The notes beneath the pieces were generated by a model. It saw only the letters and a list, made by a program, of their open reading frames with translations, ran no database searches and had not been told where the DNA came from. Shown here piece after piece: positions 1-64,000 of a stretch of DNA of 64,000 nt; position 1 is the stretch's first letter; the number at the start of each line of letters is the position of its first letter. The stretch covers positions 62,604,364-62,668,363 of the forward strand of contig CM060980.1 in the NCBI GenBank assembly GCA_030765065.1. Reading direction: 5' to 3'. This stretch comes from Deroplatys truncata. Lineage: Eukaryota > Arthropoda > Insecta > Mantodea > Mantidae. Both the position numbers and the translations under genes were made by a program.

Positions 1-1660
1 GCAGACTATTTACTACTCCTTGGCAACATTCATTGTTCAATCACTGTTTTTTTGTTATGTTATATAAACAAGTTTGTTTATTCATTTGCCGTGTATATTG
101 CTTTGTACAAATTTTTTCTTTGCATATAAATTTTTATCAAAGTTGGCCATGCTTGCTACTTAAATAAATTCAACTTTTAAATATAGGTTAATAAACAACA
201 AATTCACAATTCCATAATAAATAAAATGCAATGATTATGGTAACATAAAAAATATGCAAATAGCATAATACATGAACATATATAACATTATAATGAACAA
301 GTTCCATATATTTCATACTAATGTTCAGGCAAGTAAGTCAAATATTATTCTTATTAATCTTTCTTCTTCACCATCAAAATTATTATTGTGAAGACGACTT
401 TCCCAAGAAGTTGTTCTGTATTCCACGTATCAAAGCGCTGCAAAACAGAACTTTGCACATACTATGTGTCATGTTTTCAAGAAATATAACCGATGGGTCA
501 AAAAGAAAGAGTGCAGTTTTGTAATTGGTTTTAAATTTAATAAGAATACACGGATTTTAAAGCTCACTGTTATATGAATTAAGCCGTGTTTTATCTGACT
601 GGGCTGTATAAATTTTCAGACACCACATGTGGATAGAAGAAAATCCTCATGAAATATAGCGTTATTGTAAAAGAAGGAGAAAGTAAGAGTAAAGTTAGAG
701 TGACTACTTTCTCTAAGTGTTTGTCATCTTAGGCTACTACAATTGGGTAGTTGTGAAGAACTGAAAGAATACATCGAGTGAGAAATTCACTCAATTTCAG
801 AAATTTAACTCTCAAGTGTGAATGAAAATTTCCTGAGAAAATGCCAGAAATGTGTGCATAGAGGACAACATTTCCAATATATCCTATGATAAGGTATGTG
901 CTTATTATCATTTTAACTGTAATTGCAACTGTGGGAATGTGAAGCAGTTAAGGGGATATTATAACTGTTTCAGCAGGAGTCCAAGCTGCTAAGGCCAGCA
1001 TACAAAGTAACCATGTGGTGGCCACAATGTGAAGGGAAAGCACTGTAGAATTTCTATGATTATGTTATGTTCTTCTAAAGATATGATCCATTTTTCCAGT
1101 TTCCACTGATTCTGCGGAAATAACTTTTTCCACATTAAGACTTCAGAAACACATCTGAAGCATGATTAAATGGATTTGCCTTGATGTCGATTCGCCTTGA
1201 TATTCATGTGTCTGTTGATGAAGTTGTTGATAAGTTTACTAATGTTCTAAGAGGACTTGATTTTATTTATGAACATATTTGTACTTTCAAATTGTTTCTA
1301 AAATTTTAAATTGAAAATATGTTAACACTTGTGAAAAATTTTTAAATTCCACTTTTTAGGAATCCACCATACACAGAAAGTGGAGATTTCTGCCTCAGAA
1401 CCCAAAGAGTGTCCTTGCATGAAATAATTCTTGCCAATTTTGTGTATATATCAGTGTATTACGGCTGTTTCATTTGCATGTGCCAAATTTTTAATTTTAT
1501 GCAGGTTGGTCTTTTTTGCCCATATCCCCCAAATAACATTTCATGTACTTCCCTAACCTATAAGTAGGTATCTCTACTAATTAGAACAAGCCAGCTATTT
1601 TAATTTAACAAGAATGGCGTTACTTTAATGATCTGCTGAGAGTTATCCATGGAGAGAAAT
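1..1660. other. AT-rich stretch, no gene seen
   Basis: Very AT-rich sequence with only short chance open frames (at most 67 codons). I see no splice-flanked exon, RNA gene or recognisable transposon. Short frames near 321-524 and 729-911 have low-complexity composition and no family resemblance. Confidence 0.6.
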
Positions 1661-1669
1661 TAATTGTAG

Positions 1670-2300
1670 TTTTACTTTCTTTGTGTGTGCGTGCAGGTGT
1701 GTGAAAAATCCCTCCACCCCAAAATATCCTTTACATGGAAGATTTTTCAAAATTTTGAATTTTCTGACTCTAATGAGTTTGATAAAAATATCATATATTT
1801 AAGATATTTACATTAAAAATAAAATGTATATCATGAATTTTCTGGAAATAGCATGTGAAGCCCTATTCATTCTGAAGAATTTTGTATAATTTTGTTTATT
1901 TGAAAAACAAGAAATAGACAAAAACTTACTACACAAAAAATGTGAATATGTTTAAAATACACAATTCATTTCAAATAATTTTTTCTGTGGCATTAGCCAT
2001 TTTGAAATATCCATTATTTTTTATTTGAATTTTCAACACTGTCGCTATTCAGTTGTTTCTTCCAATGTCATGGAAAGAGTGGAATATCTTGGTCAACATA
2101 TAGCTAACCAATTTTTAAATAGCTGACTATCAATTCCATTTTCTCTATCCACTTTGTAGTTTCAACAACATTTGTAATGAAACTATTTCTGCAAAGGTTA
2201 ATCTTGATTAACATGAAGTGGATAGAAAAATAAGCTTTATATGAATAGTTTGCAGAAGCTATACAAAAGTAAACAATAATAGGTAGAGAAAGTTATGCGA
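1670..2300 (-). repeat. family A interspersed repeat, old inverted copy
   Basis: Reads as a diverged minus-orientation copy of the repeat at 4746-6290. Shared landmarks in order are the CCCCAAA/CCCTTTACATGGAA block, TTTAAGATATTTACAT, the AAAATGTATATC..GAATTTTCTGG block, TAGACAAAA..TTACTACACAAAAAATGT and TTTAAAATACACAA. Many indels separate it from the younger copies. No TIR or target duplication could be fixed here. Confidence 0.7.
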
Positions 2301-2609
2301 ATGTAACTTAGAAATGTTTTTCTTTAATAGTTTAAGGTTTCAATACAATTTAACTGCGACCCGTGTTTACATGCTGATATTTGATATGAAACTCGGTTTG
2401 GGATTCAGATCAAACTGTAGTGCTTCATCTATAACAAACAAAGAAATGAACATTGCTTAGCTTATAATAACTTTTTTTCTCAACATTTCAAATGGCCTAT
2501 GCACATGAACGAGTTTTGTTAACAAACTGGCTTAAAACCATATAACATGGGCTCCCATTTGGAGGTTCCCAGTGTATACGTTGTGCAAGTTCAACGAATC
2601 ATTGGAAAA

Positions 2610-3710
2610 CAATCTGGTTTGTTACACTCACATGACTTTCTCTATTGTTGTACAAACTATTTTTACAAACGCTTATTCTCCATATGCGTCATGTTAATCG
2701 AGATATCGAGATGTTAATGTTATTGCTAATTTTCTTGTAGATGCAAGGGGAATTGGCTTTAAGCGTTTAAGAGCTAGTTGCTATGTGGAGTATTCCATTC
2801 TCTTTGCATTACCAGGACAAAAAAAATTCTGATGTGTTACACTCACATGACTTTCCCTACTCTTGTACAAACTATTTTTATAAACGCTTATTCTCCATCT
2901 ACTTCATGTTAATCGAGATAAACATTTGCAGACTCTATCTTATTGCTAATTTTCTTGTAGATGTAAGGGGAATATATATTTACAAGGGCAGTATCGAAAT
3001 ACAGTAGCCTTTAAGCACATACATATCTCTTAATAGCTGGTTGCTAGGTGCAGCACCATTCTCTTTGCATATACAAGACAAAAAAATGAATAACGAATTC
3101 CCATTTGAGAAAATAAGTATTGAAAAATTAAAGGGAATAACAAGCAATATCTCGAAAATGTTATACTCAACAAAAAAAAATGTATATGACATAAATTGTG
3201 TATTTTAACGCGATTACATTTTTTGTGTAGTAAAATTTTGTCTATCTCTTATGGTTTACCAGTTATGCAAAAGTCGTTCACAATGAAGAATACTTTTGGA
3301 GACATTCCCAGGAAGTTCAAGATATACATTTTATTTGTCATGAAAATATCTTAAACATACGATATTTTAATCAAAATCGTTAGAGCCATTTTTGAGAAAA
3401 TTAAAATTTTCGAAAAATGTTCCATGTAAAGGGTAATCTGTGTTGGGGGGATTTTCTTGAAAACCTTCGTGTCGCATCTCTGGAAGATACTGAACCTAAA
3501 TACCAAGTTTGGTGTTTATCCGACTGTTCGTTTCTGAGTTATGCTGTTCACAGACAGACACACACACGGACATGTTTCCAAAAATGCTTTTTTTTTATTC
3601 AGTGGATCTCAAAACATGTATTTCCGGTGAAATCTCGGTATCGAATTTTTGTGTGGAATACAATACTTCCCCTACTTACTATACGTAGTAGAGAAAGTAA
3701 AAAATGTATA
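2610..3710 (+). repeat. family A interspersed repeat, long forward copy
   Basis: Starts with TTACACTCACATGACTTTCTC and ends with TACGTAGTAGAGAAAGTAAA. Its first about 150 bp is present twice in tandem (about 2620-2765 and 2830-2970: ACAAACTATTTTTA, TTCTCCAT, CATGTTAATCGAGAT, TTTTCTTGTAGATG). Both ends share a core of AGAAAGT/ACTTTCTCTAC in opposite orientation, like a short terminal inverted repeat. The open frame of 98 codons at 3417 recurs in sister copies but is frame-disrupted in most, so I do not call it a gene. Confidence 0.75.
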
Positions 3711-4230
3711 TGACATAAATTGTGTATTTTAACTTGATCTACATTTTTTGTGTAGTAAAATTTTGTCTATCTCTTATGGTTTACCAGTTATGCAAAAGTC
3801 GTTCACAATGAAGAACACTTTTGGAGACATTCCCAGAAAATTCAACATATACATTTTATTTAACATGAAAATATCTTAAACATATGATATTTTAATCAAA
3901 ATCGTTAGAGCCGTTTTTGGGAAAATTAAAATTTTCGAAAAATGTTCCATGGAAAGGGTATCCTGGGGTGGGGGGATTTTCTTGAAAACCTTCGTGTAGC
4001 ATCTCTGGAAGATACTGAACCTAAATACCAAATTTGGTGTTTATCCGACTGTTCGTTTCTGAGTTATGCTGTTCGCAGACAGACACACACACGGACATGT
4101 TTCCAAAAATGCTTTTTTTGGATTCAGGGGTCTCAAAACATGTATTTCCGATGAAATCTCGGTATCGAATTTTTGGGTGGAATACAATACTTCCCCTACT
4201 TACTATACGTAGTAGAGGAAGTAAAAATGA
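3711..4230 (+). repeat. family A repeat, tandem forward copy
   Basis: A second copy of the 3190-3710 segment follows directly (starts ATATGACATAAATTGTGTATTTTAAC, about 95% similar by eye) and again ends TATACGTAGTAGAGGAAGTAAA. The landmarks TCTATCTCTTATGGTTTACC and TCGTTCACAATGAAGAAC are shared. Confidence 0.8.
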
Positions 4231-4319
4231 ATAACGAATTTGAGAAAAAGTATAAGTATTGGAAAATTTAAGAGAATAACAAGCAATATCTCGAAAATGG
4301 TTCACTCAAAAAAAAAAAA

Positions 4320-4745
4320 AAAAAAAAAAAACGTATACGACATAAATTGTGTATTTTAACACGATCTACATTTTTTGTGTAGTAAAATTTTGTCTATCTC
4401 TTATGGTTTACCAGTTATGCAAAAGTCGTTCACAATGAAGAACATTTTTGGACACATTCCCAGAAAATTCGAGATATACATGTCATTTGTCATAAAAATA
4501 TCTTAAACATACGATATTTTAATCAAAATCATTAGAGCCATTTTTGAGAAAATTTTCGAAAAATGTTCCATGTAAAGGGTAGTCTGGGGTGGGGGGATTT
4601 TGTTGAAAACCTTCGTGTCGCATCTCTGGAAGATACTGTACCTAAATATCAAGTTTGGTGTTTATCCGACTGTTCGTTTCTGAGTTATGCTGTTCACAGA
4701 CACAGACAGACACACACACGGACATGTTTCCAAAATGCTTTTTTT
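4320..4745 (+). repeat. family A repeat, truncated forward copy
   Basis: Third forward copy, again beginning at the TATACGACATAAATTGTG block after a poly-A tract (4309-4330). It breaks off after the CACACACGGACATGTTTCC segment and runs straight into an inverted copy at about 4746. Confidence 0.75.
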
Positions 4746-5390
4746 ACTTTCTCTACTACGTATAGTAAGTAGGGGAAGTATTGCATTCCACCCAAAAATT
4801 CGATACCGAGATTTCACCGGAAATACATGTTTTGAGAATCACTGAATCCAAAAAAAGCATTTTTGGAAACATGTCCGTGTGTGTGTCTGTCTGTGTGTCT
4901 GTGTGTCTGTCTGTCTGTGTGTCTGTGAACAGCATAACTCAAAAACGAACAGTCGGACAAACACCAAACTTGGTATTTAGGTTCAGTATCTTCCAGAGAT
5001 GCGACACGAAGGTTTTCAAGAAAATCCCCCCACCCCAGACTACCCTTTACATGGAACATTTTTCGAAAATTTTAATTTTCTCAAAAACGGCTCTAACGAT
5101 TTTGATTAAAATATCATATGTTTAAGATATTGTCATGACAAATAAAATGTATATCTCGAATTTTCTGGGAATGTCACCAAAAATATTCTTCATTGTGAAC
5201 GACTTTTGCATAACTGGTAAACCATAAGAGATAGACAAAATTTTACTACACAAAAAATGTAGATCGCGTTAAAATACACAACTTATGTCATATACGTTTC
5301 TTTTGTTGAGTGAACCGTTTTCGAGATATTGCTTGTTATTTCCTTAAATTTTCCAATACTTATACTTTTTCTCAAATTCGTTATTCATTT
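4746..5390 (-). repeat. family A repeat, inverted copy
   Basis: Begins TACTTTCTCTACTACGTATAG and runs through the same landmarks in reverse complement, giving a head-to-head junction with the forward copies at about 4745. Contains an expanded GTGTCTGT tract (4875-4925). The open frames rich in Cys/Val/Ser here are translations of that tract. Confidence 0.8.
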
Positions 5391-6290
5391 TTACTTTCTC
5401 TACTACGTATAGTAAGTAGGGGAAGTATTGCATTCCACCCAAAAATTCGATACCGAGATTTCACCGGAAATACATGTTTTGAGACCTCCTGAATCCAAAA
5501 AAAGCATTTTTGGAAACATGTCCGTGTGTGTGTCTGTCTGTGTGTGTGTGTGTGTGTCTGTGTGTGTGTGTGTGTGTCTGTGTGTGTGTGTGTGTGTCTG
5601 TGAACAGCATAACTCAAAAACGAACAGTCGGATAAACTCCAAACTTGGTATTTAGGTTCAGTATCTTCCAGAGATGCGACACGAAGGTTTTCAAAAAAAT
5701 CCCCCCACCCCAGACTACCCTTTACATGGAAAATTTTTCGAAAATTTTAATTTTCTCAAAAATGGCTCTAACGATTTTGATTAAAATAACATATGTTTAA
5801 CATAATGTCATGAGAAATGAAATGTATATCTCGAATTTTCTGGGAATGTCTCCAAAAGTGTTCTTCATTCTGAACGACTTTTGCATATCTGGTAAACCAT
5901 AAGAGATAGACAAAATTTTACTACACAAAAAATGTAGATCGCGTTAAAATACACAACTTATGTCATATACATTTCTTTTGTTGAGTGAACCGTTTTCGAG
6001 ATATTGCTTGTTATTTCCTTAAATTTTCCAATACTTATACTTTTTCTCAAATTCGTTATTCATTTTTTTATGTCCTGGACATGCAAAGAGAATGGAATGC
6101 GCCACATAGCAACCAGCGTTAAAATATTTGACTATCGCTTAAAAGCTAGCATATTCCCCTTGCATCTACAAGAAAATTACCAATAAGATTGACATCTCGA
6201 TATCTCGATTAACATGAAGCATATGGAGAATAGGCGTTTGTAAAAATAGATTGTACAAGAGTAGAGAAAGTCATGTGAGTGTAACACATC
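5391..6290 (-). repeat. family A repeat, long inverted copy
   Basis: A second inverted unit starting TACTTTCTCTACTACG and ending in the distal part ACAAGAGTAGAGAAAGTCATG at about 6255-6282. It therefore carries both ends of the family and is near full length at about 0.9 kb. It contains a (GT)n tract with CTGTG interruptions at 5524-5602. With 2610-4745 it makes a large imperfect hairpin. Confidence 0.78.
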
Positions 6291-6407
6291 AGATTTTTTT
6301 GGATTCAGGGGGTCTCAAAACATGTATTTCTGGTGAAATCTCGCTATCGAATTTTTGGGTGGAATACAATACTTTCCCTACTTACTATACGTAGTAAGAA
6401 AGTAAAA
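6291..6407 (+). repeat. family A end fragment
   Basis: Short forward fragment from GGATTCAGGGGGTCTC to CGTAGTAAGAAAGTAAAA, equal to the last about 110 bp of the unit. It suggests that the inverted copy inserted into, or recombined with, an existing forward copy. Confidence 0.7.
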
Positions 6408-6744
6408 AGGAGGAATCCTAAATAAACATGAAATGGAGAGAATTTTAAACTTTTGATTTTTCTGATTTTGAAGAAAAACGGGGCATTTGGGTCCCGGTTG
6501 AACTTTATGTGGACATCAGGACAATACATCCAAAAAACGCCATTGTTCTGATAAAACAGGAAGTCCGGGGTCCCCTGTTTGAGAGGAGCCCCTTAACAAA
6601 GACGTAACTTAGGGAGTGATAAGCCCTCCTCTAGTATTATCAACCTAACATTTTATTTTAAGTTACTTTAAGCAATAACACATTTTGTTTTGTATTTAAA
6701 TTAATAGAGTAGTTTTCAGCTAAAATATCTGTGCATTATGACGT

Positions 6745-7280
6745 TTTTATCGCGAGATGCCTCCGCATAAAAGTGTGACTCTCATTCGGGAGGTCCCGAG
6801 TTCGATTCCCGTCGGGCCGGCACTCTGACCATGTTTTTTTTTCGTGTTTTCCACGGCTCAATAGGCGAATAATGGGGTGATTCATCTTCCAGGAATTTCC
6901 TGTACCGTCATTCCCTCTCAGTTCGTTTCCTCTTTCATGTCAGGTGGGCTTCAAGGATGTGTAGTATCAGTCGTCGGACGAATGGAGCATATACTTGCTC
7001 ATTGGAAAGTACTTCTCGGCCCTGGCAGATGGAAGCCTTCTTTGGGCCGCCTAAGGTGGGCCGATTTCTCTCCGACTCCGCAAGAGGGAAGCCTTCTTTG
7101 AGCAGTCCGGCGGTGTGATCTAGTCTTCAACTAGGAATCGTTAGGAACCTGTTTGCGTCTCCATAATCCGACTGCCTGTGGCCTATAGCTTCATGCGGTT
7201 ACTTCACTTCATCCGTTCCTCCTGAGGGTGGTAGCCACAAAAAGTTCGCATTAGGTCGCTCCTAGACCGGTCAGGTAGCG
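6745..7280 (+). mobile_element. tRNA-derived SINE (type B)
   Basis: Contains a pol III B-box-like GAGTTCGATTCCC at about 6799-6811 inside a tRNA-like head (about 6750-6822, ending GGGCCGGC). An about 450-bp unrelated, relatively GC-rich body follows. No clear poly-A tail or target duplication was found, so the 3' limit is approximate. The 74-codon open frame at 6877 is part of the body and is not taken as a gene. Confidence 0.6.
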
Positions 7281-7890
7281 TCAAAATGGTCATTTTTCAA
7301 CTGAAACCTCGCGTACTGTAGTAATATATTTTAACATGTTCTGGATTGCCAACACCATTGTGGAGATAAACAGGGTTGCGGACGAACTGTTAGATCAGCG
7401 AAGCCCAACTTGTTCTCTTAAGAGCGAAGGTTCGAGGTCCATAGTTCACCCCACCTACTATACTTAAAGGGTATACTATACTACAAGCTAAACCAACCAA
7501 GTTTCAGTACTTGGTAGCACGAGTGGAAGGAATACTCCCTTCATCCTCCCTACTGTAAGGTTGAGCATCCCTGTATTAGATTGACCTTTGTTTCTCATTA
7601 GCTCAAGCAAAGTTTTATAAACATCGCGGCTAATGTACCTAATTACATCGTCTTTTCAGCAGTCTCAACAAAACTGTATTATCTATTTCATACCCTTTTT
7701 CTTGCTAATATTTATGAGTAACAGAAAGTAGTAGAACATAAATATAAAGCTTCGCTGAATAACTTGTACACTAGCTATGAAAATAACTCTATAGAAAACT
7801 GTGCGACAGTTAAACACCAGATTTATTTTTTATTATTGAAATAAATAAATTATTCTAATAGTTGGCAAAACATGTTTAACCAGTTGTTCA
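7281..7890. other. no gene seen
   Basis: Contains a weak tRNA-like stretch around 7400-7450 (AAGGTTCGAGGTCC), perhaps an old SINE remnant. Otherwise AT-rich without features I can support. Confidence 0.4.
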
Positions 7891-7892
7891 TG

Positions 7893-7893
<1 letters not shown>

Positions 7894-7946
<53 letters not shown>
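7894..7946. repeat. (TTA)n microsatellite
   Basis: Uninterrupted TTA/ATT triplets over about 53 bp. Confidence 0.95.
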
Positions 7947-8339
7947 TTAACAATGCTTTATTTTCCCAAAAGGTGGATGAAAACTACTTTCAAATGTGTT
8001 TTACACTGTGTTTTGTAATACCGCTTTCACTTACTTTCCATCATCAAAACTTGGTCTAAAGTTACGCCCATCCTTAACCTTTTCAAACAAATGGAAACGT
8101 CAATTAACCTGAAACCACCGGGAAAAAATGAAAATTTTAAAATAGAAATAATACAAATATTTATGTAAAGGAACTGAATTGTTTTAAGCTAAATAAAATA
8201 CGGCTTTTTATATCTGCATCCCCTGTTTACCCAGCTGGAATGTTGTAAAACCTGTATTATATTTGTAAAAAGAGGCATAAAAATTATTTGATGAGAACAT
8301 TCAACAAAATTGGAATGAAATCGAAGAGATTATAAACCA

Positions 8340-8629
8340 CTGTTATTCCCACTTTGAAAATCTCAAGTAGTCTTTTGCGCATGCGTGTTGCGACTGCAAC
8401 CAAAGAGCTGGGTTGGCATCCCAATACAGCTTGTTTCTATGGTCACTTGTTGCGCCTAACGGCAGTGGCAGTCGAGTAAACAAATGGTTGAAGTAGGAAA
8501 AGAGGGAGAGTGAAAGCGAGGTCAGATAGAGGGTTAGCGTCATTGGCTGTGGGGGTTGGTGCCTACAAGCAATTTAATTGCTGCAGTTCTGTCTGCTGAG
8601 AGGTTGCTCCAAGAAAGAAGAAAGTAATA
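8340..8629 (+). promoter_or_regulatory. probable CpG-richer promoter/5'UTR of host gene
   Basis: A local rise in GC and CpG (GCGCATGCG, TTGCGACTG, GTTGCGCCTAACGG) directly upstream of the first coding exon at 8630, against an AT-rich background. The only near upstream ATG (about 8483) meets a stop after two codons. No TATA box was recognised, which fits a housekeeping-type promoter. The transcription start is not determined. Confidence 0.45.
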
Positions 8630-8749
8630 ATGCTGTTGTCAATTGTTCGAGCAAATCTACGAGCGACTACGTACGTGATTGAAAAAGGACTTGGGTCTGC
8701 AACCATCGGAGGAGCAGCTCCGGGACCCCATTGGAATACGATCCCTAAG
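8630..8749 (+). CDS. first coding exon of an unrecognised host gene
   Basis: ATG at 8630 opens a 40-codon frame ending exactly on a strong splice donor (CCTAAG|GTATGT, GT at 8750). The stretch has normal codon variety, unlike the surrounding AT-rich shadows. The N terminus has arginines and small residues (R7, R11, A12, T13, T14) followed by a Gly/Ala/Pro-rich piece around residues 20-33; it might be a targeting sequence, but that is a guess. It ends in phase 0, matching the exon at 36418, which begins after a phase-0-compatible acceptor. I do not recognise the family. Alternative: an isolated alternative 5' exon. Certainty that it is an exon is moderate and comes from the splice signal, CpG context and composition. 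Confidence 0.55.
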
Positions 8750-8751
8750 GT

Positions 8752-10560
8752 ATGTTTCCTGCTGTGTAGCAGATTTAAATTTTAAAGAAATTTTGTTTCC
8801 GTTTGAGTTAAATATGAAGTGGCCTCTCAAATGAAATGAACCTTATGACCTAACTTGATAACGTGGTATAGATATTTTATGCAAGTTGAAACGATCGAAG
8901 ATTTAGCACATACGAAAGTTTATATTTGTTTCCCTCTTTCGGTTGTTTACTTTACTGTCAACCCCGTGCTTCACCGATGTCTACTAAAATGGAAAATTTA
9001 TAATAAATTGTCTCTAAAAAGGTTTTGGATATGGAACATTTTAAAAATGCAATTGAAAATAGTCTATAAAACAAATGAATGCTGTAAGTATAGTATTATT
9101 TTTGACCAACCAAACAGGAGAGTTTTTGTTTTAATTTTCCAGCTGATTATCTTGAAAAACCGTTTCCAAGAAAATAATTTATGTTGAATGTATCTTCATT
9201 AGCGATATTAGTTAAATTTTATTTGGTGAATATTTTCAAGGTCATTCATGGTCAGCTCAATTTTTTTAAAGCTCCATTTTTTAAAAAAACAGATTTTGGG
9301 TTTACCATTAAAAGCTAACAACGTTTGTCTGAGACATTTTTTATTAAATCCATCATTATTTTAATTAATAGTTAGAAAAATGTTAACGTTAATACATTGA
9401 AAGACTAACTTCGATTTCAGTTGCTTGAATTTAACAAAGCACAAACGCAGTTTAAATACATTAGGTTTCTTTCAAACTTCTTAAATATTTTATAAAATAT
9501 ACCTATTTGTTTGTTATACTAGGGCACAATTAACTTTTGTTTAAGTGATGAATATAATTATTAGAAACTGAAAGTATTTAACTATAATTTGTATGTTGGT
9601 AGGCAATATATGAATAAATGTTAGTGAAATCTACACTAATACGCGTATTATAAAGATAGTAAATTTGTATGTTTGATAATTCTTTCACCATTATAAGCAT
9701 TGCTCTTCCGGACGTATATAAATGTAAAACATTTCAATAAAATTTAAAACGGGAAGGTTTAGGAGGTTTCATATTTACGTCCCCTATTTCAAGACCTGTT
9801 TCCTTGAATATGAGTATCCGAGGATATTTTTGGCGCTTTATTCCGTACATGATAGATTTTTAATCAGCCCAAAAGACTAAATGACGAGCATTAAAGTATT
9901 TTAAACTTGTGTTATTGGTGGGTGAGAGGGTTGAAAATTTCCTTCCGATTTAGCTGAACTTGTGTCAAAGAGTATTTTTTGTATGATTTTGACAACTTGC
10001 CACGCTTGGGTTTTAAAATTTGGAAAGGTAAGCTATTCGATAATTTTCCAAAACGTCCACTATTGCTTTCAAACCCTCTTTACAACTCCAAAGTCTAAAT
10101 CAACGCTTTTTGGGCTATCTAGATCCAAGTTTGTACACTTATAACTAATGTAGGACCCAACGAAAATTAAGGCTAACTTGCAATTCTCAAAAACTACCCC
10201 TACCATATTTTCAATCCTTGTGTAGAAATCTGCACTGTTAAATCTACTTTGTCAAATATTGTACAATTACAATATAGGACCTGGCAAAACTCATAGGTTA
10301 CCTTACAACTTTCAAAAACTATCCAACAATTATTTTCAATCACTCGACTTCTTAAAACCATTCCTTACGGACAAAGCTGTACTGTTTGAACAATCACGAC
10401 AAAATGTTTGCACAGTGCGCTTGAACTATAAGACTTGACAAACATTATGGAATACCTTATAACTTCAAAAAGCTACGCACTCGTATTTTCCACCCTTAGT
10501 ACAAATTTGCACCGTCTGGCCCATCTGGAAAATACTTAGGATACTGTACATCTTATGCGT
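8752..10560. other. putative intron sequence, nothing recognised
   Basis: AT-rich; the longest open frame is 110 codons at 8855-9187 with low-complexity Lys/Ile/Phe composition. No transposon ends or RNA genes seen. Confidence 0.5.
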
Positions 10561-10571
10561 TTTTTTTAAAT

Positions 10572-10815
10572 TTTATTTATGGCGCTATTTAACTACTATG
10601 GTCCTTAGCGTCCCATTCTATATTGGGCGTGAAAGATCGGTAATTTTGCTCAGAGGCCTCTTTATCAGGCTTGAGGTTCTTTTACGTGCCGTAAATCTAT
10701 CGACTTTACTTCCCTTCCGTCCGAAAAAAATCCATCGCCCACCGCCGGGTTTGAACCCGCGACCTTGGGAACTAGAGGCTAGCACAGTACCACTCTTCCA
10801 CGGAGGAAGACGCCT
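10572..10815 (-). mobile_element. tRNA-derived SINE A, minus strand
   Basis: Reads on the minus strand as a tRNA-like head (GGGTTCAAACCC B box, about 10746-10757) followed by a body with TTTACGGCACGTAAAAGAACC, GAGGCCTCTGAG and CGCCCAATATAGAATGGGACG, then ATAAATAAAA. The same head and body occur at 38657-38911 and, in part, at 53520-53677 and 56493-56681, defining a family. The open frame at 10598 is an artefact of this element. Confidence 0.88.
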
Positions 10816-10903
10816 TACGGGTTAAAATTGTAGACTATTCACTACTTCAAAACATACACCTATCCTTATTTTCAACTCCTCAATACAGAATGCATCCGGG
10901 TAG

Positions 10904-11347
10904 TAAAGTCGGAATTACGGTGAACTTAACGTGAGCGAAGTAACGTGAAGTTAACAAATAATGCTAAACTGAAAGTCTGATTAAGATACACTTAACTTAA
11001 AAGTAATGGGGATGAGTTTTATTGGTAGTTGGTTTTATTGCTTCAAGACGCTGCTTCACACTGATTGGTTCATTTAGTCACATGACATCCAGCATAACGT
11101 AACGGGAAGGAAAAGTTTGACATTGCTAAACTTTAAGTCGCGTTAAATCAAAAGGTTCATTTAATACAATGCGTTAGACTTTCGCGTTGCGTCGCGTCAT
11201 CGAAATCCCGTCTCTTAAGTTATGTCACGTTAAATAAGTCAACTCAACTCAATAGGTCCATTTAATGTGATGTATTAGATTTTCACGCTTTGTGTGTTAG
11301 GTTAGATTAAGTTACGTTAGGTTCAATTCATCGTAATCCTGGCTTAA
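10904..11347. mobile_element. PIF/Harbinger-type MITE with TAA target duplication
   Basis: Element 10907-11344 (438 bp) has imperfect terminal inverted repeats: left AGTCGGAATTACGGTGAA and right (reverse complement) AGCCAGGATTACGATGAA, continuing into TTAACGT/CCTAACGT. It is bounded by TAA on both sides (10904-10906 and 11345-11347), the 3-bp TWA duplication typical of Harbinger elements. No coding capacity. A related end is at about 58320-58375. Confidence 0.8.
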
Positions 11348-11435
11348 TATCATAAACATGAAGATTTTCAAGAAAATTTATTTTCTCAAAAATGGCTCTG
11401 GCGATTTTTATTAAAATGCCACATGCTTAACCTAC
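11348..11435 (-). repeat. family A fragment
   Basis: AAGATTTTCAAGAAAATT.. TTTTCTCAAAAATGGCTCT .. GATTTTTATTAAAAT .. TGCTTAACCTAC corresponds to the middle of an inverted family A unit. Confidence 0.6.
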
Positions 11436-11990
11436 ATGGGTCATTCAATAATTAGTGGCAATAGTTATCGAAAAGAATGGTAGTGTATTGTTGGTACCCC
11501 AGCTAGGGGTTGTTGAACTGCCCTCTGTTGCCAGGTGAAGGGAATCTCCCTGCCGCTCGCAGTTCCTATTTGACACAGACGGACGGGTTGTTAGAGGAAG
11601 TAGTTGTGTATTTACTCGCACAGATTCGAATATAACACAACATGGGTAGAGTTTATTCACTCCCGTGCACAAGATGGAAGCTGCACTTCCATGCAAATAA
11701 GTAAAACCCAGTAATTCATTGCGTGCTCCTCATTCTCAAACTCGCTACTAGTTCCTATGACCATCACAGTGGAGTTACTTTGTCATTACGTGGATGCCCC
11801 TCAGAATCGCATCATATTTCCATGGTTGGTAATTCCTCTACCTGAATTCGGCATCGCAGTGAGGAACGGCGACTCCTGGAGACTCTGGAGACCTCCAGAA
11901 GATATTTTTCCCCCTGATGAGAGGAGAAAATGTCAAATGGTAGCCCACGTGATATTTCATGTAATTCATTCCTCGTCTTGTTTCACTTTG
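11436..11990. other. no gene recognised
   Basis: Two unsupported open frames (83 codons minus at 11445-11696 and 84 codons plus at 11757-12011) with no family resemblance. Base composition is less AT-rich than the neighbours, so an old mobile element is possible. Confidence 0.35.
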
Positions 11991-11991
11991 A

Positions 11992-12262
11992 TGGGTTTGT
12001 TTGTTTGGTAATGTTTAATGTCCTTTGCATACGGCACCACAGGTGGTAAAAATTGACGATACATTAAAAGAAATGATTATTGGGAAATAAAATTTGGGTA
12101 GGAAACATTGCGGGCTTGGTTTAGGATACTTCCCCCGGCATTTGCCAGTAATGAGGACTGAGGAAAATGTCAGGGAGGACGTTCGTATCGAGATTTGAAC
12201 CGCAGACCTGCCGTCCTGCTTTAACGAGCTCGGCCACCCTTATCGTAACCGCACCGATTTTA
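11992..12262 (-). mobile_element. tRNA-derived SINE D, minus strand
   Basis: On the minus strand the head contains an A-box-like GTGGCCGAGCTCG and a B-box-like GCGGTTCAAATCTC (about 12192-12205), then an about 190-bp body ending in a short (CAAA)n tail seen on the plus strand as TTTGTTTGTTTGG at 11994-12006. The A box, B box, body and simple tail order is the classic SINE layout. Confidence 0.75.
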
Positions 12263-12562
12263 TTGCCTATAAATCACATAAGCGTCGGTTTTTGCGCTTG
12301 GCTAAATTTACTCGAGAATTAAGCATGTACGCACTGGTGAAACCTAGGATAGCTATGCCTATTTTATGCTTAGGCACGTCTTGCTACATTTTTATAAAGA
12401 CTCGATGCGATAAAGTGGCAGCAAACCTAATTCTAGGCTTTTGTCCATCTTGTTCTAAGAGTGAACTATCTTCCCTTTGCATTTTAGTCTACTTTGAATA
12501 TTCCTACATTACGTTCAGTTTGTTTATCTTTACCTACCTCTACGTACGTACATGCATGCATG

Positions 12563-13471
12563 CATACATACATACATACATACATACATACATACATACA
12601 TACATACATACATACATACATACATACATACATACATACATACATACATACATACATACATACATACATACATACATACATACATACATACATACATACA
12701 TACATACATACATACATACATACATACATACATACATACATACATACATACATACATACATACATACATACATACATACATACATACATACATACATACA
12801 TACATACATACATACATACATACATACATACATACATACATACATACATACATACATACATACATACATACATACATACATACATACATACATACATACA
12901 TACATACATACATACATACATACATACATACATACATACATACATACATACATACATACATACATACATACATACATACATACATACATACATACATACA
13001 TACATACATACATACATACATACATACATACATACATACATACATACATACATACATACATACATACATACATACATACATACATACATACATACATACA
13101 TACATACATACATACATACATACATACATACATACATACATACATACATACATACATACATACATACATACATACATACATACATACATACATACATACA
13201 TACATACATACATACATACATACATACATACATACATACATACATACATACATACATACATACATACATACATACATACATACATACATACATACATACA
13301 TACATACATACATACATACATACATACATACATACATACATACATACATACATACATACATACATACATACATACATACATACATACATACATACATACA
13401 TACATACATACATACATACATACATACATACATACATACATACATACATACATACATACATACATACATAC
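12563..13471. repeat. perfect (CATA)n array, about 227 units
   Basis: About 909 bp of uninterrupted CATA tetranucleotide, preceded by TACGTACG and GCATGCATGCATG variants at 12541-12562. All three frames of each strand stay open (Tyr-Ile-His-Thr on plus, Met-Tyr-Val-Cys on minus), so the 300-400-codon frames here are not genes. I see no interruption by eye. Confidence 0.97.
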
Positions 13472-13622
13472 TGTTTCATTTGCTTTTTATTTTATAGCAC
13501 AAGCAACTTCATTAAATGCTACCCCTATCTTGAAATTTCGGTTTGTCGATTATAATACAACTGTTCTGTAAAGGTTACATTAGGATTGTTGGGGGGTTTC
13601 TTGGACGGAAGGAACGAAGGAT

Positions 13623-13681
<59 letters not shown>
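13623..13681. repeat. (CA)n microsatellite
   Basis: About 59 bp of uninterrupted CA dinucleotide. Confidence 0.95.
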
Positions 13682-13682
<1 letters not shown>

Positions 13683-13689
13683 CCTTATT

Positions 13690-14600
13690 CTTGTTTGGAA
13701 ATTATCGAGGCAGTGGCGTCATTAATTCTTGCCTACATTAGGGAACCTTTGTGCTATGTGGGGTCGACAGCACCAAACGGAAGGTTTCACAAGACTACCT
13801 CGGTAAAGTATTGTTGACCCGATTTCTGATCATCCGCGGAATTTAAATACGTATTAACAGAGAGGGGGACGTGTGTTGTCGGCAGGACTGCTAATGTTGC
13901 GAGTCAACGAAGATTCATGCGCAATCATGATCATAAATGATAATCGACTCCATTCGAGATTTGAAACAATTGTTAATAATGTGTGTCAGAAAGTTGGATA
14001 AGAACTTGGAGATGCCATTACCGCTTTACTAACGTTAAATCTGCAATGTGTGATCCTACCTTCTGTGTAAATAAATAATAGTACTTGATAGCTGGAGTCG
14101 GCAATGTACAGACCAACTCGTGGTTGCAGCCGGTTAGAATAAGTACTAGGGAAACAACTCTGTAACGTAAAGGCGGGGTTGTAGACATAATCGTCTTCCT
14201 ATTACATATTTTAGTGGTTGCAAGTCCTAGGGAATCCTGTAAACTGGACATTCCTAGCAGACGCTATGTACTTTGCAGTCATTAGCAGAGATGTTATCAA
14301 TGTTTGCTTGAAGATGGAATAGCGTCCAGCTTTCTTATCTGTTTTATTGTTTCTGTGGCATCTCTCGTGAACTATACGGTAGCCCCTCTTACCAGCTGTA
14401 GACTTTAATGAGGTCTGTGACCTTAATCCGAGTTAATATACTTGGCGGCCATTTGATACAGCAATGCTATATTCCTCCACGAGATGTAGGTATCTGTTCT
14501 CCGAAAGTACTGCTGCTCTCATTATTATAGTAGGTTTTATATGATGTGCATAGGTATCTAAAGCGTATAAAGTGGACACCATTATGCTTATTGTCCTGTA
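13690..14600. other. no gene seen
   Basis: Mixed-composition sequence without recognisable exons, RNA genes or transposon ends; the best open frame is 77 codons. Confidence 0.45.
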
Positions 14601-14606
14601 CAAGGT

Positions 14607-15870
14607 TTACTTTTACTTTCTCTACTACATACTGTAGTAAATAAAGGAAGTATGTATTGCATTCCATCCAAAAATTCGATGTGGAGATTTCACTGAAAAT
14701 ACGTTTTGAGGTACCTGAATCTAAAAATAATTTTAGGAAAAGGTACAGATGCGCATGTGCGTTTGTGTCTCAAAAACGAAATAAATACCAACGTTGGTAT
14801 TCTAACGTCTTCCAAGGATGTAAGGTGAAGATTTTAAACAACATCCCGCCACCCCAAACTACCCTTTATATGTAAAACAATTGTTTTCTTTTCCGTTGTT
14901 CTTTCTTTCCATAGTAGGTAGAGAGGTACTGCATTCCACACAAAAATTCAATGTGAAGATTTCACCGGAACACGTTTTGAGATCCCTAAATCCAAAACAA
15001 TTTTAGAAAAATGTGTGTGTTTGTGAACAGCATAACTAGAAAACGAAAAGTCGAATAAATTTACTTGTATTTAAATTCAGTGTCTTCCAAAGACACGACA
15101 CAAAGGTTTTCAAGAAAATTCCATTTAAAACTACTTTTTACATGGAATATTTTACGAAATTTTTTATTTTACGAAAAATGGCTCTTGCGAATTTGATTAA
15201 AACCATATATTAAATATATTTACATGACAAATTAAACTTGCATTTGAATTTTCTGAGAATAACCTGTGAAATCCTGTTCATTCGGAAGGAATTCTAAATC
15301 TCGTATAACGTTGAGCGATAGACAAAACTTGCAATACAAAAAAAAAATGTAATCGTTTTAAAACACACAACTGATTCTAAATAATCTTTTTTTGTGGCAT
15401 AAGCTATTTTCAAGATATCCGTTTAATGGTTTGCAATGTTCAATACTTTGTCCCTCTTTTAAAATCCTGTCGACATTCGGTTGTTTTTCGGGATTGCATG
15501 GAAATCAGATGGAATTTTAAGGTCAGCATATAGTGTCCTGTTCTTAAACATTTGACTGTCCTTTGTATCTATGACGAAATGTGTGATTTAGCTATTTCTG
15601 CCAAAGTTTATCTCGATTAAAATGAAGTAGATAGAAAAAATAAGCTTTCGTAAGAACAAGGTTGGAAAGACCTTTTTAACCTTGTCCAACACATGGTTTG
15701 TGTGGAAGAACAATTAATTCCATTTCGTAACAACAATTTATGTATTTGTACTGAGTTTAACACTGGTTGAGACCCGGTTACAGCCCTAGCTATAGAACAA
15801 TTTATATGCCCACTAATAAACGATAGAGGGTAGAGAAAGTCATGCGAATGTAACATAATATTTTTTAAAA
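14607..15870 (-). repeat. family A repeat, diverged full-length-like inverted copy
   Basis: Starts TTACTTTCTCTACTACATAC and ends AGAGAAAGTCATGCGAATGTAAC, thus spanning both family ends over about 1.25 kb. A partial internal restart at about 14900 (CATAGTAGGTAGAGAGGTACTGCATTCC) indicates a tandem half-copy. Open frames are short and broken. Confidence 0.75.
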
Positions 15871-16035
15871 TATTTATTTAGTTCGCTTTAAGTCACTTGA
15901 ACATAATGTGTGTATTGCGAGTACATACATTAGGTTTCCAGATAGATTTGCACATTATGATAGATTTTATAAAACTGATAACATTTTTACATGGTTACAT
16001 TGTTAAGTATTTCCATACTACTTAAAATGGAGCAC

Positions 16036-16200
16036 TGTTATCTTTGTTTTTGAAATTGTGGACAGTCTATGATGGTTGAACGGTGAGCACGGTTTTGACA
16101 TTGTTGACACACAGGTGGAGGATCGTGAGACAGAAGTTGGGAGTTAGGGTTGTATGTCCTATGAGTGATAACTTGGTCTTCCCGCTTGAAATGTGTTTTT
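16036..16200 (-). pseudogene. LINE fragment: C-terminal RNase H-tail zinc motif
   Basis: The minus-strand frame contains a LLSHDPPPVCQQCQ segment followed by an H..IIDCP motif. This is the CxxC...H...C tail found after the RNase H domain of many I/R1/Jockey-like insect LINEs (usual form: LL..PPPxCxxC...HxLxxC). Only about 55 codons remain and the frame is cut by family A sequence on both sides. A dead fragment; no other LINE domain is adjacent. Confidence 0.6.
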
Positions 16201-16235
16201 GCATGACCACGAGAACAAAACGAATAGCGACTTAC

Positions 16236-16760
16236 CACTAGAAAGAAGTATACATATTTGAAAATTTAAACCATTAACAAATCATCTTGGAAATGCTTAA
16301 AGCAAAAAAACAAAAAAAAAAAAAAAATTAATTGACATATAAATTGTGTGCTATGGGACATCTACCTACATGTTTTGTGCAGTAAGATTTCGTCTATCTC
16401 TTACGACTTAGCAGTTATTTAAAAGTCATTCAGAATGAAGAGGGCTCCACAGGCTATTCCCAAAACATTCAAGATGTACAACTTATTTGTTATGCAAAAT
16501 ATCTTAAATATAGGTATGTTGTTTTCATCAAAATTACTGGAGCTGTTTTGTAGAAAATAAAAAAATAACGTGATTTTTTCATGTAAAGGGTAGTTTGGGG
16601 TGGGAATGTTTTTTTGAAAATCTACGCGTCACACATCCTTGTAAGACACTAAGCTAAGTACCAAGTTTGGTGTTTAACCGACTTTTCATTTTTGAGTTAT
16701 GATGTACACACACGCGAACGTGACCTTTTTCTAAAAATGTGTTGCATTCACATTTTCTTA
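16236..16760 (+). repeat. family A repeat, diverged forward copy
   Basis: Same landmark order as 3190-3700 (poly-A at 16303-16327, CATCTACCTACATGTTTTGTG, TCTATCTCTTACGACTTAGC, TTCATGTAAAGGGTAGTTTGGGG, ACACACGCGAACGTGACC) with heavy divergence. Confidence 0.7.
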
Positions 16761-16769
16761 CTCACGCTT

Positions 16770-17097
16770 CTAGAAAATACCTTTAAAAGTTTATTCTCCT
16801 ACCTACTTCTTGTTAATTGAGATAAACCTTCATTACAGATTTACACATTTCATTGTAAATATAAAAGGATACAGTAAGTTAAAATGATAGATTCTTTAAA
16901 AAAAGTGGATCGCTATGTGATGCCTTAGAAATTTTATGCCCTTTGCAGGAGCATGAGAAGAAAAGAATAGCGACTTACCACTTGTGAAGCATAACTATTT
17001 GAAAATTCAAACCAATAAAAACAGTATCTCGGAAATGTTATGGCACAAAAAAAGAAAGAGAAAAAAAGGACAAATTTTGTGCCTAAACGATATAAGT
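16770..17097 (+). repeat. family A repeat, interrupted forward copy at palindrome edge
   Basis: Begins in the distal family end (TTTAAAAGTTTATTCTCC, TTGTTAATTGAGATAAACC) and proceeds to GAATAGCGACTTACCACTT..AACTATTTGAAAATTC..CAGTATCTCGGAAATG, then stops at the outer tip of the giant inverted repeat (17100). A family A end fragment resumes beyond the other tip at about 34497. Confidence 0.6.
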
Positions 17098-17269
17098 AGT
17101 ATAGAATTGCGGGTTTACGCGCACCTAATATGCAGGAATGTCTATTCATATGCAAATGAGGTCCCCTCCCCCCTTTCCCCCTCCCACCCCAGCTCCTTGG
17201 TACTTTCAGTTGCAGCTGCGGGTTATAAATCTTGTTGAGTACAATGGAAGCTTGACAGTTAAGCAATTA

Positions 17270-17780
17270 AGGGTATCCTTCACCTGTCAAAACGAACAAA
17301 GAGGTCATAAACTTATGGCTATGTAACAAAGGCGAGGTGTTTTTCCTACCCATTCCACATCCGCCCACTTAGCAGCTCATCACCCCCCACTCCCATTGTT
17401 TCTCGAACACGTGGAGGAAGACATCCATCACTGTCAAAATGAACAATGAGGATGCAGGATAAAGGAAGAGATTCTATTGTGCCCCTTTCTATTGCCCGGT
17501 TCAAGGCTGCTTTAGAAAGACCATCTGGCATACTCATTCCACTAGCTTTTAACAAAAGAACAATGCTTGCCCTCAACTGTCAAAATGAACAAAGGCAATG
17601 ATAAATTAGGGTCGTGACAAAAGAGAACCTGAAGCCCGTTAACAAAGAAAACAAGTTCTATTGTATTTTCTTTCTTTGTCAGGGGCAAGGTTTCTTTCTG
17701 GCATTTCTCATTCCACTGCCCCATAACAAACCCGGTCCCTTTCCATTGTTTCTCGAACACCTGCTAGCTTAACAAAAGAA
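17270..17780. repeat. spaced subterminal repeats in left arm tip
   Basis: The motif CTGTCAAAAYGAACAAWG recurs at about 17284, 17433 and 17579, roughly every 145-150 bp, and TTGTTTCTCGAACACSTG occurs at about 17397 and 17746. The right arm repeats the layout in mirror image (33745-34195). Open frames of about 70 codons here exist in both arms but follow the repeat and are not supported as genes. Confidence 0.6.
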
Positions 17781-17968
17781 TCTGAGGGTGGCTTTATGCT
17801 CGCCCTGTCCTTGTTCGCGTGAAAGAGAGAGAAGTCTGTTTACCTACCTATATATATTTCATTACATTCATTAAACCTCTGGGTAGATATCCATAGATCG
17901 GTGTTCGATTCTTACTGTAATCAAAAGTTTATTGCTAATGAGAAATTGATGATTGATATTATATCATT

Positions 17969-18348
17969 CATTCATTCATTATCTGTTTACCCTCCTCTTA
18001 TGTAGGACTTACACCCCCCAGGACTTACAGGCGGGTGTCCTGGGGTCAGAGGCCCGTCGAGGAGCAGACACTCATGGATCAGACAGAACAGCCAGGATGG
18101 GGGATCAGCCCGATGCCTGGTATGGGATGAAGGAAGTAGATGAAACGAAATGTTGGTGAAATGGATGAAAGGAAAGGTGATGATGGAGCAGTTGGTGGAA
18201 TGAATGGCGGGGGAAACCGGAGAACCCGGAGAAAACCCGCCCAGACGCCGCTTCGTCCACCACAAATCCCACATGCAGGTCCCTGGGATTGAACCCGGGC
18301 CGCCTCGGTGGAAGGCGAGCAGTCTAACCACTCGACCAAGGCGCCGCT
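17969..18348 (-). mobile_element. tRNA-derived SINE C with 14-bp target duplication
   Basis: Flanked by GATATTATATCATT at 17955-17968 and 18349-18362. On the minus strand it starts with a tRNA-like head having A box TGGTCGAGTGG and B box GGGTTCAATCCC (about 18288-18299), followed by an about 300-bp body and a tail of ATGA-type repeats (plus-strand CATTCATTCATT). The right arm has the unoccupied site once (33373-33386 region), which proves that this is an insertion after the arms formed. The open frames on both strands at 17953-18339 belong to the SINE. Confidence 0.92.
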
Positions 18349-18362
18349 GATATTATATCATT

Positions 18363-19340
18363 ACCCTAATTAATAAAAAGGTGTTCAGAGGATTGTAGCT
18401 CAAATCTTACCAAGTGAAACTCTAATGCGAAATAACTATTAAACTATGCACCGCCAGATTAAAAATGTATTTAACAAATATAATTTAATTTTTTATTATT
18501 ATTACCCTAATTAATGAAAGGGTGTTCAGAGGGTTCTAGCTCGAATCTTACCCAGCGAAACTCTAATGCGCAATAACTATTAAACTATGCACGGTCAGAT
18601 TAAAATGTATTTAACAAACATAATTTAATTTTTTATTATCATTACCCTAATTAATGAAAGGGTGTTCAGAGGGTTCTAGCTCGAATCTTACCCAGCGAAA
18701 CTCTAATGCGCAATAACATTTAACTATGCACGGTCAGATTAAAATGTATTTAACAAACATAATTTAATTTTTATATATCATTACCCTAATTAATGAAAGG
18801 GTGTTCAGAGGGTTCTAAATCGAATCTTACCCAGCGCAACTCTAATGCGTAATAACTATTAAACTATGCAAGGTCAGTTTAAAATGTATTTAACAAATAT
18901 AATTATTTATATTAAACACAGGTATATACACTATGCAAGGTCAGATTAAAATGTATTTAACAAATATAATTATTTATATTAAACACCGATGTATACTTAG
19001 GTATCCAAATTGATACTTTGCTAAGGTAAAACATTATATCATTACACTGATTAATGAAAGGGTGTTCAGAGGATCCCAGCTCGAATCTGCGAAAGTCTAA
19101 TGCTTAATAAATATTAAACTATGGGAGTATGGGCGGGTAGATTAAAACGTGTTTAACAAATATAATTTAATTTATATGACATTACAATGTTTAACGAACT
19201 GTATTCTTAGGAACCCGGAGGCCCCTAGTTCGAATCTTACCTAGCGAAACGCTATAATAACTATTAAATTTTTGAGGCAGAAGCGGTCGGATTAAAATAG
19301 CAATTAACAAATATAATTTTTTATATTAAACCCTGATGCA
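18363..19340. repeat. about 140-bp tandem array with B-box-like core (left arm)
   Basis: Repeats of a unit containing TTACCCTAATTAATGAAAGG, TGTTCAGAGG, RGYTCGAATCTTACCCAGCG, CTCTAATGCG and TAACTATTAAACTATGCA. Unit starts are near 18361, 18503, 18645, 18780, 19040 and 19180, with a partial copy at 18900-19015. The right arm has fewer units (32735-33375). The core resembles a pol III B box (GTTCGAATC) but no full tRNA fold is seen. Confidence 0.8.
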
Positions 19341-19390
19341 TACTTAGATATCCCGATGCCTAGACGCCATTCTTTCTTCTTCTCACTTTT

Positions 19391-19510
19391 TCTGTCTGTC
19401 TATCTATCTGTCTATCTATCTGTCTATCTATCTGTCTATCCATCCATCCATCCATCCATCCATCCATCCATCCATCCATCCATCTATCTATCTTTCTATC
19501 TATTTCTTTC
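19391..19510. repeat. TCTG/TCTA/TCCA tetranucleotide tract (left arm)
   Basis: Consecutive TCTGTCTATC, then CATC units, then TCTATC. The matching site in the right arm (about 32655-32700) is contracted to a short AGAT/AAAG tract, so the arms differ in length here. Confidence 0.9.
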
Positions 19511-19519
19511 TTTCTTCTC

Positions 19520-20030
19520 GAGTTGCACACATTCAATCGTTCACATATACACGAGCACTTGTACACACAGGCACGTACATGCAAGCAAACACACACACAC
19601 ACACAGTCACACACCTCATACGTATACCTGTTCACTTACACATGCCAACACAAACTCACCCAAATGCACACACACATGCACAACCATACACACATATACA
19701 TGTTCACTTACACACACCAAAACATCACACGTACACACACACGCAAGCACATACACACACCAGTACACACACGCATTCGCACACCTCATGCGTATACATA
19801 TATACACCAGTGCTCTTACACTCACACATACACATACATGGACGCACACACACGCACGCATACACACATACAGGCACACACGCTCACGTGCATACATACA
19901 TACACCGTTACACTTGCACATACACACACATACACATATACCTGTATACTTACACATACCAACACCAACCCACACACGTACACGCATACACACGCATACA
20001 CCAACTCACGCACATGTCCTGAATGAAAAG
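19520..20030. repeat. cryptic CACA/TACA-rich block (left arm)
   Basis: About 500 bp of imperfect CA-rich simple sequence with longer-range repeats (GTTCACTTACAC at about 19630 and 19705). Open in several frames because it lacks stops; the 257-codon frame at 19356-20129 is read through it. Mirrored at 32085-32660, and a diverged relative sits in the spacer at 27240-27480 (GTTCACTTACACACATGAACACC). Confidence 0.85.
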
Positions 20031-20159
20031 AGACTAAATGATGCAATAAAAACTAATTATAAGCTTGGGATGCGACGTGTCATTTACGAATTGCTCGAAA
20101 CTGACCTGGATGCATGGCTCGAATCCTAGGAGTGATTACAAATTCATCTTCAAATAACT

Positions 20160-20900
20160 ACAAACTAATTAAGATAAAGACTGTAAATAAACTTTATTGC
20201 TTTCATGTCATTAGCTCGTTTCTTGTGAATGTATATTAGGGTACCAGGTGTCACGGCTTCGATCCTTAACTTTAAAATCACAATTATCTCAGGAACTAGC
20301 ATGGATAGAGGACGGGCCAAAGCATGATTGTTAGCTCCTATAATGGACAATTAATGCTTGTATATAATTTCCAATCAGTTGTCCCTAGTTCGAATCCCGA
20401 TCTTTCAGTAACTTCCTTAATTTTCCTCCGTACTCTTAGAATATATCACTTAGATCAATGTTGTAACTGCATAAAGGTCTTTTAAACATGTCAAACTAAT
20501 ATTATAAATAATTTTGTTTCTGCTGTTCTGAGTTCGAATACTGATTCAATGAAAGTTACTTATAAATTTAATAGCACAGTAAACAATTAAGGTAAAAGCA
20601 CCAAATAAACCTTATTACGTTTATCCCATCAGGTAGTATCTTGTGGGTGTATATTAGGGTACCTGACGTCCAGGATTCGATCCTTAAGTTTAAATTTCCA
20701 TTATCCCAGAAACTAGCAGAGATAGAGGTGTGGATGAAAGCATGTGTGTTAGCTCATACGATGAATAATTAATGCTGTATATAATTTCCAATCAGTTGCC
20801 CCTAGTTCGAATCCTGATCTTTCAATGACTTCCTTAATTTTCCTCTGTACTCTAGAATATATCACTTAGATTGATGCTGTAACTTCATGCAGCTTGTGTA
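20160..20900. repeat. about 420-bp tandem duplication with TTCGAATC motifs (left arm)
   Basis: Two diverged copies, about 20163-20490 and 20588-20895, share GTATATTAGGGTACC, TTCGATCCTTAA, TATATAATTTCCAATCAGTTG, CCCTAGTTCGAATCC, CTTCCTTAATTTTCCTC and AATATATCACTTAGAT. The mirrored pair in the right arm is at 31220-31960. Confidence 0.82.
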
Positions 20901-20919
20901 AAGACATTATACATGTACT

Positions 20920-21060
20920 CTGAGAGAGCGAGAGAGAGAGAGGAAGTGAAACAAAGAGGGTTAGAAGTGCTGAGAGCCTCTGCGCACGCGCAAGAGATAA
21001 TTCCACTGGTGTAATAATCGCGTGATGTGTAAGCTACGACAGGCGTGGTACTAGATATAG
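20920..21060. repeat. (GA)n tract and unique arm segment
   Basis: GAGAGAGCGAGAGAGAGAGA at 20922-20943, then a segment rich in CpG (CTGCGCACGCGC) shared with the right arm at 31060-31185. Confidence 0.7.
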
Positions 21061-21850
21061 CAGCTAGAGTGAGGGCCTCAATATATCATTCAGCTACAGA
21101 AACATCAGACGCAGACTGAACAATGACCGTAGCAGAAGCAAATACAACAGCTACCGCTGCAGATCATCAGCTGTACAACAATGGATGTAACAGATCCTGC
21201 AGCTGTAGCAGCATCCGCTACAATAATAGCAGTGGCAATAGCCGGTTACATAGCAGCTGTAGCAGCAGCAGCAGCTAATCCATTTTTGTTAAAGTGCAGT
21301 AGCTTAATCAATTAAATCATTGCTTCATTAAACAATGATTGAGCAGCTGTAGCATTCGCATTACATAACATCTGTAGCAGCAGCTATAGATTTAGCAGTC
21401 TTAGCTATATCAAGTATCGCTGCAATGATATTCCAGCTATAGATTCACCTAGCACAGCAGCAGCTGTAACATCAAATACGATAGCTGCAGCAGCAGCAGC
21501 AGCAAATCCTGTGACTATAGATTCAACATCCTCAGCAAGAGCAAGCATCACAACAACGGCAACATCAAACACGACAGATGTAGCGGCAGATACAGCATCT
21601 ACAATGATGGCCTCAATATATCATTCAGCTACAGAAACATCAGCCGCAGCCTGCACAATGCCCGTAGTAGAAGCAAATACAACAGCTACCGCTGCAGATA
21701 CAGCAGCTGTACAACAATGGATGTAACAGATCCTGTAGCAGTGGCAACAATCGGTTACATAGCAGCTGTAGTAGCAGCTAATGCATTTTTGTTCAAGTGC
21801 ATTAGCTTTATCAATTAAATCATTGATTCATTAAACAATGATTGTAAGGG
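21060..21850. repeat. GCA/GTA-rich block with about 530-bp internal duplication (left arm)
   Basis: Trinucleotide-like AGCAGCTGTAGC sequence. The segment TCAATATATCATTCAGCTACAG..GCAGAT..TGTACAACAATGGATGTAACAG occurs at about 21079-21205 and again at about 21612-21735. A 71-codon plus-strand frame at 21511-21726 (Ala/Thr/Ser-rich) has an identical product from the right arm (30376-30591, minus). I treat it as repeat translation; see findings. Confidence 0.75.
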
Positions 21851-21904
21851 TAGATGTCGCTCCCCTTTATCTAAGTTTGAGACTAGCGCTAGTATTTGCT
21901 TCTA

Positions 21905-22510
21905 ATGACATGGTTTGTTGAGAAAATCATGTGAATGTCAATAGATGAATGTGTTGAGAAAACCATATGAATGTTTGCAGAAGAACGTGTAGTGAAATCA
22001 TATGAATGTCAGACGAATGTGTTGAGAAGATCACGTGAATGTTTATGCAAGAAGAACGTGTAGCGAAAATCATATGAATGTTATTAGAAGAATGCGAGTA
22101 GAAATCATAGAAGAGTGTATGGGAAAAATCATATGAATGTTAATAGAAGAATGTGATGAAAATATCATATGAAGGTTTGCAGAAGAACGTTAGTGAAACC
22201 ATATGAATGTTAATAGAAGAATGCGAGGAAAAATCATGTGAATGTCAATAGATAAATGTGTTGAGAAAACTATATGAATGTTTACAGAAGAACGTGTAGC
22301 GAAAATCATATGAATGTTAATAGAAGAATGCGAGGAGAAATCATGTGAATGTTTATGCAAGAAGAACGTGTAGCGAAAATCATATGAATGTTAGTAGAAG
22401 AATGCTAGGAGAAATCATGTGAATGTTTACAGAAGAACGTGTAGCGAAATCGTATGAATGTTAATAGAGGAAGAATGATTAGAGATTAAGTATGAATGTT
22501 TATGCAGACA
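21905..22510. repeat. about 37-bp minisatellite with CATATG/CATGTG cores (left arm)
   Basis: Unit of the form AATCATRTGAATGTTNRYAGAAGAAYGTG repeated about 15 times with alternating sub-variants (GCGAGGAGAAATC and GTGTAGCGAAAATC). The right arm carries a shorter version (29735-30185). Confidence 0.85.
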
Positions 22511-22533
22511 TCTAAGAACTATTTTACACCCTT

Positions 22534-23510
22534 GATGTGAGACGGTAATTTGTATCACAAATTACTTTAATGTAAATAATTATTTACATATGAATATGTA
22601 TTTTTATGTAACATTGATTTCAGAGGTTTAATAATTGTAATTATTAATGGTAAATAATAATTTTCGGCTCTACTGAAACTGTTAACAATAACAGTACTGC
22701 AATGAAGGGTTTGAGTTGTTTATCGTTACCGGGAACCAGGAAGTTACGTAATGTTTCGCGCCTTTTCAGTAAAAAATTGCTTCCAGAATGTTCTATAAAA
22801 GTAATATGTATTAGTGGTTTTCATTGGATAGTAAAATAGACGCTAATGTTGGCGCGTTTTATTAGCCAATGGTAATTCATTTATAATCTTTAGGTGTATA
22901 TTGGGTCAAGCCTATAAATAGCCATGCTCGAAGTCAAGCGTCCCCTAGTTCGGCAAGATTCACGAAGCATTACACATCGTCTCCCGCTCAGCTCATCAAA
23001 GATTCGTGTACAATACGTGACTACATGTCGCCTATCGGTCCTTCAGTTCGTTAAATTACACGCAGTGAAAATCATTAAAGATCTAAAATATTACAAAGTC
23101 ACTTATATACAAAAATTGAAGTACGTGAGTTAAAAGTGAGAAGTTATGATAAACAGTTTCAGTATGGCGATCATCTAGATAAATCTGTGAAAGTGTTAGT
23201 GCACGTGTTCGACAATAAAACATTATAAAACACATTTCATCACTAGTAATTTTTTTTGATAAAAGATTCCTTTTCCGCTTCACACCCTGCAAGAATTAAA
23301 TGCCTACCTAAATAGCTGGCCGGAAGACAATATACATAACCTTAAAACTAATTCATATAGATTGCTACGTCAGAGGGAACTACGAGCCAGACCAACGAAT
23401 GACGTCACACGAGATGGCTGCACTAGTGAGGTAAACAACATTACGTGAGAAACATTATCCACCACGTGGGGACACAAATACACAAATACACACTATACAT
23501 CTCTCAGATG
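22534..23510 (+). mobile_element. solo LTR of gypsy-type family, GATG target duplication
   Basis: LTR 22538-23506 (969 bp) begins TGAGACGGTAATTTG and ends CATCTCTCA (TG...CA), with GATG at 22534-22537 and 23507-23510. It resembles the LTRs of 46217-50430: a shared GTAATTTGTATCACAAATTAC start, promoter TATAAATA at 22913-22920, and polyadenylation signal AATAAA at 23214-23219. The right arm has the intact empty site (CTTTCATCAAGGG at about 29697-29709). Open frames inside it are not genes. Confidence 0.92.
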
Positions 23511-23630
23511 AAAGCGCTACATGTTTTAACAATTCTGATGTTAATTATTAAAGAAATGAAAAATTCAGATAAACGATATGGCCCTCTTGCAATGATTCGT
23601 GTTTCACTTAGTCCTGTAAAAAACTCACTC

Positions 23631-23639
23631 ACCTTGCAT
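23631..23639 (-). CDS. outward-facing mini first exon, left arm (partial)
   Basis: On the minus strand, TATATAAA at 23768-23761 is followed about 120 bp later by ATGCAAG|GTGAGT: ATG at 23639-23637 and donor GT at 23632-23631. The right arm has the same arrangement on the plus strand. The start resembles the spacer gene's exon 1 (ATGATGCAAG|GTGAGT). I could not identify the next exon, which would lie toward 17100. It could be non-functional because the solo LTR (22538-23506) sits about 125 bp downstream, inside the presumed intron. Confidence 0.4.
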
Positions 23640-23760
23640 TATGTAGATGACGATGGATGCAGTCTAGAAGACAATAGCGCTGAATTGGATTAAGCTGAAT
23701 CACTAACATGTAACGCTAACTTAATAAAGTCGCAGTGGCTTCCTTATCCACCAACGCTTG

Positions 23761-23768
23761 TTTATATA
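23761..23768 (-). promoter_or_regulatory. TATA box of outward promoter, left arm
   Basis: TATATAAA on the minus strand, about 130 bp upstream of ATGCAAG|GTGAGT. Identical in the other arm (29442-29449). Confidence 0.45.
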
Positions 23769-24574
23769 AGGACCTAGAACCCCTCAGGCAATTTCATGCG
23801 TTGGTATGTCGGTAACTAAACAAGTGAGAAAATCTTCTATGCTATTTGTTAAGTGTATGTTTCTAAGCATTGAGTCAATAGAGATGGAGAGGGTGCAGAG
23901 GGTAACGGTTGTGCCATGATTGAATGATATCTAGCGAAATGAGAGACAGTTAGGTATGCAAAGAATTTAAATATGTTGTTAGAGCCATGCATTATGTCTC
24001 TCGGCGAGGTTATATATGCCAGGAGTTAATATGCACAGTCAATTAAAATGCATTATGTACAAGAAACCAGTTTTCGTACAATCGTTTAGAGTCGAATTAA
24101 ATGATTGATCTACATTCATGTTACACAATTAAAAGACATTGATGTGACTGAAATGACTGAAATAAGAATATAAAAGCTGCATTCATAGAATTTTATAAAA
24201 AAATGTTTGCGAAATCTCAATTTCGATTTTTTTTTAAATTTAATTATATCTATCACACTGAAATAGCGATTGATACACAAATCTATGTGTTTCATTTTAC
24301 ATGAATCATGACAAAAAATGTAATTCTTTTCAGCTTAACTGCACTTCCTCTCTGCACTGCAATGATTACTGTAAACATATAAAAACTGCAATACATGAGA
24401 CAGAGGTTTACGTGTAAATACTTTTTCTTAATAATTAAACTATGCAATATGGTCAGTGTAGCGATGTAACATTTCTACCAGCCAAATTACTAGATGCTGC
24501 ATAGGGTCGAATATTTTCTATTAATATACTTCTTAACTAAAATGAATTGACTCTATGTTGGAAGTCTCGGTAAA

Positions 24575-25430
24575 CAGCAGGATTGTTTATTCGGTAAGCA
24601 GGTTCTTTCTTGTATATATCACTGAAAGGGAGTGAGAGCTGTTACCTATTCACATGCATGTTACGTATGCGTGTGCTCAACTGGTGAAAAGAATGTCTAA
24701 AATATGACATATGGTGTTTAAGAGCATTCCTTAACGTTACAAAAACACTGTCCTTCTGTGCAAAGGATTGTTTGACAGATACGTCTGCGTATAGATACCC
24801 TCTCTATTCAATGCAGAACTCATTGCATCTACACTAGCCCGTTGCATTCAGAAGGGCCTGTTATTCCACAATTCTGTATTCATAGCATAGCTAATATATT
24901 CTCTCTAAAGAATGAAAGCTGTGACTTTCACGTTAAATGAATGTTACCCTGCCGTGCTATAAGGTGAAGTATATTGTCTCTTGCATTCATTACAGAAAAA
25001 GCAGGACTGTTTGTTCGGTAAGCTGGTTGTCCCTTGTATAACTTAAAAGGGAATGAAGCCTGACATCTATTCACAACCTCTGACGGATAGGAGAGCTCAA
25101 TCGATGAAAAGAATGCTGTGGGTGGTTATAGCAATGTCTGAAAGCTATTTCTTCCCTCCCCCCACAGAACCAGTACAAAAAATGTTAAAGTATGGGAATA
25201 TGTAGTACGTTGTTTAAGGACATTTCCCTGGCTAACAGAAAGAAGGCCTAGCTACAGGCAAAGGTTTGTTTGCCTTGAACTCTCATGCATGGGGTGGTCC
25301 CTACACTATTTAATGAAAAAAACTCATTGTTCCTACGCTAACCCTCCCGCTAGCAGGAGCATATGTTATTCTGCAAGGATTGTATCCGCTGTCTAGCTAA
25401 TATATTTTCTAAGACAATAAGCCAGTGACA
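24575..25430. repeat. about 425-bp tandem duplication crossing the inner palindrome boundary
   Basis: Copy 1 at about 24580-24990 and copy 2 at about 25000-25430 share AGCAGGAYTGTTTRTTCGGTAAGC, CTTGTATA, AAAGGGARTGA, TATTCACA, GAAAAGAATG, and AGCTAATATATTTTCT/TTCTCT. Only the first copy and the start of the second are mirrored in the right arm; the palindrome stops inside copy 2 at 25119. Confidence 0.75.
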
Positions 25431-25528
25431 TGCTCTCTCTGTTGCTTCTTCACTCTAAAATGAAACAATGAGAAAGAATTGGGATGCGTGTGAAAGAATC
25501 GGGAGCATTACTTGGAAGAACCGAATGC

Positions 25529-25537
25529 ATATAAATG
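25529..25537 (+). promoter_or_regulatory. TATA box of spacer gene
   Basis: ATATAAATG, about 110 bp upstream of the ATG at 25642. A possible initiator ACAGTC lies about 40 bp downstream (25570-25575). Confidence 0.55.
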
Positions 25538-25641
25538 CTGAAATTCTGTGCGAGATGTTTATACTTGCTTAACAGTCTTTGCTTGAGGGAGTTAAGTCTA
25601 GTTTATCGTGTATAGTCCAGTGCGAGTGCTTTCAACATATA

Positions 25642-27234
25642 ATGATGCAAGGTGAGTTTTGTTATTGTATGATTTAAAATGTTTTCATTACCTCTAGCAT
25701 AGTTGTTTAAATTAAAAAATACACATGCAGTGGTCTAGAAAAATCGCGCTTAACTATCGATTTTTTGAATAATTTGAAACTTGTGAATGTGCTGTGAAAG
25801 CATGCATTCGGAGTCTTTGCTTGAGGTAGTTAAGTCTCGTGTATTGTGTCTAGTTCAGTGCGAGTGCTTTCAGCATATAATGATGCAAGGTGAGTTTTGT
25901 TATTGCATGATTTAAAATGTTTTCATTACCTCTACCATGTTTGTTTAAATTAAAAAATACATATGCAGTATTCTAGAAAAATCGCTCTTAGCTATCGATT
26001 TTTATTGAATAATTCGAAACTCGTGAATGTGCTGTGAAAGTGTGCATTCGGATTACTGAATGTAAACCTCCAATTCAAGCATTTAAGACATGAATACACT
26101 ATTCTCTTTCCTAAATGCATTTTTTCTGTATGTTACATTAAGTATAATAGAAGACAATTTTTATTTTAAACTTTTCACTTACGTTCTGTATAACAGCTTA
26201 TATTTTCGATTTTTTAGGAAAATCTAGCCAGGAATCATCAGTGGTGATAGAGGTTAACGACCGAATGCCCACTGCAATGAGCAACGTCTCTACGGTGATT
26301 GAAGGTAAGGAATACGCTATTCTCTTTTTCCTAAATCTGCATATATTTTTTCATAACTCACATTAAAACGTTAAGAGTGCACAATTTTTTTAAAAAAAGT
26401 TTCACTGATAAATTATGTGCTATATAGTGATTTTTTCTGTTTATTTAGGGGGGGCTGAATCCTATCTAAGCCAGTGGTATGTGAACGGGCATATGCCTAG
26501 ACCCGAGAGCAACGCCTCTTCGGTGATTGAAGGTAAGGAATACGCTATTCTCTTTTTCCTAAATTGGCATATATTTTTTCATAAATCACATTAAAACATA
26601 GGAGTACATTGTTTCAATGCACCTCATGACTAGTTTTATTAATTAAAATGATCGTTTTTATAATATTTTAGTGTATAGCAATATCGAGAAAAAGTTAATG
26701 AAATGTTTTTTTACAGGAACTTCATTTAATATAGCAACCCCGAATTGGCTAATGTCAAGGTTTATAATGGACTTAATTAACGTTCAATCACTGCCCATGT
26801 CTTGTACTCATCAATGTCCGTCTGCTGCCGGTAAGCATAATCAATAACTTTATTTATTTCTTCTAGAATAATGACAATCTCTAATTTCAAGCGAATTGTT
26901 TTGTTAAAATATGTTATTATACGTTTCAGGTAATTAATTATCATTGCCATCATCATCGCAATCTTCTTCTTCTTCACCCGAACAGCGACACGCTCATTCG
27001 TTTTCATCAGCATCAACAATACGGCTACAGGAAGTAACTCCTGAAGCCATAACAAGAGAAATCATTATTCGGTCACCGATTGAAACAAGCAACACACACA
27101 GACACATCCCATACACTACAAACGCAAGACGCAGGCTAAATTTTGATTCACCTCCTTCAGTTTTACCGCCACTCCCTCCATTAATTCCTATTAATAGAAA
27201 CGCGCTATTGAGGCTCCGCAGGATGCAGCAATAG
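25642..27234 (+). CDS. five-exon spacer gene with phase-1 duplicated exons, unknown function
   Basis: Predicted exons are 25642-25651 (ATGATGCAAG), 26218-26304, 26449-26532, 26717-26830 and 27011-27234. All introns interrupt codons after base 1 (…G|GTRAG). The summed length is 519 nt, exactly 173 codons with stop TAG at 27232-27234. Exons 2 and 3 are homologous, ending SNVSTVIEG and SNASSVIEG, and their donors continue into near-identical intron starts (GTAAGGAATACGCTATTCTC). Exon 4 has the only two cysteines (SCTHQC). Exon 5 is Pro/Arg-rich with an LPPLPPL stretch near the end. No signal peptide or known domain seen. The stronger-looking acceptor at 26928-26929 would instead add only two residues' worth of sequence before an in-frame TAA (26935-26937), giving 100 residues. 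The promoter lies upstream and a polyadenylation signal at 27958. I do not recognise the family; the gene-like architecture is observed, function is unknown. Confidence 0.6.
25816..25889 (+). other. duplicated alternative first exon of spacer gene
   Basis: An about 239-bp tandem duplication (about 25577-25815 and 25816-26054) repeats the 5' UTR and ATGATGCAAG|GTGAGT start (second copy at 25880-25889). Either copy splices in frame to exon 2. The second copy lacks an obvious TATA box. Confidence 0.6.
26085..26135 (+). other. degenerate third copy of the exon-flanking intron motif
   Basis: AATACACTATTCTCTTTCCTAAATGCAT..TTTTTTCTGTATGTTACATTAA matches the intron starts after exons 2 and 3, without a preserved GTAAG donor. 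It suggests a lost additional exon duplicate. Confidence 0.45.
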
Positions 27235-27665
27235 CCATACACTGACATGCAGACACATCTGCACACATACATCAACACGCATACGCATATACCCGTTCAC
27301 TTACACACATGAACACCAAACCACAGACATATACAATCACGCACACACACACACGCGCACACGCGCGCACACACACACACACAAGCGCGCATATACCCGC
27401 TCACTTACATATACATGAATGTACACATGGTTCTGGACACGCTAACATACATTCATACGTCAATCAGGCTCTACAAACATGCCTCGCCATTACTGTATCG
27501 TTTTCATTCATTAATTCATTCATTTCAAGCATAAAAATTCAAGGAAAAAACATCAATAACAGACGAAGGTAAGCCTATTTTTGTTTCAAATTTTCGAGTC
27601 CTTAAAGAACAATCAATTTTTAACATCGTTTCCATTTAACATGATTTTATGTTTAATTCTTTCAG
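27235..27665 (+). other. 3' region of spacer gene: CA-rich block and possible intron
   Basis: CA-rich sequence (27240-27480) related to the CA blocks in both arms, followed by CGAAG|GTAAGCC (donor GT at 27569) and TTTCAG|ATTGAATG (acceptor AG at 27664-27665), a possible 97-bp intron in a 3' UTR or alternative last exon. An 87-codon frame at 27309-27572 reads through the CA repeats and is not called. Confidence 0.4.
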
Positions 27666-29441
27666 ATTGAATGATCATGCACATACTTAACTGTGAAAAC
27701 TCGTTGCATACTCTAGCCAAGCAGTAATGAATTATAACATAATGTAACTCGGTGAATATTGATGTGACATATAAATCATTGATACTAACATCTTAGTACA
27801 ACTCTACGGTCGACAATGCAGACTAACGAATAATTGTAGCGTTCACGGATTCATTCTGAATCTTATTACATTCTTTATTAAACATTAAAGACTTGTTTTT
27901 TCTCTGTAAACAAACAAATGTCAGCTAATGAATCTTTGAAAAAATGTAGAGAGAAAAAATAAAAAACTCTGTTATTGGAGGAATGAAATCATGTGTTTTT
28001 ATTTATAATTATTTCCTTAAAAACAATCCTGCCTATGAATAGATGAAGATTATAACAAATACACTGAAATGTACTACAATTCGCAACAGCATTCTTTTCA
28101 TCGATTGAGCTCTCCTATCCGTCAGAGGTTGTGAATAGATGTCAGGCTTCATTCCCTTTTAAGTTATACAAGGGACAACCAGTTACCGAATAAACAGTCC
28201 TGCTTTGTCTGTAATGAATGCAAGAGACAATATACTTCACCTTATAGCACGGCAGGGTAACATTCATTTAACGTGAAAGTCACAGCTTTCATTCCTTAGA
28301 GAGAATATATTAGCTATGCTGTGAATACAGAATTGTGGAATAACAGGCCCCTCTGAATGCAACGGGCTAGTGTAGATGCAATGAGTTCTTCATTGAATAG
28401 AGAGGGTATCTATACGCAGACGTATCTGTCAAACAATCCTTTGCACAGAAGGACAGTGTTTTTGTAACGTTAAGGAATGCTCTTAAACACCATATGTCAT
28501 ATTTTAGACATTCTTTTCACCAGTAGAGCACACGCATACGTAACATGCATGTGAATAGGTAACAGCTCTCACTCCCTTTCAGTGATATATACAAGAAAGA
28601 ACCTGCTTACCGAATAAACAATCCTGCTGTTTACTGAGACTTCCAACATAGAGCCAATTCATTTTTAGTTAAGAAGTATAGTAATATTAATAGAAAATAT
28701 TCGACCCTATGCAGCATCTAGTAATTTGGCTGGTAGAAATGTTACATCGCTACACTGACCTTATTGCATAGTTTAATTATTAAGAAAAAGTATTTACACG
28801 TAAACCTCTGTCTCATGTATTGCAGTTTTTATATGTTTACAGTAATCATTGCAGTGCAGAGAGGAAGTGCAGTTAAGCTGAGAAGAATTACATTTTTTGT
28901 CATGATTCATGTAAAATGAAACACAAAGATTTGTGTGTCAATCGCTACTTCAGTGTGATAGATATAATTAAATTTAAAAAATTCGAAATTGAGATTTAGC
29001 AAACATTTTTTTTATAAAATTCTATGAATGCAGCTTTTATATTCTTATTTCAGTCATTTCAGTCACATCAATGTCTTTTAATTGTGTAACATGAATGTAG
29101 ATCAATCATTTAATTCGACTCTAAACGATTGTACGAAAACTGGTTTCTTGTACATAATGCATTTTAATTGACTGTGCATATTAACTCCTGGCGTATATAA
29201 CCTCGCCGAGAGACATAATGCATGGCTCTAACAACATATTTAAATTCTTTGCATACCTAACTGTCTCTCATTTCGCTAGATATCATTCAATCATGGCACA
29301 ACCGCTACCCTCTGCACCCTCTCCATCTCTATTGACTCAATGCTTAGAAACATACACTTAACAAACAGCATAGAAGATTTTCTCACTTGTTTAGTTACCG
29401 ACATACCAACGCATGAAATTGCCTGAGGGGTTCTAGGTCCT

Positions 29442-29449
29442 TATATAAA
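29442..29449 (+). promoter_or_regulatory. TATA box of outward promoter, right arm
   Basis: TATATAAA, mirrored exactly in the left arm (23761-23768). Confidence 0.45.
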
Positions 29450-29570
29450 CAAGCGTTGGTGGATAAGGAAGCCACTGCGACTTTATTAAGTTAGCGTTAC
29501 AGGTTAGTGATTCAGCTTAATCCAATTCAGCGCTATTGTCTTCTAGACTGCATCCATCGTCATCTACGTA

Positions 29571-29577
29571 ATGCAAG
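29571..29577 (+). CDS. outward-facing mini first exon, right arm (partial)
   Basis: ATGCAAG followed by donor GTGAGT (GT at 29578-29579), about 120 bp downstream of the TATA box. Mirrors 23631-23639 and resembles the spacer gene exon 1. Downstream exons, if any, would lie in 29.7-34.4 kb; none was identified with confidence. Confidence 0.4.
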
Positions 29578-29734
29578 GTGAGTGAGTTTTTTACATGACT
29601 AAGTGAAACACGAATCATTGCAAGAGGGCCAATCGTTTATCTGAATTTTTCATTTCTTTAATAATTAACATCAGAATTGTTAAAACATGTAGCGCTTTCA
29701 TCAAGGGTGTAAAATAGTTCTTAGATGCCTGCAT

Positions 29735-30190
29735 AAACATTCATACTTAATCTCTAATCATTCTTCCTCTATTAACATTCATACGATTTCGCTACTCGTT
29801 CTTCTGTAAACATTCACATGATTTCTCCTCGCATTCTTCTATTAACATTCATATGATTTTCGCTACACGTTCTTCTGTAAACATTCATATGGTTTTCGGA
29901 ACACATTCCTCTATTGACATTCACATGATTTCTCCTCGCATTCTTCTATTAACATGCATATGGTTTCAATAACGTTCTTCTGCAAACCTTCATATGATAT
30001 TCTCATCACATTCTTCTATCAACATTCATATGATTTTCGCTACACGTTCTTCTTGCATAAACATTCACATGATCTTCTCAACACATTCGTCTGACATTCA
30101 TATGATTTCACTACACGTTCTTCTGCAAACATTCATATGGTTTTCTCAACACATTCCTCTATTGACATTCACATGATTTTTCTCAAGAAA
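29735..30190. repeat. about 37-bp minisatellite (right arm)
   Basis: Mirror image of 21905-22510 with fewer units (CATTCATATGATTTTCGCTACACG, TTCTTCTATTAACATTCATATG and similar). Confidence 0.85.
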
Positions 30191-30249
30191 CACTCATTAG
30201 AAGCAAATACTAGCGCTAGTCTCAAACTTAGATAAAGGGGAGGGACGTC

Positions 30250-31060
30250 TACCCTTACAATCATTGTTTAATGAATCAATGATTTAATTGATAAAGCTAA
30301 TGCACTTGAACAAAAATGCATTAGCTGCTACTACAGGTGCTATGTAACCGATTGTTGCCACTGCTACAGGATCTGTTACATCCATTGTTGTACAGCTGCT
30401 GTATCTGCAGCGGTAGCTGTTGTATTTGCTTCTACTACGGGCATTGTGCAGGCTGCGGCTGATGTTTCTGTAGCTGAATGATATATTGAGGCCATCATTG
30501 TAGATGCTGTATCTGCCGCTACATCTGTCGTGTTTGATGTTGCCGTTGTTGTGATGCTTGCTCTTGCTGAGGATGTTGAATCTATAGTCACAGGATTTGC
30601 TGCTGCTGCTGCTGCAGCTATCGTATTTGATGTTACAGCTGCTGCTGTGCTAGGTGAATCTATAGCTGGAATATCATTGCAGCGATACTTGATATAGCTA
30701 AGACTGCTAAATCTATAGCTGCTGCTACAGATGTTATGTAATGCGAATGCTACAGCTGCTCAATCATTGTTTAATGAAGCAATGATTTAATTGATTAAGC
30801 TACTGCACTTGAACAAAAATGGATTAGCTGCTGCTGCTGCTACAGCTGCTATGTAACCGGCTTTTGTCACTGCTATTATTGTAGCGGATGCTGCTACAGC
30901 TGCAGGATCTGTTACATCCATTGTTGTACAGCTGATGTATCTGCAGCGGTAGCTGTTGTATTTGCTTCTGCTACGGTCATTGTTCAGTCTGCGTCTGATG
31001 TTTCTGTAGCTGAATGATATATTGAGGCCCTCACTGTAGCTGCTATATCTAGCACCACGC
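30250..31060. repeat. GCT/TAC-rich block with internal duplication (right arm)
   Basis: Mirror of 21060-21850. Includes the 71-codon minus-strand frame (30376-30591) whose product is identical to that of the left arm. Confidence 0.78.
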
Positions 31061-31219
31061 CTGTCGTAGCTTACACATCACGCGATTATTACACCAGTGG
31101 AATTATCTCTTGCGCGTGCGCAGAGGCTCTCAGCACTTCTAACCCTCTTTGTTTCACTTCCTCTCTCTCTCTCTCGCTCTCTCAGAGTACATGTATAATG
31201 TCTTTACACAAGCTGCATG

Positions 31220-31970
31220 AAGGTACAGCATCAATCTAAGTGATATATTCTAGAGTACAGAGGAAAATTAAGGAAGTCATTGAAAGATCAGGATTCGAAC
31301 TAGGGGCAACTGATTGGAAATTATATACAGCATTAATTATTCATCGCATGAGCTAACAAACATGCTTTCGTTCACACCTCTATCTCTGCTAGTTTCTGGG
31401 ATAATGGAAATTTAAACTTAAGGATCGAATCCTGGACGTCAGATACCCTAATATACACCCACAAGATACCACCTGATGGGATAAACGTAATAAGGTTTAT
31501 TTGGTGCTTTTACCTTAATTATTTACTGTGCTATTAAATTTATAAGTAACTTTCATTGAATCAGTATTCGAACTCAGAACAGCAGAAACAAAATTATTTA
31601 TAATATTAGTTTGACATGTTTAAAAGACCTTTATGCAGTTACAACATTGATCTAAGTGATATATTCTAAGAGTACGGAGGAAAATTAAGGAAGTTACTGA
31701 AAGATCGGGATTCGAACTAGGGACAACTGATTGGAAATTATATACAAGAATTAATTGTCCATCATAGGAGCTAACAATCTTGCTTTGGCCCGCTCCTCTG
31801 TCCATGCTAGTTTCTGAGATAATTGTGATTTTAAAGTTAAGGATCGAAGCCGTGACACCTGGTACCCTAATATACATTCACAAGAAACGAGCTAATGACA
31901 TGAAAGTAATAAAGGTCATTTACAGTCTTTATCTTAATTAGTTTGTAGTTATTTGAAGATGAATTTGTAA
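31220..31970. repeat. about 420-bp tandem duplication (right arm)
   Basis: Mirror of 20160-20900, including GGATTCGAACTAGGG and GATTCGAACTAGGGAC B-box-like motifs in reverse orientation. Confidence 0.82.
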
Positions 31971-32084
31971 TCATTCCTAGCATTCGAGCCATGCATGCAG
32001 GCCAGTTTCGAGCAATTCGTAAATGACACGTCGTATCCCAAGCTTACAATCAGTTTTTATTGCATCATTTTGTCTGTTTTCATT

Positions 32085-32660
32085 CAGGACCTGTGCGTGA
32101 GTTGGTGTATGTGTGTGTATGCGTGTACGTGTGTGGGTTGGGGTTGGTGTTGGTGTGTGTAAGTATACAGGTATATGTGCATGTGTGTGTATGTGCAAGT
32201 GTAACGGTGTATGTATGTACGTGAGCGTATGTGCGTGTGTATGCGTGCGTGTGTGTGCGTCCATGTATGTGTATGTGTGAGTGTAAGAGCACTGGTGTAT
32301 GTATGTATACGCATGACGTGTGTGAATGCGTGCGTGTACTGGTGTATGTATGGGCGTGTGTGTATGTGCTTGCGTGTGTGTGTACGTGTGATATGTTGGT
32401 GTGTGGTTGTGCATGTGTGTGAACTTGTGTTGGCGTGTGTAAGTGAACAGGTATACGTATGAGGTGTGTGACTGCGTGTGTATGTGTGTGTGTGTGTTAG
32501 CTTGCATGTACGTGAGTTTGTGCGTGTATGTGCTTGCATGTACATGTGTGCGTGTATGTGCTTGCATGTACATGTGTGCGTGTACTGGTGTATGTTTTCT
32601 GACGTGTGTACAAGTGCTCGTGTATATGTGAACGATTGAATGTGTGCAAGTCGAGAAGAA
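32085..32660. repeat. GTGT/TGTA-rich block (right arm)
   Basis: Mirror of 19520-20030 but about 70 bp longer at its distal end owing to repeated CATGTACATGTGTGCGTGTA-type units (about 32535-32600). Open frames here (such as 198 codons, 31977-32573 minus) read through simple sequence. Confidence 0.85.
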
Positions 32661-32734
32661 AGAAAGAGATAGATATATAGATAGAAAGAAAAAGAGAGAA
32701 GAAAGAATGGCGTCTAGGCATTGGGATATCTAAG

Positions 32735-33375
32735 TATGCATCAGGGTTTAATATAAAAAATTATATTTGTTAAATGCAATTTTAATCCAACCGCTCCTGC
32801 CTCAATAATTTAATACTTATTATAGCGTTTCGCTGGGTAAGATTCGAACTAGGGGCCTCCGGGTTCCTAAGAATACAGCTCGTTAAACATTGTAATGTCA
32901 TATAAATTAAATTATATTTGTTAAACACGTTTTAATCTACCCGCCCATACTACCATAGTTTAATATTTATTAAGCATTGGAGTTTCGCAGATTCGAGCTA
33001 GGATCCTCTGAACACCCTTTCATTAATCAGTGTAATGATATAATAATGTTTTACCTTAGCAAAGTATCAATTTGGATACCTAAGTATACATCGGTGTTTA
33101 ATATAAATAATTATATTTGTTAAATACACTTTAATCTGACCTTGCATAGTTTAATAGTTATTACGCATTAGAGTTGCGCTGGGTAAGATTCGATTTAGAA
33201 CCCTCTGAGCACCCTTTCATTAATTAGGATAATGATATATAAAAATTAAATTATATTTGTTAAATACATTTTTAATCTGGCGGTGCATAGTTTAATAGTT
33301 ATTACGCATTAGAGTTTCACTTGGTAAGATTTGAGCTACAATCCTCTGAACATCTTTTTATTAATTAGGGTAATG
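32735..33375. repeat. about 140-bp tandem array (right arm)
   Basis: Mirror of 18363-19340 with about four full units instead of six to seven. Confidence 0.8.
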
Positions 33376-33649
33376 ATATAATATCAATCATCAATTTCTC
33401 ATTAGCAATAAACTTTTGATTACAGTAAGAATCGATCACCGATCTATGGATATCCACGCAGATGTTTAATGCATGTAATGAAATATATATATAAAACGCC
33501 TTTTCGGAGTCGCTGCTTGAAATAATCCAAACAGAATGCTTGTTAACTATGCTCGGATATATTCGTAGGATCTCGTAAAACATCGGAGAGAACAGCTCCT
33601 CAAGGCAAAAACCATGATGGCTGACTCTGACGTTGTTAAAAGTGTTCAC
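33365..33649 (-). other. right-arm-only segment with 94-codon open frame
   Basis: The minus-strand frame runs from 33649 to 33365. The N-terminal half (about 33495-33649) lies in the stretch that the left arm lacks, replaced there by the join TTTACCTA|CCTATATATAT at about 17845. Composition is normal (FCLEELFSPMFYEILRIYPS), unlike the repeat frames. No acceptor/donor pair was verified and no family is recognised. It may be a surviving exon of an arm gene or chance. Confidence 0.3.
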
Positions 33650-34381
33650 GTATATTAGGTAAACAGACTTCTCTCTCTTTCACGCGAACAAGGACAGGGC
33701 GAGCATAAAGCCACCCTCAGATTCTTTTGTTAAGCTAGCAGGTGTTAGAGAAACAATGGAAAGGGATCGGCTTTGTTATGGGGCAGTGGAATGAGAAATG
33801 CCAGAAAGAAAATACAATAGAACTTGTTTTCTTTGTTAACGGGCTTCAGGTTCTCTTTTGTTACGACCCTAATTTATCATTGCCTTTGTTCATTTTGACA
33901 GTTGAGGGCAAGCATTGTTCTTTTGTTAAAAGCTAGTGGAATGAGTATGCCAGATGGTCTTTCTAAAGTAGCCTTGAACCGGACAATAGAAAGGGATACA
34001 ATAGAATCTCTTCCTTTGTCCTGCATCCTCATTGTTCATTTTGACAGTGATGGATGTCTTCCTCCACGTGTTCGAGAAACAATGGGAGTGGAGGTGATGA
34101 GCTGCTAAGTGGGCGGATGTGGAATGGGTAGGAAAAACATCTCGCCTTTGTTACAGAGCCATAAATTTATGACCCCTTTGTTCGTTTTGACAGGTGAAGG
34201 TTACCCTTAATTGTTTAACTGTCAAGCTTCCATTGTACTCAACAAGATTTATGACCCTCAGCTGCAACTAAAAGTACCAAGGAGCTGGGGGTGGGAAGGG
34301 GAAAGGTGGGAGGGGACCTCATTTGCATATGGATAGACATTCCTACATATTAAGTACGCGTAAACCCGGAATTCTATAGCA

Positions 34382-34383
<2 letters not shown>

Positions 34384-34430
<47 letters not shown>
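34384..34430. repeat. (TA)n microsatellite at palindrome tip
   Basis: About 47 bp of TA dinucleotide immediately outside the right outer tip. Confidence 0.95.
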
Positions 34431-34433
<3 letters not shown>

Positions 34434-34489
34434 ATTGTGATTCATACCACGGACCTTTTTATAATTCTTTTTATTCGGGCAGCTTCTGA

Positions 34490-34556
34490 ACGTTATTTCG
34501 GTGAAATTCAATACTTTCTTTACTTTCTATAGATAAGTAGTAGAGAAAGCAAAACT
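34490..34556 (+). repeat. family A end fragment
   Basis: TCGGTGAAATTCAATACTTTC..TACTTTCTATAGATAAGTAGTAGAGAAAGCAAAA matches the last part of a forward family A unit and may be the other half of the copy cut at 17097. Confidence 0.5.
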
Positions 34557-34559
34557 AAA

Positions 34560-35150
34560 TTTTCCCAAACCCAGTGCTAAGTTAACTTATTTTTAATGTT
34601 CAGAATCTTCCAAAGGTTTAAAATTATTATCTGGAATTACAGGAAAATTCAAGTCCGCACCTGCAATATATATGTAATAGGGCCCATTACTCTACAAGAG
34701 TATGATGAACTGTGAATAGGTATCTACTTCAACGAATGAACGTTTTCTGTTATATTAAACGTTCATTACTCCTTAACTATATGTGGCATAAGCAGTGAGT
34801 GACAAGTGTGTTGTATTTACGCATCTATTCATACCATTTACTTGAGCTATCTTACAATGATAATGGTGGTTATTATTTTTCCATGCATTCTTGAGTTGCC
34901 TTGCGACAGAATGCCTATTACTAAATTGTGTAATGGAATAAGTGTTGTACATGAGAAATATATAAATTGCTTAGTAAAATAATGTCGATTAGCGCTTGTT
35001 TTAATTATTTCTATGACTATTTATGTAGTAATATTAGCCACCGATTTAGAAATCTTAAATTTTGTCACCTGTAATTGATTGGAAATGGTGCAGTATAACA
35101 TAACATGACGTGTTCGTTATGCTCAAGTATTACTCTTAATAGTTCCACAG
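34560..35150. other. no gene seen
   Basis: AT-rich; nothing recognised. Confidence 0.5.
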
Positions 35151-35159
35151 GGGAAAAAA

Positions 35160-35950
35160 AAAGATGTTACATTCACATGACTTTCTCTACTCTTCTATAA
35201 ACTATTCTTACAAAAGCTTATTTTTCTATCTACTTTTTGTTAATACATTACTCATTTCGTTGTAGGTATATGAAAAATGCATTAAGCTAAAGAGAGAATC
35301 AAATCTTTTCAAAGCCAGTCGCTATGAGATGACTGAAATTGTGCTCAAAAAAAGAATAGCGGTTTGCAGCTGAGAAAAATGTAAAGTATCGGGATTCAAA
35401 AGGAGAAAAATGTTGTCTATCTCAATGATAAAAAAAAAGTCATTCAGAATGAAGAGGACTTCACAAGCTCTTCCCCGAAAATTAAAGATATACATTTAAT
35501 TTGTCATAATAGATTAAACATATGGTATTTTAATCAAAATAGTTAGCTATTTTTGAGAAAATAAAAAATAACGAAAATGTTTCACGTAAAGGGTAGCTTG
35601 TGGGGGGAATTTCTTCGTCTTTGTGTCGCATCCTTGGAAGGTCCTGAACTTCTATAACAAGTTTCGTATTTAATAGACTTTTCGTTTTTAAGTTATACTG
35701 TTCACACACACAGACCTTTTTCTAAAAATGTCTTATATTCAAGGTGTCTCAAAACATGTATTTTCGGTGAAATCCCGGTATGGAATTTTTAGGTGCAATG
35801 CAATACCTTCTCTACTTACCTATCTACGTGGTAAAGAAAGTAAAATGCTTTTATTGGATTCAGGGGGCCACAAAATATGCATTTTCGGTGGAATCTCTAT
35901 CGAATTTTTGGGTGGGATGCAATACCTTCTCTATCTATGAACATTGTAGG
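35160..35950 (+). repeat. family A repeat, diverged forward copy
   Basis: Begins GATGTTACATTCACATGACTTTCTCTACTC and proceeds through the family landmarks to TGGTAAAGAAAGTAAAATG, with the last about 100 bp duplicated in tandem (35748-35840 and 35850-35955). Confidence 0.75.
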
Positions 35951-35959
35951 GAAAGTGAA

Positions 35960-36400
35960 ACGTCTAGGCAATGCGACGGGCAGGCGGGAAAAGCGTTCCC
36001 AACGCCAGATAATGTGGAATTTCTAGGTGATCAACTGATCATATTTCTGTTGAACATCATCACTGGATGAGATTGCAGGGACAGTTAAAAGGAGCACACG
36101 TTTTACTATGTATTAGAACCAATGGATAATGTAGATTGCGTTTAGGTTATCCGCAAGTAGAACATCAATTTGTACAATAGGCTGGACCCTCAACATATAT
36201 CTTAAAATTTTTCTTCCACAGAGAAACCTCTTGGTTGTTCAAAATAACTATAGACCACTCAAGAATGCATCTTGATAATAGGGATAATGAAAAGGGAGTT
36301 TTTAAAGATATATTTATTTCTCTGAAGTTCTCTTAAGTTAGATTTTTGTTATCTGTGTTAAAATAGATCGGGATTTAAAGATTTAAGAATCTTTTAAAGG
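35960..36400. other. putative intron end, nothing recognised
   Basis: AT-rich sequence leading to the acceptor at 36416-36417. Confidence 0.5.
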
Positions 36401-36417
36401 CTTATTTTTATTTTTAG

Positions 36418-36528
36418 GTTTTGCACCTGAGTGTTAGAAAGTACGGCAATGGTCGTCCTGAAAGAGGTTATGTCAGTGATTACGACTCCGATTTAGATTC
36501 TGACGATGAGTCATTTCATGGAGAGAGG
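36418..36528 (+). CDS. internal exon of host gene, acidic Asp/Ser segment
   Basis: Preceded by a polypyrimidine tract and acceptor (TTATTTTTATTTTTAG|GTTTTG) and ended by donor AGAGAGG|GTGAGT (GT at 36529). Exactly 37 codons in one open frame, phase 0 on both sides. The product has a basic half (VRKYGNGRPERGYVSDY) and an acidic half (DSDLDSDDES). That composition, with flanking splice signals, is strong evidence for a true exon. Compatible in phase with 8630-8749. Family not recognised. Confidence 0.65.
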
Positions 36529-36619
36529 GTGAGTGTTGAGCGTTTTATACTCAGTTGTTGTAGTTTAAAGATATCGTGTTGTGATGGACTATCATTAACT
36601 GTCCCATTTTTCCTTTTAG

Positions 36620-36655
36620 CAACAGAATAAATCGAGGGCAACACAAATATTTTGA
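36620..36655 (+). CDS. possible terminal exon of host gene
   Basis: A good acceptor (CCATTTTTCCTTTTAG at 36604-36619) follows the previous donor after a short 91-bp intron. The frame continues in phase 0 for 11 codons and stops at TGA 36653-36655. AATAAA at about 36795 could end the transcript. The alternative is that the real next exon lies beyond the window. Confidence 0.3.
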   Translation, partial: QQNKSRATQIF

Positions 36656-36699
36656 AAAACTTGTGTTTCTTTTCAGGTGTTTCTCTGCTTTCTGCAAGC

Positions 36700-37520
36700 T
36701 TTTCATATTGCATTATTGAACTCTGTAATATCATTCTTAATGTATTTTATTATTAAAGTATTAGTTAGCTGATGGGTTAAAACCTTGACAGCCAAATAAA
36801 TGATCTGCAACTTTAGAGGATAAGTCTCTTCTGGCTCACAGCTCAAAGAGAGGAACTCGCGGAAGTATGGCAGGCGAGACAAGGAAAGGGGAAATCAGCG
36901 TAGGTACTTTGTACCTAATTGGTTGTAAAGTAACAAAGCTCGCCCTTCCCTCTGACAAAGAATCTCCGTCACCACTGTTACGTCACACAAATTGATACTC
37001 CACACTTAACTGAGTTGGTTAATCTTGGGCAATAACAATCGAACACATTTGGCAATGGGAATATGAACCTAAAACGCACTTAAAAGGCAGACTTAATATG
37101 CACAGCGTGTTGCATATAGATACTGTGCATGAAATGACGTTTGCTTGTCCACAGCTATTAAAATCTCATGGTAATTATAATTTAACTATTCACATTTAAG
37201 TAATTTCAAGAACGAAGAAACACAGGTGCTAGCAAAGTACATAATGAAAAAGACAGTGTCACAGGGCAGAAAGGTACAAGAAAACTTTTTGGGCATGTCT
37301 TGAACAATTCCAGGCCTAATTTATCTAGTGGAAAACTTGCATATGTTACTGCAATAGACACCGGATTTGTATGCACTAATATATAATATATCAAATTATA
37401 ACAATACATTGAATATAATAAATATAAAAATCATTTATGCTGTCAATATCTTTAAAATATGCCCTATAATTTCGTAATTTATTGCACTAAAATTGTTAAC
37501 TTTAAGCTTAAACGTTTTGT
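36700..37520. other. no gene recognised
   Basis: A GC-richer patch at 36830-36990 has no coding frame or transposon end that I can identify. Confidence 0.4.
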
Positions 37521-37531
37521 TACTTAGCAAC

Positions 37532-37894
37532 CTATATTCTTCCTTTCACATAATTCCGATCGTTGTAATTTGATTTGCAGTATACAATGATCATTTTCTC
37601 CAAATGCTCAGGTGTAAGTTTATGACGTTTATCGGTTAACACAAATCTGTATGATGAGAAGGAACTTTCCATCTCTATAGAAGTTACTGGACAAAATTTG
37701 AAAGAACTTCCTAACTCGGGGGAAATTTCTTCAGGAAGCACCACGTTTTCACCTTGAAGATATTTTTCCACAGAGCACAACACTTTGTCACTTTTCTCTA
37801 AAACACTCCACAATTTGCTGCTTAATTCTCCTGCATGCACTAAGTTTAGAACCTTGGAGAAATGACATGGGCGTCTCAATAGTAAGGACTTCAT
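37532..37894 (-). pseudogene. hAT-type transposase C-terminal (dimerisation) fragment
   Basis: A 120-codon minus-strand frame carries an (S)IEMESSFSSYRFVLTD segment followed by KRHKLTPEHLEKMI. This matches the general pattern of hAT-related C-terminal dimerisation regions and hAT-derived proteins (serine-rich 'ERSFS'-like motif, then 'R..L..E.L..L'). The catalytic N-terminal part is absent, so it is a fragment or a small domesticated derivative. No TIRs or target duplication were identified. Confidence 0.6.
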
Positions 37895-37922
37895 TATTTT
37901 GCCACGAATGTGTTTAAATATT

Positions 37923-38050
37923 AATTTTAAAATTAAAATTTTAAATTTTGTTTTTAAATTAAATTTTAAAATTAAAATTTTAAATTTTGTTTTTAAATTA
38001 AATTTTAAAATTAAAATTTTAAATTTTGTTTTTAAATTAAATTTTAAAAT
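37923..38050. repeat. 39-bp AT-only tandem repeat, 3.3 copies
   Basis: Unit starts AATTTTAAAATTAAAATTTT at 37923, 37962, 38001 and (partial) 38040. The unit is internally palindromic (ATTTTAAAAT, AAAATTTT). Confidence 0.92.
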
Positions 38051-38650
38051 GCATTAAAAATAAAAAAAATTAAGATGTACTATTTGCTTTGAGCATGGAA
38101 AATGATGAAATGTCCAGAAACATCGGAAATGCGTAATTATATGCACTATAAAACTTTACATAAGAACATGAAACATATTGCAAAGCTTAATTCTATATCA
38201 CAAGTAAAAACGAACTAAATATGCATTTGCATACAAATTCCATGTCTCCTGCTAAGACACGTTTGTTCGAGGAAGCGTTAAATACGTGTTATACCTTGAA
38301 TGGTGGGTAATAATGTTTTAACATTTTTCTTTCTGGACAAATATCAAGTGTTTCTGGAATTAACTCCATAGGCAGAAACCTAAGGGTGAAGTGAGCACTG
38401 ACCAACGCCGATGTTTAAAATTATCACATACTCGTAACATGCCAACCACTGTGAGAGCATTCTTTTATTTTTCGCAACGATCTTTGAAACTGTTAGGACC
38501 TCATAAGGATAGGTGTTATGCATCGAAAAATGACAGCTTAATTGCAATAGAGAGAAGACCGTCGCCCTACTGTCACGTATCCATTAACAGAAGAATTTCT
38601 GGCCACAGCTTCTGTCTGTTCAATGACTCATTAGTATTCCACAAGATAGC
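38051..38650. other. no gene seen
   Basis: AT-rich; the 160-codon frame at 38391 continues into the SINE and is not a gene. Confidence 0.5.
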
Positions 38651-38656
38651 CGGATG

Positions 38657-38911
38657 TCGTCTTCCGTGGTTTAGGGGTACCATGCTAGCCTCTAGTTCCC
38701 GAGGTCGCGGGTTCAAACCCAGCGGAGGGCGATGGATGTTTTCGGGAGTAAGAATCCTTAGTATGACTTCCTTCGGAACGGAAATAAAGCAGCTGGTCGG
38801 TGTCGTAGATTTACGGCACGTAAAGAACCTCAGGCCTCTGAGCAAAATTTTCGGTCTTTCACGGCCAATGTAAAACGGGACGCTAAGAACCATAGCAATT
38901 AAAGAGCGTCT
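38657..38911 (+). mobile_element. tRNA-derived SINE A, full copy
   Basis: Head GTCGTCTTCCGTGG..GGTTTAGGGG..CGGGTTCAAACCC (B box about 38710-38721), then GGCGATGGATGTTTTCGGG, TTTACGGCACGTAAAGAACC, CAGGCCTCTGAGCAAAATTTT and GAGCGTCTAAAAA. The best complete copy of the family in this window. Confidence 0.9.
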
Positions 38912-39430
38912 AAAAACTCTCTAATTTAAGAATTCCGGATTAGGAAAGAGCTTGGGATATTAACAATCATTAGTAAACACACACGCCTTCGTGCATAAGC
39001 ATGTGATGCTACTCCAGCGAAGGAAAGCGGCACGAGTCGCCAAAAGATCGCGTCATGCAGTAAGTTCTTTTTTATAAAGCCGGGATTTTTCTGCAACCTC
39101 TCTGTTTTATCTGGGCAAATGGATGTTCTACACCACAGCTGTAGAGTCCTCATTCACAATCGCCTCCTTGTTCTGTTAATATGCCTAATGTTAACACAGT
39201 TGATTACGTTTCTGCATTAAAGGGCGAAAGAAAAACCAAGCAAACAAAAAACAGTAAAACGAAGACGCCAAGTTGGATGCAGTTCAAAATTATATGTTTA
39301 AATTGTGTCGGTAACTATTCTTTAGAACCAATAATTTAAAAACAAATTCAACATTTGTAACCCAACGGGTAAAGGCACTGTTCATTAAAATGCTTTTAAA
39401 TTAAAACTTATCAAAACATCTATAGCTTCA
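38912..39430. other. no gene seen
   Basis: No supported frame, RNA gene or repeat. Confidence 0.5.
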
Positions 39431-39439
39431 TAATTAGCG

Positions 39440-41960
39440 ATTTGTTTTGAAACTTCTGAAGTTCTACTGCTTTAAAGAATTTGCAGCAATGTTGTTTTGC
39501 TTCAGTGATTCAAACTCTAATATAGAGAACCTCGCCGCAATTTTTAAATGTGCATCCCGAGCACGCCTTCAGCACAAGGAGCATACCCTACAAGTTTACT
39601 TTAATTGTCTTCGGAATCTTCTGGAGAGTCCCGTCAATTTGGTTAACCGTCGCACGAAAACGAATTATTACAAGGCAAACATTTCATGCATTTATAGGAG
39701 GCGTATGGAGGGCCTAAAGGTTCGCAGTCGTCTGCATACTCCGGGTGACTAGGAAAGAATAATCTGTTCCATGTCATGCAGACTTACAAACGATGTCGAG
39801 CGAATCTCATTTTACAGGTGCAAGACGAATCTGGAATCATGCATACTACTCAAACTTCCATCTGCCGTTCTTTGAACACCTTTTTTCACTGGGACATTTC
39901 TCGCCCTCCCTCTCTGTCACCTATAGACAGCCACCTCTATTTGAGTAGGGCCATCGATGCCTTGACCAACCTATTCGTAAATCCGAAGTCTTTGCTACTC
40001 TTCTTCAGTGGAAGACCTCCAAAACTCCTGGGAGTGACGGTCTGCCCATGGAATTCTCTCGCTGCTTTTGGAATATGATTGATGACTTAACAGCCGTCTA
40101 CAATGTCATCTTAAAAGGTGGACAACTGTGTGCTTCACAAAAGCGGAGAGTTATTGTCCTCATTAAGAAGAAACCTCACTCTTCCGCGCTTACTGATTTC
40201 CGTCCTATTACTCTCCTCAACTTTGATTATAAGCTTTTGGCCCGTGTATTGACCAACCGACTCTGACCTTTTCTCGGCAAGCTTATTCATCCCTCACAAC
40301 ACTGGTGTCCTGCAACGAAAATTTTTTTGATGTGTTTCTTACGTGACTCCATTACTTATTCCTCCTCCCAGAGCACCTTGCCTTACTTCCTTTGGACTTC
40401 AGGCGCGCATTTGATAGTGTTCGTCATGATTATTTGTTTGAATATTTGGCTTGGACTGGCTTAAGTGACATATTTATCTCGTATATCAAATGGAATTTTG
40501 AGTTGTATGCAGCTTAATGGGTTTCTCTCCCATGAGTTTTCTATTGGAAGGTCGGTCCCCAAAGGCTGTCCAGCATAGATTTCGTTCATTCTTGCTTTGA
40601 ATCCATTGTTTTGTCAGCTTCAAAACACGGTTGTAGGCCTTTCCTTACATTCTCAAAATTAGGTACGCTGGCATATGCTGAAGACATTAGTGTTATCCTT
40701 ACCAATGCTGCTGATCTACGCACCTTGTGGGATGCTTTACTCCAATTTAAGTAATATCCGGACTTAAAATCAACCAGGAGAAGTCTAAAGCTCTTGTCGT
40801 TGGAAGATGTCTAAAGCACCATCACTAGCACCACTGCAGATAGTTTCGAAACTTAAGATTTCGGGCATTACCTTTACCACAATCTTGGGTGAAATACGTC
40901 TGAACTGAAAACCAATTGCTGGCCGCATTAAGAACACAGCAAAGACCTATCACCACGACCTGTGCCTATATCAACGCAATTGGGTGGTGCCTCCTATCGT
41001 AGTGTTGGGTTGTGGCCCAAGTTTTGCCATTGCCGAAACTATATTCCCGGTAGATCACCTGCACGATCTCCTGGTTCCTCTGGAAAGTTCCTGTCTACCT
41101 TGCACTTATCTCCCATTAGAGGAAGCACCGGACTCTTTAATGTTGGCTTCAAGTGCTTAGCGCTATTCCTTTGCCTCGGGAGGAAGATACAAGCCTTGAA
41201 TTCCACCTTTTCTGTCTCTTGGAAGACTTCTTCGTCCAATCACCTGGGTCTCCGAAATCCCATTGGATGTTCGACCCTTTCCTACTTCTCTACTCTGCGC
41301 ACATATTTCTTGGAATGGTGTTATTTGAGTATGGACTGTCAATAGCCTGGCAATCGGATGGCGCGCAAAATTTATGAGGATGATATTCAAGTATGCGACT
41401 TGCCTTTGATGCGCCAGCTAACCTTGACTACCTGATTACGAACAACTTTGGAAAAATGTCACCAGCACTATGCGCCCTTACACGGTTCGCTCCATTTGAA
41501 ACCAGGCAGTCCACGACGCGATTCCAACTCGTCAGCGGCTCGCGAGTATTCATTTATCTGACCCTCGCTGTGTCTTCACCGTCAACAGCCGGGTACTCTA
41601 CTACATCGACTTTCTCGTTGCTCCGTGGTATCTGGTATGTATAACCTTGCAGTGGCCTTCTTACGCAAGTTGGACTTCCACTATTGCACTCCGGAAAGCT
41701 TTCTTTGTCCGGACTTCCTATTTCCGCTATAGAGCACAATAGCCTCATTTGGATCATTGGGCACAGTGTCTGTTATCTACTTCGGAATTTTCCCGGAGCT
41801 ACTGATGCCCAGAAGTATCTAGGCTTCTTGCGCAGAGCACGATGGAAGATTTCCTCTGGTCGCACATTTCAACGAAGCTTTGGTGACTATCCACAGGTTG
41901 TTGATTCTTAGTCTGGCCGAGAATTATCTTCTGAGTTTATGCTTTCTGATGGGGAATAAT
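39440..41960 (+). pseudogene. degenerate L1/Tx1-like LINE reverse transcriptase
   Basis: Frame-shifted fragments on the plus strand retain, in order: GSDGLPMEFSRCFW-like (about 40033-40070, across a shift), the TDFRPITLLNFDYKLLARVL block (about 40191-40253), LDFRRAFDSV (catalytic motif A, about 40391-40420) and LAYAEDISVIL (motif C, about 40670-40702, where the usual YADD has become YAED). The tail has a cysteine-rich region near 41690 and ends near AATAAAATTC (about 41965). Numerous stops and shifts mean that it is dead. The wording of the first conserved block suggests the L1/Tx1 clade. Confidence 0.8.
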
Positions 41961-43165
41961 GCAATAAAATTCTATACTACCCTGCCCATACCTCTTCTTT
42001 GAGGAGCTCTCCTTAAAAAAGGAATAAAATAACAAAATTAAAAACAATGCAGAAAATGAAAAAAGTATATAAAATAAAACAATGAAAAAACAAGTTCGAT
42101 AATTAAGGTTTATGTTATCAAAAAGCTTTTTCCAGGAAAATAAACAGGTGGAAAAAGAAAAAAGCAAAGAAACACGCGATATTGTATTGTATGGTACAAA
42201 GTTGTAAACACATGTGGTGACAGTTTATATTTTAAACATTTTTTGTTATTTTCACACCTAATTTGTGTAACACTTCCTGTAATTACTACTGTATATCACA
42301 GCAGATAATTATCTTATCACCTTTGAAGCCTTGCTTAGTAAGATTAATGTGCTCAACTGTTTAGCTGAAGTGATGTTATTTTACTCTGTGAATTTGTGTT
42401 TTGCATTTGTTACTATACATACGTTGGCATAAGGAAGAATAGTTGTGATAATCGTCTTAACAGAAAAAGACCCAACAAAAGAATAATAAGCATAGAGGAA
42501 AGTAAAATAAAAAATTGTAAACATGAAAGTAAACATGAAATTTAAAAATAAATTAAATTATTAGCACTCGTATTACAGTACTTTAATACTTTTAAAACTT
42601 GTTGGAATTCAGATACACATGAACAATGCTCCTCACTTTAAGCAGCCTTTTACCCTACACCCCTTCGAACACTCCACCTAAAACCTCCAGCATAACACAA
42701 CACTTCCCTGTTGAGGCATTTATTTAAACTACTGGCAGATGGTAATGCATATGGTATGTTTTGGTTTTGTGAATCCTGGAAGAAATACGTGCATGTATAA
42801 GAAAATAGACAAGACCTTGTCGTAATATATAATAAACAGTCGGGTATTATTAGAAATAATAATAGTAATAATAATAATAATAATAATAAAGTAAAATACG
42901 CACAAGTGTGCAAGGATGGAACAAAGCTTTAGTTTTCAGCACTGAGTTTTCAGTTTAGTCATTGATTTTGAGCACTTAGTGAATATACGCACTTATATGT
43001 CACAGTTTATTTACAAAATACATTTATCCATTACTACATGAAAATTACATTATTATAGAGCGCATTTATATACCACTCATTACGACGTTTCTTATTCATT
43101 GGTTTGATTCTATCAGATGCTTCTCAGAAATAATAGTCTTCCCTCTATCTCACCTGACAAAGTTC
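41961..43165. other. no gene seen; (TAA)n tract
   Basis: AT-rich. Contains a TAA/TAG triplet tract at about 42855-42890. The remaining open frames are short. Confidence 0.5.
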
Positions 43166-44128
43166 ATGAAGCCTAAGGTGAGCATTCGTCCCGCATTAGC
43201 CGGGACAGTCCCTTCCTTTTTTGAGTATGTCCCGTACTTTCTTACGCTAAAAACGGGACGCTAAAATGACTCCTTTATGTGGCAATGATTATCGGCATAA
43301 AACGGCGTTAACTATAGTTGTAAAGAAATTTAAAATGTCCAGTTGCATCATTTTGATAAAAACCTTAGATACTAACAACTGACAAAGGGCTGTTTATATT
43401 ATGACAATGTATATATACTGAAACCATGTGGTTCGCTTGGAAAAGTGCAGTTGCGGACAATTGCGCTATCAACAAACAAATCGTAATCACTCGCGTTTGA
43501 TGTGTGTGCCGCCAACAATAACGAAACACGCATATGCTTTGAGTCAAACTAAATTCATTACAGTTGTGACTTTGGTAGAAGGGAGTACTGTGTTCTGACT
43601 TTGTGAAATAACAAAATACAGTGAATGCTAAAACACCTGAATTTAATAATATGCCACCGCCGAAAAGGAAGTGTTTTTTTTAATAGTGACCTATAAAAGT
43701 AATATCCATACATAATAAAATAAAAAAAAAAATCCGATTCGGAAGATCGATGCAATAACTGTGCATCTACTTTCAGTATAAGCCATGGGAGGCGATCGGA
43801 TATATCACAACCTATAAACAGCGAAAAAGACAAAAGAATGGTGCGTGCAAGTGCTTCTTCCAGCACCGTATCGACTAATTTTTTTAAAAGTGAAAGTTTG
43901 GTGATAAAGATAACTTCTGCAATGCATGAGGAATGATTCCTTCACTAATAATTCTAAAAGATTGTTTGGCTGGAGTGAATTCAGAACTACTGTATATGCA
44001 AGTTAGACATTATTTATGTATTTATGACGATACAATTTTACGCATTCTCTTTTGTCCCTTGTTTCATTGAGAAACATTTAAAGTGTCCCGTTTTCTTGTT
44101 TAAAAAATATGGTCACCTGAATGAAGCC
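43166..44128 (+). mobile_element. hAT deletion derivative with 8-bp target duplication
   Basis: Element 43174-44120 (947 bp), flanked by ATGAAGCC at 43166-43173 and 44121-44128. Ends TAAGGTGAGCAT and (reverse complement) TCAGGTGACCAT match 10 of 12. Inside, an ATG at about 43651 starts MPPPKRKC and, after frameshifts, a FSISHGRRSDIS piece that looks like the N-terminal BED-type zinc finger region of hAT transposases. The catalytic body is missing. The 102-codon minus frame is a shadow. Confidence 0.85.
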
Positions 44129-44420
44129 AGTACACAAGAATAACAATTTTTGTTACCTTGCGGTAATCGTTTTGTTTTATGTATTGATGCGAATGGTTAA
44201 TAGTTTGGGTGCAATATAAAAATCACACTCTGATAGTGTCTTCACGGAAAATAACTGCGCTGCTACTTCTGTTGCGTTTTATAGCATTATTTCTTTGTTA
44301 TAATAGCGGTAATTTAATATGTCTTGATAATAGCATTAGTAGTTTCGTTAACTTATTTCTTCTTTCATCAACAGTGTGAGAAAGACAGTTTACTTAGTCG
44401 TGTATGTACAATAATGAATC
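44129..44420. other. no gene seen
   Basis: AT-rich spacer between two hAT elements. Confidence 0.5.
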
Positions 44421-44559
44421 GTCTGTTAGCATAGGGTTGCCAACTTTAACTGGAGCAAAAACCGGACAGCTCAAAAATGTATTATTATCCACAACACATT
44501 ACACAATAAATACATTATAGTTGCTACAACAGGAAGCATGAGTTTATTTAACACGATAT

Positions 44560-46212
44560 TCACTGTTAATACTGCGAATCCAGCCATTTCTGCGAGCCTC
44601 TAATTTCTTTGCTAGTTATATTTGAAGTTATACTTCTTTTCTGACTTCACGGCTTTAACAAGTTCTTTCCCGTTGTCGGATTTGACAGATTCAACATATT
44701 TCATACCGTAGTTAAAATTCACCAATAGTTCGGCTTTCCCCGTTTCCACTTTGTCTGTTTCTTTCATTGCTCCAGATATTTAGCATCACACTGAAAATCC
44801 GCTCTACAAACGCATTGGACGGTGGCACTGCTAGCACACATTGAACAACTTTCAGCAAATTATGTGCTTTACATCTCTTAAAAAATATCACCCATTTGTT
44901 TGAAATGTTTCAGACTGATAAGTTCTTAATGAATGGCAAGACGTCACACAATGCACATATTTCAGAAAAATAGTTCGTTATATTTATGTTGAAATAATCT
45001 ATAAATTTCATTATGTTCTCCATTTTAAGGGGCTCGTCAAGATTTAACTGAGAGCTAAGCTTTAAAATTGAATCTTCACTGAAGTCAAACCATTTCTCTA
45101 GATATTCCTGAATCCTAGTATAGACTTGCTGAACTTCACTGACAAATTTTGCTTGTTTATATTGCGGACATTTTGCTCTTGTAATACCTTGAATCCGAAG
45201 AAATTATTTCTTTGTCTATTAATACTTTCTGTAGTAACTTCAGGAATACAGAATATATTTCAGTTATCTGTACATAATCACTTTCCACGTGTTTTATGGT
45301 TGTATTAAATAAATGCATAACATTGTGGACGAAATAAATGTAAATCTTTGGGAGTGTTACTTTATCGTCTACTTAATTGTGGTTTTCATGGGCTACGAAT
45401 GTCCAAATAAGTTTGGCAGTTTTGTCTTCACCCTGGCTTAGAAAATAGGACTTCAACAATGGCCAGTTCTGGAGAAATCTATCTACAGCAGAAAAAAAGT
45501 CAAAAAGCGTATAGGAACATGACAGAATAGGGTGGAGTACTCTGACTGCAGGAGCTCAACAAAGTTCTTTAGCTCACTCACCTTCTTCGCGCTTGAAGAA
45601 AACTTATTAATTACCTTAACCACTAACGATTAACATCGTATGGCAGTGGCTTTAGTCCATATTTCGCAGTATTGTGCAGATTATGGGTGTAACAATGTCC
45701 TGCAATAAGATGTGCTTCAAACCTTTTTTTTTTCAACTCCACGAAAACAGATTAGTTTTTCCCGTAATTGACGGAACGTTGTCCGCACCATAAGCAACTA
45801 GTTGGATCCTGAAAGACCAGCCTTAATGATGCTCTCCTTAAGCTTCTTGGCTACAGAAGTTGATGTTTTGTCAGCGTCTTCGTAAAAATCTATAACAGCT
45901 GAAGTGGTTCCCATTTCGTGGTCGAAGTACCGGATAGCAACTGGAAATAATTTCACATTTCCTTTATTTGAAGCATCGAATGCAATCAAGAATGGAGTTG
46001 TACCAACTTTTTTCAGAATTTGTTGCAGAGAATGTGGAGCCAATACATTCTCTTTTATAGCTTCAGCTTTAGTCCGTCCACAGTGAATTTTGGATGATAG
46101 TTTCGAATCTTGAAACAAAAAATGGGATAGCGCATTTTCACAGTCTTGTGATAGGTAACTGTGATGTTTTACTCCATGGTATGTTAATATTAGTTCCGTT
46201 GTTGACACTTCC
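44560..46212 (-). pseudogene. hAT-like transposase, C-terminal part
   Basis: An open stretch (46208-45798, 136 codons) includes TPFLIAFDASNKGN, where DASNKG looks like the first catalytic Asp region of hAT-like transposases. It then continues in other frames with stops down to about 44560. It directly follows the broken coding sequence beyond the LTR insertion (50669-50435), with the reading continuing across the TCTT duplication. Stops and frame changes below 45800 mark it as inactive before or after the insertion. Confidence 0.7.
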
Positions 46213-46216
46213 TCTT

Positions 46217-47233
46217 TGAAGTAAGATTATTTGTATTATGTGTTTGTATTTGTTAGCCCCACATTTGGGAGCCAATTTGCGATGGTAAATTTATAATGTT
46301 TGTGTATGTGTGTTTACTTCACGCGGTGAAGCCATCTTGTGACGTGATTCATTTGTTAGGCTTGTTAGCTCCATCTGGTGTTAACAATTTGCGGCAGTAT
46401 TAATGTTCGTTTGAAAGAATGCTACTGTTATTTTATTTAATTTTGGTTCTCTGTCCTCCGGCTAGCTACGATCTTTTTGGTCAAGCACTTCTCTTTATAC
46501 AGGTTGTGTAAACGGAAGGGAGTCTCTTATCCAAAAATAACACTGATGAAAGAATTTGTTACACTTTTATTGTCGAACACATTTACTATCACATTTACAC
46601 ATTGATCTTGACACTCGCCAAACTGAAACTGTTATAACTTCATTACTGATATTTCTTAATTCGCGTACTTCAACTTTTTGTATGATTAACTTTATCACAC
46701 TTGAGATTTTTCATAACTCTGTTACGCGTAACCTGCAAATTAATATCCGACGTGTGCCGTACAAATACTTTCGACGAACTGACTGACTGAAGGCGACGTG
46801 TACTTTACAAATATTTTCGATGAACTGAGGGCGATCTACCTCTGACTTGGCTTTTTATACTCATACACCCCGATATGCCTAAAGATTATAACTGAGCTTC
46901 TATTGGCTAATAAAACGCGCCAACATTAGCGTCTATTTTTATATCCAATGAAAATTATGAATACATATGCTCTAGGGAAATGTTCCAGAAGATTTTAAAA
47001 GAAAAACGCGCCAACATTACGTAACTTGCTCGTTTCCAATAATGATAAACAGCTCACCCCCTCGCTGCATTATTGCACGCTATTATTGTCAGTTTCAGTA
47101 AGGCCGTATAAACTTACTTCTCAACAATAATTACAATCAATATACATCTCAAATCAATGTCACATAAAAATGCATATTCATATTACAATCATTATTTACA
47201 TTTAAGTAATTTGTGATACAAATTACTGCATCA
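46217..47233 (-). repeat. 3' LTR
   Basis: Contains on the minus strand a TATAAAAAG promoter motif (about 46860-46851) and AATAAA (about 46571-46566). Differs from the 5' LTR by only a few bases and small indels. Confidence 0.92.
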
Positions 47234-47955
47234 TATGCCCCACTAGAAACATAATTATAAATATTTACAACTTGTTTGGAAATTTTATAATTGGGTTTTT
47301 AGTCTCCTAAATCTTGGAACACACGCTATCACTTTCACTTAACACATCACACGCATTTAACACACGACATATGTTTTTTTTTATCTCGCCACTACTTACT
47401 GGCTCTGGTTTAATGTTTTTAGACATTAATCTGACATCACAATTTTTATAGCAAATACTGTACCCTGAATTATTTAGTTACTGTTACAAAATTGGTTTAC
47501 TCTCTTATATTGTTAACAAAAATTTATCAATTCAAAAATTTTTGTAATTATTACACATATTTACCAAAATATTCACCCTCTACACAAATATATTTACATC
47601 TCTTAAATCTAGACACTGTTTCACATTTTTCTGTTTGCTACATAAGTATTTGTTTTTAATTATTTTTACCCCATTTTTGTTGTTTTGTACTGTATATTCA
47701 CAATACTCTTGGAATTATATCTACGTACTTTTACTCTAATATCATATTAAGTTTCAATCTTTACATTCTTAATTTCAAATACTGTTACAGTTACTAAAAA
47801 AAATGTTATTTTTCTTTTAAAAAAATTTAGTTATGTCCAGAATTTATTTCTCCATTATCATGACGTACATATTTATTTAACCCTCTTACAATCCAATACG
47901 TTGCTCTGCAGTTCATCTTTAACTATCCAGCATTTACTTTACATCTAATTGCTAT

Positions 47956-48640
47956 TCACCCTCCTGGATCAAATTGTCTGTGGCTAAACATTACTCGTAG
48001 CTGTATCCTAACCTTCAAAAATTTGTTCATGAATAACCTCTTAAAGGATTCATATGATATTTCGTTCCCTGATAACATTTGAAAACAATCTAAAGTTTCC
48101 TGAACAACACATCTTTTAACAACTTTCATTTTCAATTCATCTGCTATCTTTTTAATCTGAGAAAACTCTGACAAGTCTGTAATAATCTGTACTGGATTGG
48201 AGTTTTCATTTTGAACAGCTTGGTACTTGTTAATTTCAGAAGTTAGCTTTTGATTATTTACAGGCAAAACTTTAACTTCTTCGTACAATTTATTTCTTTG
48301 CATTACTGACTCATTCTGTATTTCTGATATCTCCCCTCTGAAATTAACTTGCGCCTGATTCACATCTACATTCATAACCTCTTTCATCTCTCTTATCTCA
48401 CTTGAAATGCTACTCATTCTACTACCTGACTCTGTACATTCTACATCAACATGTTCACTTTTAGTATTAACCTCACTGTTTTTGTTACCTATTTCCCTGC
48501 TCATGTCTAGCATTTTCTTTGAAACTTCACCTATTTCATTTGCTATCATTTCCTGATTTTCATTTCTCATTCTCATCATACTACTATCTAGCTCCATGAA
48601 TTTCTTTTCAATCTCTTCCCTATTTTGATCTAATTTATGC
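47956..48640 (-). pseudogene. gag-like ORF, second half
   Basis: Minus-strand 213-codon frame (start ATG at 48597) rich in Glu/Lys/Asn with heptad-like spacing, suggesting a coiled coil over about residues 1-150, then a FMNKFLKVRIQ-type end. It continues the product of 49025-48642 after a one-base shift near 48640. It lacks zinc knuckles and any pol domain. Confidence 0.65.
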
Positions 48641-48641
48641 T

Positions 48642-49025
48642 CTAATTACCAATTTCTTCTCTTAATTCTTTCTTATTCTGATCTAGTTTTTGTTCTAAAC
48701 TCTTACTAATATCTTCCCTCAATTCCCTATTATTCTTTTCCATATCCTGAGTTAGTTTTTCTAATTTCTCATTATTCTTTTGCATATCTTCCCTCATATT
48801 TCTCAGCATTTCAATCATCATACTAGCATCAAAATTAACATTTCCTGCTGTTCTATTCTCACTTTCTGCACTAGTATTTCCTCCCTCAAATACTACATTG
48901 TTTGAGCTATTTTCTGTAACCTGTATTGAATTACAGCTAACTGTTACACTATCCCTTTCCATCATTGTTTCTTCTGTATTATTAGTGGACATAGTTTTCT
49001 TTATCCTACCACTCCTCAAGTACAT
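48642..49025 (-). pseudogene. gag-like ORF, first half
   Basis: 127 codons starting MYLRSGR, a start motif that I associate with arthropod gypsy-type Gag proteins. The C-terminal 55 residues are a predicted coiled coil (repeated NNE/KLEKL/REDI patterns). A frame break near 48640 separates it from the downstream half. Together they would make an about 340-residue structural protein, much of it coiled coil. Confidence 0.68.
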
Positions 49026-49391
49026 TTGAATGTTACAATTTTGTTTTCTAAAAAAAAATTACTATACTCTGACCTTTGTGATGCAGTCTGTTGCTGTTAC
49101 TTTGATGTCCAGCTTCCTGCCCCTCTCTCCTAGGTTTGTATGTCGCTTCTGCGTCGTATCATGATGAATCTACCTCGTTTTGGTGTTCTGTATTTGAATT
49201 CCCCTGTTGCCTTTTAATCTCGGAATTACGATGTCCAATCATCCGCGTAGTCTGTCGTTCCCATAGTTGTTTCTGGAATCTGCGTCTTGTAGTTCAGTTC
49301 ACTGCTCCATTCGCTCCACGTCCTGATTCCTTTGCTCCTTCCTGGTTATCTCACTTCTTCCTGGTTAATTCTGCTCCTTCCTGGTTATTCT

Positions 49392-49409
49392 GCCTCACGT
49401 TGGGCGCCA
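49392..49409 (-). other. primer-binding site (tRNA-Lys type)
   Basis: Minus strand TGGCGCCCAACGTGAGGC, four bases downstream of the 5' LTR. Confidence 0.85.
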
Positions 49410-49413
49410 AATT

Positions 49414-50430
49414 TGAAGTAAGATTATTTGTATTATGTGTTTGTATTTGTTAGCCCCACATTTGGGAGCCAATTTGCGATGGTAAATTTATGTTTGTGTA
49501 TGTGTGTTTACTTCACGCGGTGAAGCCATCTTGTGACGTGATTCATTTGTTAGGCTTGTTAGCTCCATCTGGTGTTAGCAATTTGCGGCAGTATTAATGT
49601 TCGTTTGAAAGAATGCTACTGTTATTTTATTTAATTTTGGTTCTCTGTCCTCCGGCTAGCTACGATCTTTTTGGTCAAGCACTTCTCTTTATACAGGTTG
49701 TGTAAACGGAAGGGAGTCTCTTATCCAAAAATAACACTGATGAAAGAATTTGTTACACTTTTATTGTCGAACACATTTACTATCACATTTACACATTGAT
49801 CTTGACACTCGCCAAACTGAAACGGTTATAATAACTTCATTACTGATATTTCTTAATTCGCGTACTTCAACTTTTTGTATAATTAACTTTATCACACTTG
49901 AGATTTTTCTTAACTCTGTTACGCGTAACCTGCAAATTGATATCCGACGTGTGCCGTACAAATAATTTCGACGAACTGACTGACTGAAGGCGACGTGTAC
50001 TTTACAAATATTTTCGATGAACTGAGGGCGATCTACCTCTGACTTAGCTTTTTATACTCATACACCCCGATATGCCTAAAGATTATAACTGAGCTTCTAT
50101 TGGCTAATAAAACGCGCCAACATTAGCGTCTATTTTTATATCCAATGAAAATTATGAATACATATGGTCTAGGGAAATGTTCCAGAAGATTCTAAAAGAA
50201 AAATGCGCCAACATTACGTAACTTGCTCGTTTCCAATAATGATAAACAGCTCACCCCCTCGCTGCATTATTGCACGCTATTATTGTCAGTTTCAGTAAGG
50301 CCGTATAAACTTACTTCTCAACAATAATTACAATCAATATACATCTCAAATCAATGTCACATAAAAATGCATATTCATATTACAATCATTATTTACATTT
50401 AAGTAATTTGTGATACAAATTACTGCATCA
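49414..50430 (-). repeat. 5' LTR
   Basis: Mate of 46217-47233; same promoter and polyadenylation motifs. The frames at 49750-49965 are LTR shadows. Confidence 0.92.
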
Positions 50431-50434
50431 TCTT

Positions 50435-50710
50435 CCTTACTAGTTCCCGCTGGCACTAAATACCTTTCAAAAGTGGAGTTTCTTAACACATCCCGCACCT
50501 TATGAATATGAGGCTTGATACTGGCATGATGCTTTACTGCTTTCACCGAGTCGTATTTCACTGTAAAACTTACACGGAATGCTTTACAATATCCGGTATA
50601 TTCATCTTGTTTCAAAAGCCACCTCGAAAAGTGTTTCTTGTAGCCATTTGTCATTAAAATGACACTCACGGCGCTGTATTTTAGCCTGCTGCATTTGAGA
50701 AGCTCACTAT
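50435..50710 (-). pseudogene. hAT-like transposase, N-terminal part
   Basis: Minus-strand frame from 50669: about 75 codons of host element before the LTR. It has a C..F pattern followed by VKHHASIKPHIH, consistent with a degenerate BED-type zinc finger (C..C...F...H....H). Cut at KE by the LTR insertion. Confidence 0.65.
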
Positions 50711-51108
50711 AATACGATGTTATATACGTACACGTATCACTCAGTCACTACAATGCCGTTTCTTAAACACTTCAATTTTAAGCTAAACGCATGCCGTGTC
50801 CATGTGCCCTAATAGAATACAACCACGACAAAATACTTCACTACATCAATCAGCCGCGCGCAACAATGGATATACTTGGCGCGTTCATTTGTTCGACAAG
50901 AGGTCAAAGAGGCTTTGTATTTTTATTACATCACGGTGTGCATTGCCAAGTCATTTGAAGACCGCTCCAATAAGAACGAAATTAAAAAAAACGAAGTTAA
51001 TATGAATTTAGTTAATTTAAAGGGGCCCGAAAACCGGACTTTCGGGACGTTCGACCGAACACTACAGTTTTATTTAAAAACCGGACTGTTGGCAACACTA
51101 AGTTAGCA

Positions 51109-51640
51109 TCGTCGACTGACTAGCATTTGGTCCTCCCCAACGAGCAAAAGGTTGCAACATAGTTTACCACTTCATTCTTCCACGTGGTAGCGGAACTGTC
51201 TCAAACGACAAGTTATAATTCCACGATATGAGTATCACGAGTTTTCTGTGAATTGCCTTTGAAGTCTTTATCAGTATGACTAAATTTTATTGCAATTATA
51301 TTATGTAGGAAATCATAAGAAATAAATGTGACAGTTTCAGGAAAAAGTAGAGGTTTTTCTAATATGCAATTGATGTAGATTATTTTTATGCATTCATTAA
51401 TTTTGTTCATTTATTTTTCTTAGAGTTAGCAATTTCATCTATTTCATGCTGCGTGTTTCAAATGTAATTGTGGCATCTGACAAAGATGCTTGAAAGTTTC
51501 TAAATCATCGTTTATCTTTTCCTTTGCAATGGGTCATTGCTATGACTTCCGAATCTTGCGGGATGGCAGGATTAATGCTTCTAAGCATTAAAAAATTCCG
51601 CCAGTTAGCGACCTTGTTATGAATTTATTCCTCTATGCTT
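51109..51640. other. no gene seen
   Basis: AT-rich, nothing recognised. Confidence 0.5.
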
Positions 51641-51815
51641 CAGATGAACATTGAATGCTGTTTATTATGAAATGGTGCTCAAATGAGTCGGGATCCATAG
51701 AGCTTAGAGTTACCCGACATTCATCTGGGATAAGGGAAACCCCGGAAAAGAACCTTTGGTACTGCGCCCTAACCGAGATCAGAACTCGGGACCTTTTGAA
51801 TGTGTGAGAGAGAGA
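51640..51815 (-). mobile_element. possible SINE fragment
   Basis: Minus strand contains a B-box-like end (AGGTCCCGAGTTCTGATCTC), then a SINE-like body with CCGGGGTTTCCC and CAGATGAATGTCGGGTAA. A (GA)n tract follows at 51809-51819. No target duplication seen. Confidence 0.4.
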
Positions 51816-53519
51816 GACACATTGCCATCACAATACAGATGGACTAACTAAACTCTTGCCCAATTTAAATTACTTTCAAACAAGAATGAGTGATGAGTAA
51901 GGTGGCATGGATAGAACCACTTTTTAATGAGCCTCGGGGGTTACTTCGATAAGTACGGGATTGGCGCTCCCGGTCCTCCAGGTTTTGGGGGTTAGTTTAG
52001 GGTTAACTACCCTGCTCATAAAAAGGCTTTGTTCCTATTCTTTTGACGGATAGCCGCGGCGGCGCGGGGTCTTAGGTCGACACCGTTCGGTACCGCCATG
52101 AGGTTCGACTGGCATGGAGCTAGACGAGTCCAGTGGGGTCTCTCCGTGCATTGCATTTACTGCAGCTATGGGCGCTACTACTGATTTTCGTCTAGTAACC
52201 TACAAAAAGAGACCTATGGTTCATCTTGTCTTGGAAGGAAGTGTTTCTACGTCAGGAAAGTGTGACGCTTCCCGTTATTTAATCACGCACTCGGCTACAC
52301 CAGACCAAAATCGCTGGCCCAGTACAGAACTGTACCCGCCAGCGCAGGGTCTTAATTGATATTGACTAAGGATGATCCACAGTCCCTTCATTTACTCCAG
52401 GTACATCACTTTGGAACCCAAGAAGTTTTTGTTGAGCCACATACTTCCTGAATGTCTGACGAGGTGTTGTGACTTTCTCCGCCTTAAACGTCCTCTCTGA
52501 AGAAGTAGTTGTTGCCTACCTTTCTAACCAAGGGGTCAGTGCAGCTACACGGCTCCTGCGGCGGGAAGGTGCGGAACAGGTACCTACCAGAATGGTCTTT
52601 TTGACATTTACCTCGGGACAGCTTCCTACTACTCTCAAGGTTGGATATGAGATAATGTATGTTCATCAATATATTCCCAACTTTCTACGTTGTTTCTCTG
52701 TCAAGGATTCGGACATACAGCACTATCCTGTAAGCGGTAGCTTTATGTGCTCGGTGTGGAACAAATCGACACGACGGTTCTCTTTGCTCCTTCATCTCCA
52801 AATGTGTGAACTGTGAGGGTGCCCATTCTGCACTCTCTCGCAACTGCGCTGTATATAAGGAAGAATACGTCATTCGAACTCGGGGTTAAGGAAAAAATTC
52901 TCTATCGAGAGGCGAAAGAGAAACTTTACTTATTATTTCCCACGAAGTTAGCTCGCGGATCCTTCAGTTGCAGCTGCTACTACTCCTGTTTCTTCGAAGC
53001 TAAACTGTACCTGCATTTTTACCTGCACTCCTAGAGTGGAGGCTTTTCTATCCTCACCCTATTTCCTTTTCAGCCCCCTTCCCTTTCCACTCTTTTGGAG
53101 TCTTTCAAACCTAACCGTCAACGTTTTACTTCTCTTCAATCTCATCAGCGTCGGGAACTTTCCACATTCCGACTGTTACTTGAGGTGGTCACTCGGTTTG
53201 GTACCTTACCCTTGGATAATCCTGCAGACTCGTCTATAGATACCGACTAGGCGGGTGCTTCTCCGGGTTTCTTCGAGACAAATAACCTATTCACCACATT
53301 CTGCACGGCGGGAACCTCCGTAGTGCGTCTGGAATGCCCCTTCTCCCACAGCTTTGCGGTATTCCACCTCCGGTACCCCGTCACCGACGTTCAGCAATCT
53401 TGGAAATTTAGACACATTGGATGTGTATCATCCACCAGTGCTTTCCCTGCGCCTTCGCCCCCGCCGCTGTCTGTGACAGGACTGAGGACATCAATTTTCC
53501 ATCTTCAGTGGTGTGGATA

Positions 53520-53677
53520 GGGAAGTAAAGCCAGTGGTCCCGTGTCGTAGATTTACGGCACGTAAAAGAACCTCAAGCCTGATAGAGGCCTCTGACCAAA
53601 ATCACCGGTCTTTCACGCCCAATATAGAATGGGACTCTTAAGAACCACAGCAGTTAAAGAGCGTCCATAAATAAAAC
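53520..53677 (+). mobile_element. SINE A, 5'-truncated, inside LINE ORF1
   Basis: Starts GGAAGTAAAGCCAGTGG and continues through TTTACGGCACGTAAAAGAAC, GGTCTTTCACGCCCAATATAG and GAGCGTCCATAAATAAAA. The tRNA-like head is missing. Confidence 0.82.
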
Positions 53678-54120
53678 TCAATGTTTCCTTTTTCCCAGGC
53701 GTTGTCCACAGCTGCTACTGTGGATCTGTCCCAGGCCACTGCCAACATTTCCGCAGCAAAAGGTTTACTTACGGTGACCAATGTTAAATTGCAGACTCAG
53801 AAAAACACCAAAGCTGCTGTAATTTCCACCACTGTTGTCACCACTAGGGATACATCTTTCAAGCAGAAGCCTTCTAAACCATCTTTTTTGTCAAACCCCA
53901 GGAAGAAGAGCTTGACATCTAACGCTCACGAGCGGAAAAACAGACATTTATCGAAATCGTTTGGAATTGTAGAGGCAGACTGACTTTTAAGGGCTTTACC
54001 CTTTTCCCACAGTTTATTAGTTTCCTTTTCCTCCTTTACTTATGGGATTTTTCAGTGAAATATGCGTGGTTACCGTTCTCATAAGGCGGAGCTGGACCTT
54101 CTGCTTTCTACTTATCGGTC

Positions 54121-54123
<3 letters not shown>

Positions 54124-54160
<37 letters not shown>
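54124..54160. repeat. (GT)n microsatellite in LINE endonuclease region
   Basis: About 37 bp of GT dinucleotide splitting the endonuclease frame. Confidence 0.92.
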
Positions 54161-54164
<4 letters not shown>

Positions 54165-56480
54165 GCTTAAAGAGATTAAACTTCCCCCGAAGACATGTAC
54201 TTTCATTACTATGTGACTTTTCGTAATGATCTCCCTGTTCCTGATGTTAGTCATGTCCATGGGGGAATTTGTATCTTGGTGTGTTGGGACCTTTACTGCA
54301 CTCCGGTCCAGCTATGTACGGATTTACAAGCGTAGCTCTCCGTATTACCTTGCCATCTCTTTCACATTTTGTTCTTTGTATACCTTCCACCTACTCGTAA
54401 TTCTTCTGGGGCTACCGACTGGCCCTACAAAACCCCCTAATTATTCTCAACTTGGCCCTAGATATCTTTGCCTGCTTTCCTCATTTTGATGCACGGAACT
54501 GATATCTTCAGGACACGACACTAGGCAGTAGTGAGCTTTCCATTCCTCAAATGTCATTTATTGGACGACATACTCTGGTATTCTGGTGGTTGCAGAAATG
54601 CAATCCGGCTCTCCGAGCTCACCGAAAGGCATTGAAAGCGTTCGAGCGTCATCCGACGCTAGAGAAGATGATTAATTTTTAAACGTTGTTGCCCAGGCTT
54701 GGAAAATAATTCGACAGTGTAAGAAGTCTTCTTGAGAACATTTTGTTTCCACTTTGTCACGCTGCACTTCCGCCGACTTTCTGGTAAACCTACTTCATAT
54801 AACCCTGGGCTTTCTGTGGTTGGCAACATTGTTACTGATCCCCCTCATATAGCCAATTCCCTAGGTGGAGTCTTTGCTTCTGCCTCTAGTTCTGCACACT
54901 GTGATTCCTATTTCTCGGTCATCAAGGATCGGGTAGAGTCCTCTTTTGATTTCACCTCTCAGGACCTAGAAGACTATAATCTGCCTTTCTAATTACCTGA
55001 ACTGGAATTAGCCTTGTCGGTCACTCCTGATACTGCTTCTGGGCCGATTGTATACATGCACTAATGCTTAAACAGTTGCTTCCAAGTAGTCAGCTGTTTC
55101 TTTTAGACACCTTTAACTATATTTGGCTGCATGGCGCTTTCCCATCTCAGTGGCGCGATTCCATTATCGTTCCTATACTTAAGCCTGGAAAAGACCTACG
55201 GTTGTCCACTAGTTACCGACCCATTTTTCTAACAACCTGTATTTGCAAAGTAATGGAAAAGATGGTCGCTAAGCGATTAACACTGTGTCTTGAAACCCGT
55301 GCTCTCACTCCTGTACAGTGCAGTTTTCGACAACGGCGGTTCCTGTCGAACCACTAGCTTTCATTGGCGAATCACATTTATGATTCTTTTTTGCGCAGAC
55401 AACAGTTGGTAGCTATCTTTTCTAATTGAAAAAGGACTAAGATACCACCTGGCGTATTGGAACCATCCGCCAACTCTTCCGTTGGAACTTCCGGGGCTAT
55501 CTTCCTGTTCTTTTTCAGCATTTTATGGATGCTCGTACTTTTATAGTTTGAGTGGGATCTTTCTCCCTGGTCATTAGACAAGAGACGAGGTGCCGCTGGG
55601 CTCGGTGTTGAGTTCTTTTGTTTGCTATAGCCATTAATCCCATAGTGTCGAACATTCCATCTGGCATCACGCCGTTTCTCTTTGTATATGATTTTCCAAC
55701 TTTTTTTTAGCTCAGGGCGTACACGCTGTATTCAACGGCGCCTCCAGTGCTTTATTGATATCTTAAATCCTTGGAGTTTGGAGAATGGGCTTAAATTTTC
55801 AGCGGAGAAAACACCTGCCTTAATTTTTGGCGTCTTAAGGAGGCAGGAAACTCCTTATCTCTCCCTCTCTTGGTGGAGTGAGACTGCCGTTTGTTGAGGA
55901 AGCTAAATTTCTCGGTCTCATGTTTGACCGTAAGCTTTGTTGGAGACCTCATATTTTATAAATTCGTGGACGCTGTGCTCACGCTGCATTTACTCCGTGT
56001 CTTTAGTGGCACTTCTTGGGGTGTCGAGAGTGTACTTTTGCTGCGTTTCTACCGGTCTTTAATACGTTTGAAACTCGACTATGGTTCCATGGTCTATTCT
56101 ACTCAACCAACTATTCTACGTAGATTGGGTCCTGTCCATCATCAAGGCCTTTGACCCGCACTGGGAGCTTTTCTTACTAGTCTCACCTTAGCTTGTGCGC
56201 CGAATCTGGTGAACCTCCCTTTGGATACGTCGGGGTATTCTTCTTTGTAATTATTCTCCGCTTTGCATGCCATGCCTTCTCACCCCAACTATTCTACGTT
56301 CTTTGGTGCCTCTTTGGATTATCGTTGTCGCAATAGTCGGTCTGCAATGCTTCCTGTGCGGTATAGATTTCGAAACTTATTGTCAAAGTTGAATACAGTA
56401 CTTCCCTTGCCCTTCCGCAGGGGATTACATCGTTTTCCCCCATGGATACGCCAAACCCCTCGGTGTCGTCTTGATCTAGC

Positions 56481-56693
56481 TCAGTTGCCCAATGTCGTCC
56501 TCTGTAGTGTAGTGATTACTATACTAGCCTATAGTTCCCGAGGTTGCGGGTTCAAACCCGGCGGAGGACGATGGATTTTTTCGGGCGTAAAATCCTTAGC
56601 ATGGCTTCCTTCGGAAGGAAAGTAAAGCTAGTGGTCCGTGTCCTCAGTTAAAGATCGTCCATAAATAATAATAAAAAAAATTCAGTTGCCCAA
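56481..56693 (+). mobile_element. SINE A with 12-bp target duplication, inside LINE
   Basis: Element 56493-56681 flanked by TCAGTTGCCCAA (56481-56492 and 56682-56693). Head with B box CGGGTTCAAACCC (about 56549), GGCGTAAAATCCTTAGCATGG, a shortened body (the GGCACGTAAAGAACC-to-CCAATATAG part is deleted) and an ATAATAATAAAAAAAA tail. Confidence 0.93.
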
Positions 56694-57777
56694 GAACACT
56701 ACTGCCGCTCGTATATGTGCAGCCAATTTCGCGGCTTTGTAACACAACTTTACTGGATACCGTTTTCTATATACTGATGGTTCTGAACGGATCAAGGGGT
56801 AGGCTGCGCTGTAGTTATGATTCGCATGTCGTTCACAAGACTTGCTTCCCCCCTAGCACTTCGTTTTATACTGCCGAACTGTATGCTATATTTAAAACCA
56901 CATTTTTCATCCGCTCGTTTTCCCTACACTCCAATGTCATTTATTCTAATTCTCTCAGTGGTTTACTTAGTTTACGGGATCTCTATAGCCTACACTTACT
57001 TGTTCAGAAAATCCATGATTAGTTGCACTCTATCTTACTGGTTTTCGGGTGGTCTTGTCTGGGTTCCTGGACATCGTGACATTGTAGGAAGTGAATAGCA
57101 GATCAGGCAGGGAAGGGTGCGATTCTACACCCCGATGAAGGGGTTCCTCGCTGTCTATGTACGAATTTGAAGGACTTTTTGCGCAGAAAGATACTCTCTC
57201 AATGACATGAGGAGTGGTTTACATCTACCGCCAAACTCGGAGAGGTAAAGGCTACATCGCTTCCTTGGCGTTATTCTGCTTGTCCATTACGGCGTGAGGA
57301 GATCGTGCTTGCTCAGCTTCGTATTGGCCACTGTTGTTTTAGTCATGGCTAGCTCAGGGGTGAACCCCCGCCTCGCTGTATCCACTTCTAAGAGTCCTTA
57401 GCGGTGAAGCATTTCCTCGCTCAGTGCGTCACTATTCCACCCTTCACGAGCGCCTTGGACCCGCTCTTAATTTAATTACTATTTTAGGGGTTGACTGTCG
57501 CCAATTTTTTTTTCCGTATGTTAAATTTCGTGGTGTCCTTATCAAAATTTAACTCCTGCAATTTCTGGTGTGTTATTGACTCTCAAGCTGTGTTACCACT
57601 GTCTTAGCTGCTTGTGTTTGCTGAGGATTAGTTCTTGTATATATTGATTTATGAATTTTCTAGTGTATAACTTGTGTAATTTTTTCTACTTTTGTACTCT
57701 CAGTTGGTTAATCCTGTAATTGCTTTGTGTATTCTGTTTTTATACTAGACATGAATAAATTTATAGCCAGAGTGCGG

Positions 57778-58985
57778 CGCTGATGATTTCAGTAGTTACT
57801 CCGGAAGTAACGTTGGAGAGCTCAATTACAATTTACTCTTTTAGTTACGACTACGGAAGTAAGAGCTGATTACTCCAGGAGGTATTGTTTTGTTTGCGCG
57901 ATTTACTTGATGCGATTATGAATGAGGTTACGTGCGATAGGAAAGGGGAGAAACGTCAGCAAAGGAGATAAATGTTTGTTGGTAGAGATAAAGAAACTCC
58001 ATTTAAACAACATGAGTGGAAAAAACGTATTATAAAGATGCTGGAAAGTCGTGATTGACAAGTTTAATAAGTCCAGCGACGGGAAACGTACTGAAGAGCA
58101 GCTTAAAATTGTGGAAACAATGTTTCTAATCTTCATTTTGCATCGCAGATCACTTGCGTGTTGATGGAGAAATACCTTTTCTGATTTCGAAAAAGTTCAC
58201 CATATTCTCGGATGGGCACAAAATAGTGACATGCGTGCAGTCAATTCCACACACAATGTGACATTGCCAAATTTTTAAGTTACATCGCGTTAAGTAAATT
58301 CTAAATATCTCCATTTAATACAGTGTAAGACTGTCACATTACGTTAAATTCATCGTAATGCCGGCTCAAGCTTCTGAAATATTCAAGTGCAAAACACTCA
58401 TAGGATGCATAACAATAATTACTGTTTGGGTTATAGAACTGAATTTGTCTTGAGTTTTGTTGAAATGTTCTCCAAGAAGGTTCAAAAGGTGTGTATACGA
58501 TTCTTTCCTAATACCGAAATGTTCATTGAACTTTCTCTCTCTGTATAAGTATCATATGGTTCTCGCATACCACTATCGCATTCCCGTTGTTTTTTCGTAG
58601 AGATCATCAATGTAGCCCAAATAATCGCTGTTTTCTTCATCGAGATCATCAATGTTATCTAAGTAATTCATGAACACGTCACAAATATCTTCCTCCAAAT
58701 ACGATACGGTATACTAGTTCAATCGACAGTTAGTTACTCCATCCGGGTCGCAAGAGTAAATTTTAGCTTATATTTATGCTCTCTTTAATTCCGTAGTAAC
58801 ACTACATGACGGTGCTCTCCAACATTTACTTGTGCGTAATTTAATCTGGGAGTATCCGAAAGGAATAAAATTCTTCGGAAGTAGTTTACTCTGGTATGGA
58901 AGTCGCAGAGTGTTGACTTGAATAGTAGTTTACTACGAAAGTAGAGCTTACTCCAGCTTGGTGCATGCCGCCCTAGATGTAAACG
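57778..58985 (+). mobile_element. possible PIF/Harbinger-like element with Myb/SANT remnant
   Basis: The ends GTGCGGCGCTGATG and (reverse complement) GGGCGGCATGCACC are loosely inverted, and both edges carry repeated GAGTAA/TTACTC/CGGAAGTA motifs (57805-57880 and 58735-58960). Inside, around 57945-58115, frame-shifted plus-strand pieces KFNKSSDGKRTEEQLKIVE resemble the end of the Myb/SANT-like DNA-binding domain associated with Harbinger elements. Element limits and duplication are uncertain. Confidence 0.42.
58265..58378. repeat. end of a Harbinger MITE related to 10907-11344
   Basis: TTACATCGCGTTAAGTAAATTC..ACGTTAAATTCATCGTAATGCCGGCT shares the ATTACGATGAATTTAACGT end motif. It is nested inside the preceding element. 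Confidence 0.6.
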
Positions 58986-59279
58986 TAATTTCCAGGTTGA
59001 AACCTATAACACCAAGGGTATTAATTGATATTCTTTGTTGGATTAATTACTTAGATATAAAACCTAACAAGGAAACACTTAAGAAACAAAGGAATATGCA
59101 GTGAAATATTCCCAGTGTTTCATGGATGAATCTGTACGATTTTAATTGATATGCATTTCTTGTGTTTTTACACATTGACACTGTCGGAAGTTATACCAAA
59201 GGTATCGACAGCAAATTATATTGATTTCACTATTTATCAAATAAGATGGTATTTTCTTTTCCGAGTAAGTTATCTGCGC

Positions 59280-59323
59280 CCCTGTAAATCTCTCGTGGCT
59301 TCCCCCACTTTGGGAAGCACTGA
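59280..59323 (-). mobile_element. hAT-type end fragment
   Basis: Reverse complement reads CAGTGCTTCCCAAAGTGG, close to the CAGTGGTTCCCAAA ends of Charlie/ZBED-like hAT elements. The partner end was not found with confidence. Confidence 0.45.
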
Positions 59324-59339
59324 TATAAAGTAAAAAGTT

Positions 59340-59530
59340 ACAAACAGCCCAGCTTCCTTCAAAAGACTATGTAAGCATAACTGGTAAAACATGAGGGAGT
59401 AAAACTTTCAAAACGTGTAGAGTTTTTTAAAGCGCACAATTTATTTTAAATAACATTTTGTTTGTGGCATCAGCAATTTTTAAGATATTTGTTATTTTTT
59501 GTTTTTTTTGTTTTAAAGATTTGACTATTT
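59340..59530 (-). repeat. family A fragment, inverted
   Basis: GCATAACTGGTAAAACAT, TTTAAAGCGCACAATTTATTTTAAATAAC, TTGTGGCATCAGC, TTTAAGATATTTG: the distal half of an inverted unit. Confidence 0.6.
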
Positions 59531-59559
59531 TTATTTTTTGCATGAGGTGACTGAATTCA

Positions 59560-60520
59560 GAACAGCAAAATTCTAAAAGCTGGAATATTGTATAGATATG
59601 GAGTAGATGTACATCAGAACATTCATATTTCTACGTGAAGTTTGATTATTAATTCACTTATTTTTCGTTTCGTTCGTCCGATTATTTCTTAACAATGTTG
59701 CTATTTGTGGAACTGCATCCTTCAGTCAGTTTAATGTTTCTAATCTAGAGTTCCTCTTAGGTGGAACTCTCAGCTTTGAAAGCATGTTGCCCCTCCCCTG
59801 TTCAACCTTTGTCATTTCTGTAGTGGGGCAGTGTTGTCCCTTGCATGACGCATTGGAAGATGCATGCTGGAGGTCACGTACACAGATGGGGCAGTTAGTA
59901 CACACGTGGTTTCTCACGCGAGCATCGCCATTGTTGACATTTTATTGCCCTGAGCCCAGTACAGGTCACCAAATGAGAATGTGTTCAGCCAAGTTCAACA
60001 CATTAAGTGATGCCCTCTTTATTTACGTTATGATGTAAACAAAGCACGAAGATAAGCACATATGCAGGGTTGCCCATCCCTACCTAAAACAATCATCCTC
60101 CAGCCCCCAATTCTTTTGAAAGTTCAATTTCAAACTATTTAGTTCCTTTTTTACGCTGCTGGAAAGCTTCCCAAAGGGGCTGTCTTAGAGACACTACATT
60201 AGCTATTGTGATACCGGTACATAATAAAAGCTTAAATCAATAATTCATTGGAAGATAAAATCAATAAAAATCGTAATGTTTACAGTAAAAAAAGAAAGAA
60301 AAATAATAGAAATAAAGTGTTTGGTGGGTGTAGTAAGAGTTTTATTACTTGGTATTTCAATATATCCTATTTTATCTATCTAAATAGACCAATGTTTTAG
60401 TACTTAAGTGTAACGTCTACCTATAATGTTACAGTTCCTTTTATACATTTCCAAAAATTACTATTTAATACTCCACATTATACTATACAGTATGAATTGT
60501 ACTTAGCATTACTTTTTGAT
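59560..60520. other. no gene recognised
   Basis: Includes a hAT-like CAGGGTTGCCCATCCC motif at about 60066. Frames of 63 and 84 codons at 59726-60038 overlap on opposite strands and are not supported. Confidence 0.4.
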
Positions 60521-60524
60521 TATG

Positions 60525-60684
60525 ATTATGAAGTGGAATATTTGTTAGTAGTTGGAAGATGCTTCATGTTTATATGCACCACGTATGGGAGCCAATTTGT
60601 CGCGGTCACTTCGTGTTATCTTTTGCTGGGCGCTTGTTATTGTATTACTACTTTGAATGTTGGGTTCATTGTCCTCCGGCTAGC

Positions 60685-60723
<39 letters not shown>

Positions 60724-61479
60724 GTCGAGCATATCTCTTGAACAGGGTGTGTAAACGGAAAGGATTTGTTACTCAAAGATAACACTGATAAAAGAATTTG
60801 TTTTTACACTTTTATTACCGTCACAATTAATTAAGTTCACATATTGACTCGTGATACACGCCAGACTGAAACTGTTATATTTTCTAATATCACTATAATC
60901 ACTTATTTACTGCACATTATTAATTCGCGTGTTTCACATTTATAACAAACTTTAAGACGCGAGAGATTCTGTAGAATTGCGTAACGTGTACTTTATGTAT
61001 GCTTCCGTTGAACTACGCGACGTATAAATCACGAATACTTATGTTGAACTGATCGACGTATTACACGCGAATGCTTCTGTTGGACTGACGAAATCTGCCT
61101 CTGACTAGCTTTTTATACTCCCACACCCCGACATGCCTAAATATTATAACAGAGCTGCTATTGGTTAATAAAACGCGCCAACATTAGCGTCTATTTTTAT
61201 ATCCAATCAAAAATTACGAAAACATATGCTCTAGGAAAGAAATTCCCGCCATTTCTAAGAAAAGCGCGCCAATCTGACGTCATTTGCTTGTCTCTAATAA
61301 TTGATAAACAACTCGCCCCCTCGCTCATTGTTATCCACTCTTATTGTCAGTTTCAGTGAGGCCGTGTAAACTTATTTCCTAACAATGTTTATAATTAACA
61401 AACATCTCAAATCAATGTCATACAATAATGCTTATTTACACTACACTCATTATTGTGATACAAATTACTGCCACAATTA
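60525..61479 (-). mobile_element. solo LTR, ATTA target duplication
   Basis: LTR 60529-61475 (947 bp), TGAAGTGGAATATTTG...TACTGCCACA on the plus strand, bounded by ATTA at 60525-60528 and 61476-61479. Same family as 46217-50430 (GGGAGCCAATTTG, CTTTTTATACTC, GTCAGTTTCAGT, GTGATACAAATTACTG), more diverged. An (ATT)n expansion at about 60685-60722 lies where the others have TACGATCTTTTTGG. Confidence 0.9.
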
Positions 61480-61920
61480 ACAAACTGAGTAAACACTTAC
61501 AGTACTCGATTAAAAACGTAATGCATTGTTTTGTATTACCTACGTTAATTTACTTCAATATTTTTGTATTCTCCAAAATTTTGAATTCCCCACAAAATGT
61601 TTTTAATGGTGCAACTTGCACCATGATTCTCCCCGTGGGCCCTGCGTATATGAATACTGTACGTTCCTATTCAGGAATGCAGGCAGGGCTCTTCTTAAGG
61701 AACTAATATCAGTCCAAATATCAGAGCTTTGATTAGATTATTAAAATACCAATCTGTGTTTTATTGGTGTGTCGCACAGCTCATGGAGTGTATCGCGAAA
61801 TGTCAGAATTGAATAATACATGTTATGCCATTCAGGAAGTATCTTTACGACGCATTGTTTTATTTACAATACCAATTTCATATGGTAAATTATATTTTGA
61901 GACAGTCTTACCAATGAAAC
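61480..61920. other. no gene seen
   Basis: AT-rich; nothing recognised. Confidence 0.5.
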
Positions 61921-61924
61921 GTTG

Positions 61925-62180
61925 ACATTTGCAACAATGCCCAGTTTATTAATATATTTTTTTAAACGGAGGTCCTACGCCTTTGCCGCATCCCGCATTT
62001 CAATTGCCGTATCTATCACTCCATTCATCTTTTCCAACAGTCCTATCAAGCATAGCCGTTCTATAATAATTCCTTCTATACATTGCAGGTCTGCCTCTTT
62101 TCCTTCTGTTCCTTGGATTATAATTCAGAGTTCCTTTGGCTATCTTTCCTCTCCCATCCTTTTCACATGACCATACCATA
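61925..62180 (-). pseudogene. RTE-like LINE 3' coding end
   Basis: The minus-strand frame gives YGHVKRMGEERIAKGTLNYN followed by a KRGRP segment. This is the typical C-terminal pattern of RTE-like reverse transcriptase ORFs (GH..RM......K......GRR.RGRP). Only the last about 80 codons remain, with no catalytic domain. The plus-strand 82-codon frame is its shadow. Confidence 0.7.
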
Positions 62181-62585
62181 ATTACTGCCTAGTTTCTAAC
62201 TTAACTTAGAGACAGATGGAAACAAACAGCTTCATATCACTACTGCAGGCGGAAAGAGCAGAACTGTGGAGCCGAATGACAAAGTGAACAAAGAAAGGTA
62301 TTGCACAAACCATTACCTTTTCCAGACTTCTCTTTGCATTACCCTACTACCACATCTACAGTAGTGTAATATTTCTAAAAAATTTGACATTGAGATTTCA
62401 TTGGAAATACACTATTTGAGACGTTCTATATTCAATATATGCTTAGATAAAGATCCAGTGAACAGCTAGTTCCTGTTTTATAGACCACTGAATGAGATGA
62501 GTATCATTGAGTAATTAAATGGGCCAACGGCCCAAAAAACTACTTACTCAATTTTTGTCTGTTTAAGATAAGAGAAAAACCAAAA
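62181..62585. other. no gene seen; short family A trace
   Basis: Around 62370-62420 (TTGACATTGAGATTTCATTGGAAATAC) resembles the family A end; otherwise nothing. Confidence 0.4.
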
Positions 62586-62587
62586 GA

Positions 62588-63060
62588 AAAAATGTTACAT
62601 TCACACGACCTTTTCTACCCTCTATCATTTATTAATTGGTATAAAACTATTTTTATAAAAGCTTACTTATCTGTCTTCTTAATTTTAATCGAAATATTTC
62701 TTTGCAGAAATAGTTACATTACACATTTCGTTATAGATACAAAGGGAACAGCGATAGTCAAATGTTTTAGAACTGGACGCTATAAGCTGCCTTAAAATCC
62801 ACATTCTTTCCATATCGCGAAAAACCATTGAAAATTGACAGGACTTCAAAAGAATGACAATTGAACAATTCGAACCATTAATCCCAGAAATGGCTTATGC
62901 CATAAAAAAAATATTTGAAATAAATTGTGTGTTTTAAGGAGATTTACATTTTTTTGTGTAGTGCGTTTTCATCTATCGCTTTACGTTTACCAGTTATATA
63001 AGATTACACAAAATCCCTTCCGAATAAAGAGGGCTTCACAGCTACTCACATGGAAATATA
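62588..63060 (+). repeat. family A repeat, diverged forward copy
   Basis: Starts AAATGTTACATTCACACGACC and passes TTATTAATTGGTATAAAACTATTTTTATAAAAGC, GTGTGTTTTAAGGAGATTTAC and TTTTGTGTAGTGCG to the poly-AT region, where it is cut by the LINE start. Confidence 0.7.
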
Positions 63061-63084
63061 TAATATATACATATTATACGGGTA

Positions 63085-64000
63085 ACGGAGAGAACGTAGT
63101 ATGTATTCTCTCTAAAGGGAGTGGCGTCCCTTCCCTGGCAGCCTAAAGCAAACTACCGGAGGAGGGCTTGGTCGAAGAGGCAATTCTTGGGGGTTAATAC
63201 GATAGAAGCGACAGACGAGACTCCAAAGCTTTGGTAAGCAAACCTCAGGAGAAAGCACTCAGAGTTAAAATTCTGTTCCTCCAGGTTGGTGGTTTTATGG
63301 TCGGTTGATAGTTCACCCAAGTAAAATGGGTGTTATCTACTAATAATTCTTAGAAGTTACATAGCCGGATTGATTCAAAGATGACCGCTGCTCGGAAAAG
63401 AGCAAGATTAAAGGTATTGTGGAATAATTACATAGCTGATTGGAACGTGAGGGGTTTATCCAATTAAGAAAAGGAATTACGAGGTAATATAGACGTGGCT
63501 CTAATATCAGAAACCAAAAGGAAGCTAAAAGGGTCAAAATAACATGTTTTCCTGTTTTTTAGTGGATTACCAATGGAGAAAGGAAGTGCAGGAACTGCCA
63601 TACTGATAAAACCGGAAACACAGGAAAAGAATACATAGTCATACCCTCATAAATGAAAGAAAGATTAAAAAACCACGAGGATTTATTACCATAATCTGCA
63701 GGTAAGCTCCTGATGAAGGAAAGAAAGAGGAAAGTAAAAGATTCTGTAAGGACCTACAAAAATACATAGACACAACAAATAAGAACGATCGCTTGTTATT
63801 AGGAGTGACTTTAAAACAGTTGAATTGAACAACATATCAGAAGAAGAATGGTCAAAATATTTTAAATGTTATGGTATCATACCAGGGGTGAAAAAACAGA
63901 GGAAGCAAAAATAGAATATAAAGATGTAGACTCCCATTATCCAGAAGAATTAAATTATGTATTAGAAACATTTAAACAAAAGAAAGCACCTGGAAGTCGC
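63085..64000 (+). pseudogene. RTE-like LINE 5' part, runs off the window
   Basis: A 5' region with GGCGTCCCTTCCCTGGCAGCC (63124) and the start of an endonuclease domain in broken frames: NVRGLSN (about 63447), then KELRGNIDVALISETKRKLK (about 63472-63531), the usual ISETK-type motif. Then a deletion and, at 63845-64000, an EEWSKYFK piece and KQKKAPGS at the window end, the segment leading into the reverse transcriptase. Stops show that it is inactive. Confidence 0.72.

What the first reader, a model, noticed from the sequence alone, without database searches (positions are those of the whole stretch)
17100..34378. Giant inverted repeat (8.0 and 6.3 kb arms) around a unique 2.97-kb gene-bearing spacer
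The two arms are colinear reverse complements over their full length, with outer tips in TA-rich DNA and family A fragments on both sides. No transposase, polymerase or integrase is visible inside, so ordinary DNA-transposon, Polinton or viral explanations do not fit directly. Candidates are a Foldback-like element (long arms made of tandem repeats, variable loop), an ampliconic palindrome, or an inverted duplication.
Basis: partly seen in the sequence, partly recalled or inferred. Interest (0 to 1): 0.87.

Follow-up and report, generated by a model that had tools for sequence, protein, structure and literature searches.

The report
Non-autonomous Maverick with giant inverted repeats
A 17-kb palindrome-like stretch is a jumping element descended from the virus-like Maverick transposons: it lost their enzymes, grew very long mirror-image ends, and carries between them a small spliced gene that seems broken in this copy.

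Summary
The inverted repeat is real: arms 17095-25119 (8.0 kb) and 28086-34383 (6.3 kb), loop 2966 bp. It is a dispersed mobile element. Its ends begin AGT..., with a 6-bp target duplication (GATATA) on both sides. Four other loci show arm-loop-arm. A 16-base tip motif occurs 253 times (5 control hits). Of 23 element pairs examined, 14 have identical 6-bp target duplications and 3 match at 5 of 6; among 506 mismatched pairings none matched at 6 and 10 at 5. (AGT)2//(ACT)2 ends plus 6-bp duplications are published hallmarks of Mavericks/Polintons. Two elements of 18.0 and 19.0 kb with the exact tip motif carry Maverick genes (PolB in one; packaging ATPase and PLA2/PX-like in the other). The 19.0-kb one has 2.0-kb terminal repeats homologous to the window's outer 2.3 kb of arm. 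So this is a foldback-shaped, non-autonomous Maverick. Loops vary: three sister elements keep pieces of the Maverick's virion-gene side; the window's subfamily carries a spliced orphan gene, interrupted in the window copy. Arm borders differ among copies. I infer a satellite-like element moved by helper Mavericks. The foldback guess was right in shape; setting Polintons aside was wrong. New variant of a known kind.

The parts
17089..17094 (.). left 6-bp target-site duplication GATATA
   Evidence: identical to 34384-34389
17095..34383 (.). whole element, 17,289 bp; AGTAGTATAG at the left, AGTGCTATAG at the right (read inward)
   Evidence: many genome hits of the 17040-17640 query begin at query base 54-56, that is at 17093-17095
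17095..25119 (+). left arm
17095..19383 (+). outer part of the left arm, homologous in segments to the 2.0-kb terminal repeat of a Maverick (C1:258093932-258112887)
   Evidence: arm bases 1-2289, segments mostly 68-93% identical
17969..18348 (-). later insertion, tRNA-SINE-like; 14-bp duplication GATATTATATCATT at 17955-17968 and 18349-18362; empty site in right arm
   Evidence: the tRNA-like reading is by eye, ARAGORN found no tRNA
18356..18904 (+). 140-bp tandem array in the arm
21916..22472 (+). 36-bp tandem array in the arm (mirror copy 29774-30180)
22538..23506 (+). later insertion, solo-LTR-like (TG...CA, GATG duplication at 22534-22537 and 23507-23510), absent from right arm
24170..25119 (+). 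arm extension: loop sequence in C15, C16a and C2, present in both arms in the window
   Evidence: C15, C16a and C2 keep another right-hand junction
25120..28085 (+). loop (spacer)
25530..25536 (+). TATA-like box upstream of the loop gene
   Evidence: read from sequence
25642..25651 (+). loop gene, exon 1 coding part ATGATGCAAG|gtgagt (a 238-bp tandem duplication gives a second copy near 25880)
26218..26304 (+). loop gene, exon 2
26449..26532 (+). loop gene, exon 3 (two copies of this exon in the C11, C16a and C16b elements)
26717..26830 (+). loop gene, exon 4
26930..27234 (+). loop gene, last exon; acceptor TTTCAG kept in all 7 other rows read; the window copy has an in-frame stop at 26935-26937 where others read on
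   Evidence: my first model started this exon at 27011, an acceptor not kept in copies
28086..34383 (-). right arm
34384..34389 (.). right 6-bp target-site duplication GATATA

Best explanation
It is a non-autonomous derivative of a Maverick/Polinton family that is abundant in the same genome. Shown: Maverick-type ends, 6-bp target duplications, arm tips homologous to the terminal repeats of a Maverick with virus-type genes, dispersed copies of the same layout, and loops in sister elements that retain pieces of such Mavericks. Inferred: the Maverick integrase inserts it in trans, and the Maverick protein-primed polymerase replicates it from its two like ends. Its giant arms arose when a replication or repair strand started at one Maverick end, switched templates and copied back to the same end (end to X, then Y back to the end). 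That step deleted the polymerase side and turned a 2-kb terminal repeat into a 6-8 kb one. Later template switching or conversion between arms shifted the arm/loop border in several copies. The loop of this subfamily carries a small spliced gene whose last exon looks constrained among copies, so it probably served the element; its function is unknown and the window copy looks broken.
For: Duplications: 14 of 23 pairs match 6/6, 3 match 5/6, 6 do not match; mismatched pairings 0 of 506 at 6/6 and 10 of 506 at 5/6 (tips placed by eye; first readings). The six failures each have a further shared module outside at least one tip. Published hallmarks: (AGT)2//(ACT)2 ends and perfect 6-bp duplications (PMC8097293, passages). 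Exact tip: 253 places vs 5 for the control; of the 100 places listed, 22 neighbouring pairs are convergent and 1 divergent within 30 kb. Exact-tip Mavericks: C1:258093932-258112887 (TSD AACAGC) with Pox_A32 ATPase 29.3 bits, PLA2-like 49.3 bits, PX 21.8 bits (below its cut-off of 25); C5:170343569-170361569 (TSD CACCTG) with PF03175 PolB 53.2 bits. C1's terminal repeats (1998 bp, 98.8%) match the window's arms in segments. Remnant loops: C4 and C16_395 match the C5 Maverick at 79% and 77%, C9 at 79-85% (C5 and C1 pieces) with two PX-like frames, 25.9 and 24.5 bits, cut-off 25, at similar distances from the tip. Border shifts. The two arms of a copy are sisters with support 0.97 or more for the window and C16a in all segments read, C16b at the tip, C2 in one segment.
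Against: The window element shows no Maverick gene, and its loop matches none of the 13 sampled pieces except arm-derived and AC-rich parts, so the origin of its loop gene is open. Six of 23 pairs lack a target duplication. Integrase was not sampled in the two exact-tip Mavericks. Copy-back is read from layout only; gene conversion or crossing-over after insertion could also move the borders. The window copy of the gene has an early in-frame stop in its last exon, one C2 copy has a stop there too, C2 and C1 each have a changed splice border, and exons 2 and 4 show no codon-position bias. C1 and C2 tips do not pair by copy in the tree of the tip segment.
Confidence: 0.88

Rival explanations
1. 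Classical Foldback element of the Mutator or P superfamily, with arms of tandem repeats and a variable loop, mobilised by a MULE or P transposase.
For: Shape: long arms with 140-bp and 36-bp tandem arrays and a variable loop. Most foldbacks are said to belong to Mutator (PMC4079207, passages).
Against: Target duplications are 6 bp, not 8-10 bp; ends are AGT...; tips are homologous to those of a Maverick.
Confidence: 0.05
2. The giant arms did not arise by copy-back replication but by slow expansion of an ordinary terminal repeat, through crossing-over or gene conversion between arms after insertion.
For: Arm/loop borders differ in both directions among copies. Arm identity rises inward in three segments (window 94.9, 98.0, 99.1%; C16a 98.0, 98.6, 99.5%; C2 92.6, 95.9, 97.2%), as conversion near the hairpin centre would give.
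Against: C4 and C9 each hold one Maverick end, a loop from beside it, and the same end again, a layout that a single copy-back step explains.
Confidence: 0.4
3. Two ordinary Mavericks, or two solo terminal repeats, inserted head to head by chance and later rearranged.
For: Repeats are clustered here; some tips are flanked by a further shared module of about 0.55 kb.
Against: Arm-loop-arm order recurs at four other loci and one target duplication flanks the whole unit.
Confidence: 0.03
4. Ampliconic palindrome or host inverted duplication around a host gene, kept by gene conversion.
For: Arms are similar and identity rises inward; the loop holds a spliced gene.
Against: Copies on many chromosomes with target duplications; no homologue at E <= 0.001 in the protein collection.
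Confidence: 0.02
5. Assembly artefact (false palindrome).
For: Raw reads could not be checked.
Against: Arms differ by about 5%, carry private SINE-like and LTR-like insertions with empty sites opposite, and the layout recurs.
Confidence: 0.02

Closest known systems
Maverick/Polinton elements (polintoviruses, adintoviruses)
   Same: AGT-type ends, 6-bp target duplications, overall size (17.3 kb; intact vertebrate elements 12.7-24.6 kb, mean 16.9), arm tips homologous to a Maverick's 2.0-kb repeats.
   Different: No polymerase, integrase, ATPase, protease or capsid gene found in the window element; arms of 6-8 kb against 46-1447 bp in vertebrate Mavericks and 2.0 kb in the relative here; loop gene with introns, whereas intact vertebrate Mavericks have intronless ORFs.
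Foldback-type elements (FB, Galileo, Tetris)
   Same: Long arms with internal tandem repeats, variable middle, non-autonomous. That foldbacks may arise in separate TE lineages by loss of the transposase and TIR elongation is in print (PMC4079207, passages).
   Different: Tetris has 8-10 bp duplications and a middle without coding capacity; Galileo is of the P superfamily (abstract start). Here Maverick-type, 6 bp, coding loop.
Copy-back/snap-back defective genomes of protein-primed linear DNA viruses such as adenovirus (recalled, not from a call)
   Same: One genome end duplicated in inverted orientation around a single-copy loop; needs helper enzymes.
   Different: Here integrated, dispersed and old enough to have diverged; layout only, no replication intermediate shown.
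Cargo-carrying nematode Mavericks (wosp proteases, krma kinases; meeting report PMC10680173, passages)
   Same: Mavericks carrying extra non-core genes.
   Different: Here the core genes are gone and the cargo is an orphan.
Teratorn (piggyBac-herpesvirus fusion of fish)
   Different: Other virus and transposase, 41-182 kb, 18-bp terminal repeats.

Membership tests
Maverick/Polinton (as a non-autonomous member) | 6-bp target-site duplication | tested here: met
   Window GATATA; 14 of 23 pairs 6/6, 3 of 23 5/6, 6 of 23 none
Maverick/Polinton (as a non-autonomous member) | (AGT)2//(ACT)2-type termini | tested here: met
   AGTAGTATAG left; AGTGCTATAG right, where the second AGT is not perfect; motif from PMC8097293
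Maverick/Polinton (as a non-autonomous member) | termini homologous to those of a Maverick with core genes in the same genome | tested here: met
   the family's 16-base tip is that of C1:258.09M and C5:170.34M, which hold PolB, ATPase and PX/PLA2 frames; the window's own tip shares its first 12 bases
Maverick/Polinton (autonomous) | PolB, integrase, ATPase, protease and capsid genes inside | tested here: not met
   41 frames of 70+ codons read by eye, 21 of them scanned with Pfam: no such family. It is not filed as an autonomous Maverick
Maverick/Polinton (as a non-autonomous member) | mobilised in trans by Maverick enzymes | not testable with these tools
   needs experiment or insertion polymorphism
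Foldback (structural class) | long terminal inverted repeats with internal tandem arrays, variable loop, no transposase | tested here: met
Foldback of the Mutator superfamily | 8-10 bp target duplications | tested here: not met
   6 bp
Copy-back defective genome | both ends derived from the same end of the parent; loop adjacent to it in the parent | tested here: inconclusive
   C4 and C9 fit; for the window only the arm tips and the inner arm (24162-24333, 75-77% to C4) are anchored
Ampliconic palindrome | single-locus inverted duplication of host sequence without target duplication | tested here: not met

The most novel reading that the evidence does not exclude
Mavericks in this genome have spawned satellite-like defective genomes of copy-back type that became stable germline elements: they keep only one Maverick end, duplicated and inverted, use helper enzymes, and in at least one subfamily have acquired a spliced gene of their own that was under selection. 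Their arm/loop borders shift as the inverted repeats of protein-primed linear genomes would be expected to.
Probability: 0.35. Interest if true: 0.8.

Novelty: new variant of a known kind. Interest (0 to 1): 0.62.

Why it matters
It gives foldback architecture a likely origin in the Maverick lineage, with gene-bearing Mavericks, gene-retaining derivatives and gene-free end products in one genome. That makes a question testable: do protein-primed virus-like transposons throw off defective or satellite genomes in animals, and do these carry genes selected for their own spread or for curbing the helper? It also warns repeat annotation: such elements would be missed by searches for Maverick genes. 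In three searches of the held library (listings, with passages of three of the listed papers read) I saw no paper describing non-autonomous Mavericks with such arms; that is a limited search.

Tried and rejected
Rejected: chance head-to-head insertions, host palindrome, Mutator foldback, assembly artefact (see rivals). Corrected on re-checking: my first gene model (172 aa) began the last exon at 27011; one search shows that the acceptor kept in copies lies at 26929|26930, and that the window copy then meets an early stop. Searches with the 172-aa protein therefore lacked about 27 residues of that exon. Also, the script misplaced a tip in C16_272, C16_289, C16_473 and C8; re-read all four have 6/6 duplications. 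In some searches the fourth 'intron' stretch held 56 bases of the last exon; one search repeats the comparison without them. Led nowhere: Pfam on the 172-aa protein (E 0.25), protein collection search (80 candidates, none at E <= 0.001), Rfam (0 matches), tRNA finder (0), tblastn of the protein against 13 Maverick and sister pieces (no hit), PHROGs on C9 frames (one at 0.06), solved-structure search for the protease-like frame (3 weak matches at 0.37-0.46, one a viral cysteine protease, two interferon gamma; Pfam Peptidase_C5 0.11), so 'protease-like' is only a lead. Mavericks at C3:71.46M and C12:63.38M begin AGTAGTATATACCCC at the left tip, sharing the first 9 bases with ours; the right end was not found. 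Organism not identified: the COX1 search did not complete. Left out of the arm comparison: C13 (multiplied loop, no right arm in the tiles), C11 and C15 (only partly covered). Ends of C16b and C13 could not be read for duplications.
Full report
THE OBSERVATION. With the termini fixed, the element is 17095-34383: left arm 8025 bp, loop 2966 bp, right arm 6298 bp, flanked by GATATA on both sides. Two pieces exist only in the left arm, each with its own target duplication and an empty site in the right arm: a tRNA-SINE-like piece and a 969-bp TG...CA solo-LTR-like piece. The element is therefore older than both.

IT IS A DISPERSED ELEMENT. A 601-bp piece across the left arm/loop border gives 41 matching rows, itself included, on many chromosomes; a 351-bp piece over the last exon gives 27, itself included. 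I read 10-kb tiles around seven other loci. Four (C16:494.4M = C16a, C2:24.8M, C1:148.97M, C16:351.4M = C16b) show left arm, loop and inverted right arm, with gaps; C13:198.2M has a left arm and a multiplied loop; C11 and C15 were only partly covered. The outer tip query gave 3398 first-look candidates, of which 40 were scored, all 87% or more identical. Of those 40, 28 lie on C16, a 707-Mb sequence that is 16% of the genome (31 of 43 rows; binomial on the rows about 1e-15). Tips of one element are not independent and only the best were scored, so this may concern the best-scoring copies only.

THE ENDS ARE MAVERICK ENDS. Inward-read termini begin AGTAGTATAG or variants. A passage in a vertebrate Maverick survey gives (AGT)2//(ACT)2 ends and perfect 6-bp target duplications as their features (PMC8097293). 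I examined both ends of 23 elements: 4 from tiles, 9 from the tip search, and the first ten inward pairs of the exact-tip listing apart from one already read (the second of a tandem pair on C5 comes after the first seven and was passed over). With tips placed by eye, 14 of 23 have identical 6-bp duplications, 3 of 23 have one mismatch, 6 of 23 do not match; among 506 mismatched pairings 0 match at 6 and 10 at 5. The six failures (C2, C1, C5, C1_175, C4_238, C5_199) each have a shared outer module, with CTTAG within a few bases of the tip, on one or both sides. Ends of C13 and C16b could not be read. The exact 16-base tip occurs 253 times against 5 for the reversed control; among the 100 places listed, 22 neighbouring pairs point inward and 1 outward within 30 kb, the inward ones 6.0-19.3 kb long.

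MAVERICKS WITH CORE GENES ARE PRESENT. Protein-primed PolB (PF03175) is abundant: 11882 first-look candidates, 76 scored, many with open frames of 1260-1280 codons. Two elements with the exact tip and identical duplications, 18,956 and 18,001 bp, were sampled inside. Their pieces are 95.8-97.6% identical in opposite orientation, with long open frames. Pfam finds PolB (53.2 bits, cut-off 25.8) in the C5 element and, in the C1 element, packaging ATPase Pox_A32 (29.3, cut-off 22.8), PLA2-like (49.3, cut-off 23.9) and Adeno_PX (21.8, below its cut-off of 25). Integrase was not sampled in them; in the Mavericks at C3/C12 an integrase-like frame is recognised by eye only. The terminal repeats of the 18,956-bp element are 1998 bp at 98.8%, and they match the outer 2.3 kb of the window's left arm in segments, mostly 68-93% identical.

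LOOPS ARE VARIABLE AND SOME ARE MAVERICK REMNANTS. Five other tip elements were sampled in the middle. C4 and C16_395 share a loop (92%); C16_474 has a short loop partly made of the 36-bp repeats; C8 is only 4.3 kb; C9 has two PX-like frames, 25.9 and 24.5 bits against a cut-off of 25. C4 and C16_395 loops match the C5 Maverick at 79% and 77%, and C9 matches C5 and C1 pieces at 79-85%. Distances from the tip are similar: C4 5.4-6.0 kb vs 4.4-5.1 kb in the Maverick; C9 PX 6.5-7.2 kb vs 5.9-6.6 kb. So these elements keep one Maverick end and its neighbourhood, then turn back to the same end. The window's inner arm (24162-24333) matches C4's inner arm at 75-77%, but its loop matches none of the sampled pieces apart from AC-rich stretches.

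ARM BORDERS DIFFER. In C15, C16a and C2 the loop ends ...CATAAACCCAAATTATAA and then enters the reversed arm near 24169; in the window the loop breaks off right after AATTCGCA and enters the reversed arm at 25119, so about 950 bp that is loop in those copies is arm here. C16a, C11, C16b and C2 instead carry 130-970 bp of the right loop end, inverted, on the left arm; in C1 and C16b the loop lies the other way round. In trees the two arms of one copy are sisters for the window and C16a in all segments where both were read, for C16b at the tip and for C2 in the middle segment; at the tip C1 and C2 are mixed (C2 left is closer to C1), so I do not claim it for all. Arm identity rises inward in the window, C16a and C2.

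THE LOOP GENE. A TATA-like box and five exons can be read. Borders are kept in the other copies read, except a changed donor of exon 2 in C2 and a changed acceptor of exon 4 in C1. The acceptor of the last exon kept in 7 of 7 other rows is at 26929|26930; with it the window copy stops at 26935-26937, so this copy looks broken, while others read on. No transcript was available. My earlier 172-aa model used another acceptor; with it no Pfam family and no homologue was found. In the last exon (27013-27231) 24 of 28 pairwise dN/dS values are 0.16-0.48, three are 0.9 or more with few changes, one undefined; one identical and one partial row were dropped, and pairs are not independent. Codon-position counts over exons 2-5 give p = 0.04, from exons 3 and 5; exons 2 and 4 show no bias. 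A C2 copy has a stop in the last exon. Unexpectedly, exons differ more than introns in 20 of 21 pairs, 16 of them with p < 0.05 (window vs C16a: introns 28 of 495, exons 60 of 565), also at synonymous sites (with the flaw named under Tried and rejected). I cannot explain this. The peptide RRRLNF is kept in all nine other rows; it resembles a cyclin-docking RxLxF motif (recalled, untested).

MECHANISM. Most likely: a defective Maverick genome that keeps one end twice, so that it still offers both origins and both integrase sites, moved by helper enzymes. Shown: ends, duplications, parentage of the tips, remnant loops in sisters. Inferred: helper mobilisation, copy-back origin, service of the loop gene. 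A rival for the arms is slow expansion by recombination.

NOVELTY. That foldbacks may arise by TIR elongation in separate TE lineages is in print, mostly for Mutator (PMC4079207, passages). Cargo in Mavericks is known (PMC10680173, passages). A search for non-autonomous Polintons/Mavericks gave three papers, each holding only the phrase 'Polinton-derived' (listing); the foldback-Polinton search gave twelve (listing; two of them, PMC4079207 and PMC6431247, seen in passages) and an earlier one fourteen (listing; PMC8097293 and PMC6431247 seen in passages). I rate it a new variant of a known kind. The re-check raised the count of duplications and showed the window's gene to be broken; I left the odds as they were, since the one strengthens and the other slightly weakens the reading.

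Noticed in passing
window 46215-47234 and 49412-50431: Direct repeats of about 1.02 kb, 98.4% identical, 3.2 kb apart start to start; looks like an LTR retrotransposon, with coiled-coil-like frames on the minus strand.
   Followed up: partly
window 12292-13571: Long minisatellite with an 8-bp period, open in several frames; not a gene.
   Followed up: no
window 2820-6407, 14611-16750, 35154-35933: Family A repeats in both orientations; the inverted pair on either side of the element is only 74% alike, so they look like flanking repeats, not part of it.
   Followed up: partly
L015, L018, L043, L044, L047, L065, L072, L073, L076, L077: Some AGTAG tips are flanked outside by a shared module (about 0.55 kb where measured), on one or both sides; the six such pairs examined lack a 6-bp duplication. 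Possibly a longer terminal repeat.
   Followed up: partly
window 26218-27231 and copies: Loop-gene exons diverge faster than its introns in 20 of 21 copy pairs.
   Followed up: partly
G000:C16: 28 of the 40 best-scored tips lie on this 707-Mb sequence, 16% of the genome.
   Followed up: partly
window 29430-29590 (+) and mirror in left arm: Arms carry an outward TATA-like box and an ATGCAAG|gtgag start resembling exon 1 of the loop gene (by eye); 23717-23812 matches a stretch just inside the C1 Maverick's terminal repeat at 87%, reversed.
   Followed up: partly
G000:C3:71.46M and C12:63.38M: Near-identical (99.8-99.97% in pieces) Mavericks, left tip AGTAGTATATACCCC; the C3 copy lacks a stretch near its tip.
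   Followed up: partly
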